Part shown: piece after piece, positions 1-53,840 of the stretch
Numbering within the stretch: the stretch's first letter is position 1
How the letters are laid out: each line of letters opens with the position of its first letter
Virus record (IMG/VR): IMGVR_UViG_3300007511_000030
Location: 1-53,840 of that record
Direction: 5' to 3' (one strand)
Source: a virus
Length of the DNA: 53,840 nucleotides
Notes under the pieces: model-generated
The model's input: only the letters and a program-made list of their open reading frames with translations
Databases searched by the model: none
Told to the model about the DNA's origin: nothing
Made by a program: the position numbers and the translations under genes

Positions 1-102
1 TCCGTCCACGCGTTCATCCCCTTCTTTCTCACGAACGTCGGTAGTCTCGCAGTCAAGCGCTTGCACACCAGTATGAGTCTGTGCAAGTGCAAGCCAAAGT
101 AG
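1..102 (+). CDS. possible 3' end of an upstream gene (partial)
   Basis: Frame 1 is open from the window edge to a TAG at 100-102 and would encode 33 residues with a hydrophobic stretch (HAFIPFFLTN). It overlaps the next gene by 22 bases, as is usual for these packed genes. The piece is too short to identify. A second frame is open almost as far, so this is only a weak case for a truncated gene. Confidence 0.3.
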   Translation, partial: SVHAFIPFFLTNVGSLAVKRLHTSMSLCKCKPK

Positions 103-416
103 CCCTTCTCGCCCTCCCCTTCCTTTCTGGCTGTGCGGCCCTAAAAACCGCTGGCGTCTCTGGCGTGGCGGCTGGCGTCGGTGGCTTGGTTGGCGGCCCC
201 GGCGGAGCGGCGGTTGGGGCGGCCCTTGGGGCCGGAACCACAAGCCTGCTCACAACTGGCTTAGATGGAAGCCAGTGCGACGCGCCAATCACTGGCTTCT
301 GGCCACTGATGGGCCAAGTCATCGAAGCGGGCGGCTGGCTTTTGGCGGGCATCATTCTCATTCCCCTGATCTTGGGCTACCTCATACCCAACGGATTTGA
401 GCGTAAAAAGAAATAA
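81..416 (+). CDS. small lipoprotein with C-terminal membrane helix; unimolecular spanin candidate
   Basis: The 111-residue product starts at GTG (81, or 87), since no ATG is in frame. Residues 6-17 are a short hydrophobic signal ending in the lipobox LSGC, so Cys18 could be lipidated. Next comes a glycine-rich stretch of glycine-zipper type (about residues 28-55), then one strong membrane helix near the C-terminus (WLLAGIILIPLILGYL) and a basic tail (ERKKK). An N-terminal lipid anchor plus a C-terminal inner-membrane helix is the known topology of unimolecular spanins such as phage T1 gp11, which fuse inner and outer membranes at lysis. The gene sits just before the scaffold and capsid genes. 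The glycine-rich middle is unlike the usual u-spanin ectodomain, so another envelope-inserted lipoprotein is possible. Confidence 0.6.
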   Translation: MQVQAKVALLALPFLSGCAALKTAGVSGVAAGVGGLVGGPGGAAVGAALGAGTTSLLTTGLDGSQCDAPITGFWPLMGQVIEAGGWLLAGIILIPLILGYLIPNGFERKKK

Positions 417-423
417 CGGTAAC

Positions 424-436
424 GGGGACGAAAAAA
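424..436 (+). promoter_or_regulatory. GGGACGA motif, copy 1 (before the scaffold operon)
   Basis: GGGGACGAAAAAA lies 8 bases after the stop of the lipoprotein gene and about 40 bases before the next start. It is one of six + strand intergenic copies, the others near 1850, 3187, 31733, 45637 and 48733. It is a candidate phage promoter start or RNA processing site; the function is inferred from recurrence and position only. Confidence 0.4.
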
Positions 437-477
437 CCTAGCATTCCAGACAAAATTACGGAGACACGGAGCGATGA

Positions 478-756
478 ATGAACCAGCAAGCAGCACTGAA
501 GGCGATCGAGTCGTTGGAGCGATCAAAGGGGTGGGTCTACGTAAAAGAAGTAATGGCCCAAGAAATCATGTCGGCGGCCAACCAAATCGCCGAACACAGA
601 AAGATGGAGATTGAAGAGATCAATTTCCGACGAGGAGCAATCTGGGCCGCACAGAGATTGCTCGATTTACCTGATCGACTGAAGCTCCGTCTGGAGAATG
701 AGGTCGCTCTAAATTCCGCTAAGGCCGAACCGGAGAAACCACATGGCACAGACTGA
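478..756 (+). CDS. small helical protein upstream of scaffold, unknown function
   Basis: This 92-residue, mostly helical protein has a charged C-terminal tail (AEPEKPHGTD). The sequence before it reads GGAGACACGGAGCGATGAATG, so the ribosome site is good; the ATG at 478 fixes the frame, while a second ATG at 474 is out of frame. It overlaps the scaffold gene by 14 bases, suggesting coupled translation. The middle is rich in Ala, Ile and Glu (EIMSAANQIAEHRKMEIEEI). Genes at this place in podoviruses are often small head-assembly proteins, but I do not recognise the family. Confidence 0.7.
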   Translation: MNQQAALKAIESLERSKGWVYVKEVMAQEIMSAANQIAEHRKMEIEEINFRRGAIWAAQRLLDLPDRLKLRLENEVALNSAKAEPEKPHGTD

Positions 757-1774
757 GAGTAAAGAAGAACAGGTAGCTAACGTCGATCGTATGGCTGCTC
801 AAGCAATGGGGGTAGAACCCACCCCTGCAACCCCCTCAACCGCACCAGATCCCCTGGGCGCTACTGAGGACAAAGACCGCCCGACCGAGCAAGAAAAAGC
901 CGCAGAAAAAGGCGCCCCGGAAACCGAAGCCGACAAAATGAAGGCTGATCCGGTGACGTATGAAGTTGCTTTCGGCGATAAAGATAAGCGCAAACTTACC
1001 GACGCCCAGATCGCATCGACCTTTGGCCGATACCGCGACCTCAACTATAAGCACAGCCAGATGAAGCCGGTCTTCGATGTGGCAAATGTCCTTATGGAGA
1101 GATACGGCGGCGATGCAGCAGACGTAGCCAAGGCAATGATAGACGCCGCCAAGAAAGAAGAAGCTTCACAACGCGGCGAAGTCGGATCCGAAGGTAATCC
1201 AGAAATTAACGAGGACGTTGGAAACGACGCGCTCAAAGTCTGGGAAGAAGAGAACGCGGTCAAAGCACCCCCTGGCTACCGCGCCATTGCCCAAAACATG
1301 CAAGCCCTGCAAGAGATGCAGCTGCGGACCCAGCAGATGATGCAGCAGGTTGTTGCGGGAACCCAAGCCGTTGGAGACGCCGCCCAGCAAACAGTATCCG
1401 GCGCCGCGCAGCAGGCGGAGATGGCGTCTCGTCAGCAGATCGCCAACAATCTGGATCGCGCCCAGGCCAAAGTCGGCCTCCCAGACGAGGCGGGCCAGGA
1501 CTTTATGATGTTCGCAACAGAGATGGGATTCACCCCGGAAGACTTTGTGGATGCCGACCTGACAGTCCGCGTCGCAGAAGCATTCGCTAACTCGCTAAAG
1601 TCTGGCGAATACGACCGAATGAGATCAATAAACGAACGCCGCACCGCGTATACCGGAACAATGGGAGATTCCCCATCAACGTCCACAACGGCAGCGGAAC
1701 CAACAGACGAAATGGATGACACGCTCAACCGTCTGGCTCAGGCGACGCTCTCCCAACGAAATCAACCGCTCTAA
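743..1774 (+). CDS. capsid scaffolding protein
   Basis: The 343-residue product lies between portal-side genes and the major capsid gene, the usual place for scaffold. The first 75 residues are very acidic and low in complexity (Thr, Pro, Glu). A region at about residues 70-100 (YEVAFGDKDKRKLTDAQI) resembles the start of T7-type scaffold proteins. It is followed by a Gln- and Met-rich helical segment (residues 180-225) likely to form coiled coil, and a flexible Ser/Thr-rich tail. Scaffold proteins guide procapsid assembly and then leave or are degraded. The call rests on position, composition and length. Confidence 0.75.
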   Translation: MAQTESKEEQVANVDRMAAQAMGVEPTPATPSTAPDPLGATEDKDRPTEQEKAAEKGAPETEADKMKADPVTYEVAFGDKDKRKLTDAQIASTFGRYRDLNYKHSQMKPVFDVANVLMERYGGDAADVAKAMIDAAKKEEASQRGEVGSEGNPEINEDVGNDALKVWEEENAVKAPPGYRAIAQNMQALQEMQLRTQQMMQQVVAGTQAVGDAAQQTVSGAAQQAEMASRQQIANNLDRAQAKVGLPDEAGQDFMMFATEMGFTPEDFVDADLTVRVAEAFANSLKSGEYDRMRSINERRTAYTGTMGDSPSTSTTAAEPTDEMDDTLNRLAQATLSQRNQPL

Positions 1775-1775
1775 C

Positions 1776-1841
1776 GAATCGGCCCCGGTCCTACAACCTC
1801 ACCCCGCGCTCCCTCCTCCGTGGATGGATCGGGGTCGATTC
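1776..1841 (+). other. long stem-loop between scaffold and capsid genes
   Basis: Bases 1776-1791 and 1826-1841 pair as a 16-bp stem with two G-U pairs and a 34-base loop. The stem starts one base after the scaffold stop and is followed at once by ACTAACTAGGGACGA. No T-tract follows directly, although TTTTT occurs at 1861-1865. It could be a terminator, an mRNA-stability element or a processing site that sets capsid level relative to scaffold. Confidence 0.5.
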
Positions 1842-1846
1842 ACTAA

Positions 1847-1860
1847 CTAGGGACGAAAAC
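1847..1860 (+). promoter_or_regulatory. GGGACGA motif, copy 2 (before major capsid)
   Basis: CTAGGGACGAAAAC lies about 140 bases upstream of the capsid start. The following bases (TTTTTCATTAAGG) closely match those after copy 4 at 31732 (TTTACATAAGG), so these two copies share about 25 bases. The 5' flank CGATTCACTAACTA somewhat resembles the 3' half of a T7-type promoter, which may be chance. Confidence 0.45.
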
Positions 1861-1998
1861 TTTTTCATTAAGGTGTTAAATCCACCTATCAGGCGCTACG
1901 GCTCCTGATTTGAAGCGTACCCCGAACCTGCGACGGACATTCCGCAGACGGCAAATCGCAAAAAACCGTTTAACCACTTTATATAGGAGACCATTACT

Positions 1999-3180
1999 AT
2001 GGCCGCTATTCAAGGTTTACGGGGCACAGGCGAATTTGGCGTCGACTTCCGCCCCAAAAACTACCGTGAGTTGTTCACGCTGCTGGAACCCAATGGTTCT
2101 GCGCCGCTGAACGCTCTTCTCGCCATGACTCAGGGTGAAGCAACAGATGACCCCGAGTTTAAGCATTTTCGAGATGAGATGCCTGAGCGAAAAATGAAAA
2201 TCAACAACAGCGGCGGGTACAACGCTACCGCAACCGCGCTGACCGTTGACTCGTCTGACACCACCAAGTTCGTCATTGACGGTGCAATCATCGTGAACGT
2301 GAACACGGGTGAGGTCATGCAGGCTTCTGCTGACGCAACCACCGCAACTGCGATCACCGTTGCTCGAAATATTGGGGGCACGACTCTCACTATCTCAGAC
2401 GACGATGATTTGATTGTTGCTGGCTTTGCAGCTCAGGAAGGGGCCACCAGCCCGACAGCCGTATCATTTGATGCGACGGCTGCGTCGAACTACACCCAGA
2501 TCTTCAGAACCGCTTTCAAGGTCACTGAAACTCTGCGTGCGACGTACCTGCGGACTGGTGACAAAGAAGACGAAGTAACCCAGAAAGGCCTCAAACTCCA
2601 CATGAGCGACATCGAACGCGCCATGTTCTGGGGTAAGAAGCACGAGGCCAGCGGTACTACCGCTCAACCCACCCGCTACACTGGCGGACTCCTCAACTCG
2701 ATGACGACCGTACTGGATGCGGACGCCTCGCCTTACGGCTCCGGCGGCATCACGGAAGATGAGTTTGACCAGGCGCTGATCGAAACCATTTTCGCATTTG
2801 GCTCCAAGCAGAAGATCGCCTTTTGTGGCGCTCGTGTCTGCTCGCTGATGCAGAAGATGGGTAAAGATCGGTGGCAGCCCACCGTTGTCGATGGTGCATA
2901 CGGCGTCTCCATGACCCGTTACGCTACCTTCGCAGGAGACCTGATGGTCCATCTCCACCCGCAGTTCCGGCAGATCCCCGGCATGGCAAACTCCATGGTC
3001 ATCGTTGATCTTCCGTGGGTCCGATATCGCTACCTCAAAGGCCGCGATACCCAGCTTCTGAAAGGCCGTCAGGCGCCGGATGAAGATGCGGTGAAACATG
3101 AGTACCTGACCGAATGCGGTCTGGAACTCATGCAGGACAAGGTCCACGCTCACATCAAAAACTGGACGGCTCTGGCCTAA
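1999..3180 (+). CDS. major capsid protein
   Basis: The 393-residue product follows the scaffold gene and a 224-base leader. The ribosome site AGGAGACC lies 6 bases before the ATG. The protein resembles the SU10-type major capsid family (DUF5309, HK97 fold): an N-terminal FRPKNYREL segment, a Thr/Ala-rich beta domain at about residues 75-160 that may be the inserted or peripheral domain, then a segment with AFWGKKHE-like helix character (ERAMFWGKKHE, about residue 208) and a long C-terminal axial domain. The leader contains a large hairpin, a GGGACGA motif and little else, and a strong terminator follows at 3221, as expected for an abundant product. Confidence 0.85.
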   Translation: MAAIQGLRGTGEFGVDFRPKNYRELFTLLEPNGSAPLNALLAMTQGEATDDPEFKHFRDEMPERKMKINNSGGYNATATALTVDSSDTTKFVIDGAIIVNVNTGEVMQASADATTATAITVARNIGGTTLTISDDDDLIVAGFAAQEGATSPTAVSFDATAASNYTQIFRTAFKVTETLRATYLRTGDKEDEVTQKGLKLHMSDIERAMFWGKKHEASGTTAQPTRYTGGLLNSMTTVLDADASPYGSGGITEDEFDQALIETIFAFGSKQKIAFCGARVCSLMQKMGKDRWQPTVVDGAYGVSMTRYATFAGDLMVHLHPQFRQIPGMANSMVIVDLPWVRYRYLKGRDTQLLKGRQAPDEDAVKHEYLTECGLELMQDKVHAHIKNWTALA

Positions 3181-3183
3181 GTT

Positions 3184-3193
3184 CTAGGGACGA
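3184..3193 (+). promoter_or_regulatory. GGGACGA motif, copy 3 (after major capsid)
   Basis: CTAGGGACGA begins four bases after the capsid stop and lies upstream of the terminator at 3221. Flanking bases allow a tiny AGG/CCT hairpin with loop GACGA. Its place between capsid and terminator fits an RNA processing site at least as well as a promoter. Confidence 0.4.
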
Positions 3194-3220
3194 CCTTACC
3201 CAGTTTTTTGGGCTTAATAA

Positions 3221-3253
3221 GGGTCACGGCAATTTTGCCGTGGCCCTTTTTTT
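3221..3253 (+). terminator. rho-independent terminator after major capsid
   Basis: A 12-bp stem (GGGTCACGGCAA with TTGCCGTGGCCC, one G-U pair) and a two-base loop are followed by an unbroken run of seven T. It lies 40 bases after the capsid stop and only 14 bases before the next start, so partial read-through probably lowers expression of the connector and tail genes relative to capsid. Confidence 0.85.
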
Positions 3254-3266
3254 ATGAGGATTGAGC

Positions 3267-3497
3267 ATGACTGAAGAGAAGAAAGCAGCAAAAGAGACCC
3301 CCAAAGAACCATCTTTCATCGAATACGTATCCAAAGAACCGGAGCCTATGATGTTCGATGTCGCTTACCCAGGCGGGGGATGGATCTGCGAAGGCAAAAA
3401 AACCGATGGCCGTCTGACATGGAGAGTGAGATCCGATCAGACAAAGAACTTTGAGAAGCATCATTTCTTCCTGACCGGTCGAATACTTAAGGTATAG
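3267..3497 (+). CDS. small acidic/basic phage protein, unknown function
   Basis: The 76-residue product begins with a charged segment (MTEEKKAAKETPKEP) and continues with an aromatic, beta-like core (VAYPGGGWICEG, GRLTWRV, NFEKHHFF). The ATG at 3267 has AGGATTGAGC before it; an in-frame TTG six bases earlier is less likely. It lies between capsid and head-tail connector genes. Small proteins here can be head decoration or head-completion proteins, but no family is recognised. Confidence 0.65.
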   Translation: MTEEKKAAKETPKEPSFIEYVSKEPEPMMFDVAYPGGGWICEGKKTDGRLTWRVRSDQTKNFEKHHFFLTGRILKV

Positions 3498-3500
3498 CAA

Positions 3501-4019
3501 ATGGTAGAAGACCGAATACTGAACCCCCAGATTCCCGGCACTTACAGCCCTCTGGAATCATTGGCTCACTCAGCTCTCAGACGATTCGGCGATTTCCACC
3601 CAGCAAGCTCAGACGGGGATGTCATCCTGATGTTCTTGGAGTTTGGCAATCAGACCATAGACGAAGTTCGTAATCACCCGTACTGGGATTCCACAGAGCT
3701 GGACTACTACAGGCATCCCCAGGACATACGGGAAATAAACGACAACATCATGATTCAAGGTCTTCTTATGCAGTACGCCATCCAGCAAGGAAGCGCCAAC
3801 ATCCAGGTTTACGCGCCGATGTATTACCAGGTTCTTAACAAAGAACTATGGGATCGTCTGAACCGCGTAGACACGGTAAATGGCGGCGGCGGAGGAAATA
3901 CCGCAATTCGGCTCAGACGGGTCGATGAATCCGGCCTAAGCACAACTAGGGCTGGCGCTAAAAAGACAAGTCCAATAACCGGGCTAGACCTAAAAACCAC
4001 GACTACCTCATCTAGCTAA
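3501..4019 (+). CDS. head-tail connector / adaptor protein (gp11-like)
   Basis: The 172-residue product follows the capsid gene and overlaps the nozzle gene by one base (TAATG). The N-terminal 130 residues look helical and contain PLESLAHSALRRFGDF, a region with MFLEFGNQTIDEVRNHPYW, and MIQGLLMQYAIQQGSAN. This is the pattern of podoviral adaptor or tail-tube A proteins that sit under the portal. The last 40 residues are Gly-, Ser- and Thr-rich and probably disordered. Position directly before the large beta-rich tail protein supports the call. Confidence 0.65.
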   Translation: MVEDRILNPQIPGTYSPLESLAHSALRRFGDFHPASSDGDVILMFLEFGNQTIDEVRNHPYWDSTELDYYRHPQDIREINDNIMIQGLLMQYAIQQGSANIQVYAPMYYQVLNKELWDRLNRVDTVNGGGGGNTAIRLRRVDESGLSTTRAGAKKTSPITGLDLKTTTTSSS

Positions 4020-5521
4020 TGAGTACCGGCACGAAATCTCGTTCCGGTGTCGCGGTTAAGACATTCGCTTACGAGACATTCTCAGGACTCGACAGCTCAA
4101 GAGATGCCCGATCACAGGACACCGGAAAGAATCAATCCCTTATTCGTCTGGACAACGGGTATTGTGATTGGCGCGGCCAGATAACAAGAGATCCAGGCGC
4201 AGAACACCGCATTGGAGAATACCAAGTAAACCACGTTACTTTCTATGGCCCAAACAAATTAGCCTGGGCAGAGAAAACCGGCGGGGAAATAGCATTTAAC
4301 ACTGATGACAGCATCAGAATCGCAAAGTACCCAATCAACGCCCGTGTTTCCAGCACGGTATTCAATCGTAAGGTCCACTTTGGAGCAGCCGCCCTGCCCC
4401 CGTACAATTTTGACGGGGCAAAATGGGAGGCCACCAAGTCCCCAGCGCTTGCGAATCTAGCACCCGCATACTTCACCTCGATCCAGAGACGACTGGCCGT
4501 ATCGGGAATCCCTGGCAAGGAAACTGAAGTCCATCTATCCCGCGTCGATAACGAAGGGGTCTTCCCAGACGATGAAGCAGATGATGAAGTAAGCGCACTT
4601 CGCGCCGGGTATATAAACATCGCAAATATACTCGGCACCGCAGACCAGATCACGGGCATCTCCAGTTTCGAGCAAAACCGCCTGGCAATCTTCACCCAAG
4701 ACCGTACCTTCATCTACGCGATCGACCCCAGCATATCTAACTGGTATCTGGATGATCGGGCCAATATCAATATTGGAACCATCTCGCATAACAGTATTGC
4801 GCACGCGGGAACAGACCTGCTGTTCTGTTCCAGATCCGGCATCCACTCAATTAAGCGGTCAGAAGACAACGGAATCATGGTGTACAGCCAGTCCATGTCT
4901 GACCGGGTTGAGATCATTTACCGAGACCTAGTGTCTCAAGTTGAAAACGTCGAGGACATTTCTGCTGTATTCGACCAGGACGAGGGGCAGTACCACGTCT
5001 TCTTCCCCATCGCTGGCGGCCAGGACACAAAAAAACTGACATTAACCCTGAACCCCCAATCAGAAACTTCCATTAAATGGAGCACCGGCGACTTTGTGAA
5101 AGCCAGATGCGGCGCTTTTCTTGGGGGTCAATTTGCACTGGGAACCCCAGGCGGTTTGTACAACGTAAGGAAAGTAGAGGACATCACTGACATTGGCCCG
5201 GAGATGGTGGTCCAGACGCCCATTCTCTGGTGCGGGTCTTTAACCCAGACGAAAGACTGCTACAGCCTGTCTATTCAGGCCCAAGGAACTGGCAATTTAA
5301 CAGTCGAAGCAGTAGACGAAAACGGCCGAGATCTTGGCTCATTATTTTTCGATGTTGAGCCGTCTGGTGCGGACGACACATTTGTAGGTAGCGTGCCATT
5401 ATCCGCACAATATGAACGCAAATTCGATACCCGATTTCGAGGTATCCAGCTCAAATTCACGACCAAAGCCGCAGGGCTTTTCCGTCTGATTGGATTCGCT
5501 ATAAACATACGCGAGACTTAA
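4019..5521 (+). CDS. tail nozzle / stabilisation protein (P22 gp10- or T7 gp12-like)
   Basis: The 500-residue, beta-rich protein lies next to the connector gene with a one-base overlap. It shows repeated blade-like segments, including KLAWAEKTGGEIAF, GISSFEQNRLAIFTQDRTF and HAGTDLLFCSRSGIHSI, the last being typical of beta-propeller tail nozzle proteins of short-tailed phages. The C-terminal 130 residues form another beta domain. The protein would form the hexameric nozzle below the adaptor. Subtype between P22 and T7 kinds cannot be fixed by eye. Confidence 0.7.
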   Translation: MSTGTKSRSGVAVKTFAYETFSGLDSSRDARSQDTGKNQSLIRLDNGYCDWRGQITRDPGAEHRIGEYQVNHVTFYGPNKLAWAEKTGGEIAFNTDDSIRIAKYPINARVSSTVFNRKVHFGAAALPPYNFDGAKWEATKSPALANLAPAYFTSIQRRLAVSGIPGKETEVHLSRVDNEGVFPDDEADDEVSALRAGYINIANILGTADQITGISSFEQNRLAIFTQDRTFIYAIDPSISNWYLDDRANINIGTISHNSIAHAGTDLLFCSRSGIHSIKRSEDNGIMVYSQSMSDRVEIIYRDLVSQVENVEDISAVFDQDEGQYHVFFPIAGGQDTKKLTLTLNPQSETSIKWSTGDFVKARCGAFLGGQFALGTPGGLYNVRKVEDITDIGPEMVVQTPILWCGSLTQTKDCYSLSIQAQGTGNLTVEAVDENGRDLGSLFFDVEPSGADDTFVGSVPLSAQYERKFDTRFRGIQLKFTTKAAGLFRLIGFAINIRET

Positions 5522-5522
5522 T

Positions 5523-7343
5523 ATGGCACGACTTAGACAACAGTACCCTCAAAACTACGGTTCTACGGGAAATATCAACACCGAGTTTGAGAGTATCGTT
5601 CGATATCTCAACTCCGCAGAACTGGGTGATAAGACTGTCGCCGAGCTGCTCGACATTCTTTTTGATGAAGACGGGGTATTCGACGGCCCCATCGAGCTCC
5701 GCAAAGATTCTTCTGCGGGAATCCAGTACCGGGTTGGCACCTACACGAATTCGGAAACCGGCTGGATAACTATTGTCCCGCTGTCGGAAATCACGGGCGC
5801 AGCAGGGTCAGACGTCGGTGAAATCGGAGCGCCGATCTTCCATGGCCGCGCCGACTTCACAGCCACCGCTTCTCAGACGGATTTTGATTACGTCCACGAA
5901 TCGACCGATGAATTACTGGTCTATGTAAACGGTGTTCTAAAACGGTCAGGCTCGTCTTACGACTACACCACCAACGCAACTGGCGGAACCGGCAGCGCGG
6001 GAGTTGTTACCTTCAATACCGGCCTAACCGCCGGTAACGTGGTCACGATATTCAAGGTCCGCACCACAGCCATCACTGGCTACACCCGTACAGATGTTGT
6101 AACAACTGGATCACAGTCTGTATTCGCCTTTGTTCACGACGATGACACTCAATTAAACGTATACAAGAACGGAATACTCCAGAGATCTGGGGGATCTTAC
6201 GACTACACATCAAGCGCGACGTCAAACACAGTTACATTCAACACAGCAGTCTCATCCGGCAATACAGTCACCATCTTAACTGTCGAGAACGTATCTTCTC
6301 AGGTCGTGACCGGGCTAATGCTCCAGGCCAATTTCTGTGACACGACAACCGGCTTAATCGACTTCGGCAAAATTACGATTGACGCCAACGAAATTCCCCA
6401 GGGCAAGGTCGCCACGCTAACCACCGACCTCGGGGCCAAGGCAAAACTGACATCGAGCGCAACCACGCCCACCGCTCCGGCTACAGGGGAGTTATGGCAC
6501 GACACCTCGTCGTCCCCAAACAAGCTGAAGTTCTATGACGGAACCCAGTGGCTGACTACCAGCCCGGAATCTTCACTTCCAGTATTCGCCGCATCGAATG
6601 CGAATCACGCGCTCCATGTTAATGGTACGGGAACCGCGCTCGAATATAAATCAGTCGACTTAAGCAGCGTTGTCGCCGTCTCCACCAAAGGTGTTGCAAA
6701 CGGTGTTGCATCCCTCGACTCCAACGCACGCATCCCAGAAGCACAACTACCAACAACGCTCAGCTCTGAGTCCCTTCATGCGCACCCCAAAGGCACCACT
6801 TCGGTTGATCAGATAATCCTTGAAAATGGCGGAAGTCTTTACTCTTCCGCGCCCATCATCACCTTTACTGGTGGAAGTGGCACTGGCGCCGTCGCTACCT
6901 GCACCATCAATGGCGGTATTGTCGACACAATAACACTGACCGACGGGGGTGTCGGATACGATACTGCTCCCACAATCTCTTTCTCCGCTCCCCCAACGGG
7001 CGGAACAACCCCCATTGCCCGCGCGATCATGCTCCACAACCCAAACGCGGACAACATCGTCAAGGATGGAAGCTACAACATCAAGACGATCTTCAAGCAA
7101 AAGATCAATCTCGACGCCATCCACATCGCACTAACATCCGGCACTTGCGTAGTGCAACTTACCGTCGACGGCGCAACTGTTGGCACAACTTACTCCGCTT
7201 CTTCTGCTGGCATAACCAGCACTTTCGCGACCGCTATTCAGGTCGACTCAACCACCTCCGCAAAGAAGATCGGGTACGTGATTACTAGCGCCTCGAATCC
7301 AACAGATCTTGCCGTCACTGTTGCAACCAGCAGACTGAACTAA
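5523..7343 (+). CDS. tail fibre protein 1
   Basis: The 606-residue protein begins three bases after the nozzle gene. Residues 1-80 resemble the start of the second fibre gene at 50927 (LDILFDEDGVFDG here, LDDIFNSSGAFDS there; QYRVGTYTNSETGW and QVRIGTFSSPAAGW), so the two probably share a virion-attachment adaptor. Residues 105-260 hold two tandem beta repeats (YVNGVLKRSGSSYDYT and YKNGILQRSGGSYDYT). A segment GELWHDTSSSPNKLKFYDG (about residue 320) is typical of fibre shafts. The C-terminal third is beta-rich with a GGSGTGAVAT-type repeat. It probably contributes to receptor binding. Confidence 0.8.
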   Translation: MARLRQQYPQNYGSTGNINTEFESIVRYLNSAELGDKTVAELLDILFDEDGVFDGPIELRKDSSAGIQYRVGTYTNSETGWITIVPLSEITGAAGSDVGEIGAPIFHGRADFTATASQTDFDYVHESTDELLVYVNGVLKRSGSSYDYTTNATGGTGSAGVVTFNTGLTAGNVVTIFKVRTTAITGYTRTDVVTTGSQSVFAFVHDDDTQLNVYKNGILQRSGGSYDYTSSATSNTVTFNTAVSSGNTVTILTVENVSSQVVTGLMLQANFCDTTTGLIDFGKITIDANEIPQGKVATLTTDLGAKAKLTSSATTPTAPATGELWHDTSSSPNKLKFYDGTQWLTTSPESSLPVFAASNANHALHVNGTGTALEYKSVDLSSVVAVSTKGVANGVASLDSNARIPEAQLPTTLSSESLHAHPKGTTSVDQIILENGGSLYSSAPIITFTGGSGTGAVATCTINGGIVDTITLTDGGVGYDTAPTISFSAPPTGGTTPIARAIMLHNPNADNIVKDGSYNIKTIFKQKINLDAIHIALTSGTCVVQLTVDGATVGTTYSASSAGITSTFATAIQVDSTTSAKKIGYVITSASNPTDLAVTVATSRLN

Positions 7344-7345
7344 TT

Positions 7346-7825
7346 ATGGGAGAAGTAACACTCATTGATATGCACATCGAGCTGGCGTGCGGAGACGAAG
7401 AAGCAATCCAGTTTTGCCACATTCTTGGCCGCATGATGCGCCTCGCTGATGATCTTGTTGATGGAGATTCTGAAAACATGGGTTCAGACATGTCTGAACT
7501 GCTGTATCGAATGTTTGTAGATATGCAACTCAATCCGTTTTACCAGAAACACAGAGACGTTTTAACCGCATCGGCGGGCGTAGACATCCTTCTTTGGGAT
7601 GTCAGCAACGACTGGGCCAAAAGCTCAGTCCCCAAGGAGCAGGTATTTGGTTTTGTTTACCGGATGGCCGTAAACACCTTTATCACGGTGGGGATGATCT
7701 GCGGGGGGATGAGTCATGCCCGCAATATGATCAAGCGAATATTTGAATTTAACCAGTTCCGAGACAATGAAGAGCAACTTGAAGATTGGATTAAGGAACA
7801 CCACGAGATGAGAAAAGAGGCTTAG
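7346..7825 (+). CDS. helical tail-region protein with DDLVDGD motif, unknown function
   Basis: The 159-residue all-helical product lies between fibre and internal virion genes. It has a conserved-looking acidic motif (MRLADDLVDGD, about residues 31-41) and NPFYQKHRDVL, VDILLWDVSNDW segments. I recall similar small proteins near tail genes of marine short-tailed phages, without known function. The acid-rich helix recalls isoprenoid-synthase folds, but no second acidic motif is clear. It could be a virion component or a chaperone for internal proteins. Confidence 0.65.
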   Translation: MGEVTLIDMHIELACGDEEAIQFCHILGRMMRLADDLVDGDSENMGSDMSELLYRMFVDMQLNPFYQKHRDVLTASAGVDILLWDVSNDWAKSSVPKEQVFGFVYRMAVNTFITVGMICGGMSHARNMIKRIFEFNQFRDNEEQLEDWIKEHHEMRKEA

Positions 7826-7827
7826 TT

Positions 7828-9651
7828 ATGGGCTTATACGGCGGCGGCGGCGGATCGAAAGATCCATGGGCAGATCAAGCGAAAAAAGATCAGTGGATTC
7901 GCGATAACAGACAAGCGGCACTGAATGCACAATGGGCCATAGTGCATCCATGGGAAGTTCAGACGAACCGCTACAACAGGAACCTCGAACGCTTACAGGA
8001 CGAGGCTAAAAAGGCGCAGACAAAATTGTCTGGCCTTGACTACACGGCCTCCCTCGGAAACCTGACCGGTCTTAAATCCGCATCAGAGCAAAGACAGTCG
8101 GCACTATCTGGCCTCTCCCGACCGGAGGGATCTCGTCCTTCCGCACAGCGCACCGTACAAACCCCATGGGGCGGGCAGCACACATACGATTTCTCAAGCA
8201 TGTGGAACATCCACTCCCCCGCTGATGAATCGTATGCGTCGAACCTCAGCTCGCTTATTTCTGGGAATGTTCAGCGCGCAAACACACTGCACAGTGATCA
8301 CACCACAAAGAAATCAGCCTGGCAAGCCTTTAGAGATGAGCAAAATGATGACATCAGGGCTTTGCGGCGTGCCTATCGGGGCTACGATATTAGCGACGCG
8401 CTTAAGGGGGGCGGCGTCTACTCCTCTATTGATTTACTCGGAGATGAAAGATCTCAGACCGCTAGGTTCAAAGACAACAAATTCATGCCGTCTGACTGGA
8501 AGGGGAAGAAAACAAGCTCTTATGACTCTTTGCGTGGAAACTTCGACCAACTGATCGACGACAGAGTAACAGAAGAAGGACGAATCAAAAAATACGGTGA
8601 CGACCTAGACGACCTGTTGGGGGGATACGAGAAAGATGTTGGGGGATACAACATCTCTCATTTAGATGAACTCGAAGCAATGGAGGACAAACTCAGGACC
8701 GCAGAACGCGGCGCCAAGAGATTTAGTTCACTGCTGCCGTTCGACTTCTCAACCCAACAAGAGATGGGTCAGGATATTTCCGGCGACATTGCCCAGCTCT
8801 TGCAAGAAAGAGAAGAAGAGGAGCGCCGAATAGAAGACGCTCAGGATAGATTCCGCGATATCGCTGCTGGCTACAAGAGATCTGGGCGTTACCTCGATAC
8901 TCGAGATCTGCGATCAATACAAGATCTCGAAGATGAAGCCGACATCTTAAGAGAAGACATCGGCGGGTTTAAATCATTGCTGCCAACCGACTTCTCCAAA
9001 GCGCTCAGCACGCTCGGCGGCGTTGACGATGAGGTCGCATCACTCATTGCCAGGAGAAAATCCGAACTTGACGCGCTTATTTCCGATGCTGGAGCGTACG
9101 GCTCGAAAATTTCTGGAACACCTATATACGATGAAAGCGCGCTCGACGCTTTGATGCGTAAGATTGAAGACAACCGGCGCGACGCAGCAGAGTACACAGG
9201 CGGCCGCGCGGGAGACGCCACTGACGCATTTGACGACCAGCTCTCAGCCGTTGAAGCGCGCGTCCAAGATCTTATGAACAAGCGGCGCTCTCTTGAGTCG
9301 CGTGCCCGCAGTATGCTCGGCCAATCCAAACTTGGCTATTACAACACTGGCCAACTAGACGCGTCAGCAGATGCACTAGAACGTCTCCGTGGGGATATCG
9401 AACTCTACGGGGCTGACTCCGCCTACGATGAACTCGATCTAATTCTCGCTCAGATCGCAAAAGAGCGTGATCGTCTGGGCGCTGATGCCAGCGCCAAGTC
9501 TGCGGCTGAACAGGCTGCCGACTCAAGAATGCTGCCAAGATCTTTTGGCCTCGGTGGGCCAATGACAGCGGCTGAATACCAGGCGTTGATCAAAAAGAAA
9601 GAAGAAGACGACACACCAACAACCAGTAGCGCGTTTGGCACACTCGTTTAA
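7828..9651 (+). CDS. coiled-coil internal virion (ejection) protein candidate with ~85-residue repeats
   Basis: The 607-residue protein has a glycine-rich start (MGLYGGGGGS), many charged helices and four imperfect repeats of about 85 residues. Each repeat pairs a GY- or YY-containing turn with an LDxLExxxD-like helix and, in the first two, ends in SLLPxDFS (about residues 299 and 384). Long repetitive coiled-coil proteins without enzymatic motifs between fibre genes and giant internal proteins are usually ejected core proteins. Alternative: a tail-fibre-associated or measuring protein. No homology was tested. Confidence 0.6.
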   Translation: MGLYGGGGGSKDPWADQAKKDQWIRDNRQAALNAQWAIVHPWEVQTNRYNRNLERLQDEAKKAQTKLSGLDYTASLGNLTGLKSASEQRQSALSGLSRPEGSRPSAQRTVQTPWGGQHTYDFSSMWNIHSPADESYASNLSSLISGNVQRANTLHSDHTTKKSAWQAFRDEQNDDIRALRRAYRGYDISDALKGGGVYSSIDLLGDERSQTARFKDNKFMPSDWKGKKTSSYDSLRGNFDQLIDDRVTEEGRIKKYGDDLDDLLGGYEKDVGGYNISHLDELEAMEDKLRTAERGAKRFSSLLPFDFSTQQEMGQDISGDIAQLLQEREEEERRIEDAQDRFRDIAAGYKRSGRYLDTRDLRSIQDLEDEADILREDIGGFKSLLPTDFSKALSTLGGVDDEVASLIARRKSELDALISDAGAYGSKISGTPIYDESALDALMRKIEDNRRDAAEYTGGRAGDATDAFDDQLSAVEARVQDLMNKRRSLESRARSMLGQSKLGYYNTGQLDASADALERLRGDIELYGADSAYDELDLILAQIAKERDRLGADASAKSAAEQAADSRMLPRSFGLGGPMTAAEYQALIKKKEEDDTPTTSSAFGTLV

Positions 9652-9673
9652 ACCAGACCAAGGGAACTAAATC

Positions 9674-11128
9674 ATGGGCTGGGCATCAATATTACCCGCT
9701 GTATTTTCGGGGATCGGCACCTTCGCATCTTTAGGCCAGCAGGCGAAATCCGAGGCCGCGCTGTACAACCTCATCTACCAAAATCGCGGCATGGGCTCAG
9801 CGATGTTGAACCACATGATGGATCAACTGGACCTGGACCGCCAATACAAAAACAGGCAATTCCAAAGTGATCAGTTAAATAGACGAATCGCTTTTGATGA
9901 GCGGGCATATAGCCGCTCCCAGAACGACATGATCCGAAAGATCAAGGCGGCTGAGCGCGACTACACCTTGAAACGCCAGAGAGATCTGGATTCAGTCGCC
10001 CAAGAAGAGCGCGAATTCCAGATCCGTCAGTTACTCCAGAACCAGAACCTATCACGCCAAGAACGGCAGTTCGCTGAATCCCAGTTACGCAAACTGCAAT
10101 CAGATCTGGGCCGGGAACGAATAGAAGATAGAGGAGAGCTCAGACGATACCAGGGCCAGTTGGCGAGTGAACGTCGCTTCGATACAGACGAGCTCCGAAC
10201 CGCGCAAAAACTTGCACAAGACGAACGCGATCTCGATCTTCGATTACGGGATTCAATGCTTGGCCGCACTCAGCAGTTGTCTGACGAGATGCGCAGAGCC
10301 CGCGATTCACTTGGCCCGGCCCGTACCGCACGTTTCTTTGATCTATCGGATGTAGAAGACGACGCCATCAGACGGATGGTCGGTTACAACAAGGCCTTAG
10401 ACCGTGCGACGAAGGCAACCACATCTGAAGCAGTCGCTGGCCTTATGCGTAAGGGAATGTACGGCGACACAATCGGCAGCGAAGACTTCCGGCCCGGATC
10501 ACACGCGGAAGACACTCTAGCGCGCATCACCGCCCGAGCTGCTGATCAGTACGCCTCCACCTACGACCGAGCATACGACGAAGCCCTTAAGTACATCACC
10601 GGGGCGCAGGGAATGGAGCAGCAGAATCAGGCCTTCGATATGGCACGCCGAGGCCAACTTCTGGGTGAAGTATCTCAGACGTACTCCTCTCTGCCTTACG
10701 AAATCCAAGCCGCTGGCCTGGGCGCATCCAGCGGTATCTACGACAGGAATGTTGCGTCAGCCGCAAACCGTGGCCAGATCGCATCAGCCACGGGGTACGC
10801 GCCATACATGTCACTCAATTCGGCAATCTACGACAACATCAACCCACAATCACGGATGGCATCAACGCTTAATCTGCCCTCCGCTGCATACGCTGGCACC
10901 AACCCCTCAGCAATCTATAAGACATCGGCGCAAAGCGCGCCGGGCGCATCTCTCTTCGCGCAACTCGCAGGCAACTTATTGGGAAGTGGCCTAAGTCAGT
11001 CTAGTCAACAGGCTCAGGGCTGGCAAAGAACTACTCAGGCCGCAGGCGAAGGATTTGGCACCGCTCTTGGAAACATTGACTGGGCTAAGTTGTTTCAATC
11101 GAACACCCACAACCCCCCTATAACTTGA
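9674..11128 (+). CDS. internal virion protein (T7 gp14-like role)
   Basis: The 484-residue product starts with a hydrophobic, glycine-containing segment (GWASILPAVFSGIGTFASLG), followed by about 190 residues of Gln-, Arg- and Asp-rich helix (for example DLDRQYKNRQFQSD, LARDERDLDLRLRDS-like) that is likely coiled coil. The C-terminus is Ala-, Ser- and Gly-rich and low in charge (SLFAQLAGNLLGSG). A short hydrophobic N-terminus plus coiled coil fits internal proteins that form a channel across the envelope when DNA is injected. Synteny with the next two large genes mirrors T7 gp14-gp15-gp16. Confidence 0.65.
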   Translation: MGWASILPAVFSGIGTFASLGQQAKSEAALYNLIYQNRGMGSAMLNHMMDQLDLDRQYKNRQFQSDQLNRRIAFDERAYSRSQNDMIRKIKAAERDYTLKRQRDLDSVAQEEREFQIRQLLQNQNLSRQERQFAESQLRKLQSDLGRERIEDRGELRRYQGQLASERRFDTDELRTAQKLAQDERDLDLRLRDSMLGRTQQLSDEMRRARDSLGPARTARFFDLSDVEDDAIRRMVGYNKALDRATKATTSEAVAGLMRKGMYGDTIGSEDFRPGSHAEDTLARITARAADQYASTYDRAYDEALKYITGAQGMEQQNQAFDMARRGQLLGEVSQTYSSLPYEIQAAGLGASSGIYDRNVASAANRGQIASATGYAPYMSLNSAIYDNINPQSRMASTLNLPSAAYAGTNPSAIYKTSAQSAPGASLFAQLAGNLLGSGLSQSSQQAQGWQRTTQAAGEGFGTALGNIDWAKLFQSNTHNPPIT

Positions 11129-11140
11129 GGCTATAGATAA

Positions 11141-13591
11141 ATGTGGGTACTAGGAGCAGTAGGCAAGGGTTGGGCTGAGGCCGAAGCCCAGAAGCAGAAA
11201 GACGCGTCTGGCATTGCTGCAAAATTTGCGGAGCAGTTAAGGCTAAACCCCGACTGGACAGTCGAGGACATGAAACTCGCCCGTGATGCGATAACCAATG
11301 GCCGCTCGTCTCTGCTTGCCTTACTTCCTGACGACGATCGCCTCAGCGAAATCGCTCAAAAAAATCTGCAAGAAGCGAACTGGAAGCGCACCGGTGAAGT
11401 TCTGGATCGCAGAAAAACAGTTCAGTCAGAACTCGATAGGCGATACCAGGATTACATGGAAACCAGTTCCACTGGCAAGCCACAGGAAGACTATGACGCC
11501 ATCCTGCAAATCCGAAAAGATTTCATCGAAGGCACGGGAATGGATGCGGCCGATGCTGCTTTCAAGGGGCTGCGCACCCTGGGCAGCCCCGCTACCGGAG
11601 ACACTGGATCCCTGTATCGATATGCAGACCAGAAGGGGAAAGAGTTATTCTCCGGCCGACGAGCCGCTGCCCGACAAGAGTGGAAAGATATTCTAGGGCG
11701 ACTAACTGACTCTACAGGCGCGATCGACTTATCCAAATGGGAAGATGCTCAGCAGCAATTCAAATCTACCTGGGGCGATCGTCTTGGCGGTAACAGCGTG
11801 TGGAACACGATGTTCCGCACCAAAGATCAACTAACCCAGGTCAATGAAGACATCGCCAGACAACGACTGTCCGACCAACAACTAGCCGCATTTAACGAAA
11901 CTAATCGCGCACAGCAAATCGCGTCAAAAGAAAAATCTACTTGGCTCGCCAATCTAAAACTCTATAAAGACCAAAAACAGGCGGCCCAACAAACTGCTAA
12001 AGACATGGGCTACGAAGGTGACGCCGCAGCCGATTTAATTACCCGACGCTCAAGTGAAAACATTGACCCAATAATGAATGAGCTTGCCAATGAAGCATTA
12101 TCAAAACATGAGTCAATGATTAGAAGCCTTTTATCGGGCTCAGACGGGACAATAGATGCCGTGGCGCTTGGGAAGCAACTTGGCATAACCAATGAGTCGC
12201 TTATCTCAAAAATTAAAACGTCGGCAGAACGCGACTACGCAAAAACAATCCGCGCTGAAACTGCTCAAGCCGAATCAGAACTCGACAAACTTGTAAAAGA
12301 CGAACACGAATGGTCTGGACTTACTGCTCCCAACACAACTGAGGAAGAAAAACTATCACGGTTTCGAGAATTAGCTAAACAAGCAAATATGCCTAACCCC
12401 GAAGAAATAACGGCAAAAGATATGTGGTCCCGCTTAAACGCAATCGGCAAGGGAGTATTTGCGAAGAACCAGTCCGAATACAAGGGCAATATGTTAAAGA
12501 CGTATCACGAAGAGGTTGATGCCCAAAAGAAGTACCTGAACAGCGACCAGTATAAGAACCAAACAAATGCAATAACGGGCTTGGTGGGGGAAAGCGGTGA
12601 TCAGCGATTCGCAAACGATAAGCCATACCAGATGGCAGTCTCAAAAGCGATCCAACAGCTCTTTAATGCGGGAGGCGTCTATTACTTCGATCTATCAAGC
12701 GGCACCAATCATTACATCCAAGCTCTGATTGACTACGCAGCGGACAACAAAGAAGAACTGACAGATGGCAAGCCTGTTAATACCTTTGCCATCGCAACAC
12801 GTCTTCAGCAACGTGCTGGACCAATATTCAAGGCAGCGCAAAATGAGATGCTTGCTGCCACGGGTACGGCTCACCGGCTACCCAAGACGCAATCTGAGTT
12901 TATGTCGTCTGAGGCACAGCGCAAGGCCGCATATCTTGTCGGGCCTCAATACATTGACGCAGACACGTACAACGATGAGATCACACAAGGGATTAAAGAA
13001 GCGGAAAACTTCGTCAACTCTGTCATCAACATTCAAAAAGAACTTAGCAGTCTGGGTGATGATCTAACTCGGGAAAATTACGACACCAAAGTAACGCCGA
13101 TCGTGAATCAGGCGGATGAGATGTACAAAGCCCTCGCCCAAGCAGAAGCGGAGATCCAGACATATATCAGTATGCCTGGCCGATTCGGGGGAAATATTCA
13201 GGACAACAACATTGAGACGCTCAAGGGCTACCTCCAAACGATAAAAGACATTCAAGCAAATCTGGGGTCTATTAACTTACCAGATCCCCCGAAAGATGAG
13301 CGACCAGGATCTGACAAAGACACAGTCCGAAAAAACACCACGACCAGATCTTACCGTCACGGAAATATCCCTGCCGTCAAAGACACGAAACAACGAAAAC
13401 TAGAGAAACAGATCGCGGAAATCCAAAGCGAATTAAATAAGCTGCAAGAACCGATTGATACGTCTGGTCCGTCTTCTCCGAGACGCTTTGGTAAGCGAAT
13501 AGAGACATTCCGAAAAGACCGTATTACCAAACTCGAAGAACAACTATTAGAGCATCAAGCGCGTCTGCAAGAATTATTGGAGTCTGAATAA
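11141..13591 (+). CDS. internal virion protein (T7 gp15-like role)
   Basis: The 816-residue, mainly helical protein begins 12 bases after the previous gene. It starts MWVLGAVGKGWAEAEAQKQKD and is rich in Gln, Lys, Ala and Glu, with long predicted helices and a charged coiled-coil C-terminus (KLEKQIAEIQSELNKLQE). No enzymatic motif was found. Length, composition and position between the gp14-like gene and the giant gene match T7 gp15-type core proteins that line the ejection tunnel. The start has a weak ribosome site (GAGGCTATAGATAA), so translation may be coupled to the previous gene. Confidence 0.65.
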   Translation: MWVLGAVGKGWAEAEAQKQKDASGIAAKFAEQLRLNPDWTVEDMKLARDAITNGRSSLLALLPDDDRLSEIAQKNLQEANWKRTGEVLDRRKTVQSELDRRYQDYMETSSTGKPQEDYDAILQIRKDFIEGTGMDAADAAFKGLRTLGSPATGDTGSLYRYADQKGKELFSGRRAAARQEWKDILGRLTDSTGAIDLSKWEDAQQQFKSTWGDRLGGNSVWNTMFRTKDQLTQVNEDIARQRLSDQQLAAFNETNRAQQIASKEKSTWLANLKLYKDQKQAAQQTAKDMGYEGDAAADLITRRSSENIDPIMNELANEALSKHESMIRSLLSGSDGTIDAVALGKQLGITNESLISKIKTSAERDYAKTIRAETAQAESELDKLVKDEHEWSGLTAPNTTEEEKLSRFRELAKQANMPNPEEITAKDMWSRLNAIGKGVFAKNQSEYKGNMLKTYHEEVDAQKKYLNSDQYKNQTNAITGLVGESGDQRFANDKPYQMAVSKAIQQLFNAGGVYYFDLSSGTNHYIQALIDYAADNKEELTDGKPVNTFAIATRLQQRAGPIFKAAQNEMLAATGTAHRLPKTQSEFMSSEAQRKAAYLVGPQYIDADTYNDEITQGIKEAENFVNSVINIQKELSSLGDDLTRENYDTKVTPIVNQADEMYKALAQAEAEIQTYISMPGRFGGNIQDNNIETLKGYLQTIKDIQANLGSINLPDPPKDERPGSDKDTVRKNTTTRSYRHGNIPAVKDTKQRKLEKQIAEIQSELNKLQEPIDTSGPSSPRRFGKRIETFRKDRITKLEEQLLEHQARLQELLESE

Positions 13592-13592
13592 T

Positions 13593-16500
13593 ATGCCCAC
13601 CCTTAATGAACTCATAGCTCAGCAGAGCAACATTAATGAGAACTCAGACCAATGGGACTATGACGTCGAATCCATAGACAAGTCGAAAGTGCTGTCTGAC
13701 CCTCGAGTCCTGGCGGACATGCGGAGATTATTCGAAGTAGAGGGCGGCAAGTTCGATTCAGATGAGGACATGGTCAACTACTGGTATCGGCTCCAATCCG
13801 GTGGTGACACAAATCTTCTGCTCGCTGGACGCCTGTTAGCAGAAGCATCAAACGATGACCAGGAGATGAAGCGCATCAAGTCCCGCCTTGCTCGCGTCCG
13901 TCAGCACATGCCTGGACCTGGCGAGGAAGGACACCCAGGGTGGTGGGAATGGACGCGCGGATATGTCGGCAATGCCTTGTGGGACATCACGAACTTCGGG
14001 GGCATTGGCTTAGCAGCAAAAGGCATACGTGGCGCAGCGCTTGCGGGCAAGATAGCCAAGGGGAAAACAGCAACTTCCGCGATTGGCAAGAAACGAATGG
14101 CGCAAGTGGGCGCCCTCGAAGCCGGAATCTCTGGTGGCCAAGAAGCAGCGCTCAATACCATGGGCCAACTCCGCGATATAGAGATCGGCGTCCAAGATGA
14201 ATTCGATTATGGAGAACTCGGGCTTGCCACGGGATTCGGGGTGCTCATCGGCGGTGTAATTGGCGGCGCAATCTCAGGCGGAGCCACTTGGTTCGTTGGC
14301 ACTCGCGCACTGAGCAACATCCAAAAACTCAGATCCGCTGGCTGGCGAGACGAAGACATTGCGCAGCTCGGTGAGCAGCAATTCAAAGAAGCCTGGCAGC
14401 AAAGCCTCCCCGCCCCCCATATCGAAAGAACAGTCCCCGGTGACACCATCGGGATGTTTAACGACCCGAGCATGTTCGAAGACGGAGTCCCCAGTGGACG
14501 ACCGCTTACTGAAGAAGAAGTTGAGAACCTCGACAGGGCTCCGCACTATGGCTCAGACACCATGTCTGAAGAAGAGCTCGCGTTAGGCGCCGGAATTGAA
14601 CCAACCCGCTCACCGGATTCGGGCCTCGATGCGGAAGAGCGTCTCCTGGCTGAGCAGCGAAGACAGGTAGAAGAAGAACTTGTAGATCTTCGCTTATCGG
14701 CAGAGGGGTCAGGACCAGAGTCCACTCTTTGGGATCAAATTCAGGAAGCTGCTACTCGCCTGTCAAATATTAGAAAACTTCAAAACTGGAAAGCCAGGAT
14801 TCTTCGAGAGCAGGCTGAAATTGATGCAATGCTCGCATCAAACGATCCCAAAAGAATTGAGATCGGCCGCATTCGCACAATCGACAACGCAAAGACGCGA
14901 GCAGAATACGAAACATTACTCAGACGAGTCGCGCTAGACCCATCCGAGCTTGATCAATTAGACCAAACTTTAGACCAGCCTTCTTTTCTTCAGTCTGCGG
15001 AAACATCGTGGGGAGCTGACAATCTAAATGCCGGTCAAGTTATTGACCCCGCCGGGCCGCCAAAACCACCCGAGCAAGTTGGCCCGCCGAAGCCGTCTGA
15101 GCCGGAACCCAGCTCAGAGGCCGCTGCTATTGGTGCCAGAGGAGAGCCGCTTCCCGACACCGCTCCCACCACCGACGCCACCCCCACCGCCGACACCGCT
15201 CCCACCACCGGTGACACCGCCACCACCACCGCCGATGCGGAACCGGCTCAGACGAAGGGGCGTCCTAAGAAACTTAAAGATACCCACAGACAATACCTGC
15301 TCGATAACAACATCGTTACCGAACAGCAGTTAGAAAAGACGCGACCCCAACGTCTGGCCTATAAGCTGGCTCAGCACGCTGGCCTTGGAGTAAAACGACC
15401 AGACGGATCCAATAAGACAACAGAAGAAATCCTGGCGGAATTCGATGAGTGGAAAACGAAGGCCGACGAAGACGCTGCGTCAGTAGAGGCTAACGAGACA
15501 CCCGTCGGTGAAACTGCGGCAAGCAGTGCCCCCAAGTCTGCTGAAGACGCACTGGTAGCGCTTTCCACAGAAATGATATTGGCTAACCCTGATTCGTTCT
15601 TGGATCGAACCATTGTGTTCAACAGGATCGAGCAAAACGGCCTGCCCAAAGATGTGCAGGACGCTATGAAAGATCAGTGGCTCACTATCATGAACCAGGA
15701 GCCAAAGTCTCATCATTTCCTAGAAGGCCTTAATGACGAAGATGCCAAGTGGATCAATAGAGAAGTCGGCAAGCGCTGGAAACAGATAGAACAAAACGCT
15801 ACACCGATGCTCATGGCCAACCCAGCCATGAAAGAGATGTACGGTTCAGTCGATGGATTTCTCAAAGCAGCTCGCGTCCGCTTGGAGCAACAGGTTCGCG
15901 CCGACTATCTCGAAGGAAAGATCGGCCCGCGCAAACGTAAGAAGAGCGCAACTCAAACAGCAATAGACAAGGTTGAAGGATCGCTTGGCCCACGCACGGA
16001 CGAACAAAAAACTTCTGCGGAAATTATTGCAGAAAATTTGCGGATCGCTCGCGAAGCCAAAGCACAAAGAGATCTCGAGCGCGCGGTCCCGCAGGAAGCC
16101 GCCCCAGACGAAGGAACAAAGACCACAGCCCGACTTACTGGCGAAGCACAGGAACGCGGTATTCAGGGCGAAACTGAAGCGCGAGCCTATGCTGATTTAA
16201 CTGGCACCAAATCTCCCATCAAATTCAGGGCCACAGGCACCGAACGCCTGTCTGACACCAAACGCGTCGATACCGAGAATGTCGATGCGCGCAGACAGAG
16301 AGAAGAGGCAATAGAAGATGCCAAGTCCCGAGCGGACAAGGGAGATGCCCAGGCAACAGAAGAACTGCTTGAGCTACAAAAGATGGGCGAACGTGTATTC
16401 AAACCAGCGTTCGCTAAAAAGGGCCAGGAAGCCTGGTACGACCCCACCACTGGCCGTGTCTTCTCCAACCGAAACAACATCAACGTCGCAAATAAGATCG

Positions 16501-19500
16501 CAGAGGACGTTGATCTTGGCCCCAAGGTAACGCCTGACGCGGCGCATAATGCTGCTGCGGAGCGCCGCCGCGTAACCCTGGCCGAAGCAATCAAGAACAT
16601 CAAAGCAAAGATTGATCGGAATGCGCTACTAACAGAGAAAGAAGCAGTTGCGTATCCAGAAATGCAAGATGAACTTGCACGTCTGGAGGCGCGTCTTGGC
16701 CCCAAACAAGAGAAGTCCCCAGACAAAACTCCAGAACAGGTAGACGACGCCGAACTGATATATGACGAGGACGGACTTGAGAGCGCGGTAACTCCAGACG
16801 AAGCTGGCGCCACCGTTGTTCAGACGGGTCGCAGACAGGTCACGAACGAAGACGGCGATGTAGAGATTCTCGACTCCGTTGCCAGGACTCCAGAAGAGCA
16901 CACCGTAGCAATCACTAGAGCATTCCAAGACTACCAGGAAAGTGGAAACCCCCAGACGTTGCAAGATGCAATTAAACGCATCAACGAGGAATTCGCACTC
17001 GAGGGGACGAGCATCGCGATTCCAGAACCTTCTGTACAACCTGGAGTTCGCAAGGGTGATCGTGTTGTTGCAATCGTCAAACGTGATGGCGACTTGTCTG
17101 AGAGAAAAAGTAAACGGGTTATTTCCCAGAACCAGATTGCTGCTGGCAAGGGTTATCGGGACTTGCTCGGTAACGCGAAAGAAGAGGACTGGATCGTTGG
17201 ATCAGTACCCCGTGGAATAAGCGCGTCTGACCCCAACTTCGCTAAGCACTTCGTCCCAGATACACCAGACGATGCCCCCGCCATCGCAAAAATTCCAGAA
17301 GGCCAGCCGGGATCTGATCAGACGTCAATCGACACGTTTGCTGCTCAAACCTTTGAGCTGTTCTCAACCCCGAAAACTGGCGGCCGTGTTGTCACCGGCC
17401 CCTTCAGTGACATATACGAAAAAATCCTTCAGGTTGGAACGAAGTATTCAGAATATTTTGATAACGCCGCATATAAAGACGGCCGAATCGTAATCACTGG
17501 CTCAAACCTCGACAGAGTAATTTTAGACCTGGGCCACGGTTTCCCAGAATCAAAGAAAGGAGGCTTCGCCAAAACGATCGATGAGCATCGGGATCGAGTG
17601 ACAATGCTTGAGACCATGCTTGAAGTGCGTCGCCAACTCGCCCCCAACGGGATAAGAAGGCAGGACGAAGATCTTACCCAGGCAACAGACCGCTTAGTCA
17701 ACAACATCTTCAGCGAGTCTGACGAAGCAACCAAGACAGTTGCGCGAAGTGTTTTGCAGAAACTGTCAATCGCTTACAAGTTGTCCCCAAGTGGCGCGCC
17801 GGGCCGCGCCCCAATTATTCAGGCTAACCAAGACGGTGGGTTTGGTTTCGCCCATGGTAAGAACACCATTGAAGTTGGCGACTTAGGAAACGGATACGCA
17901 CCGAACGCTGGCCGCCTGATTCACGAAGTCGGTCACTGGGCATGGGACAACATCCTCACAGATGCAGACAAGATTGAATATCTGCAAATGTTCAATCGTT
18001 ACTACAATGAAGACGGATCGCTGAATCTCGCCGCCCTTGAAGGCAGAACGATTGACAATGCGCTTATCCGAACCAATGCACTTGAAGGCCCAGGGGAATT
18101 CTTCGCAAGTCAGTTAGAACGCTGGGCCACTCAGAACGTCTACCGCAATGAAATCGGTAATGAAACATTCTGGGTAAGAATGGTCAACTACATGAAAGCC
18201 ATCTTTGACAGGTACATGGATGGCCGAAGAATTGATCCAGAGATGGAGCGATTGTTCAAGAAGATTCTTCCTGCAAATGAGGCACGCGCCGCAGCACTTC
18301 GCGGTCCCACCACTAGAGCAGGTACACGGGCGGGCCAGGCGATTATGAATCGGGCATGGGCGCTCGACGATATTATGGAACGACTCGAGGGCTCACTCGA
18401 GGGCGAAGATATCGAGCAATCCCTCTTCGTCCCAGTAGAGTTGATGCACTACCTCTACTCCATTGGCGGTGGTGCAGACGGTAAGAACCCACTTAACGCT
18501 GTTGCGCCAATCAAGTCTGAAATTGCAAGAGCATCACGGGAACTCAAAGACGCGCTCAATATTCCAGAAGGTATCAATTTCGATAGATCGATCGAAGTCC
18601 TAAGCGACATTGATCCATCTTCTATGGAGTTTGTAAGAAGGACTGAACTCGTCCGCAGGCTCCTCGATGAAGGCATTGTCGCAGAACAGCCAAATGTGCC
18701 CATGCGCCCCATTCGAGACATTGTCGAAGACATCAGACAACGTCTTGCCAAGAAGTTTTACAACACAGAAGGCGAGCACTACCGGACAGACAACATGCCG
18801 CCTTCCGTCAAGAAATACGCATACAAAAATGCAAACGGAGATTACCGAGCCCCCGGACGCAAGGGCGGCGGTCGTGGCCGGAAGTATGCAGCAGCGGCCA
18901 AACAACGAGAGAAGCGCAAGGAGCGCGTGGCCAAGGATCTCGAGAAGGCGCAGAACATGGTGGCCAAAGACAATGGCGCGCCTCCCGTCAACTCCCCAAG
19001 CCTGAAGACACTCTCAGACGACGAACTTCTCACGCTTTGGGAACAGCACTCAACCGGCAAATTTGGCAAGCAAATCGCCAATGAGTACGGAGCTCGTGTT
19101 GCAGCCCGCCCCCTTCCAGTGGATCCAGTCGAGATACCAAACGAGGTGTTCGAAATGAACACCAAAGATCTTCTCGTTGCTGGCCGAGATGCTTGGCGAT
19201 CAGGTGATTCTGGACGACTGCACCAAGTCTTGTACGAGTATGGTCGCCGCGCTCACAACAAGAACAACCCGGACAATAAGATCCAGGCGGTGCGCAGCAA
19301 GCACGTCATAGACATTATGACTCGCGAACTTGCGGACACCGTTGGCGATGAGGCAAACGATGGCATCCCCGCAAGCGCCAGGGCAAATGTTCGAGAAATT
19401 CTCACTCAGTTCAGCAACCGTAACCCAGCCAGGCAAGTAGCTGAAAGACGGATCATGTACCGCCTTCTTGCGTTGGCCGGACGAACTCAACCGGGACCGG

Positions 19501-22500
19501 AGCACGAGAATCTCGTCACCAACGGTGACATCTACCGCTTGGCTGATTTTACGGGAGCAGAACGACCAAAACCCCGGCACCCGGATTCTGTATTTACTGA
19601 TTTTGGAGACCCAGAATTCCAGTCCCTCAGACGATCTATCAGAGAAATAGTTGTCGGGTTGCAGGGGTCGAACAAAGTTGCGAAGGGGCGTGGCCACGTT
19701 AAATCGATAACCGATACTTTAGGCCACGTTATCCACTCTGGCATTCTCTCTGAAGAAGATGTTACTGCCGTGATGAAGGCCTACAGGCCAATCAGCAGGA
19801 CGGACGACATGCTCCGTCAAAAACAAAATTACAACGCGACAGGCCAGTTGGCTAAATTTGAGCGCCGGACTTACGCTGACGAGGAACGTGACGATGCTCT
19901 GCACTGGTTTGCTTTTGACACCGCGCGCCTTTTAAATAATTCTGGATCCCAGATATCTGACCCGCATTTAGTCAACATACAAGACAGGACCATTGAGGGT
20001 CTGGCTTACGTGCTCAATGGTCAAATCAAAAGCAAAGAGCTAAAAGCTAAATTCCCAATGCTGGACGCATTCGGCGATATGTTCGCCCCGTTGCGTGTCG
20101 GAGGTAAGCATCCACTACTTGATACCCTTGGCAGACGCACGGCAATTCCCCAGGAATATTCCGTTGAATACGTCGGTCAGCTTTTGGAATCAATGACCCC
20201 ACAGCGGTTTGATGCGGTCATGTCATTCGTTGGGCGCGGCATAGGAAGAGCGAGCGACTCATCGCCCGTAGTCTTTTGGCACGGCACAGCCAGCGGACCG
20301 ATCGAGGCCACCCCCGAATTTAAAGTAAACATGTCTGATTCCGGCTCTGTCTGGGGGCCGGGCTTCTATGTCACTTATGGCGAGAACGCCAGGAAGGCTG
20401 CGACTTTTTACGCCAGCGGTGCTGTTTCCAGCCGTAGCTACGAATTCCGCATCAGAGACGCATTGGAGAAAGGCGCCCTGACCGACAAGGAAGCGGAAGA
20501 AATGCTCGGTGTCGCGCTCGATCTGCTCGATGCCCGAAATGTTATCCGGCACAACAATGCCCTGCTTCGCCGAATCGAGCAGGAGATCACCTACGAAGAT
20601 CCCAGCATGACGTTTGAGGATCTCAACAAGAATTCACGAATCGCCAGAAGCATTCGTGAATCTAAAGAATACATGCGGGTCGCTGGCGATGTCGAACGCT
20701 TCGCGCAAGACATGCTCCGCGAACACGGCATTGGCGATGACCCCCACATGATCCCGATGGTTGCCCACATTAACCATCCAGTTGACTTCAGAGATGCTCG
20801 GTCTTACGACATGAACAGCCCCCTGATTAGAGAAATTGTAGAACTTGGATCAACGATGGGTGTGCTTGATTCATTCGCGCTGCGCCGAATTGACGCCAAC
20901 TTCAGCCGACCACTAAACGGAAGCGACACATACAAAGCGCTTGTCGACGCATTTCACGCCAATCAAAACTCGCTTGGCAAGAGACACGCAAAAGAACTTC
21001 TGGCCAAGTTCCTGAAAGATGAGCTTGGCTACGATGGGATGACATACACGCACGGTTTTGTTGACCATAATGGGGATGAAACTCTGTTTGATGGGGCTGT
21101 GGTTTGGGATCAGAGCCAGGTCAAAGCGCTGACAGCAAAAGAGTTTGACGGCACGTCAGACGTATTCAGCCAGCACGTTATTCAACCGCGAGCTGATGTG
21201 GTCGATGGCGTAACCCCGAACGGCATTTTGATGTCCGCACACATCGCAGACGCCCGCGCAAGAAACAATGCGATGAACTTCTCTGCAATCGGTAACTCCC
21301 TGGAAGAAGGAGGCACATCGCCCCGTCTGGTCGATACGATGCGGAATATGCTTAAGGGCAAGAAAGCCACCGACTCTGATATACGGGAGGTGCGGAAAGT
21401 TGCTCGCGGCTTGCAGCTCAGAACCAACTCCAGTCGGATCCGCGCTTGGGGCGGCAATTGGTTTGCTGACTGGGTGGCCCCAGTCGAAGGCACCGGATAC
21501 TATGAAAGTCACCACATCATGCTCGCTGGCAAGATCATGCCAATCATCAAGCGCTTGAACGACGCAACTTCTGGCCACAATGTCAAAGGCGCAATGAAGA
21601 GATGGATGTCGAAATCCAATCCGCTATCTAAGAACATGACGGCGGAAGAAGAAAAAATTGCGAAGGCGCTCAGACGGGCTCCAGGGAATAAATACGAGAA
21701 GTCGTTGACCCCCGCTGGTCGAGAAACACTAGCAATGATTCGCGGTATGTTCGCCGACGAGATAAATGAAATGGAGAAGGCCGGAATCATTACTGGCCGA
21801 ATCGAAAACTACTTCCCCCAGATTTGGAGCACAGAGAAGATCCGTAGAAACATGGATGACTTCAGACGGGGGATGGCCAGGTATTTTGTCCACGAAGCTC
21901 AGGACCGTGGAGAGACATTATCAATGTCTGATGCGCTACACCGAGCTGATGGAATGACTGAGACGCTCCTGCTTGAAGACGGCATCAATCTCCCCCCCGC
22001 TGGCGGTGGAAGTCGGGACAAGGTAACTGACCACATCGACTACCAGAGGCTGATCCGTCTGGATCAGTACCCCGAGATGGTTGATGCGCTCGAGCCCTTC
22101 CTCGAAAACAATCTGCGCGACGTGCTCGTCAAGTACCTTGATGGCACAACATCCAGGCTGCTGTTCCACAACAAGTTTGGCGTCAAGAACCACGGCTTCT
22201 ACGCATACAAGAAAGTCATCCAAGAAGGCGAAGAAGGAATCATTGATCTTCTCGTTTCTGACTCAATCAAGATGCGTCCCATTAAGGGAAGAGTCGGGGG
22301 CGAGGCTGTCGTAGAGCACGCTAACTTCAAGCACCGGGTCATCAACGCACCTTACAGTGCAGAGTCACGAAATGACGCCGCAGTTGCTGTACGTCAAGCA
22401 ATGGATCTGTACCGCAACCGTGGCGCTCTCGCCGCCAAGAAATATCTCGATGATCTGTCTGAAGAGCCGAACCCGGAATGGGGTAAGCGAGTCGATGCGA

Positions 22501-23903
22501 TTGTCGCTGCAATGAAGATTGTTCAGGAAGATCCGGTCATCCATTCTCAGGAACTCGATCACATCGAAATGATGATGAACGCACTTCAGCGTAAACCCAT
22601 CGATGGTGGCAGCCGGTTCTTTGAGCCCCAACATAACTTATCGAAGAAGGCGCGCAACTTCACCGCAGTCACATTGCTTGGATGGACGGCACTGACGTCT
22701 ACCACTGACCCGGTGCTGCCTCTAATCCGTTCGGGATCAATTAAGGCTTGGCTCCGAGGAATGCGTGACTGGGCCAAAAACCCGAACTACCGGGACATGA
22801 TGCGCGAATCCGGCATAGCCATCGAGAACCTCGTGCATGAGCGACTGGTTCACCAGTACGGTGTGGACGGATCGAAACTTGCAACATCTTTCTTCAATGC
22901 AACGATGCTGACTCCGTGGACTCAGATGCAACGAGAGTGGGCAGGATTGGTCGGATACAACTGGTTCAAGGCCGAGCAGAAAAATTACTTCCAATACGGC
23001 AAAGATAGTCGACGAGGTAAGAGAGCGTTTCGTGTTTTGAAATCGTACGGCCTCGAGCATCTGATGAAAGATGGCGCCTACCAGCTCGATACACCGAACG
23101 ATATCGGCTCAGACGACGCTCTAAAGATGTCGCTGATTAAATTTGCTAACCAGTCCATCTACGCCCCCAACCCGAACGACATCCCAATGTGGGGTCAAAC
23201 ACCGATCGGGGCTATGGTGTTCCAGTTAAAGTCATTCCCGATGATGATGGGCCGTATGGTCGGTGGACGTAATGAAACCACGGGGATCATTCAGGAATTC
23301 AAAGCCGGGAACAAAACCCCCCTGCTCTATTTCGCGGCGATTGCCCCGTGGTTTGGTGCCGGATCACTGGCAGCCAAGGATTACGCGCAATTCCGTGGTG
23401 GCGATACCGAACGCGAGTCAGCCCTTCGAGAGCGATCTCTTAACAAGTCACTCGACTCGATCGGCTTGGAAGAATTAGCAGAGACGCTCGGCTATGATCC
23501 GCGCCTCCATCCAGACATGGACGCATGGCTCGGCAACTACGTTGAAGGCTTCGGGCATCTGGGTGGCTTGTCGTTACTCGGTGAGTTGATGCACAGCGCT
23601 GCTGCCAACGCAGACAACGGGCAGTACGGCGTGAACAGAATCATGTCGGCACTCCTTGGCCCCAGCTTCAGTCACACACAAGGAGCGATTGAAGTATTCC
23701 AGGGCGCTCACTCGATGATAAGGGGCGACGAAGCACCGGGGAAACGCAGGGCAGCGGCCAGACAAGTTGCCAGTCGCATCCCGATTCTTGGTGGAATCCG
23801 GGCGTTTAGGGAAGGTGTTGTGGATTCAGTCGCAGGAGAAGCGACTGCTCGGAAAAGCAAATCAAGTGGAAGTTGGGGATCTGGCTGGGGATCTAGCTGG
23901 TAA
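13593..23903 (+). CDS. giant polyvalent ejection protein (zincin + ADP-ribosyltransferase-like domains)
   Basis: This 3436-residue protein (roughly 380 kDa) ends the internal-virion cluster, where T7 has gp16. Visible parts in order: a helical start; glycine-rich hydrophobic segments at about 123-160 and 209-240 that could insert in membranes; a Pro/Thr-rich linker (486-560) and a long charged middle; a zinc metallopeptidase motif HEVGH at 1444-1448; and an ART-PolyVal-like domain at about 2225-2515, with WHGT, then GPGFYVT, and a closing FDGAVVWDQSQVKAL. The C-terminal 420 residues resemble the large polyvalent-protein-associated domain LPD38 and end in a Ser/Gly/Trp tail. Polyvalent proteins are known to enter the host with the DNA and act early. 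No lysozyme or transglycosylase motif was seen. The reading frame is unbroken, and the gene takes about a fifth of the window. Confidence 0.85.
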   Translation: MPTLNELIAQQSNINENSDQWDYDVESIDKSKVLSDPRVLADMRRLFEVEGGKFDSDEDMVNYWYRLQSGGDTNLLLAGRLLAEASNDDQEMKRIKSRLARVRQHMPGPGEEGHPGWWEWTRGYVGNALWDITNFGGIGLAAKGIRGAALAGKIAKGKTATSAIGKKRMAQVGALEAGISGGQEAALNTMGQLRDIEIGVQDEFDYGELGLATGFGVLIGGVIGGAISGGATWFVGTRALSNIQKLRSAGWRDEDIAQLGEQQFKEAWQQSLPAPHIERTVPGDTIGMFNDPSMFEDGVPSGRPLTEEEVENLDRAPHYGSDTMSEEELALGAGIEPTRSPDSGLDAEERLLAEQRRQVEEELVDLRLSAEGSGPESTLWDQIQEAATRLSNIRKLQNWKARILREQAEIDAMLASNDPKRIEIGRIRTIDNAKTRAEYETLLRRVALDPSELDQLDQTLDQPSFLQSAETSWGADNLNAGQVIDPAGPPKPPEQVGPPKPSEPEPSSEAAAIGARGEPLPDTAPTTDATPTADTAPTTGDTATTTADAEPAQTKGRPKKLKDTHRQYLLDNNIVTEQQLEKTRPQRLAYKLAQHAGLGVKRPDGSNKTTEEILAEFDEWKTKADEDAASVEANETPVGETAASSAPKSAEDALVALSTEMILANPDSFLDRTIVFNRIEQNGLPKDVQDAMKDQWLTIMNQEPKSHHFLEGLNDEDAKWINREVGKRWKQIEQNATPMLMANPAMKEMYGSVDGFLKAARVRLEQQVRADYLEGKIGPRKRKKSATQTAIDKVEGSLGPRTDEQKTSAEIIAENLRIAREAKAQRDLERAVPQEAAPDEGTKTTARLTGEAQERGIQGETEARAYADLTGTKSPIKFRATGTERLSDTKRVDTENVDARRQREEAIEDAKSRADKGDAQATEELLELQKMGERVFKPAFAKKGQEAWYDPTTGRVFSNRNNINVANKIAEDVDLGPKVTPDAAHNAAAERRRVTLAEAIKNIKAKIDRNALLTEKEAVAYPEMQDELARLEARLGPKQEKSPDKTPEQVDDAELIYDEDGLESAVTPDEAGATVVQTGRRQVTNEDGDVEILDSVARTPEEHTVAITRAFQDYQESGNPQTLQDAIKRINEEFALEGTSIAIPEPSVQPGVRKGDRVVAIVKRDGDLSERKSKRVISQNQIAAGKGYRDLLGNAKEEDWIVGSVPRGISASDPNFAKHFVPDTPDDAPAIAKIPEGQPGSDQTSIDTFAAQTFELFSTPKTGGRVVTGPFSDIYEKILQVGTKYSEYFDNAAYKDGRIVITGSNLDRVILDLGHGFPESKKGGFAKTIDEHRDRVTMLETMLEVRRQLAPNGIRRQDEDLTQATDRLVNNIFSESDEATKTVARSVLQKLSIAYKLSPSGAPGRAPIIQANQDGGFGFAHGKNTIEVGDLGNGYAPNAGRLIHEVGHWAWDNILTDADKIEYLQMFNRYYNEDGSLNLAALEGRTIDNALIRTNALEGPGEFFASQLERWATQNVYRNEIGNETFWVRMVNYMKAIFDRYMDGRRIDPEMERLFKKILPANEARAAALRGPTTRAGTRAGQAIMNRAWALDDIMERLEGSLEGEDIEQSLFVPVELMHYLYSIGGGADGKNPLNAVAPIKSEIARASRELKDALNIPEGINFDRSIEVLSDIDPSSMEFVRRTELVRRLLDEGIVAEQPNVPMRPIRDIVEDIRQRLAKKFYNTEGEHYRTDNMPPSVKKYAYKNANGDYRAPGRKGGGRGRKYAAAAKQREKRKERVAKDLEKAQNMVAKDNGAPPVNSPSLKTLSDDELLTLWEQHSTGKFGKQIANEYGARVAARPLPVDPVEIPNEVFEMNTKDLLVAGRDAWRSGDSGRLHQVLYEYGRRAHNKNNPDNKIQAVRSKHVIDIMTRELADTVGDEANDGIPASARANVREILTQFSNRNPARQVAERRIMYRLLALAGRTQPGPEHENLVTNGDIYRLADFTGAERPKPRHPDSVFTDFGDPEFQSLRRSIREIVVGLQGSNKVAKGRGHVKSITDTLGHVIHSGILSEEDVTAVMKAYRPISRTDDMLRQKQNYNATGQLAKFERRTYADEERDDALHWFAFDTARLLNNSGSQISDPHLVNIQDRTIEGLAYVLNGQIKSKELKAKFPMLDAFGDMFAPLRVGGKHPLLDTLGRRTAIPQEYSVEYVGQLLESMTPQRFDAVMSFVGRGIGRASDSSPVVFWHGTASGPIEATPEFKVNMSDSGSVWGPGFYVTYGENARKAATFYASGAVSSRSYEFRIRDALEKGALTDKEAEEMLGVALDLLDARNVIRHNNALLRRIEQEITYEDPSMTFEDLNKNSRIARSIRESKEYMRVAGDVERFAQDMLREHGIGDDPHMIPMVAHINHPVDFRDARSYDMNSPLIREIVELGSTMGVLDSFALRRIDANFSRPLNGSDTYKALVDAFHANQNSLGKRHAKELLAKFLKDELGYDGMTYTHGFVDHNGDETLFDGAVVWDQSQVKALTAKEFDGTSDVFSQHVIQPRADVVDGVTPNGILMSAHIADARARNNAMNFSAIGNSLEEGGTSPRLVDTMRNMLKGKKATDSDIREVRKVARGLQLRTNSSRIRAWGGNWFADWVAPVEGTGYYESHHIMLAGKIMPIIKRLNDATSGHNVKGAMKRWMSKSNPLSKNMTAEEEKIAKALRRAPGNKYEKSLTPAGRETLAMIRGMFADEINEMEKAGIITGRIENYFPQIWSTEKIRRNMDDFRRGMARYFVHEAQDRGETLSMSDALHRADGMTETLLLEDGINLPPAGGGSRDKVTDHIDYQRLIRLDQYPEMVDALEPFLENNLRDVLVKYLDGTTSRLLFHNKFGVKNHGFYAYKKVIQEGEEGIIDLLVSDSIKMRPIKGRVGGEAVVEHANFKHRVINAPYSAESRNDAAVAVRQAMDLYRNRGALAAKKYLDDLSEEPNPEWGKRVDAIVAAMKIVQEDPVIHSQELDHIEMMMNALQRKPIDGGSRFFEPQHNLSKKARNFTAVTLLGWTALTSTTDPVLPLIRSGSIKAWLRGMRDWAKNPNYRDMMRESGIAIENLVHERLVHQYGVDGSKLATSFFNATMLTPWTQMQREWAGLVGYNWFKAEQKNYFQYGKDSRRGKRAFRVLKSYGLEHLMKDGAYQLDTPNDIGSDDALKMSLIKFANQSIYAPNPNDIPMWGQTPIGAMVFQLKSFPMMMGRMVGGRNETTGIIQEFKAGNKTPLLYFAAIAPWFGAGSLAAKDYAQFRGGDTERESALRERSLNKSLDSIGLEELAETLGYDPRLHPDMDAWLGNYVEGFGHLGGLSLLGELMHSAAANADNGQYGVNRIMSALLGPSFSHTQGAIEVFQGAHSMIRGDEAPGKRRAAARQVASRIPILGGIRAFREGVVDSVAGEATARKSKSSGSWGSGWGSSW

Positions 23904-24147
23904 TCTCGTCTGAGCCCATCTCTTCCCTGAGCTCTATCGTAAGACGAGCTGACAGAAACGCCGGGGTGCCCTGCCCCATCCACGCTCCTATGACGTTGAA
24001 CTCAAAGTATTCGATCGCTTCTTCGAAGGCCATGCCATCGGCTTCAAGCAGTTCAATACACTTCTCTTCGTCCAGCAAGATAAACGTGTCTGAGAATCGG
24101 CGGACAACGCCGATGACTGCGGACTCAAACCCATCAGGCACTAGCAT
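23893..24147 (-). CDS. small early phage protein, unknown function
   Basis: The 84-residue product (start at the ATG of MLVPDGFESA) contains FEEAIEYFEFNVIGAWMGQGTP, a segment I recall from many small phage proteins of unknown role. An upstream in-frame ATG at 24177 has a GAGGAG before it but lies deep in the previous gene; GGGAG precedes 24147 by about 10 bases. The gene is last in the leftward recombination operon and overlaps the 3' end of the giant gene by 11 bases, tail to tail. Confidence 0.75.
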   Translation of the reverse strand: MLVPDGFESAVIGVVRRFSDTFILLDEEKCIELLEADGMAFEEAIEYFEFNVIGAWMGQGTPAFLSARLTIELREEMGSDEITS

Positions 24148-24331
24148 TCGTGTTGTGCTCCCGTAGCCAGTCTGCATACTCCTCTAACGTCAGCCCAAAT
24201 TTCTTGTCGAACCACCTGGCCCAACTAATGCCGGAGGGCGTTCGTTCGAACCGTCTTTTCCAGGCGTATCTCGCAGCATGGTGCCGTAACTGTAGTTGAT
24301 CCTGTTGATATTTCTGTTTATCGAAGGCCAC
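24134..24331 (-). CDS. small basic/aromatic phage protein, unknown function
   Basis: The product has about 66 residues and contains ERTPSGISWARWFDKKFG, a pattern I associate with small phage proteins of unknown role. No ATG is available; GTG at 24331 is chosen because it gives VAFDKQKYQQ, but TTG at 24343 is possible. Both lie inside the previous gene and lack a ribosome site, so the gene is probably translated by coupling. Basic N-terminal half (RHHAARYAWKRR) could bind nucleic acid. Confidence 0.6.
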   Translation of the reverse strand: MAFDKQKYQQDQLQLRHHAARYAWKRRFERTPSGISWARWFDKKFGLTLEEYADWLREHNTNASA

Positions 24332-24620
24332 ACTTAGCAACAATCAGTGCCCAGGCTTCACGCGCCGGGGCTTCTCTTATATCTGCATCTGCTTTCAAGT
24401 CAGCAAGTTGGTTCTCCAACTCTTCTTTATGTTTGAGCAAGTGTCTGACCTTGTCCTGCGCCTTCTTCACCTGACCTTCGTTGTCTCCGAACATAAGCCA
24501 TTGCAATCTGGCGCGAACACTGCTGATTTCGATGTCAATCTTGTTCAACTGTTTCTTCTTATCCCTGTAGGCAATAACGGCTGTCTGCCATTTATCGATC
24601 AATTCTTCTGTGTTTTTCAT
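24318..24620 (-). CDS. coiled-coil protein in recombination operon, unknown function
   Basis: The 100-residue product is nearly all charged helix (ELIDKWQTAVIAYRDKKKQ, then KKAQDKVRHLLKHKEELEN) and probably forms a coiled coil. The ATG at 24620 has GGAG seven bases upstream and overlaps the exonuclease stop as ATGA; a longer frame to 24659 lies inside the exonuclease gene and is less likely. Being cotranscribed with the exonuclease, it may be a small regulatory or scaffolding partner, which is inference. Confidence 0.7.
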   Translation of the reverse strand: MKNTEELIDKWQTAVIAYRDKKKQLNKIDIEISSVRARLQWLMFGDNEGQVKKAQDKVRHLLKHKEELENQLADLKADADIREAPAREAWALIVAKCGLR

Positions 24621-25435
24621 TCGAGCTCCAAGGGGTAGTAAGCGTTGTACTGTCCGCAAGTTGCTTCAGCAGGTTCATCGTGAAGTAAGCACCACCATTT
24701 TTTAAAATGGTTTGGCTTGTCCACGGGCACTGCATTTTCGCAGGTAACGCAGGTCTTAGGAATATCCGCCTCAGACGGATTCCAGCATACCTGCTGCCTG
24801 AAACACATTCGACATCTCCAATCGTCTGACGATCTCGAGATCTTCCTTGCCTGGTTGCGCATCACGACTTCGATGCGATGCTGCATATTCGAAAAAACGA
24901 ATGGGTCAAAGTCGATGTACTCCGCATGGTACTCGGACGTGTTCTTGTTATATGCGATGAAAAACGATCGCTCGAAATTTCCCAGCCCCATCATCAACTG
25001 GCACTGAGCCACGTATTTGGGGTGACTCTTTGCGACCCCATGCTTCTTAAACTTCTTCCAATTAGAGTCATTCATGCTTTTGACTTCTAACAAAAGCAGC
25101 TCTTCATCAATGACGACTCGACCATCCATGTGAGCACGAACGTGGCCACCGTGATCGGTTAATTCATATTGCCGTCCAGTGATGTTGTCTTTCTCAAAAA
25201 CATCCAGACCTGCTGTCTTCATGTCGGCAACGACAATGTCTTCAATCTTGTGCCCAAGCAAAAAGATTCGCTTAAGTTTCGGGCTTATCGGATCTTCTGG
25301 GAAGCCTCGCAACGAGTACGCCAGATATGCCTCACACTCATTTCCAATAATCGAAGCGCCAATATATTGGCGAGGGGCTGACTCCTGATGTCGATCCCAG
25401 GCATTGAAATTTTCGAGAATGTCTTTGATCAACAT
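24617..25435 (-). CDS. Cas4/RecB-like PD-(D/E)XK exonuclease with Fe-S cysteines
   Basis: The 272-residue product has the RecB-type nuclease core: GHKIED at 61-66, Asp104 (AHMDGR), Glu117 and Lys119 (LEVKSM), and a YVAQCQLMMG helix at 141-150. Cys34 together with Cys208, Cys211 and Cys217 has the spacing C, CxxC, x5, C of the iron-sulphur cluster in Cas4 and AddB nucleases. A second cysteine set (Cys229, 232, 249, 260) at the C-terminus could bind zinc. It would resect DNA ends for the SSB-like and Sak4-like partners in the same operon. A strong terminator directly precedes its ATG and no ribosome site is visible, so expression must be unusual. Confidence 0.8.
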   Translation of the reverse strand: MLIKDILENFNAWDRHQESAPRQYIGASIIGNECEAYLAYSLRGFPEDPISPKLKRIFLLGHKIEDIVVADMKTAGLDVFEKDNITGRQYELTDHGGHVRAHMDGRVVIDEELLLLEVKSMNDSNWKKFKKHGVAKSHPKYVAQCQLMMGLGNFERSFFIAYNKNTSEYHAEYIDFDPFVFSNMQHRIEVVMRNQARKISRSSDDWRCRMCFRQQVCWNPSEADIPKTCVTCENAVPVDKPNHFKKWWCLLHDEPAEATCGQYNAYYPLELE

Positions 25436-25464
25436 AAAAAAAGGGGGGCGGTTTCCCGCCCCCC
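25436..25464 (-). terminator. strong intrinsic terminator abutting the exonuclease start
   Basis: Read leftward, a 9-bp G/C stem (GGGGGGCGG, CCGCCCCCC) with a four-base loop is followed by seven T, and the next three bases are the ATG of the exonuclease. It separates the SSB gene from the exonuclease within one operon. It may attenuate distal genes and leaves no room for a normal Shine-Dalgarno sequence. Confidence 0.85.
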
Positions 25465-25469
25465 AGTGG

Positions 25470-25979
25470 TCAGGCGAAGTTCAACTCGTCGTTAAAGAGA
25501 TGCGAGTCATCATCGGGTGAGGAGGAGGCACCCGAAGATGTGGGAGGCACCGCACCATTCGCCTGATAGTATGTCTTCACCTCGCGCTTAGGCCCATACA
25601 CATTGCCTGTTCGGGGATCTTTGCGTTCCTTGCTCATCCCGACCGACACACCAACACGCAATCCAGACAGTGTCGATATATCTCCGGGCTTATTGGGGTT
25701 GTCGTGACCCCCGAACTCGAGGATGGCCTTCAGTTTTTCCCGGCCAATTTTTTGAGCGATATCGCTTTCATTCTGGATGTTCAGCCAGTCGGTGATGGTG
25801 CCAGATCCACCTTCATCTCGGAACTCAACCTTCAGTTGTCGCCCCCGACCGCTCTTGGTCTTCACGATTTCGGCGTTAATCACCGAACAGTTGTAGTTGC
25901 CGGGTTCGAGGATCGCACTACCACCACGAACATCAACATTACCCAAATCTAAATCCGCAAAGCCTGTCCACTCACTCAT
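25470..25979 (-). CDS. single-stranded DNA-binding protein, DUF669-like
   Basis: The 169-residue product has a beta-rich core (GNYNCSVINAEIVKTKSGRG, LKVEFRDEGGSGTITDWLN, QKIGREKLKAILEFGG), a pattern of phage proteins grouped as DUF669 that act as SSBs. A flexible Ser/Pro stretch leads to an acidic tail (DDDSHLFNDELNF), as in SSBs that recruit partners. It overlaps the Sak4-like gene by ATGA. It would coat single strands made by the exonuclease and support annealing. The identification is by pattern and operon, not by search. Confidence 0.75.
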   Translation of the reverse strand: MSEWTGFADLDLGNVDVRGGSAILEPGNYNCSVINAEIVKTKSGRGRQLKVEFRDEGGSGTITDWLNIQNESDIAQKIGREKLKAILEFGGHDNPNKPGDISTLSGLRVGVSVGMSKERKDPRTGNVYGPKREVKTYYQANGAVPPTSSGASSSPDDDSHLFNDELNFA

Positions 25980-26794
25980 GATTTCTTCTCCTGTTTCTGT
26001 TTCTGCGCCTCAGCTTTGGCGCGTTTTGCCGTCTCAACCCACTTCCCATATTCGTTGTCGTCCATAGACATACGATCGAACAGGGATATGATGTTGTCGC
26101 ACCGCTCAACTGGCCGAAGCCGATTGCGCGGATCGCGAACTTTTCCGTGCCACCCCTTTACTTCTTCAGTGATGATGAAGCGCTCGATATGCACATGCGG
26201 TGGGTCGCCCGTCGTTCGGCGAATCCCGCACAACACATGATCGAATAGCGCTGGCACCTGCTTTGCCACCTTCTTTGATTTGAGCAGTGGCCAGTAATGC
26301 GTCTGGTCATTGTCGTCTTGCTCTTCAGCAGCAAGCGCAGTGATATAAATGTGCATGGGCAGATCACGCACATACTTCATGGCTCCAATAATTTGGGTAC
26401 TGTGCGCCCCGTACTTCTCGAAACCGTTGCTGCCAAATTCTTCTTCGGCCCACGCCATACATCGATCAGACAGTTCGGTAAGACTATCAATACAGAGCCA
26501 CTTGTACTTCTGTTTTTTGAAGTCGGGGGTATTCATCATCTTGATAATCCCCTTGAATGAATAGATCCCCTGCTCAGGATCGTTGACCCCGTCCCACGAC
26601 GAGAAGTCCAGGTAGTCGATGCCACAGTCCTCGATCGACTTAAGCCCCGCTTCACCACTAATGATGAACCCCGGCCCCAATGACTCTTGAAGGTATCGGC
26701 ATTGATAAGTCTTGCCGAACCCATGATGCGCCACTAACAATGTCTTGCTTGCTGACGCCACAGAACCGTCATTCGCTTTCTTCGGTTTGAACAT
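25976..26794 (-). CDS. Sak4-like RecA-fold ATPase (single-strand annealing)
   Basis: The 272-residue product has a Walker A motif AHHGFGKT (Lys28) and a Walker B-like KWLCIDSLTE near residue 103, with a RecA-fold spacing. An N-terminal KTLLVAHHGFGKTYQ start, an SGEAGLKSI turn and a KKVAKQVPALFDHVL segment are typical of the phage AAA_24/Sak4 group. Sak4 proteins promote single-strand annealing with a phage SSB, which is the neighbouring gene here. GGGAGGG four bases before the ATG is a strong ribosome site. The C-terminus ends in a Lys/Gln-rich tail. Confidence 0.8.
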   Translation of the reverse strand: MFKPKKANDGSVASASKTLLVAHHGFGKTYQCRYLQESLGPGFIISGEAGLKSIEDCGIDYLDFSSWDGVNDPEQGIYSFKGIIKMMNTPDFKKQKYKWLCIDSLTELSDRCMAWAEEEFGSNGFEKYGAHSTQIIGAMKYVRDLPMHIYITALAAEEQDDNDQTHYWPLLKSKKVAKQVPALFDHVLCGIRRTTGDPPHVHIERFIITEEVKGWHGKVRDPRNRLRPVERCDNIISLFDRMSMDDNEYGKWVETAKRAKAEAQKQKQEKKS

Positions 26795-27212
26795 TTTTCC
26801 CTCCCACTTCTTGGACGGACACTTTCGCCCCGCCCCGTGTTATTGAAAGAGCATCAGTGATGCCCTCCTTCTCTTCTTCATCGAGCCTCTCGTACGCCTT
26901 TCTCGATATCGAATATGTAGTTGTCACCCACTTCGGGGGCACAGGGCCGTATCGTTGTTTGAGTAACTCGGTATCCCAAGTCCATCTGGCCCCACGTTTA
27001 CAACGCACGAGGTATCCGTCAAGATCCATTGACCAATCGCCAATGTCCCTCGGGAATTCCTCTTTTAGTTCTTCGTCAATCTCGCTGAGGCGCTCTTTCG
27101 CAATCTTGATTCCGCGCTCAATATTCAGACGCTCGCGACATAACTGTGCCGCAGGGCTGAGGGGTTTCTCTTCCCCCCCTCCTGGCTCAAGATAGTCCCA
27201 GTCTTTCTCCAT
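26769..27212 (-). CDS. first gene of recombination operon, charged helical protein
   Basis: The start at ATG 27212 has AGGGGGAGC just upstream; a longer frame to 27296 would cross the operator and is rejected. The 147-residue product has a coiled-coil segment (CRERLNIERGIKIAKERLS) and a C-terminal domain with RWTWDTELLKQRYGPVP and TTYSISRKAYERLDE. I recall similar proteins beside phage exonuclease or Sak-type genes, of unproven role. It overlaps the Sak4-like gene by 26 bases. The gene is the first after the divergent promoter region. Confidence 0.7.
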   Translation of the reverse strand: MEKDWDYLEPGGGEEKPLSPAAQLCRERLNIERGIKIAKERLSEIDEELKEEFPRDIGDWSMDLDGYLVRCKRGARWTWDTELLKQRYGPVPPKWVTTTYSISRKAYERLDEEEKEGITDALSITRGGAKVSVQEVGGKNVQTEESE

Positions 27213-27235
27213 GATGCTCCCCCTGATGCTCTGCG

Positions 27236-27255
27236 TCACACCTGACCGGGTGTGA
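27236..27255. promoter_or_regulatory. palindromic operator between the divergent operons
   Basis: TCACACC and GGTGTGA are inverted with a six-base spacer (TGACCG). It lies 24 bases from the leftward start and 44 bases from the rightward regulator start. A related palindrome occurs at 44848-44862, upstream of the second leftward operon. It may bind the small regulator encoded next to it, or a host or integration-module regulator. A TATATGAT-like -10 may lie leftward near 27275-27282, without a good -35. Confidence 0.5.
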
Positions 27256-27298
27256 TTTGGATGCGAGTAGTGTATCATATACCGAACGGAGCGCAAGC

Positions 27299-27541
27299 AT
27301 GAAACGACAAAAATTCAACGTGGCCAGATTAGTCAAAGACATGGGGGGGGCAAGCGCCGTGGCGAATCTGCTCGGCACCCCCCGGACCGCCCCGTACCGT
27401 TGGATAAGGCATCGTTATGTCTCGAGTCGAATGCTGGAAGCTCTGAAGTGGCATCACCCAGACTTAAAAATCGACGAATACTTTGAGGACTACGACAACG
27501 ATGACAACGATGACAACGAGCACAACCCAAACCTGCACTAA
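27299..27541 (+). CDS. small Cro/HTH-like regulator
   Basis: The 80-residue product starts at ATG 27299 (GGAGCG upstream). VARLVKDMGGASAVANLLGTPRTAPYRWIRHRY looks like a helix-turn-helix of the Cro or YdaS kind, in which the protein reads DNA through a helix near RTAPYRW. The C-terminus is an acidic Asp/Asn-rich tail (DNDDNDDNEHNPN) coming from a short ACGATGACA repeat that overlaps the next gene. Its place between divergent operons, next to a palindrome, suggests it regulates both. This role is inferred. Confidence 0.65.
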   Translation: MKRQKFNVARLVKDMGGASAVANLLGTPRTAPYRWIRHRYVSSRMLEALKWHHPDLKIDEYFEDYDNDDNDDNEHNPNLH

Positions 27542-29411
27542 CACACTCGACTCAGCGCTTGAATATCTTGAACGGGGATGGTCAATCATCCCCGTTCGCG
27601 TTTCTGGGCAGGGGAAGAAGATCCCTCACATCAAATGGAAGGAGTTTCAGACAAGACAAGCAACCCCGGAAGAAGTCGAATCCTGGTTTACCCAGTGGCC
27701 AGATACAGGCATCGCCCTTGTGACAGGCGCGATATCCGGTATCTATATAGTTGATTGCGACACTATCGAGGCACAACGAGAAGCTGATCGAATCGGCCTG
27801 CAAACCTTCATCAAGACCCGCACCCAACGGGGCAAGGAAGGCTGTCACCTGTACTTCGAGCATCCGGGCGACGGCAAGTTGCGGGGTAACAAGGTAGGCG
27901 TCAACGCTGACGGGGTCTCTTGGCCCAAGATAGACGGACTCGATTTCCGGGGCGACGGTGGCTATGCCCTGCTCCCCCCATCCAAGGGGTATGAGTGGGA
28001 CATTCCAGTGGGCATTAGCCCAGACGATATGGCTATCTGGACAGACCCCCAGATCACGGCCAGCGTGGTGGACATCAACACGCGGGAAGAATTCGACCTA
28101 TCCAGCCTCGATCTGTCGTCAGTTTCAGCTAGGAACCACATCCCAGAGTGGGACAAGACATATCAGTTTGTCAGGGATAAGTTCCCCACCACCCTGAAGA
28201 TCCCTTCGGGCTGCGGTAACGGTCGCAATGATCGTGTGATGAGACACATCAGCGACTCAATTATTCGGGGCTTTTGGGGCGACGAGCTGCGCGCGAAGGG
28301 CCGGTCATTCATGCGGGAGTTCTTCGAAGAGCCTCTCCCCGAACCAGAATTCCTCGCGACAGTCGCCTCGATGGAAGCCGCTGAGCGCCGTAATCACCCC
28401 GAGCGCCTAGAGAAACACGAGAAGCCTGCACAACCCTCGTCTGACATCGTGTTACTCACGGAGAACGATGCTGATCGCCTGATCGGGGAAGCCTCGAGCC
28501 GTGCCTATATCGTTGAGCCATGGCTCTGGCCCGAATCAATCACCCAAATCCACGGCTATTCCGGGTCGGGAAAGTCGATGTTCCTACAACACATCTTATA
28601 TGCCGCCGCCACTGGCCAAGACCGCTTCGGCCCCTACCTCCTTGGCAGACGGGCTCGAGTTCTATATCTCGATTTTGAAATGGGGCGAGGCACAATCGGA
28701 TCCCGGCTCAAAACACTGGAAGGAATGTATGGGCCAAGTGAGGGGTACTACCAGGTCTGGGCGCCCTTCTCAGACGAGGACATGGACTTGAAAAAACCGG
28801 GGGGTTTGAGCCGCCTGGATACGGTCATCAAAGCAGCCAACCCTGAGATTGTCGTTATTGATACCAATCGCTCTGCCTTCGTGGGCCTGGAAGAGAACAG
28901 CGCTGAGGGCTGGTCGTACGTCAACAGAGTGCTTCTCAGACTGCGGGACATGGGGCTGGCAGTTATCTCGGTACACCACAGCAACAAGCCGGGTGAGTCA
29001 GGCCTTGGTCGGGAAGCCGGATCGACCGGCCAACTTGCGATTCTCGACACCCAGATCAGGGTCGCGCAGGTCTATGAAGACGAGACAACAGCCAAGCAAA
29101 ATGCGGGGATCTGGGATGCGTCGTACAGCACGCCTGTATTCCCCGCTATGAGCCGTTCGCTGTCTGAGGACTTCGATCTACAGATGGTGATGGAACTGCG
29201 TTACAGGAAGGTACGGGAGTGGACAGAGCACCATGAGTGGGGCCAATGGGTTGGGTTTGGGGTGAACCATCAGGACGAAAGCCGGATGGTGGTGGGTAGC
29301 CGAAGCCCCCGACAGAAGGCTCAGGCGTTGGCGAGTCAGGGCACACCCTTGAAAGAGATCGCAAAGACCCTTCATAAACCGCTCAAAGCAGTTAAGGAGT
29401 GGGTCGGATGA
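27501..29411 (+). CDS. primase-polymerase / RepA-like helicase fusion
   Basis: The 636-residue product (start ATG 27501, GAGGA upstream; 27510 or TTG 27483 also possible) has an N-terminal bifunctional primase-polymerase domain. Visible signs are GIYIVDCD (acids at 85 and 87) and GCHLYF (His116), then a GGDGGYALLPPS-type loop. The C-terminal half is a RecA/RepA-like ATPase: Walker A GYSGSGKS (Lys358), RVLYLDFEMG, EIVVIDTNRSAF, and SVHHSNKPG. Together they would prime and unwind at the phage origin. It starts inside the regulator gene, so the two are coupled. No family A or B DNA polymerase was seen nearby. Confidence 0.85.
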   Translation: MTTMTTSTTQTCTNTLDSALEYLERGWSIIPVRVSGQGKKIPHIKWKEFQTRQATPEEVESWFTQWPDTGIALVTGAISGIYIVDCDTIEAQREADRIGLQTFIKTRTQRGKEGCHLYFEHPGDGKLRGNKVGVNADGVSWPKIDGLDFRGDGGYALLPPSKGYEWDIPVGISPDDMAIWTDPQITASVVDINTREEFDLSSLDLSSVSARNHIPEWDKTYQFVRDKFPTTLKIPSGCGNGRNDRVMRHISDSIIRGFWGDELRAKGRSFMREFFEEPLPEPEFLATVASMEAAERRNHPERLEKHEKPAQPSSDIVLLTENDADRLIGEASSRAYIVEPWLWPESITQIHGYSGSGKSMFLQHILYAAATGQDRFGPYLLGRRARVLYLDFEMGRGTIGSRLKTLEGMYGPSEGYYQVWAPFSDEDMDLKKPGGLSRLDTVIKAANPEIVVIDTNRSAFVGLEENSAEGWSYVNRVLLRLRDMGLAVISVHHSNKPGESGLGREAGSTGQLAILDTQIRVAQVYEDETTAKQNAGIWDASYSTPVFPAMSRSLSEDFDLQMVMELRYRKVREWTEHHEWGQWVGFGVNHQDESRMVVGSRSPRQKAQALASQGTPLKEIAKTLHKPLKAVKEWVG

Positions 29412-29614
29412 TCCGGGCGTCAGCAGACTTCTCGAGGGGCGCGCGTTTTGGTCAACTTACGATCTTGAGAAGAAGCCCTGCTCCGAAGTCTGTTGGGGCA
29501 AGACTCGGAAGAAAATACTGGCTCTGCGCTTGCGACTGCGGGAGATCTACAATCGTGCGTACAGATCAACTTACCAGTGGCAAAAAACAATCGTGTGGTT
29601 GTACGAAATCCTGA
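29408..29614 (+). CDS. small zinc-finger protein (AP2/HNH N-terminal-type)
   Basis: The 68-residue product starts at an ATGA overlap with the primase gene. It has FGQLTILRR, then YWLCACDCGRS and SCGC: four cysteines with spacing of the short zinc-binding module seen at the N-terminus of AP2/HNH-type phage endonucleases. No HNH or AP2 domain follows, so it is an orphan module or the remnant of a homing enzyme. It may bind DNA or act with the primase. Confidence 0.7.
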   Translation: MIRASADFSRGARFGQLTILRRSPAPKSVGARLGRKYWLCACDCGRSTIVRTDQLTSGKKQSCGCTKS

Positions 29615-29708
29615 GTGTTCCGTACGAAGCATTCACCCCCGCTACCCACCAGTGACCAGACCTTCTATCCGACGTATTTAACGTGAATTTCAGGCAGCGG
29701 GGGTAAAT

Positions 29709-29894
29709 CTATTCGGCTGGCGCCTGTTCCTGAGTCTGGTTGCTTGAGCCACCAGTGGCATCAGCATCGCTCGATGCGCCACCACTGGTCGATCCCACTT
29801 CTACGCAACCGACAAGAAATACGTGGGCCAGAACGATTGCCACGGCCCCGGTCATGTAGGTAATTGTCCAGAATTTCTTTGCTAGTTCAGTCAT
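29709..29894 (-). CDS. tiny lipoprotein-like protein B
   Basis: The 61-residue product has a hydrophobic helix (TGAVAIVLAHVFLVGC) ending in a lipobox-like FLVGC, followed by a Ser/Gly/Thr- and Gln-rich, acidic tail without further membrane segments. AAGGAG lies 10 bases before the ATG. It is encoded right after another small lipoprotein gene, with an eight-base overlap. The pair could be envelope or lysis proteins (spanin-like). The role is inferred from topology only. Confidence 0.6.
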   Translation of the reverse strand: MTELAKKFWTITYMTGAVAIVLAHVFLVGCVEVGSTSGGASSDADATGGSSNQTQEQAPAE

Positions 29895-30063
29895 TGGTTG
29901 AACTCTCCTTGTGCGTCAAATGAAACCCAGTGTGGACAGTGTGATCCCCGACAGTTGCCGACAACCTGGCTGCGCACCCCGATAGTAGAAACACCGCTGC
30001 CAAAGTAATGTAAAAAACAACGATGAACTCCCAGCTAAAAATCTTCGAAATCATCTTAATCAT
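29887..30063 (-). CDS. tiny lipoprotein-like protein A
   Basis: The 58-residue product starts at ATG 30063 directly after GAGGGAGCAA, a strong ribosome site. The longer frame (to 30198 or 30204) lacks one, although it is open. A hydrophobic stretch (IVVFYITLAAVFLLSGC) ends in a lipobox, so Cys30 could be lipidated and the 28-residue tail would be periplasmic. Translation starts next to a 13-bp stem (30072-30183) that could mask the start. An outer-membrane spanin or a superinfection-exclusion lipoprotein are both possible. Confidence 0.6.
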   Translation of the reverse strand: MIKMISKIFSWEFIVVFYITLAAVFLLSGCAARLSATVGDHTVHTGFHLTHKESSTND

Positions 30064-30071
30064 TTGCTCCC

Positions 30072-30183
30072 TCAAAAAGCCGTTGAACATCTGCTTATCC
30101 GCTAGTGTTTGATCATTTCCGGCGTCCGCTAGGGAGCCGGAAATCATTGCTCTGGTGTCCTGCGCTCCTGAACGGCTTTTTGA
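30072..30183 (-). ncRNA. structured leader of the lipoprotein pair (nested hairpins)
   Basis: A perfect 13-bp outer stem joins 30072-30084 with 30171-30183. An inner perfect 9-bp hairpin joins 30115-30123 with 30136-30144. The 3' arm of the outer stem (leftward) ends where the ribosome site of the lipoprotein A gene starts. The element lies within a longer open frame, so it could be a regulatory leader or a coding segment. No known RNA class is recognised. Confidence 0.5.
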
Positions 30184-30241
30184 TTTTGCCTGACTCATTG
30201 CCACGAGTCAACCTTTGGGTGTACTTGGGGTGCTTGTTGGG

Positions 30242-30247
30242 TATAAT
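30242..30247 (+). promoter_or_regulatory. probable -10 box for the small + strand operon
   Basis: A perfect TATAAT lies nine bases before the ATG of the zinc-ribbon gene at 30256, at the divergence from the lipoprotein genes. No good -35 is seen at 17 bases. The short leader would leave a nearly leaderless mRNA. Activator-dependent or extended -10 use is possible. Confidence 0.4.
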
Positions 30248-30255
30248 TTGCGTCC

Positions 30256-30558
30256 ATGCCAAAGAAAATCCGCATCTCAGATGCAGATATGAGCTGGCTG
30301 CGAAACAACCACAACAACCACACCTACCCTGAACTGGCCAAACGCATCGGCGTTTGCACTGATACCCTAAAACGAATATTGGTCCGAGAAGGACTGCAAG
30401 ATTTCGCAGGCGCCAAGTATCAGTCAAGCAGATCGAAGAAGTCCGTCAACCACTGGCGACGCCCCTGCCTTCGCTGCAAGAACACCAACCCCCGGCCAAG
30501 GATGCAGTTCCTCTGCGACCCCTGCAAAGCCCGTGGAGATTACGATCCATGGGTGTGA
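30256..30558 (+). CDS. HTH plus zinc-ribbon DNA-binding protein
   Basis: The 100-residue product starts MPKKIRISDADMSWL and continues with TYPELAKRIGVCTDTLKRIL, a helix-turn-helix of the kind found in small phage and conjugative-element regulators. The C-terminal part has CLRC and CDPC, a zinc ribbon. It follows a TATAAT and overlaps the nuclease-like gene by 10 bases. It may regulate the local operon or bind DNA during replication or packaging. Family membership is a pattern match only. Confidence 0.7.
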   Translation: MPKKIRISDADMSWLRNNHNNHTYPELAKRIGVCTDTLKRILVREGLQDFAGAKYQSSRSKKSVNHWRRPCLRCKNTNPRPRMQFLCDPCKARGDYDPWV

Positions 30559-31097
30559 GCGGAAGAGGCGCCAAAGCCAAGGGCGATAAGTTCGAGCGCG
30601 AACTGGCCGCCTACATCAACGAGGCAGTCGGCACCGACGCCAAGCGCGCACCCCTCTCTGGCGGCGGGTCTGTCTTTGCCTCCGGCGGCGCGGACCTCCT
30701 TGGCGTACCAGATCTATTTATCGAGGCCAAACGGGTCGAGCGCCTCAACTTCCTAGACGCCATGCGCCAAGCTGAGCGTAATAAACTGGCCACCAACTGC
30801 CCCGACATAGCGATTGTCGTTAATCGACGTAATCGCCAAACCACTGGCGAGTCATTGTGCGTGCTCAGATTGGACGACCTGCTCCTGCTATACCGCTACT
30901 ATCTTTCCAGGGACGCAACAACACAACAGGAGAACTTAGATGCGGTCACTGAAACTGGCAGACACGGGCGACAAAGTAGTGGGTCGAATTTTGAACCAAA
31001 AAGAACAGGCCGCTGGGTCAGCGATGTCAGTGATCGAGGAACTGAGGGAACAGGTAAAGAAGGGGGAGGTGGTGGGACTGGCGGTGGTGGCAATTAA
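30549..31097 (+). CDS. Holliday-junction-resolvase-like PD-(D/E)XK nuclease
   Basis: The N-terminal 120 residues look like a small PD-(D/E)XK resolvase: GDKFERELAAYINE (Glu17), GVPDLFIEAKR (Asp55, Glu59, Lys61). Residues 126-182 are low in complexity and Gly/Thr-rich (GGGGGTGGGG) and overlap the next gene over 158 bases in another frame; that tail is likely nonessential. It would resolve branched recombination or replication intermediates, next to the recombination functions. The ATG overlaps the previous gene. Confidence 0.75.
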   Translation: MGVSGRGAKAKGDKFERELAAYINEAVGTDAKRAPLSGGGSVFASGGADLLGVPDLFIEAKRVERLNFLDAMRQAERNKLATNCPDIAIVVNRRNRQTTGESLCVLRLDDLLLLYRYYLSRDATTQQENLDAVTETGRHGRQSSGSNFEPKRTGRWVSDVSDRGTEGTGKEGGGGGTGGGGN

Positions 31098-31215
31098 CTC
31101 AGACGGAACAACCAGCTCGTGCTGGTCGTCAGCCTGCGCTGAGGAGAGCTACAAGACCATCGCTGCGTTCGACTTCTTAAAGATGCGATTCATGGAAACC
31201 ATGTTCGAGTTTTGA
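30940..31215 (+). CDS. small phage protein overlapping the resolvase tail
   Basis: The 91-residue product starts at an ATG with AGGAGAAC before it (spacing 4-6). It has VIEELREQVKKGEVVGLAVV, DGTTSSCWSSACAEESYK and FDFLKMRFMETMF, which I recall from small phage proteins of unknown function. A real ribosome site and a better composition suggest it is the functional reading of the shared 158 bases. It is followed without a gap by the next gene. Confidence 0.7.
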   Translation: MRSLKLADTGDKVVGRILNQKEQAAGSAMSVIEELREQVKKGEVVGLAVVAINSDGTTSSCWSSACAEESYKTIAAFDFLKMRFMETMFEF

Positions 31216-31569
31216 ATGCCCGACTGCGAAATACAACACGAACTCGTCTGCGTGGAATGGATCGACGCAGAACAAGTCAGCGGTTGGCATGACTTCGACT
31301 CAGACGAACCAGTATGGATCATGAACACCTATGGAATTCTCATTGGAAAGACTGAGGACTGGATTATCCTGGCCGACACCCACCTCCCGCCAGACACTTG
31401 GGGCGGGATTAACAAGATCCCAGTTGGCACGGTTGAACGAGTTACGAAGATTCGAAGCAATGTCAGATGTGGCTGCCACAAGACGGTGGCACGCAATCAA
31501 AACACTGGCTCATCAGATGAGTCACCCCCCAATTTTTCCTTAGATATCCAACCCTCAGACGGGGAATAA
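31216..31569 (+). CDS. small protein, unknown function
   Basis: The 117-residue product starts one base after the previous stop (TGAATG), so translation is coupled. Residues 1-85 are acidic and Trp-rich with a beta pattern (VCVEWIDAEQVSGW, TEDWIILADTH, INKIPVGTVERV), and the C-terminal 30 are polar and probably disordered. Similar phage proteins are known only as conserved hypotheticals. No catalytic motif is seen. Confidence 0.65.
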   Translation: MPDCEIQHELVCVEWIDAEQVSGWHDFDSDEPVWIMNTYGILIGKTEDWIILADTHLPPDTWGGINKIPVGTVERVTKIRSNVRCGCHKTVARNQNTGSSDESPPNFSLDIQPSDGE

Positions 31570-31573
31570 CACC

Positions 31574-31702
31574 ATGCCAGTCAAGAAAACCAACGGCGGA
31601 TACAAGTGGGGAAGCAAGGGCAAGACGTACCCATCTAAGGCGCAGGCACAGAAACAGGCCCGAGCAGCATACGCCAGCGGGTACAAGAAAAAGAAGAAGT
31701 GA
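31574..31702 (+). CDS. 42-residue basic micro-protein
   Basis: The gene is too short for usual gene finders, but the frame MPVKKTNGGYKWGSKGK and the end AAYASGYKKKKK match a small protein I recall as recurrent in phage genomes. It begins four bases after the previous stop. It is strongly basic (about a third Lys), so nucleic acid binding is likely. It is followed by a G/C hairpin at 31709-31725. Confidence 0.7.
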   Translation: MPVKKTNGGYKWGSKGKTYPSKAQAQKQARAAYASGYKKKKK

Positions 31703-31708
31703 GTCTTC

Positions 31709-31725
31709 GCCCCCCTGGCGGGGGC
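31709..31725 (+). terminator. G/C hairpin after the micro-protein gene
   Basis: GCCCCC and GGGGGC pair around a five-base loop, six bases after the stop. No T-tract follows; instead a GGGACGA motif begins at 31732. It may be a weak terminator or part of a processing site. Confidence 0.4.
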
Positions 31726-31731
31726 TCAGAC

Positions 31732-31743
31732 GGGACGAAAAAC
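31732..31743 (+). promoter_or_regulatory. GGGACGA motif, copy 4
   Basis: GGGACGAAAAAC precedes ACTTTACATAAGGAG and the ATG at 31770. The block GGGACGAAAA..CTTT..CAT.AAGG also occurs in the major capsid leader (1851-1876). This is the only copy located in the early-side genes, which suggests that the 31.8-33.2 kb genes are expressed together with the late genes. Confidence 0.45.
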
Positions 31744-31769
31744 TTTACATAAGGAGTAAGAATAGAAAC

Positions 31770-32270
31770 ATGGCTGGATACGGAAACAAACCAGACGACG
31801 GACGCACCCCTCCGGGCACACTTGGTATCGGGTGGGGCGAAGCGTTGCAAGAACTCTATGGCGGGGGCAAGGAAATGCTCCAAACCATTGGCAAAAAAGT
31901 TCAGTCTATATACCAAGTAGATCAGGGAGGGGTGAATCTCGCATCTGAAATTAAACTTCCAGTTATGAGGAGGGTTAAAGAGGGGTGGAGTAAAACCGTC
32001 TTTGGCGGTGGCGCACCACTCGAAGACGAGCGCAATCTCCGTCAAGCCATGATGCAGTATGCCCCAGGGAGGCACGGAAGTTTCCCGATCCCGGCGAATG
32101 AAAGATACCCCCACTCTTTTCGACCGCCTGTGATGCCCTTCGAATATCCGACTAGCACAACTGCTCCACTCGAAGACGAGCGCAATATCCGTGACGACAT
32201 TGCTCATTTCGCCACTGGCCGACATGGAAGTTTCCCCACCGGCCTTCCTTGGAGCACAAAGAAATATTAG
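31770..32270 (+). CDS. protein with two PLEDERN/GRHGSFP repeats, unknown function
   Basis: The 166-residue product has an AAGGAG ribosome site and a leader with copy 4 of the GGGACGA motif. Residues 81-106 and 131-156 are a duplicated segment (APLEDERNLR ... APGRHGSFP and APLEDERNIR ... ATGRHGSFP). The N-terminal part is Gly-rich with one amphipathic helix. The late-type leader suggests a virion or late role, for example a minor internal or processed peptide. No family is recognised. Confidence 0.65.
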   Translation: MAGYGNKPDDGRTPPGTLGIGWGEALQELYGGGKEMLQTIGKKVQSIYQVDQGGVNLASEIKLPVMRRVKEGWSKTVFGGGAPLEDERNLRQAMMQYAPGRHGSFPIPANERYPHSFRPPVMPFEYPTSTTAPLEDERNIRDDIAHFATGRHGSFPTGLPWSTKKY

Positions 32271-32300
32271 GGGCTATTACCCCCTAATTGGGAGACTCAG

Positions 32301-32576
32301 ATGAGAGATCCCTATTTTCCATACGACACCTTACCCGGTGTCATCTCAGACAAAGTGGAGACTTATATCAAGATGTCCCGAGCGCGGCAGAAACCACAAC
32401 AAATGTCTTCAACTGAACTACAACAAAAACTCTCAAGCGCGAAAACCAAATCAGACGCGATTGATGCCTTTGCTATTTGGGCCTCCCAACACGGAGCCTT
32501 CTCAGACATTGACCGCAAACTTTGGGACAAACTCGAGAGTTGGCGGTGCTCCCGCACAAAACAGTCGGCGAGTTAG
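32301..32576 (+). CDS. small helical protein, unknown function
   Basis: The 91-residue product follows 30 bases after the repeat protein and starts MRDPYFPYDTLPG. The rest is helical and Lys/Gln/Ser-rich (MSSTELQQKLSSAKTKSDA). The start is preceded by GGGAGACTCAG. It overlaps the next nuclease-like gene by 31 bases. No motif points to a function. Confidence 0.6.
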   Translation: MRDPYFPYDTLPGVISDKVETYIKMSRARQKPQQMSSTELQQKLSSAKTKSDAIDAFAIWASQHGAFSDIDRKLWDKLESWRCSRTKQSAS

Positions 32577-32959
32577 GCGAACTCCGCTTCTGCGCCAACG
32601 CCCTCGAGCGAGGAATTGTCGTTAATTTTCCATTCGGCGATAACTGCACTTACGATTGCGTCACCGAACACGACGGGTTCCTCAGACGCGTCCAGATCAA
32701 GTCCAGTTCCACGATTGATAACAGTCGTAGGAAGTACGGCGAATACTACGGGTTCCAGATCTCCCACGGGAAGAAGGTTCCGTATGCACTAGACGACTTC
32801 GACTGCCTGGTCGCGTACATCATCCCCCGAGACATCGTATTCATCTTCCCGTCTGAACCTCTATTGTCAGACGTGAAATCAAAATTAACAGTCAACTTAC
32901 ACGAGGACAGCAAATGGGCGCAGTACAGGGACGCGTGGCAGTATCTGATGCGGGAATAG
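32546..32959 (+). CDS. PD-(D/E)XK endonuclease-like protein
   Basis: The 137-residue product begins at GTG 32546 with GAGAG six bases upstream (a TTG at 32522 is the alternative). TVGELGELRFCANALERG, then YDCVTEHDGFLRRVQIKSSS, fits the small PD-(D/E)XK group with an E-D-QxK active site, such as group I intron-type or PDDEXK_9-like endonucleases. The catalytic Lys is in QIKSS. It could resolve or cut DNA during replication or packaging, or act as a free-standing homing nuclease. Confidence 0.65.
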   Translation: MLPHKTVGELGELRFCANALERGIVVNFPFGDNCTYDCVTEHDGFLRRVQIKSSSTIDNSRRKYGEYYGFQISHGKKVPYALDDFDCLVAYIIPRDIVFIFPSEPLLSDVKSKLTVNLHEDSKWAQYRDAWQYLMRE

Positions 32960-33243
32960 GTTGCGATTGTCAGGGCGCTTGTTGCAAGCGCATCAACCTA
33001 GAGACGCGCGAGGTCGAGCAATGCTCGCACCTCACGGAAGAGAACTTATGTGATATCTACGAAGAGCGACCGATCGCTTGTCGGATCGCCGAATACAACT
33101 CGCCTGTGATGACTGCCCTGCATTGCCGACTGTGCAGGGCATCCATCGCAACTGGCACACCAGTGCCAGAATTATTGGAGAGACTTCAGTCTTGTACGAT
33201 AGATAAGGTTACACCCTCGGGATCGCAGTCAACGGGAACATAA
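32914..33243 (+). CDS. YkgJ-like cysteine-cluster protein
   Basis: The 109-residue product has CDCQGACCKRIN, then CSHLTEENLCDIYEERPIACR, and a C-terminal CRLC: the cysteine pattern (CxCxxxCC with downstream C and C) of the YkgJ/UPF0153 Fe-S or zinc proteins. The ATG at 32914 has GAGGACAGC before it and overlaps the nuclease gene by 46 bases. Its function in phage is unknown. The 3' end overlaps the convergent gene at 33186. Confidence 0.7.
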   Translation: MGAVQGRVAVSDAGIGCDCQGACCKRINLETREVEQCSHLTEENLCDIYEERPIACRIAEYNSPVMTALHCRLCRASIATGTPVPELLERLQSCTIDKVTPSGSQSTGT

Positions 33244-33464
33244 TTTCCGCAAAATCTGCTGTTCCGGCATGGCTGTGATCTCTCCCCAACAATAGCCTGC
33301 CGTGTATCAATCATTGCGTCCATTAGATCTTCGATCGCATCGCCGACTTGTGTGCTCATACGGTCACGCGCTTCAGCCAACTGGCCGATTGTTGTTTCCA
33401 ACACTTCGATTGCGCTGACCATATCTGCTTCTTTCTTCTCGGCTTGTGTCATTGTCTGTGCCAT
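33186..33464 (-). CDS. small helical protein downstream of attP, unknown function
   Basis: The 92-residue product has a helical, Ala/Asp/Glu-rich N-terminal 60 residues (VSAIEVLETTIGQLAEARDR, QVGDAIEDLMDAM) and two cysteines near the C-terminus (CRNSRFCGNYVPVDC). AGAAGGAAAACAAT precedes the ATG. It lies alone on the - strand on the far side of the attachment core from the integrase, and overlaps the YkgJ-like gene by 58 bases tail to tail. It may be transcribed from the integrase operon or from the host after integration. Confidence 0.65.
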   Translation of the reverse strand: MAQTMTQAEKKEADMVSAIEVLETTIGQLAEARDRMSTQVGDAIEDLMDAMIDTRQAIVGERSQPCRNSRFCGNYVPVDCDPEGVTLSIVQD

Positions 33465-33669
33465 ATTGTTTTCCTTCTTCTTAGATCCTCTTTGTGTCTC
33501 TCCTTATAGATCAACACATTAAGCATCGGCTCACTTGTGACCAAAGTCAAAAATTTAAGCATAAGCCTTCGCACCAAGATAACGCCCGAAGGTGTAAAAA
33601 CGATTATGAAAAGAAGGAGTTGCGCACCAAACTTGCACCCAATTAACAACCAAAGGTGTCCCTTAGAAT

Positions 33670-33710
33670 CCTTAGCAGGGGAGCGCCTTCAGCCGCTCGG
33701 CCACCTCTCC
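33670..33710 (-). other. attP: attP core: 5' half of tRNA-Ser(GCU)
   Basis: On the - strand the 41 bases read as a tRNA-Ser start: acceptor GGAGAGG, TG, D arm GCC...GGC, anticodon stem CTCCC, loop CTGCTAA with anticodon GCT, then GG. After this the sequence departs (ATTCTAAGG) and no T arm or 3' acceptor follows, so it is not an intact tRNA. It lies 50 bases from the integrase stop. Integration would join phage sequence to the host tRNA within the anticodon arm. A second CTAAGGGA nearby may be an arm of the core. Confidence 0.8.
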
Positions 33711-33721
33711 GTTCTTTTTCT

Positions 33722-33742
33722 AATCAATTACTTAAATTGATT
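33722..33742. terminator. A/T palindrome between integrase and attP core
   Basis: AATCAATT and AATTGATT are inverted around five bases, 12 bases from the tRNA-like core and 19 from the integrase stop. It may be a weak terminator or an integrase arm-type site. After integration it would lie just upstream of the reconstituted tRNA. Confidence 0.4.
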
Positions 33743-33760
33743 TTAGTCGCCCGTACAAAA

Positions 33761-34834
33761 TTACCTTACAACTTTTATGTGACCACAACTTTCGGGTGCA
33801 TCTAGTAGTACGTCATCGAATGTCACCCACTTCAATCCATTGATCGCACTCGTTAAATTCTTTGGCGCCAGATGTGAATACCGCATCACCATCGCTAAAG
33901 TCTTGTGACCAAGCAGGTCGGCAACCTTCCTAATCCCCGTGTCGTTAATCACTAGATGTGAGGCGAAGGTATGTCGACAATCGTTTGGCACAAAGTCTTC
34001 GATCCCGCACTCATCCATCAGCGCAGAGAACCTGTCCTGAAACGTCTTGTCTGACCAACGCTCACCCCGCGCGTTCGGAAATACTAATCCATCTCGCGCT
34101 TTCTCATCAACAAACTTCATCACTTTCTCATGCACCGGAACCTGCCGACGCCTGAGCATCGAGCCCCGGCCCTTCCGAGTGCCGTACTCAAAAAACCACT
34201 GGCCGTCTTTCTCGAGAACCTTCCGATAATCCAGCCCCAACACCTCATTCAGACGGCCCCCCGTGTAAATCAGGGCAGTCAGCACTGGTCTGATGTCATC
34301 CTTGGCCGTTCTTAGCACCAGTTCGATCTCGAACAACTCCAGATATCGAACCCGCTGATCGTCGACCGTGGGCTTGCGCACCTTCGGAACCACCTTAATC
34401 ATCTCCAGTTCCCTGGCGTGATTGAACACACTGGACATCGCGCTCAGATCTCGTCTGATACTGCCGGGCTTGTTGCCGTTGTGTCTCTTCTTAACGTATG
34501 CAGCTACGTCAGTCGGCTTAATCTCCACCACTGGCGTATCTTTCCAGTAGTGCTTTTGTAGATTAACCATCCTTGCCTGAGTACCAGACACCCCTTCTGG
34601 CCGATCAAGGTAAGCATCAGCGCACTCAGAGAATGTCGTCTGATGCTCTGCTCCCTTGCCCGTGCTTAACAGAAGGCGACGCTCGATATCCAGACACTTG
34701 ATCCGCGCTTCTGCTATATCGCTTGGACGCAGACCAAGTTTCTTTCGATGGCGCACACCGTTGACATAGCCATCAGTACACAACCAACCGTCACGCTCTG
34801 TTACGCGAAGTCCGCTTCTTCTTGCCTTTGCCAT
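33761..34834 (-). CDS. int: tyrosine recombinase integrase
   Basis: The 357-residue product starts at ATG 34834 with GAAGGAGGG before it; the longer frame to 34909 lacks a site. An N-terminal SAM-like/core-binding domain (KHYWKDTPVVEIKPTDVAAYV-type) is followed by the catalytic domain: Arg194 in TGGRLNE, Arg287 and His288 in CRHTFAS, LGHKT, and Tyr319 in MRYSHL. It overlaps the LuxR-type gene by 44 bases, so its translation is coupled to that regulator. The adjacent tRNA-derived core at 33670-33710 is the expected attP. The enzyme would integrate and, with a directionality factor not seen here, excise the phage. Confidence 0.92.
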   Translation of the reverse strand: MAKARRSGLRVTERDGWLCTDGYVNGVRHRKKLGLRPSDIAEARIKCLDIERRLLLSTGKGAEHQTTFSECADAYLDRPEGVSGTQARMVNLQKHYWKDTPVVEIKPTDVAAYVKKRHNGNKPGSIRRDLSAMSSVFNHARELEMIKVVPKVRKPTVDDQRVRYLELFEIELVLRTAKDDIRPVLTALIYTGGRLNEVLGLDYRKVLEKDGQWFFEYGTRKGRGSMLRRRQVPVHEKVMKFVDEKARDGLVFPNARGERWSDKTFQDRFSALMDECGIEDFVPNDCRHTFASHLVINDTGIRKVADLLGHKTLAMVMRYSHLAPKNLTSAINGLKWVTFDDVLLDAPESCGHIKVVR

Positions 34835-35222
34835 TCGAGCCCTCCTTCGCCCAGTTTTTGGGAACCCCTCCCGAGATACCAACATACACATCGTCTGGCA
34901 TCTGCTCAAAGATCCGCGCTGCCTTCATTACAATCTGTGATCTCGACGTCACGCCGAACTTCTGAGCAATCGTTCTGACAAACACCTTCACTGTGTTTAT
35001 CGAAACGCCAAACCGTCCTGCTATCTCCGGGTTTGTTGCTCCCAACAAAAGCATCTGCAAACACTTGTGTTGCTTAGTCGTCAGCAGTCCAAGTGCTGTT
35101 GCCTCGTCAGAGTCAAGCACTGTTGCTCCCCCTGATTCTCCCGAGGCTAATGCCTCTACCATCCTCGTAAGTGTTTCAACTTTTACCTCAAGTATCGCAA
35201 GACGTTCTTCTTGCCTCGCCAT
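34791..35222 (-). CDS. LuxR-type HTH regulator coupled to integrase
   Basis: The 143-residue product has a short coiled coil (residues 5-28), then a LuxR-type helix-turn-helix (LTTKQHKCLQMLLLGATNPEIAGRFGVSINTVKVFVRTIAQKFGVTSRSQ in short parts, about residues 47-97), and a basic Lys/Arg-rich tail. No receiver or autoinducer domain is present, so it is an orphan HTH. AAGGGAGGCGAATT precedes the ATG. It overlaps the integrase start and probably controls lysogeny genes or the integrase itself; the basic tail is read in the integrase overlap. Confidence 0.8.
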   Translation of the reverse strand: MARQEERLAILEVKVETLTRMVEALASGESGGATVLDSDEATALGLLTTKQHKCLQMLLLGATNPEIAGRFGVSINTVKVFVRTIAQKFGVTSRSQIVMKAARIFEQMPDDVYVGISGGVPKNWAKEGSNGKGKKKRTSRNRA

Positions 35223-35246
35223 AATTCGCCTCCCTTATTTCTTCTT

Positions 35247-35303
35247 TCACGGAATCTGCGAAGCCCGCCCGCTTCGCGCTATCACAACAGGCGATTCATT
35301 CAT
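35247..35303 (-). CDS. 18-residue leader ORF ahead of the luxR-int pair
   Basis: A perfect AAGGAGG lies six to seven bases before an ATG that opens MNESPVVIARSGRASQIP and stops 24 bases before the regulator start. Within it a 7-bp hairpin GCGAAGC/GCTTCGC occurs (35258-35277). A strong ribosome site in such a small frame suggests a leader peptide whose translation affects the downstream genes. It could also be a remnant of a lost gene. Confidence 0.5.
   Translation of the reverse strand: MNESPVVIARSGRASQIP
35258..35277. other. hairpin within the luxR leader ORF
   Basis: GCGAAGC and GCTTCGC pair around six bases. No T-run follows on either strand, so it is more likely a translational or RNA-stability element than a terminator. 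Confidence 0.45.
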
Positions 35304-35390
35304 TTGCTACCTCCTTAGTCATTGATTGACTGTCTGAAATATCCCATAACACACCCGACTCCGCAACTCATTAGCCCTGACACGGGGCTT

Positions 35391-36038
35391 TTAAGGGGTT
35401 TTCCCGGTACTAAACAGTTGATCGAGGTCGTCCCAATCAAGGCTCATAACAGTCTCAACCACTGGCTTTGGCTCAGGTTTCGCCCAGACCCCTTCTGTAA
35501 ACGGCTTAGGCCACCGCACCTCCATCACAACGGTGTCAAACTCATTCACCCCCTCTGCTTCGTTGTACCTTGCGTGGAGTTCTCCCCTGTCGTCTTCGTC
35601 TTCTCCATCCCAGTCGATATTCCCACTCAACTGATACCCCCAGGGCTGAAAGAACTGCTCATTCAGGTAAAAGAGCCACTCTATGAAGGCGTAGTTCTTG
35701 CCATCAACTGCATAGAGCTCGTTTGAATCCCCCAGAATTTCATAATGGCACCACAACTCGGGACACCCTCCGGGGGAATGGTTGTAATTGGTGATGCTGT
35801 GATGATGATGTCCGTCTCTGCCTTCTTCTACGTCTTCGACACCGCCCACATAGAACTCGCCATCAATTCCAATGGGCAAGCCAACTGCTTCCCGCAGCGG
35901 GTCAGGCAACTTGGCCACCTCATCTTCGTCTCTCTCCATCCGTCTGGTCGTCATGAACGCATGTAGATACGCCTTGTGTTCCTCCGTTAGTGACGGTTTT
36001 ATTTCAATCATGCCATTAAAATCGGTGTGGTATCCCAT
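35391..36038 (-). CDS. conserved phage protein, unknown function
   Basis: The 215-residue product starts MGYHTDFNGMIEIKP and has FMTTRRMERD, DPLREAVGLPIGIDGEFYVGG and ELWCHYEI segments, followed by FIEWLFYLNEQFFQPWGYQLSG. I recall this pattern from conserved phage proteins of unknown function. The C-terminal end (SLDWDDLDQLFS) resembles the end of the gene at 38394 (TSWDELDSMFG), perhaps a docking motif. AGGAGG precedes the start. It is the last gene before the regulator-integrase module. Confidence 0.7.
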   Translation of the reverse strand: MGYHTDFNGMIEIKPSLTEEHKAYLHAFMTTRRMERDEDEVAKLPDPLREAVGLPIGIDGEFYVGGVEDVEEGRDGHHHHSITNYNHSPGGCPELWCHYEILGDSNELYAVDGKNYAFIEWLFYLNEQFFQPWGYQLSGNIDWDGEDEDDRGELHARYNEAEGVNEFDTVVMEVRWPKPFTEGVWAKPEPKPVVETVMSLDWDDLDQLFSTGKTP

Positions 36039-36052
36039 CAGTTTGCCTCCTG

Positions 36053-36301
36053 TTAAATGCCCCTGTACGCAGCTTCATGCCATTCATGATGCACATCAAC
36101 ACCATATCTTTTGCACAACTTGTTCCACCTTGCGACTGCCATCTTGCGGTTCGCGCGAGCCTGCGACTTACTGGCTTCGCCATCCCACTGGATGCTTTCT
36201 TCTGCCAACGAACTTGCAGCGTCTTCGAACTCGTCACGCACTGATGACGGCAAGCCGTCAAACTTTGCTACTTGCGCCCGAAACTCCGTCTCGAAATCCA
36301 T
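36053..36301 (-). CDS. small helical protein, unknown function
   Basis: The 82-residue product is helical and rather acidic at the start, basic near the end (KMAVARWNKLCKRYG). AAGGAGG lies eight bases before the ATG, which overlaps the previous stop by one base. No family is recognised; a small DNA-modulating or host-takeover role is common for such genes but unproven here. Confidence 0.6.
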   Translation of the reverse strand: MDFETEFRAQVAKFDGLPSSVRDEFEDAASSLAEESIQWDGEASKSQARANRKMAVARWNKLCKRYGVDVHHEWHEAAYRGI

Positions 36302-36612
36302 TATGTTGCCTCCTTGACGTCCTCTTCCACATCAATAACCTCATACTCGTCCTCATGAGGATCGCGCTTGTGGACTTGGTAAGCCATGCACTCGCCCCAC
36401 ATACTCTCGTCATCGAGCGCGCTACATTCACCTGACTCAAGTTGATGTTGGAATCTTTCCACCGCTGACTCCTTGCTCGTACCCTCGATTTGAATAGTGG
36501 TAACAAGCGTGATCTTTCTTGCGATCACGAGGTTGTACAGTATCGGATCTGCCCCCTGATACGGGTCATTTGCAATCGCATCAGCCAGTGACTCTTCCCA
36601 ATCTTTACTCAT
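36301..36612 (-). CDS. small acidic protein, unknown function
   Basis: The 103-residue product has a central beta-like stretch (YNLVIARKITLVTTIQIEG) and an acidic C-terminus (EYEVIDVEEDVKE). Its ribosome site GGGAG belongs to a 30-base sequence repeated before the previous gene start (36621-36650 and 36907-36936). It overlaps the next upstream gene by eight bases. Confidence 0.6.
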   Translation of the reverse strand: MSKDWEESLADAIANDPYQGADPILYNLVIARKITLVTTIQIEGTSKESAVERFQHQLESGECSALDDESMWGECMAYQVHKRDPHEDEYEVIDVEEDVKEAT

Positions 36613-36898
36613 CGTCGTTTCTCCCGTGCTTCCAAGAATTGTTTAGCCCCCACTGATGACGAAGGTCACTATCGAAAACATTATCACACGTCCATGTATC
36701 AGTATGGACACCATCAGCATTGAAATACTCAATACGGAGGGGAGCAGCCTCTTCATCAATATCATGTCCTAATTCATTGATAACTGCATTACGGCATTCA
36801 ACTTCATCACGGACATCAAACTGCACAATTCGATTGGCACCGAGTATGTTACGATACTGAGCAATGTAACTCTCTGCATATGCACGAATAATCGGCAT
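36605..36898 (-). CDS. small protein, unknown function
   Basis: The 97-residue product begins MPIIRAYAESYIAQYRNIL and looks like an alpha/beta protein (NRIVQFDVRDEVECRNAVI). Its ribosome site lies in the second copy of the 30-base repeat. The first copy lies inside its 3' end, where it encodes WGLNNSWKHG. Confidence 0.6.
   Translation of the reverse strand: MPIIRAYAESYIAQYRNILGANRIVQFDVRDEVECRNAVINELGHDIDEEAAPLRIEYFNADGVHTDTWTCDNVFDSDLRHQWGLNNSWKHGRNDDE
36621..36650 (-). repeat. 30-bp direct repeat, copy A, carrying a ribosome site
   Basis: Identical over 30 bases to 36907-36936. Both copies lie 9 bases before a start codon and supply its GGGAG. They are translated in different frames in the two upstream genes, so conservation acts on DNA or RNA rather than protein. 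Confidence 0.85.
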
Positions 36899-37101
36899 TA
36901 CTTCACCTCCCGTGCTTCCAAGAATTGTTTAGCCCCACCGTGCGAAAATGAATTGCCATCAATCACCACTACACGCTTCGGCGAATACGTAGAGCCAAGC
37001 GGGTGGTGCTTCCGATATCCCCCGCGTGGGTTACTAATTGCGCGAGCCGACAGTCCCAAATATTTCGCACGAATGACAAGCGCATCGACTTTCTTACTCA
37101 T
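36898..37101 (-). CDS. small basic protein, unknown function
   Basis: The 67-residue product is basic and Gly/Ser-rich (SNPRGGYRKHHPLGSTYSPKRVVVIDG) with a helical C-terminus (GGAKQFLEA) that is encoded by the 30-base repeat. The start overlaps the previous gene by eight bases. It may bind nucleic acid; no family is recognised. Confidence 0.6.
   Translation of the reverse strand: MSKKVDALVIRAKYLGLSARAISNPRGGYRKHHPLGSTYSPKRVVVIDGNSFSHGGAKQFLEAREVK
36907..36936 (-). repeat. 30-bp direct repeat, copy B
   Basis: Second copy of the element described for 36621-36650, lying at the 3' end of the gene at 36898 and just upstream of the start at 36898. Confidence 0.85.
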
Positions 37102-37450
37102 CTCTACCCTCCGTTTCGCACTCGGAAAATATTTTGTGTACCCCCTTTGTTTTGCATACAGCGTCGTGGTAACACGGGTAAACCTGCTGAATCAGTTTCC
37201 CATTAAAACGAAACTCAATCTCCGGGCACATGGTCAACATGTAATCAAGGATGCGTTCGTACCCTTCGTAGGCGTTGTCGTCTGGGTTCGTATAGTGTTC
37301 GCCATTCTTGGCTTCCTCTATATATTTTTCATCGCCCATCACGGTTTCAATCGCATTGAACAAGTTGTACACATTCCCGTCTGGCCCTTCGAGATCAATC
37401 ATGTAGTCAGGCCCGCTCTCATCACCGTATCGCTTATGTTTTTTCCACAT
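37094..37450 (-). CDS. small acidic protein, unknown function
   Basis: The 118-residue product begins MWKKHKRYGDESGPDYMID and is otherwise acidic with aromatic residues (NLFNAIETVMGDEKYIEEAKNG; ERILDYMLTMCPEIEFRFNG). AGGAGGACGAAG precedes the ATG. It overlaps the next gene by eight bases. No motif is recognised. Confidence 0.6.
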   Translation of the reverse strand: MWKKHKRYGDESGPDYMIDLEGPDGNVYNLFNAIETVMGDEKYIEEAKNGEHYTNPDDNAYEGYERILDYMLTMCPEIEFRFNGKLIQQVYPCYHDAVCKTKGVHKIFSECETEGRDE

Positions 37451-37464
37451 CTTCGTCCTCCTGT

Positions 37465-37878
37465 TTAGTTGCCAAACCGCTTTACATGATTAAGAACTTC
37501 CGCAACGCCATCTGCATACCCCTGTCGATAAGCGGGGTTGTCACCGATCTGCTCAGGTAAATACCCCTTGAGCCACTTGTCATCCAACTTACGGATCAGT
37601 TCATCAATGGCAGTTAGATCGTCGTTACGCACGTCCTCTACGATGTGCCCCAACACTCGCGAAAGTAACTTCTCCCTTTCCATGTCTTTTGTCATCGTCA
37701 GTTCATACTCAAGAACATCGCCTTCACAAAAGTTGCTCCACCCTTCCTTCCAATCGGACGCTTCATAAGGAACCCACTCCGGGCCACGGTCGCTGTTGAT
37801 GTGGTCAACGACGCGGTCGAGTGTCCAATAGTGAACGTCGCCATCAAGGTGAACTTCGTAGATTGTTTTCTTACTCAT
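37465..37878 (-). CDS. small acidic protein, unknown function
   Basis: The 137-residue product starts at the second of two in-frame ATGs, because GGAGGA then sits six bases upstream; the first ATG (37884) touches it. The N-terminal domain has YEVHLDGDVHYWTLDRVVDHI, followed by KEGWSNFCEGDVLEYELTM and a helical C-terminus. The overlap with the previous gene is eight bases. Function unknown. Confidence 0.6.
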   Translation of the reverse strand: MSKKTIYEVHLDGDVHYWTLDRVVDHINSDRGPEWVPYEASDWKEGWSNFCEGDVLEYELTMTKDMEREKLLSRVLGHIVEDVRNDDLTAIDELIRKLDDKWLKGYLPEQIGDNPAYRQGYADGVAEVLNHVKRFGN

Positions 37879-38143
37879 CGTCATCCTCCTCCTTCATTGG
37901 CCGATACGCCACGATGAGAAAATCCGCACCGTGAATGAAAGCGTCTCGATTAACGTGATCGCAAAACTCATCGCTGATATCCAACATTTCCTCCGCAACA
38001 TTCTGGCCACGGTAATCAAACTTGCAGCCCACAAACGTCGGCTCATCGAGCGTGATCCAGTCGTTCTTTGCGATCTCCTTGACCTGCGCTTTCGCCAGCG
38101 TCAGTCCCTTGTAGTCAGTTTTTACTTGCTCTTTCGTTCTCAT
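37871..38143 (-). CDS. small protein, unknown function
   Basis: The 90-residue product starts at ATG 38143 with AGGAGG eight bases upstream, not at 38182. It begins MRTKEQVKTDYKGLTLAKAQ and contains NDWITLDEPTFVGCKFDYRG. It ends in an acidic tail (MKEEDDDE) that overlaps the next start. No family is recognised. Confidence 0.6.
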   Translation of the reverse strand: MRTKEQVKTDYKGLTLAKAQVKEIAKNDWITLDEPTFVGCKFDYRGQNVAEEMLDISDEFCDHVNRDAFIHGADFLIVAYRPMKEEDDDE

Positions 38144-38145
38144 AA

Positions 38146-38397
38146 TTAGCCTCCTATAAAAGCATTGACGTAGTACCACCAAGATCCAATAACGGACTCG
38201 AGCCCAAGCAACAACAACAGCACGAACAAAACAGAATCAGTGAAGTTCAGACGGAGACTGTGCAACTCCTGATAACAGCGCCCGTCATCACTAAGTTCTT
38301 CGAGTTCAGACAACGCCTCGCGCATCTCGTCTGGCAAGTCCTTGTCGTCTGGGTAGACCCGCTTAACAACAGAAATGTGGAAGCGCCAACGCCTCAT
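38146..38397 (-). CDS. small membrane protein, unknown function
   Basis: The 83-residue product has a charged cytosolic N-terminal 50 residues and one C-terminal membrane helix (SVLFVLLLLLGLESVIGSWW, about residues 55-74). It could be a host-envelope or exclusion protein. The start overlaps the previous gene by four bases. Confidence 0.6.
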   Translation of the reverse strand: MRRWRFHISVVKRVYPDDKDLPDEMREALSELEELSDDGRCYQELHSLRLNFTDSVLFVLLLLLGLESVIGSWWYYVNAFIGG

Positions 38398-38933
38398 GCT
38401 GCACTCCCAAACATGGAATCCAGTTCATCCCATGAAGTGTCCGTCTCGATGTATCCCGGCCCGTCATGAGCCAGTGGTGCACGCAAGACAGTGGTGTCTT
38501 CCGTGTCCGGGTAGGTAATCAGCGTCGCGGGCCTACCAGTTTCGATGGCAACGCCAGTGGCCCAAGCGACTATGAACTGCTCCCGCTGTCTTACCTGGCT
38601 ACTGTGTGTGATCCAGTCGCCTGGGTGCGACCCAGATTTGTCATGAAGCGTCGTAGCCCAGACCCGGTATGCAGTAAACTCTTTTTTGAATTTGCCTTTG
38701 AATTTTTCGAGACCGGCCCAATTATTTTTGAGCCATTTCTCGGAACCGACCGGCTCTTCATCAAACAAGCAGGGTCGAATTATCAGCGCCGTCATCCAAG
38801 CGCCACCGGGATAATGCGTTTCGATAGCGACCGAGCCACCGTACCCTTGTCGTGAAGTTTCTTTTGTTTCCTGATGACCGTCCCAGTCAAGCCCTTGCGC
38901 TTTCGATTTGAAAAGTCCTCGTGATACCGTCAT
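38394..38933 (-). CDS. conserved phage-type protein, unknown function
   Basis: The 179-residue product starts at ATG 38933 (AGGAGGCAATTCA upstream). It has aromatic and Gly-rich beta-like segments (GYGGSVAIETHYPGGAWMTALIIRP), a LHDKSGSHPGDWITHSSQVRQ loop and a C-terminal TSWDELDSMFG motif also seen in the gene at 35391. It lies beyond a 143-base gap that has a hairpin and a 26-residue ORF. Function unknown. Confidence 0.6.
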   Translation of the reverse strand: MTVSRGLFKSKAQGLDWDGHQETKETSRQGYGGSVAIETHYPGGAWMTALIIRPCLFDEEPVGSEKWLKNNWAGLEKFKGKFKKEFTAYRVWATTLHDKSGSHPGDWITHSSQVRQREQFIVAWATGVAIETGRPATLITYPDTEDTTVLRAPLAHDGPGYIETDTSWDELDSMFGSAA

Positions 38934-38974
38934 TGAATTGCCTCCTAGCAAAATGAGATGGATGGATGGTGAGT

Positions 38975-39029
38975 GCCCGCCTTACAGGGATAGTTCATGA
39001 TGAGCAACAGTTGGCCCATCGAGGCGGGC
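38975..39029 (-). other. long-range stem with inner hairpin upstream of 38394 gene
   Basis: GCCCGCCT (38975-38982) and AGGCGGGC (39022-39029) form a perfect 8-bp stem, and GATGGGC/GCTCATC pairs inside. Together they could form a two-stem RNA in the only larger gap of this operon, possibly with the mini-ORF. Confidence 0.4.
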
Positions 39030-39062
39030 TTGAATCAGGATCTCACCCAAACCCTCAGTCAT
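38982..39062 (-). CDS. 26-residue mini-ORF in an operon gap
   Basis: MTEGLGEILIQARLDGPTVAHHELSL has an ATG with TTGGATT before it, a weak site. It stops within the hairpin. It may be a leader peptide, a real micro-protein or chance; the regular amphipathic look is the only support. Confidence 0.3.
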   Translation of the reverse strand: MTEGLGEILIQARLDGPTVAHHELSL

Positions 39063-39076
39063 AATCCAACTGCTGC

Positions 39077-39511
39077 TTAAGCCGCTTTCGATGCGGGTAC
39101 TAACCTTTTCAACTTGGTGAGACAGTCAGCAAATGCACTGTACGAATTGAGTTCAGCCACATCCTCGAAGTCGAGCGTCATTGAGCCCGCTTCGTAAGAC
39201 ACTGAAGATCCCGTCTGGTGGGTGCAGATGGCATACCGGCGATCCTCCTGCGGATACTTGATGCCGATCACACAGATGTCACCGCTCTCCATCTTGCCTG
39301 TGTCCCGCAACCACTGGCCGTTGATGGCGTACGGACCCGTCTGACTCGGGTCAACGTCATCCACCTTCTTGATCCAATACGGTTGCGAAGATCCCTTCCC
39401 CTTCTTCATTTTCAATATCGGCGCGAGCAGATCAGAACATTCCTTCTTCTCTGCTTTGTTCATACCACCGACGATCTTGACCACCATTGCCACGCTTTTG
39501 CTTACGCTCAT
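39077..39511 (-). CDS. phage protein, unknown function
   Basis: The 144-residue product is basic-then-acidic with KKVDDVDPSQTGPYAINGQWLRDTG, followed by ICVIGIKYPQEDRRYAICTHQTG (a beta fold). AAGGAGGTTGC precedes the ATG, which overlaps the previous gene by four bases. No catalytic motif is seen. Confidence 0.6.
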   Translation of the reverse strand: MSVSKSVAMVVKIVGGMNKAEKKECSDLLAPILKMKKGKGSSQPYWIKKVDDVDPSQTGPYAINGQWLRDTGKMESGDICVIGIKYPQEDRRYAICTHQTGSSVSYEAGSMTLDFEDVAELNSYSAFADCLTKLKRLVPASKAA

Positions 39512-40053
39512 GCAACCTCCTTAAGGTTGAGTGTGATGTTGTGATTCTCAGAGAGCACGCGTTTTCCCTTCCGGGTTATCGAGTACCCATAGACTCCATT
39601 TCTTTGAGTCGTGCCATTGCCATTCATACGTTCCCGCTCGACCAACAACGCTGTCACCATTCGCATCAGTACATTCGTCTGAGCAGCCCCGTGACCCTTC
39701 TCGTAGTCTTCGTCGCACAAGACTGCGATCTCCTTGGTCGTGCATGGCTCTTCATACTTGGACAAGAGGTCCAGGTACTTGAACTCCCGCTCATTTAACT
39801 CGGGGAGTTCCTCATCCAGACGACCCTTCTGTCGATGGCTCTTGTTGTTCGACGGTGCGGAAATCTTTGGGAGCGCTTTCTTCGGACTCGTTACGACATT
39901 GCCGGATTCTGCGATCCCGAAGGACACTCCCGGCAACACGGCCACCCCATAAGTTCCGTCTGATGAGACAACCAGAATGTCTCCCTTGCGGGCGGTGATG
40001 TCCTGCTTGACCTCGATTGCCAGTACGTCGTGCTTGATTGTGAGTTGGGTCAT
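39508..40053 (-). CDS. phage protein with winged-helix-like C-terminus
   Basis: The 181-residue product has an N-terminal beta domain (KQDITARKGDILVVSSDGTYGVAVL), a linker with basic KSHRQKG, and a C-terminal HTH-like region (NEREFKYLDLLSKYEEPCTTKEIAVL, ending in YGYSITRKGKRVL). This is the pattern of winged-helix proteins that tether DNA or a partner. AGGAAAAGCA precedes the ATG; it overlaps the next gene by four bases. Confidence 0.6.
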   Translation of the reverse strand: MTQLTIKHDVLAIEVKQDITARKGDILVVSSDGTYGVAVLPGVSFGIAESGNVVTSPKKALPKISAPSNNKSHRQKGRLDEELPELNEREFKYLDLLSKYEEPCTTKEIAVLCDEDYEKGHGAAQTNVLMRMVTALLVERERMNGNGTTQRNGVYGYSITRKGKRVLSENHNITLNLKEVA

Positions 40054-40598
40054 TGCTTTTCCTCTTTCGTGTTGACAATGATGGAGAGCGCGCGCCCTCC
40101 GGTTTTCTCAAGATCGCCTTCTTCCAATGCGCCTTTCAGGAAGGCTCGAAGATGATCCGTGTGCTTTCCCCCATCGATCCAGATATCGAGATCCCGAAAC
40201 GAGTTGTCGATTGATTGGAGTGCGTAATCCACAAAGTCTTCTAGCAGTTCGGGATCAACTTCCAGACGACCGTTGCGCGAGTTATCTTCGATGTCATCCA
40301 ACAACGTCTGCTCGAGGGTGTATCCGTACGTTGGTTTCGTTTTGGTCGTGCTCGTTGTGGTGTGCTTTGACCAGTCGTACGGCTCGTTGTCGTACTCGTA
40401 GTCACTGGCCCGTCCGAACATATCCCTGCTTCCATAGTCCCAATACGAAGGGCCACTTCCACGAGACGGTGTGTCTCTCCAATATGTGTCGCTCGAATAA
40501 CTTGTTTTCTTTGGCTTCACCTTCGGCTTGTCCTCGAACAGATCGTCAAGCGCCTTTGATGTGATCGCATCCACTTGCTTGTTGTCGCCTTTACTCAT
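40050..40598 (-). CDS. phage protein, disordered N-terminus, unknown function
   Basis: The 182-residue product starts with a charged stretch having ALDDLFEDK, then a long Ser/Tyr/Thr-rich low-complexity region (residues 30-90) and a helical C-terminus (LLDDIEDNSRNGRLEVDPELLEDFVDYALQ). AGGAGAAAAAACC precedes the ATG. Its neighbours are the AAA+ and VWA genes. Function unknown. Confidence 0.6.
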   Translation of the reverse strand: MSKGDNKQVDAITSKALDDLFEDKPKVKPKKTSYSSDTYWRDTPSRGSGPSYWDYGSRDMFGRASDYEYDNEPYDWSKHTTTSTTKTKPTYGYTLEQTLLDDIEDNSRNGRLEVDPELLEDFVDYALQSIDNSFRDLDIWIDGGKHTDHLRAFLKGALEEGDLEKTGGRALSIIVNTKEEKQ

Positions 40599-40788
40599 GG
40601 TTTTTTCTCCTGCTTGATTGCGTTTCCACTTCTCGACATATCTCCTGTACTTTCTTGATGTCTACGTGCCGGATCTTCCGCGCCCTTACTACCTTGGCCA
40701 CTTGAATCCAGAATTCCCATGGTCGCTTGGGCCAGTGCTTCATCCACTCACTGTCGACCGTGCCTACTGATTTTTTCTTCGGCCCCAT
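40591..40788 (-). CDS. small basic protein, unknown function
   Basis: The 65-residue product is basic and helical with many Trp (MKHWPKRPWEFWIQVAKVV) and overlaps both neighbours: its ATG shares bases with the CobT-like stop (TAATG) and its end overlaps the gene at 40050. It may be a small partner of the VWA protein. Confidence 0.6.
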   Translation of the reverse strand: MGPKKKSVGTVDSEWMKHWPKRPWEFWIQVAKVVRARKIRHVDIKKVQEICREVETQSSRRKNHE

Positions 40789-42659
40789 TACGCAGCTCGC
40801 AATGCGTGCTTCGCCTTCATGAGATCCGAGTTGTCTGGCTTGTACCGATCGTTGATGAGCAACTTGCCCAACTCATCCATCGTTGCTTTTGGCAAGTCAT
40901 TCAAGTTATCGATCACCTGCCACCGTGGATAGAACTGCTGAACAGCGTCGCTCATGATCCCGATGCCCACGCAATCGGCCTTCTTGGAAACCATCTCGAT
41001 GACATCTCGAAGATGTTGATCGAGATGCCCCTGACCAAACGATGTGTTGCAGGCCGGGTATCCGTCTGACAACACGATCAGGATCTTTCTCTTGCTTGGC
41101 CTCACCCGCAGCCGTGCCCACGCATTGAGCACCGCTTCACCGTCTGAGTTGCAACCAGCAACACAGTAGTAGATGCGACCCATCGCGCCACGAGCATCGA
41201 ACAGTCGCTCATCGAACTCCTTGAACACATACATATCGAGAGCGCCATACCGCGAAGATTTCGGTCTGGCACCACCCCGCGCAAACTTTCTGGCGGGATC
41301 GTTATGGACGAATCCGGTCGAGTTGTTGAAGCCCAACACTTCATACTCGACTGGCGTTCTTTCCAGACACTCGGCCAATGCGATTGCGACTTGGGTTGCC
41401 AGATACGCGGGCTGACCACACATAGAGCCGGATAGATCGATGAGAATTTCGATACTGGTATCGAAGTCGTCAGTTTCTTCCCGTGCCTTGAACACATTAG
41501 GCTCGCCCTTGTAGGCAGCCGGGAGTCGGCGCGAGTCGAGGTTCCCTTCCAGACGACCAAAGTCCCAGTTGCGTTCCATCTTTGCGGTGATGGCCCGCTC
41601 GAGTTTCCGGCGCATGGTGTTCACCTTGCCCACCATCTCCCTCTTAATCTCTTCGTAGTGTTCAGCGTTTTTGCTCGTGATCTGCGAGATTGTTGCTCGG
41701 TTGTTATTAGCGCCTCCCGTGTACTTGGCTTTCTTGTCGTGACGTGTGTGCCACTTGTCACTGGCCGTGCTCTCCGGTCGATACGCACGCTCCCGATCCC
41801 CTTCGTCAATCTTGTCCCGCCATGTGCTCTCAAGCGCATCAGCGGGTTCGATCTCTAAGGGGTTTTGATCCCCACTGGACTCGTGTGCTTTGCCATATGC
41901 TGATCGAGCCTTGCGAACTTCCGTGGTTCCGGTTTCCCCCTCGCCATCTGCCTCGTACGGCTCATCAATGATCGGGTCGCCACCTTCTTCTTCCTGCTTC
42001 TCACGGATGTCTGAGTCGATACGTCGCGCCAGCTCAACGACATCAGCCGAATTCCGACACGCCTTGATCGCCCTCGCCCATGCCTCGGACTCCTTCTGCA
42101 ATTTCTCTGGCAACAGATCAATGCACTTCTGATTGGTGTCGGTGTCGTAACCCAACAGTTTTCGACCCTGCCATGTCAGCGCAATCGTCATGATTTTCTG
42201 CCTGTCTGACACAGCGTCTGACTCGGAGTGGCGATTGAGGAACTCGGAATTAACGGCCTCCGTAGTCGCAGTCAGATTGCGTAACGACCCCGGATATTCG
42301 TCAATGATTCGATCCTCAATACGCACATCCTCGATGGCGTTTATCAGGCGGGGAAGAATCTTGTTGCCGTCCTTTGCACATTGCTTATTGGTTTGGGCCA
42401 ACAGGGGCATATCGCTATGCCGAACGTGACCGGCCTCGTGGTCGATGTAACCCCTCGCCACAAGCACCTGCTCAGACGTCAACTGCTTCCCGCTTGGCAA
42501 CGACGGCAGAACAATGGTGTTCCCATTGGTTCCCGCTTGGTCGCCACTGAACACCACGTTAATGTCGAACTTCCGACCGAACGTGCGCCCCGTGCCATGT
42601 GCTTCGATCGTGAAGTTCTCGGTGGACATCGAGTGATCCGTAAGTGAGTAACCACTCAT
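40788..42659 (-). CDS. CobT-like VWA protein with HEAGH zincin motif
   Basis: The 623-residue product starts at ATG 42659 with AAGGAGGTCGCA upstream. Residues 74-78 are HEAGH (IDHEAGHVRH), a zinc-site motif. A charged linker (Glu/Gly/Asp-rich) leads to a von Willebrand A domain whose metal-binding motif is DLSGSM (408-413), followed by GFNNSTGF and a C-terminal KADCVGIGIM helix. This order is the CobT/VWA-with-MoxR pattern known in cobaltochelatase and other AAA+ pairs. The MoxR/CobS-like gene lies just upstream. The pair probably remodels a protein target; the target is unknown. Confidence 0.8.
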   Translation of the reverse strand: MSGYSLTDHSMSTENFTIEAHGTGRTFGRKFDINVVFSGDQAGTNGNTIVLPSLPSGKQLTSEQVLVARGYIDHEAGHVRHSDMPLLAQTNKQCAKDGNKILPRLINAIEDVRIEDRIIDEYPGSLRNLTATTEAVNSEFLNRHSESDAVSDRQKIMTIALTWQGRKLLGYDTDTNQKCIDLLPEKLQKESEAWARAIKACRNSADVVELARRIDSDIREKQEEEGGDPIIDEPYEADGEGETGTTEVRKARSAYGKAHESSGDQNPLEIEPADALESTWRDKIDEGDRERAYRPESTASDKWHTRHDKKAKYTGGANNNRATISQITSKNAEHYEEIKREMVGKVNTMRRKLERAITAKMERNWDFGRLEGNLDSRRLPAAYKGEPNVFKAREETDDFDTSIEILIDLSGSMCGQPAYLATQVAIALAECLERTPVEYEVLGFNNSTGFVHNDPARKFARGGARPKSSRYGALDMYVFKEFDERLFDARGAMGRIYYCVAGCNSDGEAVLNAWARLRVRPSKRKILIVLSDGYPACNTSFGQGHLDQHLRDVIEMVSKKADCVGIGIMSDAVQQFYPRWQVIDNLNDLPKATMDELGKLLINDRYKPDNSDLMKAKHALRAA

Positions 42660-42790
42660 CGTTTGCGACCTCCTTCTCTCCATTTGTGTTTGGGCACAAA
42701 CTGCGCTTTGCCCTTACTCACTAAGGCGTACGCAGCCTTGTCATTCATGCGTACGATCTTTCCCGTTGATGTTTGTTTGACGCATTTCAT
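42656..42790 (-). CDS. 44-residue micro-protein between CobS- and CobT-like genes
   Basis: An ATG that follows the ATPase stop without a gap (TAAATG) opens MKCVKQTSTGKIVRMNDK; the frame ends in TGA overlapping the CobT-like start. The product is basic (VPKHKWREGGRKR end) and includes DKAAYALVSKGKAQFV. I recall similar micro-proteins from phages. The AAGGAGG of the VWA gene lies inside it. It is too short for usual ORF calls, but its place with exact overlaps on both sides supports it. Confidence 0.65.
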   Translation of the reverse strand: MKCVKQTSTGKIVRMNDKAAYALVSKGKAQFVPKHKWREGGRKR

Positions 42791-44809
42791 TTATGCAGAT
42801 TCCTCGGTTGCGACCGTCCATGCTCGGTTGTGGATACCCTTGAGCACAGCGCGGTCTTGTGGTGATGCTCGGTTCAATATGCAGACCTCGAACGCCTCGC
42901 TACTGGCCTTGTTCTCATCCGGCAACAGCGCAAGGAAGTTCGTCAACGTCTGGCCCCAACTGATAACGCCTCGTGGCGACAACGGTTGCAGGATCTCTGC
43001 ATTAACGAACGCTTCCCGGTGTTCCTTGACGTACCGCATGATGGCGTCAGCAAACCGTTCCGGCAGTGCGGGTGATCTCGCCATAAGCAACTTCTTTTCC
43101 TCGCCCGGCTTGAGATACTCGACGTTCATCCAACGAGTGAACCTGTCGAGAAACGCTTGGGACTGTGGCCGTGCGCCCTGATATAGACCGAAGTCATCTC
43201 CCTGCCCCACCGTGTTGGCGTTAGCCACCAGACGGTGCATGGGGTGAGCATTGACATAACGACCACCGTCCTCGGTGATGAGCAGTCCATTGCCCTCAAG
43301 CATCCTGTTGAACACATACGAAACCTCAGCCCTGATGCGATCGACCTCATCGCAGACCAAGACATAAGGCCCATTGAGCGCCGTGGGCAACACACCATCC
43401 ACAAACTTGGAAGTCGTGACTCCACCGTCGTTCGTGAGAACGTCACGGCCCATCAGATCCATGCGGGTGATCTCGGAGTCGAAGTTGATGCGAATCATCG
43501 GCCAGTTCATACGAGCCAGCGTCTGCTCGATCAGTGTCGTCTTGCCTGTCCCGGTGTGACCAACGAGATACGACCGCTCGCCAGACACCAAGGCTTGCAA
43601 GAGATTGAGGAGTGGCATCGCCTGGAAGATGTAATCCGGGTCGATAGCCGGGACATGGGGGTGTGGAGAATCCCACTTGAACACAGGGATCTCGAACTTG
43701 AAGGCGGGCTTGCCCCGCTTGATTTTGAAAACGTCTGACGCCAGTTTCTGTTCGATCTCGCCCTCGGGGATATCCCCACTGGCCTCAACCTGTGCGGGCA
43801 TCGTCGGTGCTGACGACATCGAGCCCATCTTCTTACGCAGACTGTCTGCTTCCTGCTTTGCGACCTGCCCATCCCGAATCTTGGCAATCAGGTCGTCTGC
43901 GTCCTTGACACCGCCAGACGTGGCGTTTGACAGCATTGTGTCGAGCACCGCTTTGAAATCCGCTTTCACGGAAATCGTGGGCACTGTACCGGAGTCGGAC
44001 TCGCCGTCTGATTCGTCGCCATCATCGCCAATCAGCGTTTTCGTGGCGACTTCCGCAATGCTCGTGGCCAAATCATCGCCAACTGCTGTTGCGAATTCAA
44101 ACTCGTCGTCGCTAAGAGCGCGGGCCTGAATCGACGCTCTCAACGCATCAATGCGACCCGTCTGATCGGTTGTGTCGGCAGAGTTTTCGAGGTGCGTAAG
44201 GAATTTGTCGGACAGACTTTCTGCCGATTCAAAGTCTCCTTCGTTATCACGAACAAATACATCGTGCGCATTGATCAACTGATCTAGCGACGCAGAGTAG
44301 GTATCTGGATTCATAGAATCTCCTGTTGTGGTGGGTGTGGTGGTTGATGGTGGGAAGTGTTTTTCTATACGCTCTTGCAAGTCGTCTGGCTCACGGGTCG
44401 CTCCCAAAATGACCCCGGTACGTGATGCTTTGCTTTTGACTGGGCACTCGTCGTTCCAGATCAGACGCATACGCCCCATGCCCGTATCGTAGAAAACATC
44501 CTCGGCTTCGAAACCGCCGAGGATGCCCATCCAAATCGCTAACGAGATCTCACGAAGGGTGTGGACTGGCAAGCAGTCACGAAATCCGACCAGTGAATCG
44601 CGCGGATTGATTTGGTTCTCTCCATTGCCGATGTATGAGGAAAGCGCGGTAGCGCTAGTCCACGCATCTTCCAGATAGTCGAGAGCCTCGTGCTCGAGCC
44701 CACTAAGAGCGGTGTTAAAGATTTCTCGATGGAGGCGTCGTTCGTCCTCACTCAGCATTTGCTCCGTGAAAACACGACGAATGGTTTGCTGTAAAGCAGT
44801 TTCGGTCAT
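42791..44809 (-). CDS. MoxR/CobS-like AAA+ ATPase
   Basis: The 672-residue product starts at ATG 44809 (AGGGAGCG upstream), not 44845. An N-terminal region of about 390 residues, rich in acids and probably a partner-binding domain, precedes the AAA+ module: Walker A GHTGTGKT (417-424), Walker B LVCDEVDR, a RMLEGNGLLITEDGG loop, Sensor-1 LVANANT, and an arginine-finger-like FLDRFTRW. This is the MoxR/CobS form that works with a VWA protein, encoded just downstream. It is the first gene of the second leftward operon and has an operator-like palindrome 39 bases upstream. Confidence 0.85.
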   Translation of the reverse strand: MTETALQQTIRRVFTEQMLSEDERRLHREIFNTALSGLEHEALDYLEDAWTSATALSSYIGNGENQINPRDSLVGFRDCLPVHTLREISLAIWMGILGGFEAEDVFYDTGMGRMRLIWNDECPVKSKASRTGVILGATREPDDLQERIEKHFPPSTTTPTTTGDSMNPDTYSASLDQLINAHDVFVRDNEGDFESAESLSDKFLTHLENSADTTDQTGRIDALRASIQARALSDDEFEFATAVGDDLATSIAEVATKTLIGDDGDESDGESDSGTVPTISVKADFKAVLDTMLSNATSGGVKDADDLIAKIRDGQVAKQEADSLRKKMGSMSSAPTMPAQVEASGDIPEGEIEQKLASDVFKIKRGKPAFKFEIPVFKWDSPHPHVPAIDPDYIFQAMPLLNLLQALVSGERSYLVGHTGTGKTTLIEQTLARMNWPMIRINFDSEITRMDLMGRDVLTNDGGVTTSKFVDGVLPTALNGPYVLVCDEVDRIRAEVSYVFNRMLEGNGLLITEDGGRYVNAHPMHRLVANANTVGQGDDFGLYQGARPQSQAFLDRFTRWMNVEYLKPGEEKKLLMARSPALPERFADAIMRYVKEHREAFVNAEILQPLSPRGVISWGQTLTNFLALLPDENKASSEAFEVCILNRASPQDRAVLKGIHNRAWTVATEESA

Positions 44810-44847
44810 ATACGCTCCCTTTGTATATGCTTGGATGCACCCCAATT

Positions 44848-44862
44848 ACACCCGTTAGGTGT
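44848..44862. promoter_or_regulatory. operator palindrome upstream of the MoxR-like operon
   Basis: ACACC and GGTGT inverted with a five-base spacer (CGTTA). It resembles the palindrome at 27236-27255. Leftward, TTGCTT and TATATC (18-base gap) upstream could be a promoter whose start would fall in the palindrome, as in repressor sites. The match is visual and the spacing differs by one base. Confidence 0.5.
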
Positions 44863-44937
44863 CTGATATACCATACTAGGCATCTCTAAAGCAACTTTCG
44901 GTGCTCTTAGGGTGTATGGTGGATACAAGCAGAGGCC

Positions 44938-44957
44938 GACCCCGCCGAAGCGGGGCC
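44938..44957 (-). terminator. G/C hairpin terminator candidate
   Basis: An 8-bp stem with a four-base loop (TTCG read leftward) lies 22 bases past the stop of the gene at 44979. A T-poor tail makes it weak. It separates the two leftward units. Confidence 0.45.
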
Positions 44958-44978
44958 GACGTGCCCCGGAGAATCCGG

Positions 44979-45176
44979 TCAACGTGTTGCGATTGTCTCG
45001 ATGGCCTCGAGAATGTCGTCGATCTCGCAGTCCACGACATCAACCTCGAGCATCTCGAGAAAGTGAAGCCACATGGTTCGGTCAATGTCCGACTCATAGG
45101 CCAGCGTGTTGCGATGCGCGACGTCGTCTGACAGATCGACTTCCTCGCCTTCGCAGATGATTTTGAGGTCGCTCAT
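44979..45176 (-). CDS. small acidic protein, paralogue of next gene's C-terminus
   Basis: The 65-residue product begins MSDLKIICEGEEVDLS. Its C-terminal 27 residues (LEMLEVDVVDCEIDDILEA) align with the C-terminus of the gene upstream (LETIEVDAVDWDADDILEH), suggesting a duplicated module. The start overlaps the previous gene by four bases. Function unknown. Confidence 0.6.
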   Translation of the reverse strand: MSDLKIICEGEEVDLSDDVAHRNTLAYESDIDRTMWLHFLEMLEVDVVDCEIDDILEAIETIATR

Positions 45177-45517
45177 GGTGTTGCGGTTGCCCCCATGTGT
45201 TCGAGAATGTCGTCTGCGTCCCAGTCCACGGCATCAACCTCGATCGTCTCGAGATCAGACATAACGTGGTCGCCGTTGCGAATTTCGTAATCAATCGAAG
45301 CGCAAGCCTCGATCAACTTTTCCTCTCGCATTTGCACCCCATCGGGAAACATGAACCATCCGTCGTCCGACATGGGGCAGACGTCGCCAAAGGAGGCCAC
45401 GTATGCCAGGTAAAACTCGACGTAATGGCCTTCAATCGTCGAGCCGTCAGACAACGTAGCGTCACCCTCGTGGCGCCAGTCATTAACGGTGGGGTCTACA
45501 TCAAGGATCATTTTCAT
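45173..45517 (-). CDS. small acidic protein with structured leader, unknown function
   Basis: The 114-residue product starts at ATG 45517 (GGAGAACG upstream). An N-terminal beta domain has ILDVDPTVNDWRHEGDATL and a central FMFPDGVQMREEKL; the C-terminus is the DDILEHMG module shared with the next gene. A leader of about 90 bases with two hairpins (related to the leader at 46595-46652) precedes it. Function unknown. Confidence 0.65.
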   Translation of the reverse strand: MKMILDVDPTVNDWRHEGDATLSDGSTIEGHYVEFYLAYVASFGDVCPMSDDGWFMFPDGVQMREEKLIEACASIDYEIRNGDHVMSDLETIEVDAVDWDADDILEHMGATATP

Positions 45518-45540
45518 AAACGTTCTCCGTAAAAATCCCA

Positions 45541-45606
45541 TAGGAAATTCAAAGTGGAACCCCTTTGGTTCCGGCCAGTTGTCCTACTCTTCCTTTGGAA
45601 GAACCC
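45541..45606 (-). ncRNA. candidate structured leader RNA, copy A
   Basis: Read leftward: hairpin CTTCC-AAA-GGAAG, a linker with TAGG and TGGC, hairpin GGAACC/GGTTCC with loop AAAGG, and CCTATGGG, whose TCCTA can pair with TAGGA in the linker (pseudoknot). Similar elements stand before the gene at 46175. It lies upstream of the 45173 gene. No known riboswitch is recognised. Confidence 0.5.
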
Positions 45607-45635
45607 GCACAAAGAGAAAAGTCCCGCCCGCACAA

Positions 45636-45643
45636 GGGGACGA
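45636..45643 (+). promoter_or_regulatory. GGGACGA motif, copy 5 (before small terminase candidate)
   Basis: GGGGACGA is flanked by AAGG and CCCTT, giving a small hairpin with loop GACGA, 36 bases before the terminase-related gene. The intergenic placement and strand match the other copies. Confidence 0.4.
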
Positions 45644-45678
45644 CCCTTGCGCCACGTTTGGCGTATAAGACAGTTGAT

Positions 45679-46059
45679 ATGACTGCCGAAGTTCGTAAAC
45701 CGATCACTGACGCGGTCGCACTGAGCCCACGCCAAATCGCGCGCATACGTGGCCAAATAGCGACCCATGTGAGGGATCTGATGCCACAAGCCGTCGAAGC
45801 AGCTCGCGGAGAGCGTACGTGGAGCAACCAACAAGTGACGTTATTCCGTACGTTGCTTGCGAAGGTCGTACCAGACCTGTCGCAATCACACAGCACGGTG
45901 GACATCACGACGCGTACGATCAACGAACTGACGCGCGAGGAGTTAGAAGCCATCGCGTCGGGCAACGATGCCCTTGATGGCGAGATTGTTGACACAATAG
46001 AGCGCGTCGACGATGACGATGCCCTTGTTAGGGGAGCGCGTAAGACAAAGAAACAATGA
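45679..46059 (+). CDS. small terminase subunit candidate
   Basis: The 126-residue product (ATG at 45679; a longer frame from 45565 would cover the leader) has an N-terminal helical part (SPRQIARIRGQIATHVRDLM) and a C-terminal region with KVVPDLSQSHSTVDITTRTINELTREELEAIASG, a pattern I recall from small terminase-like proteins (kvlPDL...eltreEL). It stands upstream of the large terminase with two genes between. A short acidic tail follows. Small subunits recognise the packaging site, but the call is moderate. Confidence 0.55.
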   Translation: MTAEVRKPITDAVALSPRQIARIRGQIATHVRDLMPQAVEAARGERTWSNQQVTLFRTLLAKVVPDLSQSHSTVDITTRTINELTREELEAIASGNDALDGEIVDTIERVDDDDALVRGARKTKKQ

Positions 46060-46130
46060 CTTACGTGTCGTTGTGACCAAATTTGTGTCGTTATCATGTT
46101 CAGACGGGCCTATGCGTAGGAAAAAAAGCC

Positions 46131-46160
46131 AAAAAAAAACGCGCGCCCCCGAAGGGGCGC
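46131..46160 (-). terminator. strong terminator for the 46175 gene
   Basis: Leftward, a 7-bp stem GCGCCCC/GGGGCGC with a four-base loop is followed by a nine-T run (46139-46131) and then a second T-run. It closes the single-gene unit at 46175-46579. Confidence 0.85.
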
Positions 46161-46174
46161 ACGAATGTCAGCGG

Positions 46175-46579
46175 TTACGACTTGTGCGAGGTGAACGCGG
46201 CCACGATCTGCGTGAGCTCCGCGACCTGCGCCTGCAACGCTGCGATCTCGGCAGCCTTGCTCGTGCGCGCCTCACCCTTGGCGGGGCGATCCACGCCCAG
46301 GCTCGCGAGCGTCGCGACCGGTGCGAGATCCTGCGCGCCGGGCACGCCCTCGACCTTGCCCATCGCGGCTTTTGACGAGCCGAAGTCGTGCAGGCACGCG
46401 CCCGCCTTGTCGACCGTCGCCGCACGCGGGCCCGTGACCGTGATCGGCCACAACTTGCCCGACGCGCTCACGCAAAGCGTGCCGTTGAACCAACGCACGT
46501 TGCGCTTGCCCACGGTCGTCGTTTGCCCGTTGCGGAACGTGATCTCAGGGCTGATGGTGTCCAAAGTGTGTGTGCTCAT
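46175..46579 (-). CDS. GC-rich moron-like gene, unknown function
   Basis: The 134-residue product has a polar N-terminal beta domain (ITFRNGQTTTVGKRNVRWFNG, VSASGKLWPITVTGP), then an Ala/Asp-rich C-terminal helix (SKAAEIAALQAQVAELTQIVAAF) that likely forms a coiled coil. It opposes the flanking packaging genes, has its own leader (GGAGACTCAC ribosome site, structured RNA copy B) and terminator, and is visibly richer in G+C. These are signs of a moron, a lysogenic- or fitness-type insertion. Function unknown. Confidence 0.65.
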   Translation of the reverse strand: MSTHTLDTISPEITFRNGQTTTVGKRNVRWFNGTLCVSASGKLWPITVTGPRAATVDKAGACLHDFGSSKAAMGKVEGVPGAQDLAPVATLASLGVDRPAKGEARTSKAAEIAALQAQVAELTQIVAAFTSHKS

Positions 46580-46594
46580 GTGAGTCTCCGTTGT

Positions 46595-46652
46595 GAGCCA
46601 TCGGGGAATCCTCCGGTCTCAGCCACCTGACCTATGTTTCCTTTGGAAACCG
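46595..46652 (-). ncRNA. candidate structured leader RNA, copy B
   Basis: Read leftward: hairpin GTTTCC-AAA-GGAAAC, then TAGG, GGTC...GACC hairpin around TGGC, and CCCCGATGG, ending 15 bases before the 46175 gene start. It shares the order and several bases (TTCCAAAGGAA, TAGG, TGGC, ATGG, CGGAGA) with copy A at 45541. Function unknown. Confidence 0.5.
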
Positions 46653-46794
46653 CGCCGCGCCTGCGCGCGTGTGAGGCCGGAGGGGGGGCGGGGCATCCCC
46701 GCGTCCGCCTGCGCACGCGCGAATGATGGCGACTCCCTACCCCCACGACTAATCGCACCAAATTTCAAACCCTGTCTGATAAAGGAGACAAATC

Positions 46795-47040
46795 ATGGAA
46801 GAAACGATTGAAGACGATCTGGTAAAGAACCACGAAAAAGACCGACTAACTTCTAATATTTCTTTAGAAGATTTCGCGAAAGCGATGAGTCAGCTTGATC
46901 TCGACTCTGTAGCGCCGGAGAAGCGGCAAGCCGCAGTTCTTGACCACCTGATGCGGATCATGCAGAACGAGATCCACGACCGTCACGTAGCCAAGGAGAT
47001 CAAATATTCCCGCATCCTCAACGCCATGGAAGGCTCGTGA
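46795..47040 (+). CDS. small helical protein before large terminase
   Basis: The 81-residue product starts at an ATG with AAAGGAGACAAATC and overlaps the terminase start (GTG) by four bases. It is highly charged and helical (DFAKAMSQLDLDSVAPEKRQAAV). The 46653-46794 stretch before it is very GC-rich with no clear gene. It could be a true small terminase or a TerL accessory; position favours a packaging role. Confidence 0.65.
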   Translation: MEETIEDDLVKNHEKDRLTSNISLEDFAKAMSQLDLDSVAPEKRQAAVLDHLMRIMQNEIHDRHVAKEIKYSRILNAMEGS

Positions 47041-48728
47041 CAGCCGTCTCAAAGAAGGCCGCGGCTCAGCACCTTCTGAAACTTAAAAACGCTGAGGAGT
47101 CGTTTGAGGGCTTCGTACGGACGCTGCATCCCACATGGGAAATACCAGAGTTCCAGATAAAACTCATCACAGCGCTCGATCTACTCGAGAGGGGTGAACT
47201 CAAGTCCGGGTTCACAAACAAGATGACCATCAGACGGCCCGAACATCCGTCAAAACTTCACCCGGACAACTTCAAGGGCGACCCGATCAACAACATCTTG
47301 ATCAATATGCCCCCCCGTTTCGCGAAGAGCACCTTCTCAACGATGTATTTCCCTGCTTATTACATCCTGAAGAATCCCAGACGATACGTCATGAGCTGCT
47401 CGTACAACTCTCAGCTCTCCACAGACTTCGGCCGCCAGGTCCGAAACGTGGTTCAGGAGTTTTGGATCTCCCAGGCATTCCCCCAGTTCGAGATGTCGCA
47501 AGACTCCCGAGCTGCTGACGTCTGGCGCACGTCTGAATACGGCGCATATTTCGGAGTCGGCATCGGGGGCACCACATCTGGCCGCCCCGCCAACCTCTTG
47601 ATAGTCGATGACCCGGTCAAGGCGCGCGAAGAGGCCGAAAGCGCCACCATGCGCAACAAGATCTGGGACTACTACACCTCAGCACTCAATACCCGACTCC
47701 AACCTGAAGAAAACGGGGCGCCTCCCAAGACGATCGTCATCCTAACCCGCTGGCATCCAGACGATCTCGCTGGCCGTCTGATCCAAACTGACGACTGGAA
47801 AGAAGGCAGATGGCTCCATATCAATTTCCCCGCTGTCAAAAACATCGAGTCAGATTTCGATAGTCCCGTCTGGGAACTCCCAGAGGACGACCCCCGGTAT
47901 ATACCTCGAGGCAAACTACATACAGTCAGTAAACGAAAACGCTACTACAGGAAGCAGATAGAACAGGCGCTTTGGCCAGAACGATTCCCCCTGGAAGATC
48001 TGAAAAGGCGCGAGCGCCTCAACCCCCGCGAGTTCGCCGCCCTCTATCAGCAGACCCCCTATATCGCTGGTGGAAACATTCTCAAATCCGAGTGGTGGAA
48101 ATTTTACGCCGACGATCTAAGACCCGCACGCTTCAGCTCCATCGTTATTGCGGCAGCCACCGCGTTCAAGAAAACAGAAACATCTGACTACTCCGCCTTC
48201 ATCGTCATTGGCCTCGCCCATGACGGCGACATGTACATCCTCGACATCATAAGGAAACGATACGACTTCCCCGAGCTGAAACAAGCCGCCATCTCCCTAA
48301 ACAACACCTGGCGCGGCAAAGGACTTCGAGGCCTCTACATCGAAGACAAGGCGTCTGGCCAGTCTTTAATTCAGGAACTCAAACGCGAATCCGGCATCTC
48401 CGTTATTCCCTACAAGGTCAACAACGACAAGGTTGCACGCGTCAACTCAGTCACGCCCTTCATCGAAGGCGGCCGAGTATGGCTGCCCAAAACAGCCAAG
48501 TGGGTCGACGATTTCATCGAAGAAACCCTGGCCTTCCCGTCTGGCACTTACGACGATCAGGTAGACGCGCTTTCAATCGGTCTCGACTCCCTGTCTCGCC
48601 AGAATGCCTCACCAGACATGGTCGACTGGGATATCGACGTTTCCAAGTCATTAAACAACCGCTGGCACGATTTTCGAGATTCACTCAACTCTAATTTCCG
48701 CCCCCGATTTAAGGGCTGGGGTTTGTGA
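47037..48728 (+). CDS. terL: terminase large subunit
   Basis: The 563-residue product starts at GTG 47037. The ATPase domain has a Walker A-like NMPPRFAKST (Lys97) and Walker B LLIVDD (191-192). The C-terminal nuclease has a TAF...DYS motif (Asp384), a LYIEDKASG acid and YDDQVDA (506-510). The first catalytic Asp expected in the DTAF-type motif is Ala374 (GCC). If real, nuclease activity may depend on other acids. It uses ATP to pump DNA into the procapsid and cuts concatemers; direct GTG coupling to the small gene supports stoichiometric expression. Confidence 0.92.
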   Translation: MTAVSKKAAAQHLLKLKNAEESFEGFVRTLHPTWEIPEFQIKLITALDLLERGELKSGFTNKMTIRRPEHPSKLHPDNFKGDPINNILINMPPRFAKSTFSTMYFPAYYILKNPRRYVMSCSYNSQLSTDFGRQVRNVVQEFWISQAFPQFEMSQDSRAADVWRTSEYGAYFGVGIGGTTSGRPANLLIVDDPVKAREEAESATMRNKIWDYYTSALNTRLQPEENGAPPKTIVILTRWHPDDLAGRLIQTDDWKEGRWLHINFPAVKNIESDFDSPVWELPEDDPRYIPRGKLHTVSKRKRYYRKQIEQALWPERFPLEDLKRRERLNPREFAALYQQTPYIAGGNILKSEWWKFYADDLRPARFSSIVIAAATAFKKTETSDYSAFIVIGLAHDGDMYILDIIRKRYDFPELKQAAISLNNTWRGKGLRGLYIEDKASGQSLIQELKRESGISVIPYKVNNDKVARVNSVTPFIEGGRVWLPKTAKWVDDFIEETLAFPSGTYDDQVDALSIGLDSLSRQNASPDMVDWDIDVSKSLNNRWHDFRDSLNSNFRPRFKGWGL

Positions 48729-48729
48729 A

Positions 48730-48740
48730 CTAGGGGACGA
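48730..48740 (+). promoter_or_regulatory. GGGACGA motif, copy 6 (before portal)
   Basis: CTAGGGGACGA directly follows the terminase stop. GGGG-ACGA-CCCC hairpin and a GCTGGGGT/ACCCCAAGC stem (one bulge) surround it. It lies 32 bases before the portal ATG. Confidence 0.45.
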
Positions 48741-48771
48741 CCCCAAGCCAAACTAGAAGGACAATCCCTGC

Positions 48772-50658
48772 ATGGCCGCTTACCACGATTTACAAGTAAA
48801 CGAGGACAGAATCATTGTTGATCTGTCCAAGTATGTTGAGCCCCTAACCGATTACCAGGACATCGCGCATCTCCTGACAGACGAAGAAGAGCGACGGCTC
48901 GTCGACTATGTCAAATCTTGCGTAGATATGTCCTATTCGCGCATCTCGCGTCGATACGATCATTGGACGGAAGCAGACCGTGCGCACGACGTCTACGTCC
49001 CGACCAATACGACCGAGTTCAGAGAAAAGGCCGTAATCGCTGATACCAGGGCCATTGCCGATACCGTCCTCACTTACATGATGGCGGCTCTCGCTGGCCG
49101 AAACCCGATGTTTCAACTCGAGGGACTCAACCGAAAATCAAGAAAGGTGGGCATGATACTGGAGCGTGTTCTTCATCAACAGATGAGACGCACTGCCGGA
49201 GAAGCTCGCATCGCACAGATGCTATTGGACTCCATCCGTTATGGATTTGCCCCTACGAAGATAGTGTGGGACGGTCAGTCAAACCAAAACAAGATAGTCA
49301 ACTTTGACCCACGTCGGGTCTTTCCTGACCCCAGGGTTTCCTGGGGTGACTGGGCTTCAATGCAGTTCATTGTATTCACCCAGTACCAGACATTTAACAG
49401 TCTGGAACGATCAGGCCTATACCCAAAACTGAAACGATACCCCGGCCTCCGAACCAAACTCGGATCTCCTCGCGTTGGATGGCAAGCACACCAATTCCAC
49501 GCTGAGGAAGGCCGTGGTCTATCCATAGACCCCCAAGACCCCCACAAGACAGACACCACCTGGCAGCTAGGCGACTCCCGCCCGGTAGACGAGTGTTGGG
49601 TAAACCTGGCTGGATGGGAGATCGGGATACCACAAATCGAACAGATCTGGCTGCTAATCACAATTCTCGATGAAAACGTCGTACTCAGATTCCAACTAAA
49701 CCCATACGGCCAACAGTTCCCCGTCATCATCGGCGGGCTATACAACGACTCCCACAAAACCTATGGCCAATCACTATACGATCTAATTCTTCCGCTGCAC
49801 GACATCGCCACATGGATGCTTAGATCCCGTATAGATAACGTCCAAGCAGCACTAAACAATCTCATCTTCGTTGACCCCACTCAAGTCAGCGTTCCCGATC
49901 TCATAGACCGCAACCCCTGGGGCGTCGTCCGCACCCTCCCTGGCGCGAAGCCCGGTGATGGCGTATTCATCGCCGAAGTCCCAGACGTCACTCGCGGCTA
50001 CTGGAACGACATGGCTGCCCTGTCTGAGCTCAAGCAGCGTGTATCCGCAGCCAGTGACGCCCAGCAGGGTGTACCCACACCAGACGTACGAACCGCTACC
50101 GAAATTCAACGCCTCACCCAGCTCGGCTCACAACGTCTTGGTGTTCTATCTCGAATCATGTCTGCCACCACGATACGGCCCATGGTACGGATGATGGTGT
50201 CCAACATACAGGATGCTTTGGACTACCAGGGCTCAATCCGTATCGACGAGTACAACATGCCCAGCCAGTTATCCACGATGGTGGATGACGGATACATCGA
50301 CTTCGACACTTCTTCCGATCTCCAGGGCAAGGTCGACTACCTCGTCGTAGACGGCACCCTGCCCCTCGAACCCACCCGCAACGCCGAGACCTGGATGAAC
50401 ATGCTCCAGATCATGGCTCAGACGGGTCTCAACATGGAGTACAAGATGGGCAAGATCGCAGAAGAGGCGATTCGCGCCCTTGGCATCTCAGATCTCGATC
50501 AATTCCGCATCAGCGAAGAGGAGCGCAACCAGGGGATGTCCCCCAGTCAGGAGCTCGCCATGATGGAAAAGATGCGCGGCGCAACAGTCCAGCCTCAAGA
50601 GCAGATTCAAAATGAAGTATCCAAAGGCAACCTCGTACCCATATCGGAGGCCGCATGA
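48772..50658 (+). CDS. portal protein
   Basis: The 628-residue product lies right after TerL, the usual place. The N-terminal half has YSRISRRYDHWTEADRAHDVYVP, followed by IADTVLTYMMAALAGRNPMFQLEG and KIVWDGQ, with PRRVFPDPRVSW typical of podoviral portals. The middle (RATEIQRLTQLGSQRLGVL-type, PTPDVRTATEI) is the common portal core. The last 40 residues are Gln/Glu-rich. The dodecameric portal forms the DNA gate and the connector contact. AGAAGGACAATCCCTGC precedes the ATG. Confidence 0.88.
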   Translation: MAAYHDLQVNEDRIIVDLSKYVEPLTDYQDIAHLLTDEEERRLVDYVKSCVDMSYSRISRRYDHWTEADRAHDVYVPTNTTEFREKAVIADTRAIADTVLTYMMAALAGRNPMFQLEGLNRKSRKVGMILERVLHQQMRRTAGEARIAQMLLDSIRYGFAPTKIVWDGQSNQNKIVNFDPRRVFPDPRVSWGDWASMQFIVFTQYQTFNSLERSGLYPKLKRYPGLRTKLGSPRVGWQAHQFHAEEGRGLSIDPQDPHKTDTTWQLGDSRPVDECWVNLAGWEIGIPQIEQIWLLITILDENVVLRFQLNPYGQQFPVIIGGLYNDSHKTYGQSLYDLILPLHDIATWMLRSRIDNVQAALNNLIFVDPTQVSVPDLIDRNPWGVVRTLPGAKPGDGVFIAEVPDVTRGYWNDMAALSELKQRVSAASDAQQGVPTPDVRTATEIQRLTQLGSQRLGVLSRIMSATTIRPMVRMMVSNIQDALDYQGSIRIDEYNMPSQLSTMVDDGYIDFDTSSDLQGKVDYLVVDGTLPLEPTRNAETWMNMLQIMAQTGLNMEYKMGKIAEEAIRALGISDLDQFRISEEERNQGMSPSQELAMMEKMRGATVQPQEQIQNEVSKGNLVPISEAA

Positions 50659-50927
50659 GCGATCACGTTTATGAAGCGTTAAAACCAGACGTCGGCCCCA
50701 AGGTCGGCGATTTTGTAGACGCTGCCCGCAACATTATCGACACCGAACTGAATCACCAGGTCGATCTCCTGTATGGCGAGATCTCCCGTCTCGAAGTCCA
50801 GATAAAAATGATGCAGCAGCGCATTAAAGATCTCGAAGGCAAAGAGCCTTCCCCAGAAGATGACAAGTACGCCCTTACCAAAAAGAAACTTGTCAGCTTC
50901 ATGAAATCACAAGGATGGTATGACTGA
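50655..50927 (+). CDS. small helical coiled-coil protein after portal
   Basis: The 90-residue product overlaps the portal stop (ATGA) and its own stop overlaps the fibre start. It is charged helix (LLYGEISRLEVQIKMMQQRIKDLEGK), a likely coiled coil. Small proteins here in related phages are head-completion or fibre-associated proteins of unproven function. Confidence 0.65.
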   Translation: MSDHVYEALKPDVGPKVGDFVDAARNIIDTELNHQVDLLYGEISRLEVQIKMMQQRIKDLEGKEPSPEDDKYALTKKKLVSFMKSQGWYD

Positions 50928-52600
50928 TGGCCCAAACCCGCCCAGAATCAGAACAAGTACGTTTTGAATCTTCCAAGACCGGATCGCACAACCTCGACAC
51001 TTATCTCGAGGCGTGCGAGAAAGGCACTCGTACGATGTACGACATGCTCGACGACATCTTCAACTCGTCTGGCGCGTTTGATTCAACTGTATTCGAATTT
51101 CGAATTGACGACTCCACCAGAAAATTCCAGGTCCGCATCGGAACCTTCTCTTCCCCCGCCGCTGGCTGGACGGATGTCACAAACCCCTACATGTTTGTAC
51201 AGCGCGGCACTTGGGCCGCCTCTACCGCATATAACGAAACTGACATCGTTACCCATAGCAACAGCACATACATGGCGGTCAATGCGCACACCTCAAGCGG
51301 ATCCGCCCCAAGTAGCACCGACTTCGGTGTAATCATCGATGGCGCCGCCCTAACCACATCAGAAAATAACGCAGCCACATCAGAAACCAACGCCGCCACA
51401 TCAGCCACCGACGCGGCCACATCAGAAACCAATGCCGCGTCCAGCGCCTCCACCGCGCAAGACTGGGCCGAAAAAACATCTGGCCCCGTAACCGGCACAT
51501 CCTACTCCTCTAAATACTGGGCAACCCAAGCCGATGTCGGCACCGTCGCCTCGAACATCACCGACATCACCACTGTCGCGGGCAAAGCCACCGAAATTGG
51601 ACGCCTCGGCACTGCCGACGCCGTCGCAGACATGGCCATCCTCGGCACTACCGACGTAGTAGCCGATATGAACACCCTCGCCACAGCAGACATCGTCGCA
51701 GACATGAACACGCTCGCCACCGCCGATGTGGTCTCCGACATGAACACGCTGGCGACTGCCGACATAGTGGCCGACATGAACACTCTCGCGACCGCCGATG
51801 TCGTCGCGGACATGAACACACTCGGCACCGCAGACGTAGTGGCAGACATGAACACTCTAGCCACGGCAGACATCGTTGCCGACATGAACACACTGGCAAC
51901 TGCGGACGTAGTCTCGGACATGAACACCCTTGCGACCGCAGACATCGTTGCTGACATGAATACGCTTGCCACCAGCGCAAACGTAACCAACATGGCGACC
52001 GTCGCAAACGACATCACCAACGTCAACACCACGGCCTCAAACATAACCGGCGTCAACTCATTCGCTGAAAAATACCGCGTCCAAGCCAGCGCGCCCACGA
52101 CATCCCTAGACTCCGGCGATCTCTGGTACGACACCACCAACGACGCTATGAAGGTCTTTGACGGCTCATCCTTCGTAACCTCCGCTGGCTTCGCCTCGTT
52201 CGCTACAACGGATATGACCGACGTATCCAGCACTACAGCCACAAACGGCCAAGTCCTCAAATACGTCTCCGGCTCCACCACCTACGTCCCCACCTCCCTA
52301 GCCAACACTGACATCTCTGGCTTGGGCAACGCCGCAACGAAAGACGTAGGAACTACATCCACCGAGGTCGCCGCAGGCGATCACAACCACTCTGGCGTCT
52401 ACGCCACTGCAAGCCACAACCACACCGGAACTTACGAACCCGCAGACGCCGCAATCCAGACCCACATCATCAACACCACCAAGCACCGAGAGATCGACGA
52501 CGCCGCTACTGGGACGACAGATCTGTGGTCTGCATCGAAAATCAACACGCAAATTACGGCCCTTGGCGACCCAGTCGTGATGGCCATCGCACTGGGCTAA
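50927..52600 (+). CDS. tail fibre protein 2, with 12-residue repeats
   Basis: The 557-residue product shares its first 80 residues' pattern with the fibre at 5523 (adaptor). Next comes an Ala/Thr/Ser shaft (NAATSETNAATSATD), then a run of about eleven 12-residue units (TADVVADMNTLA type, residues 228-359), and a C-terminal shaft and tip with GDLWYDTTNDAMKVFDG (about 400), HNHSGVYATASHNHTG and STKINTQ-like ends. Fibre shafts with such repeats form triple helices. Two fibre genes suggest branched or paired fibres. Confidence 0.8.
   Translation: MAQTRPESEQVRFESSKTGSHNLDTYLEACEKGTRTMYDMLDDIFNSSGAFDSTVFEFRIDDSTRKFQVRIGTFSSPAAGWTDVTNPYMFVQRGTWAASTAYNETDIVTHSNSTYMAVNAHTSSGSAPSSTDFGVIIDGAALTTSENNAATSETNAATSATDAATSETNAASSASTAQDWAEKTSGPVTGTSYSSKYWATQADVGTVASNITDITTVAGKATEIGRLGTADAVADMAILGTTDVVADMNTLATADIVADMNTLATADVVSDMNTLATADIVADMNTLATADVVADMNTLGTADVVADMNTLATADIVADMNTLATADVVSDMNTLATADIVADMNTLATSANVTNMATVANDITNVNTTASNITGVNSFAEKYRVQASAPTTSLDSGDLWYDTTNDAMKVFDGSSFVTSAGFASFATTDMTDVSSTTATNGQVLKYVSGSTTYVPTSLANTDISGLGNAATKDVGTTSTEVAAGDHNHSGVYATASHNHTGTYEPADAAIQTHIINTTKHREIDDAATGTTDLWSASKINTQITALGDPVVMAIALG
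51608..52003 (+). repeat. about eleven tandem 36-bp units in fibre gene
   Basis: Each unit encodes 12 residues, mostly ATAD(I/V)V(A/S)DMNTL, with alternating Ile and Val. The DNA differs from unit to unit by synonymous changes (GCA GAC ATC, GCC GAT GTG, GCC GAC ATA), so protein is kept while DNA identity is broken. This points to selection on the repeat, or against recombination. Confidence 0.85.
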
Positions 52601-52604
52601 ATCT

Positions 52605-52943
52605 ATGGCAAACACTTTCAAACTCAAGACCGACACGGCTGTCGGAACCACACTCACGACCGTCTACACCGTCCCCGCCGCAACCACAACGGTAATGATC
52701 GGCGCAGTTCTGGCGAACATTACCGCAAGCCAGATCAAAGCCAATGTACAGATCGTCACCGCTTCAACCACTGGCGAGAACGCAGACGACGTGTACCTCA
52801 TTAAAGAACTCCCGATCCCGACCGGCTCCTCCTTTGAACTCATCGAAGGCAAGGTCGTGCTCGAAGCAGGCGACATCATCAAGGTCGAATCGGACACCGC
52901 CTCGTCCCTCGACGTAGCACTGAGCGTACTGGAGCAGACCTAA
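52605..52943 (+). CDS. small beta-rich virion protein, fibre-associated
   Basis: The 112-residue product starts four bases after the fibre stop. It has TTVYTVPAATTTVMIGAVLANITAS and TGSSFELIEGKVVLEAGDIIKV, a pattern of small phage structural (decoration or fibre chaperone) proteins I recall from marine phages. It lies between the two fibre genes, so it is probably a virion component. Confidence 0.65.
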   Translation: MANTFKLKTDTAVGTTLTTVYTVPAATTTVMIGAVLANITASQIKANVQIVTASTTGENADDVYLIKELPIPTGSSFELIEGKVVLEAGDIIKVESDTASSLDVALSVLEQT

Positions 52944-52944
52944 G

Positions 52945-53840
52945 ATGGGCTACAAAGGCGTCGTAACCAATAAGTCCTCAAACATAAGGCGTCTCAACGT
53001 CACTGGCTCGACCAGTGCAACCCATACGCTGACATGGACGGCTCCCAACGAGCAATCCCTTATCGTCACGATTAACGGCGTCAAACAGCACGAAGATGCC
53101 TATAGCGTATCCGGCACAACCCTGACCCTGACTTCGGCCCTTATCTCAACCGACAAACTTGAAGTCATCGGCATAAACGACATCGGCACGACGATTACTC
53201 CCGCGCAAAACTCTGTCACGGCAGACACCATCGCAGACGGCGTAATTACCAACGCCAAGATTGATGCTTCAGCGGCGATAGCCAAAACCAAACTCGCATC
53301 CCTCGACATAGTGAACGCAGATGTCAACGCATCAGCGGCAATCGCTCAGAGCAAGTTATCACTGGACATAACAAACTCTAACGTTAATGCTTCAGCCGCA
53401 ATCGCTCAGAGCAAACTGGCTAACGTCCCTTACTACACCAGTTCTGCCACTGCGCCAACATCACCAACTCCAGTGGCGGGTGATATTTGGTACGACAGTG
53501 CAAATCAGTCAATGAAGAATTACACGGGGACTCTTTGGAAGGCGATGAGTCAGATATTTATCGCCACAGGCGGAACAGTAACCACTGATGGAAGTTATAA
53601 AGTCCATACATTCACTTCAAGCGGAACATTTGAGGTTACTTCCGGTGAGTCGGGTGTAGATTTAATGATTGTCGGCGGCGGAGGCGGCGGTGGTGGCGGC
53701 ACAAACACGATTGCCGGTGCTGGAGGTGGTGGCGGTGTCTTATATAAAACTTCCCACGATTTAACGGTTGGTTCCACAACGATAACAATCGGCGCTGGGG
53801 CCGCTGGCGTGATAACTACAAACACTGCGGCTTCTCAAGG
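52945..53840 (+). CDS. tail fibre/adhesin with polyglycine domain (partial, runs off window)
   Basis: The frame opens at ATG 52945 (MGYKGVVTNKSS) and is open to the window edge (298 complete codons). Residues 90-160 have a repeated NASAAIAQSKL-type unit, typical of fibre shafts, followed by GDIWYDSANQSMKNYTG. A polyglycine run (GGGGGGGGG and AGAGGGGGV) follows, as in the glycine-rich receptor-binding domains of gp38-type adhesins. It probably is the distal receptor-binding fibre; the C-terminus is outside. Confidence 0.8.
   Translation, partial: MGYKGVVTNKSSNIRRLNVTGSTSATHTLTWTAPNEQSLIVTINGVKQHEDAYSVSGTTLTLTSALISTDKLEVIGINDIGTTITPAQNSVTADTIADGVITNAKIDASAAIAKTKLASLDIVNADVNASAAIAQSKLSLDITNSNVNASAAIAQSKLANVPYYTSSATAPTSPTPVAGDIWYDSANQSMKNYTGTLWKAMSQIFIATGGTVTTDGSYKVHTFTSSGTFEVTSGESGVDLMIVGGGGGGGGGTNTIAGAGGGGGVLYKTSHDLTVGSTTITIGAGAAGVITTNTAASQ

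Follow-up and report, generated by a model that had tools for sequence, protein, structure and literature searches.

The window analysed here, a stretch of 53,840 nucleotides of viral DNA (IMG/VR record IMGVR_UViG_3300007511_000030), carries on its minus strand a gene module that is best explained as a conserved unit of a cobS-like ATPase, a CobT-like VWA protein with a predicted metallopeptidase domain and a small gene, here called d65. On sequence comparison we read this unit, with a probability of roughly 55%, as a machine of the early/replication region that would use ATP to drive metallopeptidase or remodelling activity. CobS-like AAA+ and CobT-like VWA pairs are known to be widespread in tailed viruses and are usually labelled vitamin B12 genes. 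Published accounts assign viral cobS and cobT to vitamin B12 or auxiliary metabolism, hold that calling viral CobT a peptidase is a mistake and propose a vitamin B12 role for it.

The ATPase (672 aa, 42791..44809) starts at an ATG at 44809 preceded by GGGAG, and is followed by a 44-aa micro ORF (42656..42790), the CobT-like protein (623 aa, from an ATG at 42659 to 40788) and d65 (65 aa, 40591..40788), the start codon of which overlaps the cobT stop. The initial annotation described the ATPase, the micro-protein and the VWA protein as a three-gene unit. Open reading frame coordinates and junction letters confirm that these three frames are real and joined end to start (TAAATG, ATGA), while the range given for them, 42656-44809, omits the VWA protein (40788-42659). 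The ATPase-VWA pair holds as a unit, the two genes lying no more than 150 nt apart in 59 of the 68 viral loci that have both, but the micro-protein does not belong to it and the small gene after cobT does instead. The module had also been placed first in its operon, which is only partly right, as two small frames (44979-45176 and 45173-45541) precede it on the same strand; a search for sigma-70-like promoters in 44600-46900 returned none, with 1.0 expected.

The micro-protein had been thought constant in position, yet among the loci screened only L003 and L005, the cobT of which is 100% identical to that of the window, have it between the two genes, and it is missing from L004, the relative that comes next (67% in CobT). 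Being flanked by the pair only in near-identical contigs, it was rejected as a member of the unit. By its sequence it is a real, coding small gene outside the conserved unit: a homologue 62.8% identical to it is found in L050, approximately 2 kb upstream of cobS, and 29 of the 50 base differences between the two fall at third codon positions. PHROG 829 matches the micro-protein at E 0.086 only, and its matches in two of 12 records come from the micro-protein's own copies in near-identical contigs. Of 133 loci, on the other hand, 89 have a d65 profile match after cobT; counted by distinct contig this is 64 of 96, the gene being absent from this place in the other 32, and the profile matches nearly nowhere else among 29,271 frames. 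Judged by this distribution, d65 is a conserved extra gene of the unit that had previously gone unnoticed. The window d65 protein has no match in Pfam or PADLOC, PHROG 3439 weakly matches two of 34 d65 members, and the best PDB profile match of d65 has an E of 0.39, all others being worse.

The ATPase matches AAA_5 (PF07728) in Pfam at residues 415-557 (E 3.3e-15) and PDB CobS 9ujv (E 3.5e-52), and both Walker motifs are intact (Walker A GHTGTGKT at residues 417-424, 43538..43561, and CDEVD). Its N-terminal domain is best read as exchangeable between close relatives: the comparison with contig L020/L003 gives 54 mismatches over an aligned 6.2 kb, and those inside the ATPase gene all fall at residues 39-139 (44393..44695), a stretch for which this otherwise near-identical contig carries a different allele. 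An in-frame internal ATG at residue 166 (44312..44314), with AGGAG at 44320-44324, may additionally start a short ATPase form lacking the targeting domain, as in McrB. The signal for internal starts is modest (22 observed vs. 12.8 expected) and comes from rows that are related to each other.

In the CobT-like protein, the C-terminal part matches the CobT_C/VWA family PF11775 (E 5.9e-28; 98.4 bits vs. a gathering threshold of 21) and has an intact MIDAS motif, DLSGS (residues 408-412, 41424..41438), in which D408, S410, G411 and S412 are invariant in 41 rows, an invariance that is not independent, this sample having been partly selected by the MIDAS motif. The N-terminal part matches the CobT N-terminal family PF06213 (E 4.6e-15; 56.3 bits vs. 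a gathering threshold of 26.1), as do 40 of 41 viral or genomic N-terminal domains, and carries HEAGH at residues 74-78 (42426..42440). Six columns of this domain are invariant across 41 diverse rows, namely H74, E75, H78, E110, E115 and G124, of which E110 and E115 (42315..42332) are candidates for the third metal ligand; CobT-like proteins thus display the conserved HExxH and downstream acidic ligand expected of zincin sequences. Of the 74 viral proteins that could be assessed, a sample picked by VWA motif alone and without regard to HExxH, 71 have HExxH. The counts from earlier viral and genome scans are biased, because their search patterns contained DHE, and were not used for conservation. 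Seven of nine named phages inspected have HExxH, nickie and BUCTxx99 being without it, L184/L186 keep the VWA protein with HEVAR, and L043, L050 and L160 have HEAGGH. The VWA protein is therefore kept without an intact HExxH in nickie, BUCTxx99 and L184/L186, which suggests that proteolysis is not always needed. The initial reading of a MoxR/CobS ATPase with a VWA-zincin partner withstands this comparison, with both the MIDAS and the HExxH residues conserved in homologues.

Structure prediction gave a confident model of the CobT-like protein at full length (pLDDT 85.3, pTM 0.81) and of its N-domain (pLDDT 93.7, pTM 0.90). In VIA-align the N-domain model reaches a best Z of 5.9, and zinc metallopeptidases make up 25 of the 50 rows listed (Z 3.7 to 5.7), including selecase, abylysin, SprT, thermolysin and M1; no zinc peptidase has a Z of 8 or more among the rows listed, and Foldseek found no PDB match for the N-domain model at E 0.001. 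CobT of 9uka was not among the hits of these fold searches. Support from modelling for a zincin fold is weak. A match of the N-domain profile to AcrIIA26 (E 0.0023) is without HExxH and was set aside as chance-like.

MoxR-VWA systems are known as chaperones, and the module encodes together what defines a MoxR/CobS AAA+ with VWA partner, an ATPase with Walker A and B motifs and a MIDAS-bearing VWA protein. It could then be purely a remodelling chaperone, in which the metal bound by HExxH would be structural or substrate-recognising and nothing would be cut. In this respect it resembles NorQD and midasin, where an AAA+ likewise has a MIDAS-bearing VWA partner or domain, a comparison that covers the VWA only (the model of the VWA domain matches NorD and the midasin MIDAS at a Z of about 18 to 21), and PMC7159879 likewise describes MoxR-VWA systems as chaperones. 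The loss of HExxH in some homologues is also easily accommodated. Nonetheless, we hold chaperone activity alone to be unlikely, since the 41 rows keep the catalytic-type glutamate as invariantly as both histidines and a structural site would not need it. Still less probable is a role as auxiliary metabolic genes, in which viral CobST would borrow host CobN and boost cobalamin synthesis, as proposed in PMC8651126 and restated in PMC9503304. Both proteins do belong to the CobS/CobT domain families, in the same cobS-cobT order, and match the solved cobaltochelatase subunits, the viral N-domain profile A4 being homologous to PDB CobT 9uka (E 8.9e-9). However, both fall far under the equivalog cut-offs for cobaltochelatase CobST (187 bits vs. 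558.55 for TIGR01650 and 154.6 vs. 759.05 for TIGR01651), and solved CobS is about 340 residues shorter than the phage ATPase. Where phage CobT has HExxH and EDxxxE, true CobT has GDSMALR and EQARVE; the catalytic-type residues are absent from 9uka, and HExxH from all seven rows of plasmid-borne CobT or CobT-like proteins in which the N-terminus could be assessed (a Cupriavidus row, not assessable, was left out). Bona fide CobT falls into a single clade of its own (support 100/100) in a tree that, being midpoint-rooted only, is compatible with either loss of HExxH in CobT or its gain in phages. No CobN (PF02514) was found in the window, a record that is possibly a fragment, or in nine phages and one phage-like plasmid. 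Furthermore, HEVAH occurs in the CobT-like protein of Escherichia phage PhiR41_1, the recorded host of which, E. coli K-12 MG1655, is not known to synthesize cobalamin de novo. With the HExxH signature present in phage CobT-like proteins and absent from true CobT, the unit is probably a protein-processing machine and not a vitamin gene.

A protein-processing machine could also serve virion assembly, as has been proposed for group 2.2 jumbo phages. PMC7824862 describes there a MoxR ATPase and, next to it, a vWA protein whose N-terminal domain is a metallopeptidase, an arrangement alike by description only, in which CobS and CobT are not named (0 occurrences); its proposed role in assembly and structural-protein processing was drawn by analogy with Acidianus two-tailed virus. 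We consider this doubtful here, as in eight annotated phages (BS162P1 left out) the module sits beside replication-side genes (ligase, primase, PolIII alpha, clamp or helicase) and away from the structural block, and in the window the terminase and portal genes point in the other direction. This placement is based on a handful of annotated phages and no systematic count. Searching a defense-system library gave no meaningful match. The host takeover or DNA-related remodelling suggested by the initial annotation fits the early/replication neighborhood in the phages examined.

Similar pairs occur in other contexts. Among tailed-virus cobST genes, cyanophage P-SSM2 has a "peptidase" with HEVGH and EDVRIE near cobS, but there three genes separate the pair, the order is reversed and CobS has 364 residues. 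Plasmid and Desulfobacterota modules (L018, with DUF3150, and most of L089-L113) also place an AAA ATPase upstream of a HExxH VWA protein, although other gene(s) or a gap lie between the two, and a profile search found no d65 in any of them.

For the preferred metallopeptidase or remodelling machine, we envisage an AAA+ ring that would capture its target via the variable N-terminal domain, onto which the VWA domain of the CobT-like protein would dock in the manner of the MoxR-VWA partners CobST, NorQD and midasin, with d65 as a possible adaptor. The zinc site could then cleave or process the protein opened by the ring. As its neighbors in the phages examined are replication and recombination genes, the module probably acts on early targets, namely proteins of DNA metabolism or defense from host or phage, rather than on corrin rings. 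More tentatively, viral "cobST" as a whole may encode a zinc protease coupled to an AAA+ motor that is widespread across phages, plasmid-borne elements and phage-plasmids. It would have an ATPase targeting domain that close relatives exchange, two ATPase forms and a dedicated d65 subunit, and cobaltochelatase CobT would be a derived offshoot from which the protease site had disappeared. Should the phage pair prove to act in proteolysis or remodelling, the B12 or auxiliary label would be wrong for many viruses, the pair recurring in cyanophages, roseophages and enterobacterial phage-plasmids would become a testable host-takeover or replication factor, and a possible origin for the CobT N-terminal domain would be suggested.

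On its minus strand the window, a 53,840-base IMG/VR virus record, carries a gene pair already known from phages: a 672-residue cobS-like ATPase (42791-44809) and a 623-residue CobT-like VWA protein (40788-42659), joined end to start with a 44-residue micro-protein ORF (42656-42790) between them. The junctions TAAATG and ATGA are as described in the initial annotation, and its three joined ORFs exist; the range given there for the unit, 42656-44809, ends before the third protein. AAGGAGG precedes the cobT start. A further gene, d65 (65 residues; 40591-40788, minus strand), begins with an ATG that shares bases with the stop codon of cobT (TAATG), a junction as tight as the preceding ones. The ATPase contains an AAA_5 domain (Pfam, residues 415-557) with a Walker A motif (GHTGTGKT at 417) and a CDEVD box at 486, and also matches solved CobS. 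The CobT-like protein matches PF06213 (residues 20-274), PF11775 (389-602) and the solved cobaltochelatase subunit CobT (PDB 9uka, E 2.4e-34). Both proteins widely miss the NCBIfam equivalog cut-offs for cobaltochelatase, and the closest annotated relatives are in Roseobacter phage CRP-810 and phage T5S1-k141_653015. Elsewhere in the window, two small acidic ORFs (44979-45176 and 45173-45541, minus strand) with similar C-terminal ends and an 85-nt stretch matching at 78.8% look like a tandem duplication, and 24620-29408 holds a cluster of Cas4-type exonuclease, SSB-like, Sak4-like annealing protein and Prim-Pol/helicase genes.

The CobT-like protein carries HEAGH at residues 74-78, a version of the zinc-protease signature HExxH, and its conservation, on which the initial annotation depended, is borne out in viral homologues. 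The pattern of the first alignment-based viral scan included DHE, therefore a second was built from the VWA half alone, with the MIDAS stretch as its pattern; it found 108 loci, of which 80 were kept and 76 had at least 250 residues upstream. HExxH lies within the first 200 residues in 71 of these 76, the remainder being two loci cut by a contig end, one with HEAGGH and two with HEVAR (71/74 assessable proteins). HEAGGH, with one residue inserted inside the motif, is seen in L043, L050 and L160. Across 41 diverse rows (the window, 31 from the earlier alignment-based viral and genome scans and nine from the VWA-only scan) H74, E75, H78, E110, E115 and G124 are the N-terminal positions that never vary. 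Named phages with the motif are CRP-810, T5S1, RHEph10, SSU5, ICP2, P-SSM2, BS162P1 and PhiR41_1; it is absent in nickie and BUCTxx99.

A cobalamin (vitamin B12) role has been proposed for viral CobST (PMC8651126) and is repeated in PMC9503304. Homology speaks for a relationship to CobT: PF06213 matches 40 of the 41 N-terminal domains and a profile built from them reaches 9uka with an E of 8.9e-9, so these domains and that of CobT are, by sequence comparison, homologous despite the difference at the site. In 9uka, by contrast, the stretches aligned to the phage site read GDSMALRQARH and EQARVE, and HExxH is likewise missing from the seven CobT or CobT-like proteins of plasmids whose N-terminus could be assessed (that of an eighth, from Cupriavidus, could not). 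In the VWA-half tree, rooted at its midpoint only, the eight CobT rows group in one clade (support 100/100), and under this rooting HExxH proteins flank it on either side. An AAA ATPase and an HExxH-VWA protein with one or more genes between them also occur on a conjugative plasmid (L018, 2251-6701, where DUF3150 and RecT/exonuclease genes are present) and in Desulfobacterota genomes (L089-L113). Two further papers describe a MoxR and metallopeptidase-vWA pair of jumbo phages, with a proposed virion role (PMC7824862), and an AAA-vWA pair of haloviruses whose function is called unclear there (PMC7911831).

The full CobT-like model reached a pLDDT of 85.3, its VWA domain matching midasin and NorD (Z ~18 to 21), and the N-domain modelled alone reached 93.7 (pTM 0.90). 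Best PDB matches of the N-domain are weak (Z <= 5.9); 25 of the 50 listed, including selecase, abylysin and SprT, are zinc metallopeptidases. Foldseek gave no PDB match for it at 0.001, and named BFVD matches at E <= 0.001 are CobT, cobalamin or VWA phage proteins, with one uncharacterized phage protein as the exception. A match of the N-domain profile to the anti-CRISPR AcrIIA26 (PDB 9zq6_B, E 0.0023) lies around NxxEDxxIE and lacks HExxH; it is probably due to chance.

The conserved third gene of the unit is d65. A profile seeded with the window ORF matches the ORF directly after cobT in 89/133 loci (64/96 distinct contigs or 40/67 clusters once repeats are removed), and among 29,271 stop-to-stop frames from 197 sources matches below 1e-4 are confined to positions after cobT, lying 1.9 kb downstream in L065 and 1.2 kb downstream in L068. 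W15 is the sole invariant column of 34 aligned rows, with F26, W27 and V30 nearly invariant; neither Pfam nor PADLOC gave a match for the window protein, and two of the 34 members match a PHROG family weakly. An unannotated homologue directly follows cobT in CRP-810 (OR671924.1, 5629-5811). The micro-protein, by comparison, was expected to be constant in position, and this does not hold: among the loci screened it lies between the pair solely in L003 and L005, near-identical contigs with cobT 100% identical to the window, and is absent from L004 (CobT 67%); in CRP-810 the two genes are 12 bases apart. Since a 62.8% identical homologue sits ~2 kb upstream of cobS in L050, the gene is real but changes its place.

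The pair lies ahead of PolIII alpha in RHEph10, nickie, BUCTxx99, SSU5 and PhiR41_1, ahead of polymerase or primase-helicase genes in T5S1 and ICP2, and between gp46 and the gp45 clamp in P-SSM2 (BS162P1 was left out of this survey). In CRP-810, cobS, cobT and d65 are followed by endonuclease V, a LuxR-type regulator and an integrase; in the window a sigma/regulator-like gene (34794) and an integrase (33764) share the strand of the pair.

The domain search suggested for the first 390 residues of the ATPase returned a single Pfam match wholly inside them, SBDS_N, at E 0.11 and below its cut-off. Over 6.2 kb aligned to L020, the contig of L003, there are 54 mismatches and four gaps, and all differences inside the ATPase gene fall in residues 39-139, which looks like allele exchange. 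Codon 166 is an in-frame ATG preceded by AGGAG, and 20/43 representatives have an ATG with a Shine-Dalgarno match (>= 4 bases) 205-285 residues ahead of Walker A. Such sites number 22 against 12.8 expected after synonymous shuffling (22 reached in 0/300 shuffles); because the region boundaries were chosen after data inspection, this signal is only suggestive of an internal start yielding a shorter ATPase form.

In the open-licence literature searched there is no statement that viral CobT retains a site missing from CobT, and the literature covered holds no description of the linked d65 gene or of an exchangeable, possibly separately started ATPase N-terminus. Overall, there is evidence that the usual label of the pair is wrong, and with a probability that we put slightly above one half (about 0.55) the pair would instead be a protease or processing machine, a mechanism that we infer.

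Follow-up and report, generated by a model that had tools for sequence, protein, structure and literature searches.

Repeated hairpin leaders before early genes: a candidate structured RNA element of CRP-810-related roseophages

What is the meaning of two look-alike leaders that stand in front of two unrelated small genes of the same virus? The window analysed here is the whole of a 53,840-nucleotide stretch of viral DNA (IMG/VR record IMGVR_UViG_3300007511_000030, positions 1 to 53,840). A first-pass annotation had pointed out two related minus-strand leaders on opposite sides of a candidate small terminase gene, and had suggested a new phage RNA element. To our knowledge, few structured leader elements are known from phages of ocean bacteria. 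Below, W1 and W2 stand for leader 1 and leader 2 of the window, and stem A and stem B for the first and second hairpin of each. The features concerned are as follows.

45588 to 45602, minus strand: W1 stem A, TCTTCC-AAA-GGAAGA
45574 to 45587, minus strand: W1 linker, GTAGGACAACTGGC
45556 to 45572, minus strand: W1 stem B, GGAACC-AAAGG-GGTTCC
45524 to 45530, minus strand: W1 Shine-Dalgarno sequence, ACGGAGA
45173 to 45517, minus strand: P1 (114 aa), 3' of W1, ATG at 45517
46636 to 46650, minus strand: W2 stem A, GTTTCC-AAA-GGAAAC
46622 to 46635, minus strand: W2 linker, ATAGGTCAGGTGGC
46594 to 46621, minus strand: W2 stem B (weak), TGAG...CTCA plus ACC/TGG
46585 to 46590, minus strand: W2 Shine-Dalgarno sequence, CGGAGA
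46175 to 46579, minus strand: P2 (134 aa), 3' of W2, ATG at 46579
46140 to 46163, minus strand: intrinsic terminator 3' of P2, found at the same place in the related contigs L009 and L010
45679 to 46059, plus strand: small-terminase candidate between W1 and W2, conserved in position
47037 to 48728, plus strand: large terminase (TerL), 59% identical to that of Roseobacter phage CRP-810

Both leaders lie on the minus strand, each 5' of one small gene (P1 and P2), and follow the same order: stem A (6 bp with an AAA loop), a 14-nt linker with the common pattern NNAGG.CA..TGGC, stem B, a Shine-Dalgarno sequence and the start codon, which is 70 nt from stem A in W1 and 56 nt in W2. Among the 34 six-bp triloop hairpin sites of the window they form the most alike pair (21 of 29 positions identical), a likeness that is equalled in 3 of 1000 simulated windows (first-order Markov). 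Folding of single sequences is not exceptional (z of -0.4 to -0.7 for three of the four stretches folded), so the case for an element rests on comparison. With the covariance models of Rfam 15 no family reaches its gathering threshold on the leaders (on CRP-810 the same search yields only a tRNA). A known riboswitch or other Rfam RNA was therefore rejected; the first-pass annotation had likewise recognised no riboswitch.

Relatives were gathered by a TerL search of IMG/VR, which gave the near-identical contigs L003 to L006 and further contigs at 74-87% TerL identity. Both leaders are present in L009, and leader 2 in L008 and L007, contigs that begin nearby (the L007 copy is cut by the contig end). 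L010 and L011 also have both leaders, with the stem GTCCCC or TACCCC-AAA-GGGG.. and the linker GGGG.CA..TGG, and carry a third copy 5' of a different unrelated small gene (L010 5864); the three copies of L010 lie on one strand inside 1.4 kb. A covariance model that spans stem A and the linker was seeded with five copies. It recovers exactly 11 stretches (9 distinct), and no other site in the window or its relatives scores above 15 bits; L10a, L10c, L11a, L11c and the L007 copy were outside the seed. Within the window W1 and W2, both of them seed members, score 44.0 and 42.2 bits and the next best site 13.7. Orthologous copies occupy the same two sites in the relatives, orientation is constant and the start codon follows 50-80 nt from stem A. 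As can be read directly from the sequences, the genes behind the element are unrelated, both within and between genomes: P1 is without conservation among the relatives, P2 is conserved in L009, L010 and L011.

The architecture, the likeness of the pair and the orthologous copies thus bear out the reading of two related leaders before unrelated genes, and the further copies that the annotation called for do exist. Some of its details have to be dropped or qualified. The shared CC.ATGG, regarded as part of the element, is missing from the orthologous leaders, so its occurrence in W1 and W2 is attributed to chance; CGGAGA is indeed present in both leaders, but as an ordinary Shine-Dalgarno sequence. 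Nor is the flanking small terminase an organising principle, as the genes behind the copies include several small accessory ones and, for CRP-810, cobS.

Some neighbouring sequences were noted along the way. L009 keeps GTGCGGGTTTT, TAGGTCA, a stem B and CGGAGAG at 4680-4800, 5' of a 61-aa gene and without stem A; this stretch is a possible degenerate third copy. In L010 a perfect palindrome, ATAGTGCGCACTAT (5935-5955, minus strand), lies just 5' of the third copy, and its GCACTAT recurs before the second one.

Stem A is fully paired in all nine distinct copies (54 of 54 cells). Four of its six pairs have changed on both sides, whereas one-sided changes are absent and G-U intermediates were not seen; counting by eye gives a minimum of five double changes. 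The covariation score of 0.769 (against 0.283 in shuffles, none of 500 reaching it, and 0.03-0.30 in slid controls) is strong, though it comes from related copies and is no count of independent events, which are few because there are only three phage groups. With three copies from CRP-810 added (see below), stem A is still 93.8% paired. The helix of stem A thus displays the compensatory change by which a structured cis-regulatory RNA is recognised, and the covariation that had been suspected is found here. A DNA palindrome to which a protein dimer binds would be expected to show the same symmetric changes.

Stem B is moderately supported. Its individual folding does not stand out from shuffles (p of 0.08-0.40), and the summed energy does (p of 0.003, from copies that are not independent). 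In the L009 ortholog of W1 it reads TGAACC-AGTCC-GGTTCA, the stem being kept and the loop changed. Double changes are seen in its first pair between W1 and L9a (G-C/U-A) and once between GGCT/AGCC of L10a and GACT/AGTC of L10c (G-C/A-U). In the P2 leaders it is weak; of the two second hairpins that the annotation took to differ in letters but not in place, that of W1 is solid and that of W2 poor.

The distribution of letters in stem A follows two different lines. The outermost pair is U-A before P1 and G-C before P2 in both lineages, and from this it follows that the P1 and P2 positions parted before the lineages did. The inner pairs and the linker go by genome: the window and L009 have TT/AA with TAGG in both their copies, and every copy in L010 and L011 has CC/GG with GGGG. 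Such parallel change across the copies of one genome suggests a trans-acting reader, even though limited gene conversion could also make the copies of a genome share letters.

The best annotated relative of the window is Roseobacter phage CRP-810. It infects FZCC0198, and a family-level group of marine phages, most of them carrying an integrase, was founded on it, with 251 members that are uncultured (PMC11288001). The window has counterparts, in like order, of the CRP-810 genes for Prim-Pol, a Cas4-like nuclease, a Sak4-like ATPase, CobS, CobT, integrase and portal. The AAA-form covariance model gives no match on CRP-810. Nonetheless, CCCGAAGGGAC with at most one mismatch has exactly three sites there against about 0.6 expected, the copies having been spotted by eye before sites were counted. 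These sites have a GAA loop, are all on the early strand and lie 5' of gp01, gp04 and gp06/cobS. In all three, CTTCNTG.. comes next, then a stem B with 7-12 bp and finally a ribosome site. Four of the six stem A pairs are formed before gp01 (two mismatches), five before gp04 and all six before gp06. From the architecture and the linker ends (TGTGGCTGAG in L9b, TGTGGTGAG before gp04) we infer that the GAA form is homologous with the AAA form. A stretch TTGACT-18-TATACA, read by eye upstream of gp06, would start transcription of this gene some 20-25 nt before stem A and thereby place the element in the RNA, which is suggestive only. Separately, a perfect AACCCC-AAA-GGGGTT hairpin was seen at L146 22469 (CRP-810 57469, minus strand), within annotated gp63 and on the late-gene strand.

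Other parts of the window can be compared with CRP-810 as well. On the minus strand at 33670-33710, GGAGAGGTGGCCGAGCGGCTGAAGGCGCTCCCCTGCTAAGG resembles the 5' half of a tRNA-Ser and adjoins the integrase gene (33761-34909); it is probably the attP core, while CRP-810 uses tRNA-Thr (PMC11288001). A pair of genes for a CobT-like VWA and a CobS-like AAA protein occupies 40788-44845, and CRP-810 has the same pair. Positions 13593-23903 form a single virion ORF of 3436 residues with nearly no recognisable domains; only a stretch near the C end weakly matches a PHROG virion family.

In the data searched, namely IMG/VR patterns, distant TerL relatives and Rfam, the AAA form is confined to this group. 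A relaxed letter pattern run over IMG/VR returned 48 stretches, of which 6 are in-group with a 6-bp stem and the other 42 have no stem longer than 5 bp. The covariance model found nothing on 73 contigs whose TerL is 25-34% identical, scans of bacterial genomes with TerS and TerL gave no close relatives, and the oyster-associated phage PQ867845, which has CobS in common, has no such element. The GAA form was sought in CRP-810, and the IMG/VR pattern scan dealt with the AAA form. In the unrelated phage L061 the hairpin TGCACC-GAA-GGTGCA occurs twice (minus strand, 3343 and 3040; spacing 300 nt), once directly 5' of AGGAGTAAATAATG.

The leader element is real, no earlier description of it was found, and most likely it acts as RNA. 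Our preferred reading, held tentatively and with somewhat less than even confidence, is a lineage-specific cis-acting leader RNA element of CRP-810-related roseophages that would be read by a phage factor and would bear on the translation or mRNA fate of early genes. Its unit would consist of a triloop hairpin with C-AAA-G or C-GAA-G at its tip and, after some 14 nt of conserved linker, another hairpin whose letters vary, the whole placed 50-80 nt 5' of the start codons of early or accessory genes. In the transcribed leader, stem A plus linker would make up a putative site for a phage-encoded RNA-binding factor; this factor may then control several early genes jointly, at translation initiation or through the fate of their mRNA, the outcome being a small post-transcriptional regulon. 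We infer the RNA action, the trans factor and the step controlled. As the downstream genes differ, this is not gene-specific feedback. A wider version, in which a phage-wide regulon represents a new RNA family across CRP-810-type phages whose hairpin letters co-evolve with a putative phage-encoded RNA-binding protein, is possible but somewhat more doubtful. The possibility that P2 is the binding protein was considered; with a poor AlphaFold model (mean pLDDT 62), a Foldseek search gave no hit (best E 0.26).

The dyad symmetry of stem A, its purely symmetric changes and the lack of G-U intermediates would also suit a DNA operator, with a phage repressor or Cro-like dimer sitting on 15 bp of palindrome at early promoters and the linker inside the promoter region. 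The phage is probably temperate, given its integrase, and a small HTH-like protein is encoded at 27299-27541 (weak matches). A DNA-binding reader would account for stem A just as well, though not for the asymmetric linker and stem B, whose conservation is one-sided and in every case on the coding strand, 5' of the ribosome site. Moreover, the window genome has only two sites, neither near the HTH gene, and a strict consensus scan shows no sigma-70-like promoter in or around the element (the L010 version is G-rich there). We therefore regard an operator as unlikely. Marginally less probable still is an antitermination RNA of the HK022 put or lambda nut type, whose nascent leader would alter RNA polymerase and thereby let it pass early terminators. 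Two hairpins heading early units, at least two similar copies per genome and terminators between units are in line with this, and the putL and putR RNAs of HK022 are likewise about 70 nt long, with two stem-loops and two per genome (PMC9378689). The put stem-loops, however, meet at about one nucleotide where the roseophage stems are separated by the conserved 14-nt linker, there is no Rfam match, and no conserved boxA was seen by eye. The roseophage copies also occur three close together and inside apparent operons: such repetition in L010 would be redundant for antitermination, as would the L010 third copy (L10c) and the gp04 copy of CRP-810, which start 20-30 nt after the preceding gene. Because these copies adjoin the preceding gene, control per gene fits better.

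It might further be argued that these are ordinary 5' UTR hairpins, protecting the mRNA or keeping the ribosome site open and duplicated along with genes, without any trans factor. Unrelated phages (L027, L061, L143) also have hairpins right before ribosome sites. A generic hairpin, however, needs neither the invariant CC-AAA-GG core and linker nor joint letter changes, and the predicted accessibility of the Shine-Dalgarno sequence varies widely among the leaders; this explanation we consider rather improbable. A hairpin promoter for an N4-type virion RNA polymerase is very improbable indeed. Its short stem and 3-nt loop before early genes (PMC4496689) recall the 6-bp stem and triloop found here, and the giant 3436-aa virion protein has the size of the N4 enzyme. 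Yet this protein has neither an RNA polymerase match nor the catalytic motif set, and in the N4 promoter the loop of the template strand must have a purine at its centre (PMC4496689, PMC3715699), whereas here, for the minus-strand genes, that loop is TTT; the linker and second hairpin come on top. With no recognisable polymerase and the wrong loop strand, this option is largely refuted. A short leader peptide, with stem A inside a mini-ORF that ends at the linker TAG, has next to nothing to commend it: fitting frames exist in W1, L9a and L9b (GTG CGG ... CCA AAG GAA ... TAG) and in L10a (ATG ... CCA AAG GGG TAA), but W2 and L7b have no start near the stem and L10b has no stop. As the reading frame is not conserved, it was rejected.

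Phage translational operators are exemplified by those of the MS2 coat protein and T4 RegA. The working proposed for the roseophage leaders would resemble these in that a phage protein recognises a short element in the leader, but the hairpin lies far 5' of the start codon and the reader is putative. In architecture and behaviour the closest match is the start-associated sequences (SAS) and extended SAS of cluster K mycobacteriophages, short repeats 5' of the start codons of unrelated non-structural genes, with inverted repeats, a short spacer, a subcluster-specific consensus and an unexplained function (PMC3203893). The roseophage element likewise has an inverted repeat 5' of start codons, unrelated genes behind it and a lineage-specific consensus; by this analogy it would work like one without being a member. 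Sequence, host phylum and phage type are different, and against 11-19 copies of a 13-bp asymmetric repeat in cluster K (PMC3203893) there are 2-3 known copies in the roseophages. Each of these combines a triloop hairpin with a linker and a further hairpin, at 50-80 nt from the start codon, and the leaders have CGGAGA-type sites only instead of the 13-bp GGGATAGGAGCCC at start codons.

Summarizing, a new phage RNA element is the best reading of these leaders, in which RNA action rather than a DNA palindrome is the more interpretative part and stem B the moderately supported one. The resemblance to the unexplained start-associated repeats of mycobacteriophages adds to the interest of the element. 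The joint change of all copies in a genome may provide a handle for finding its partner molecule and, as it occurs in relatives of the cultured phage CRP-810, its proposed role would be open to testing.
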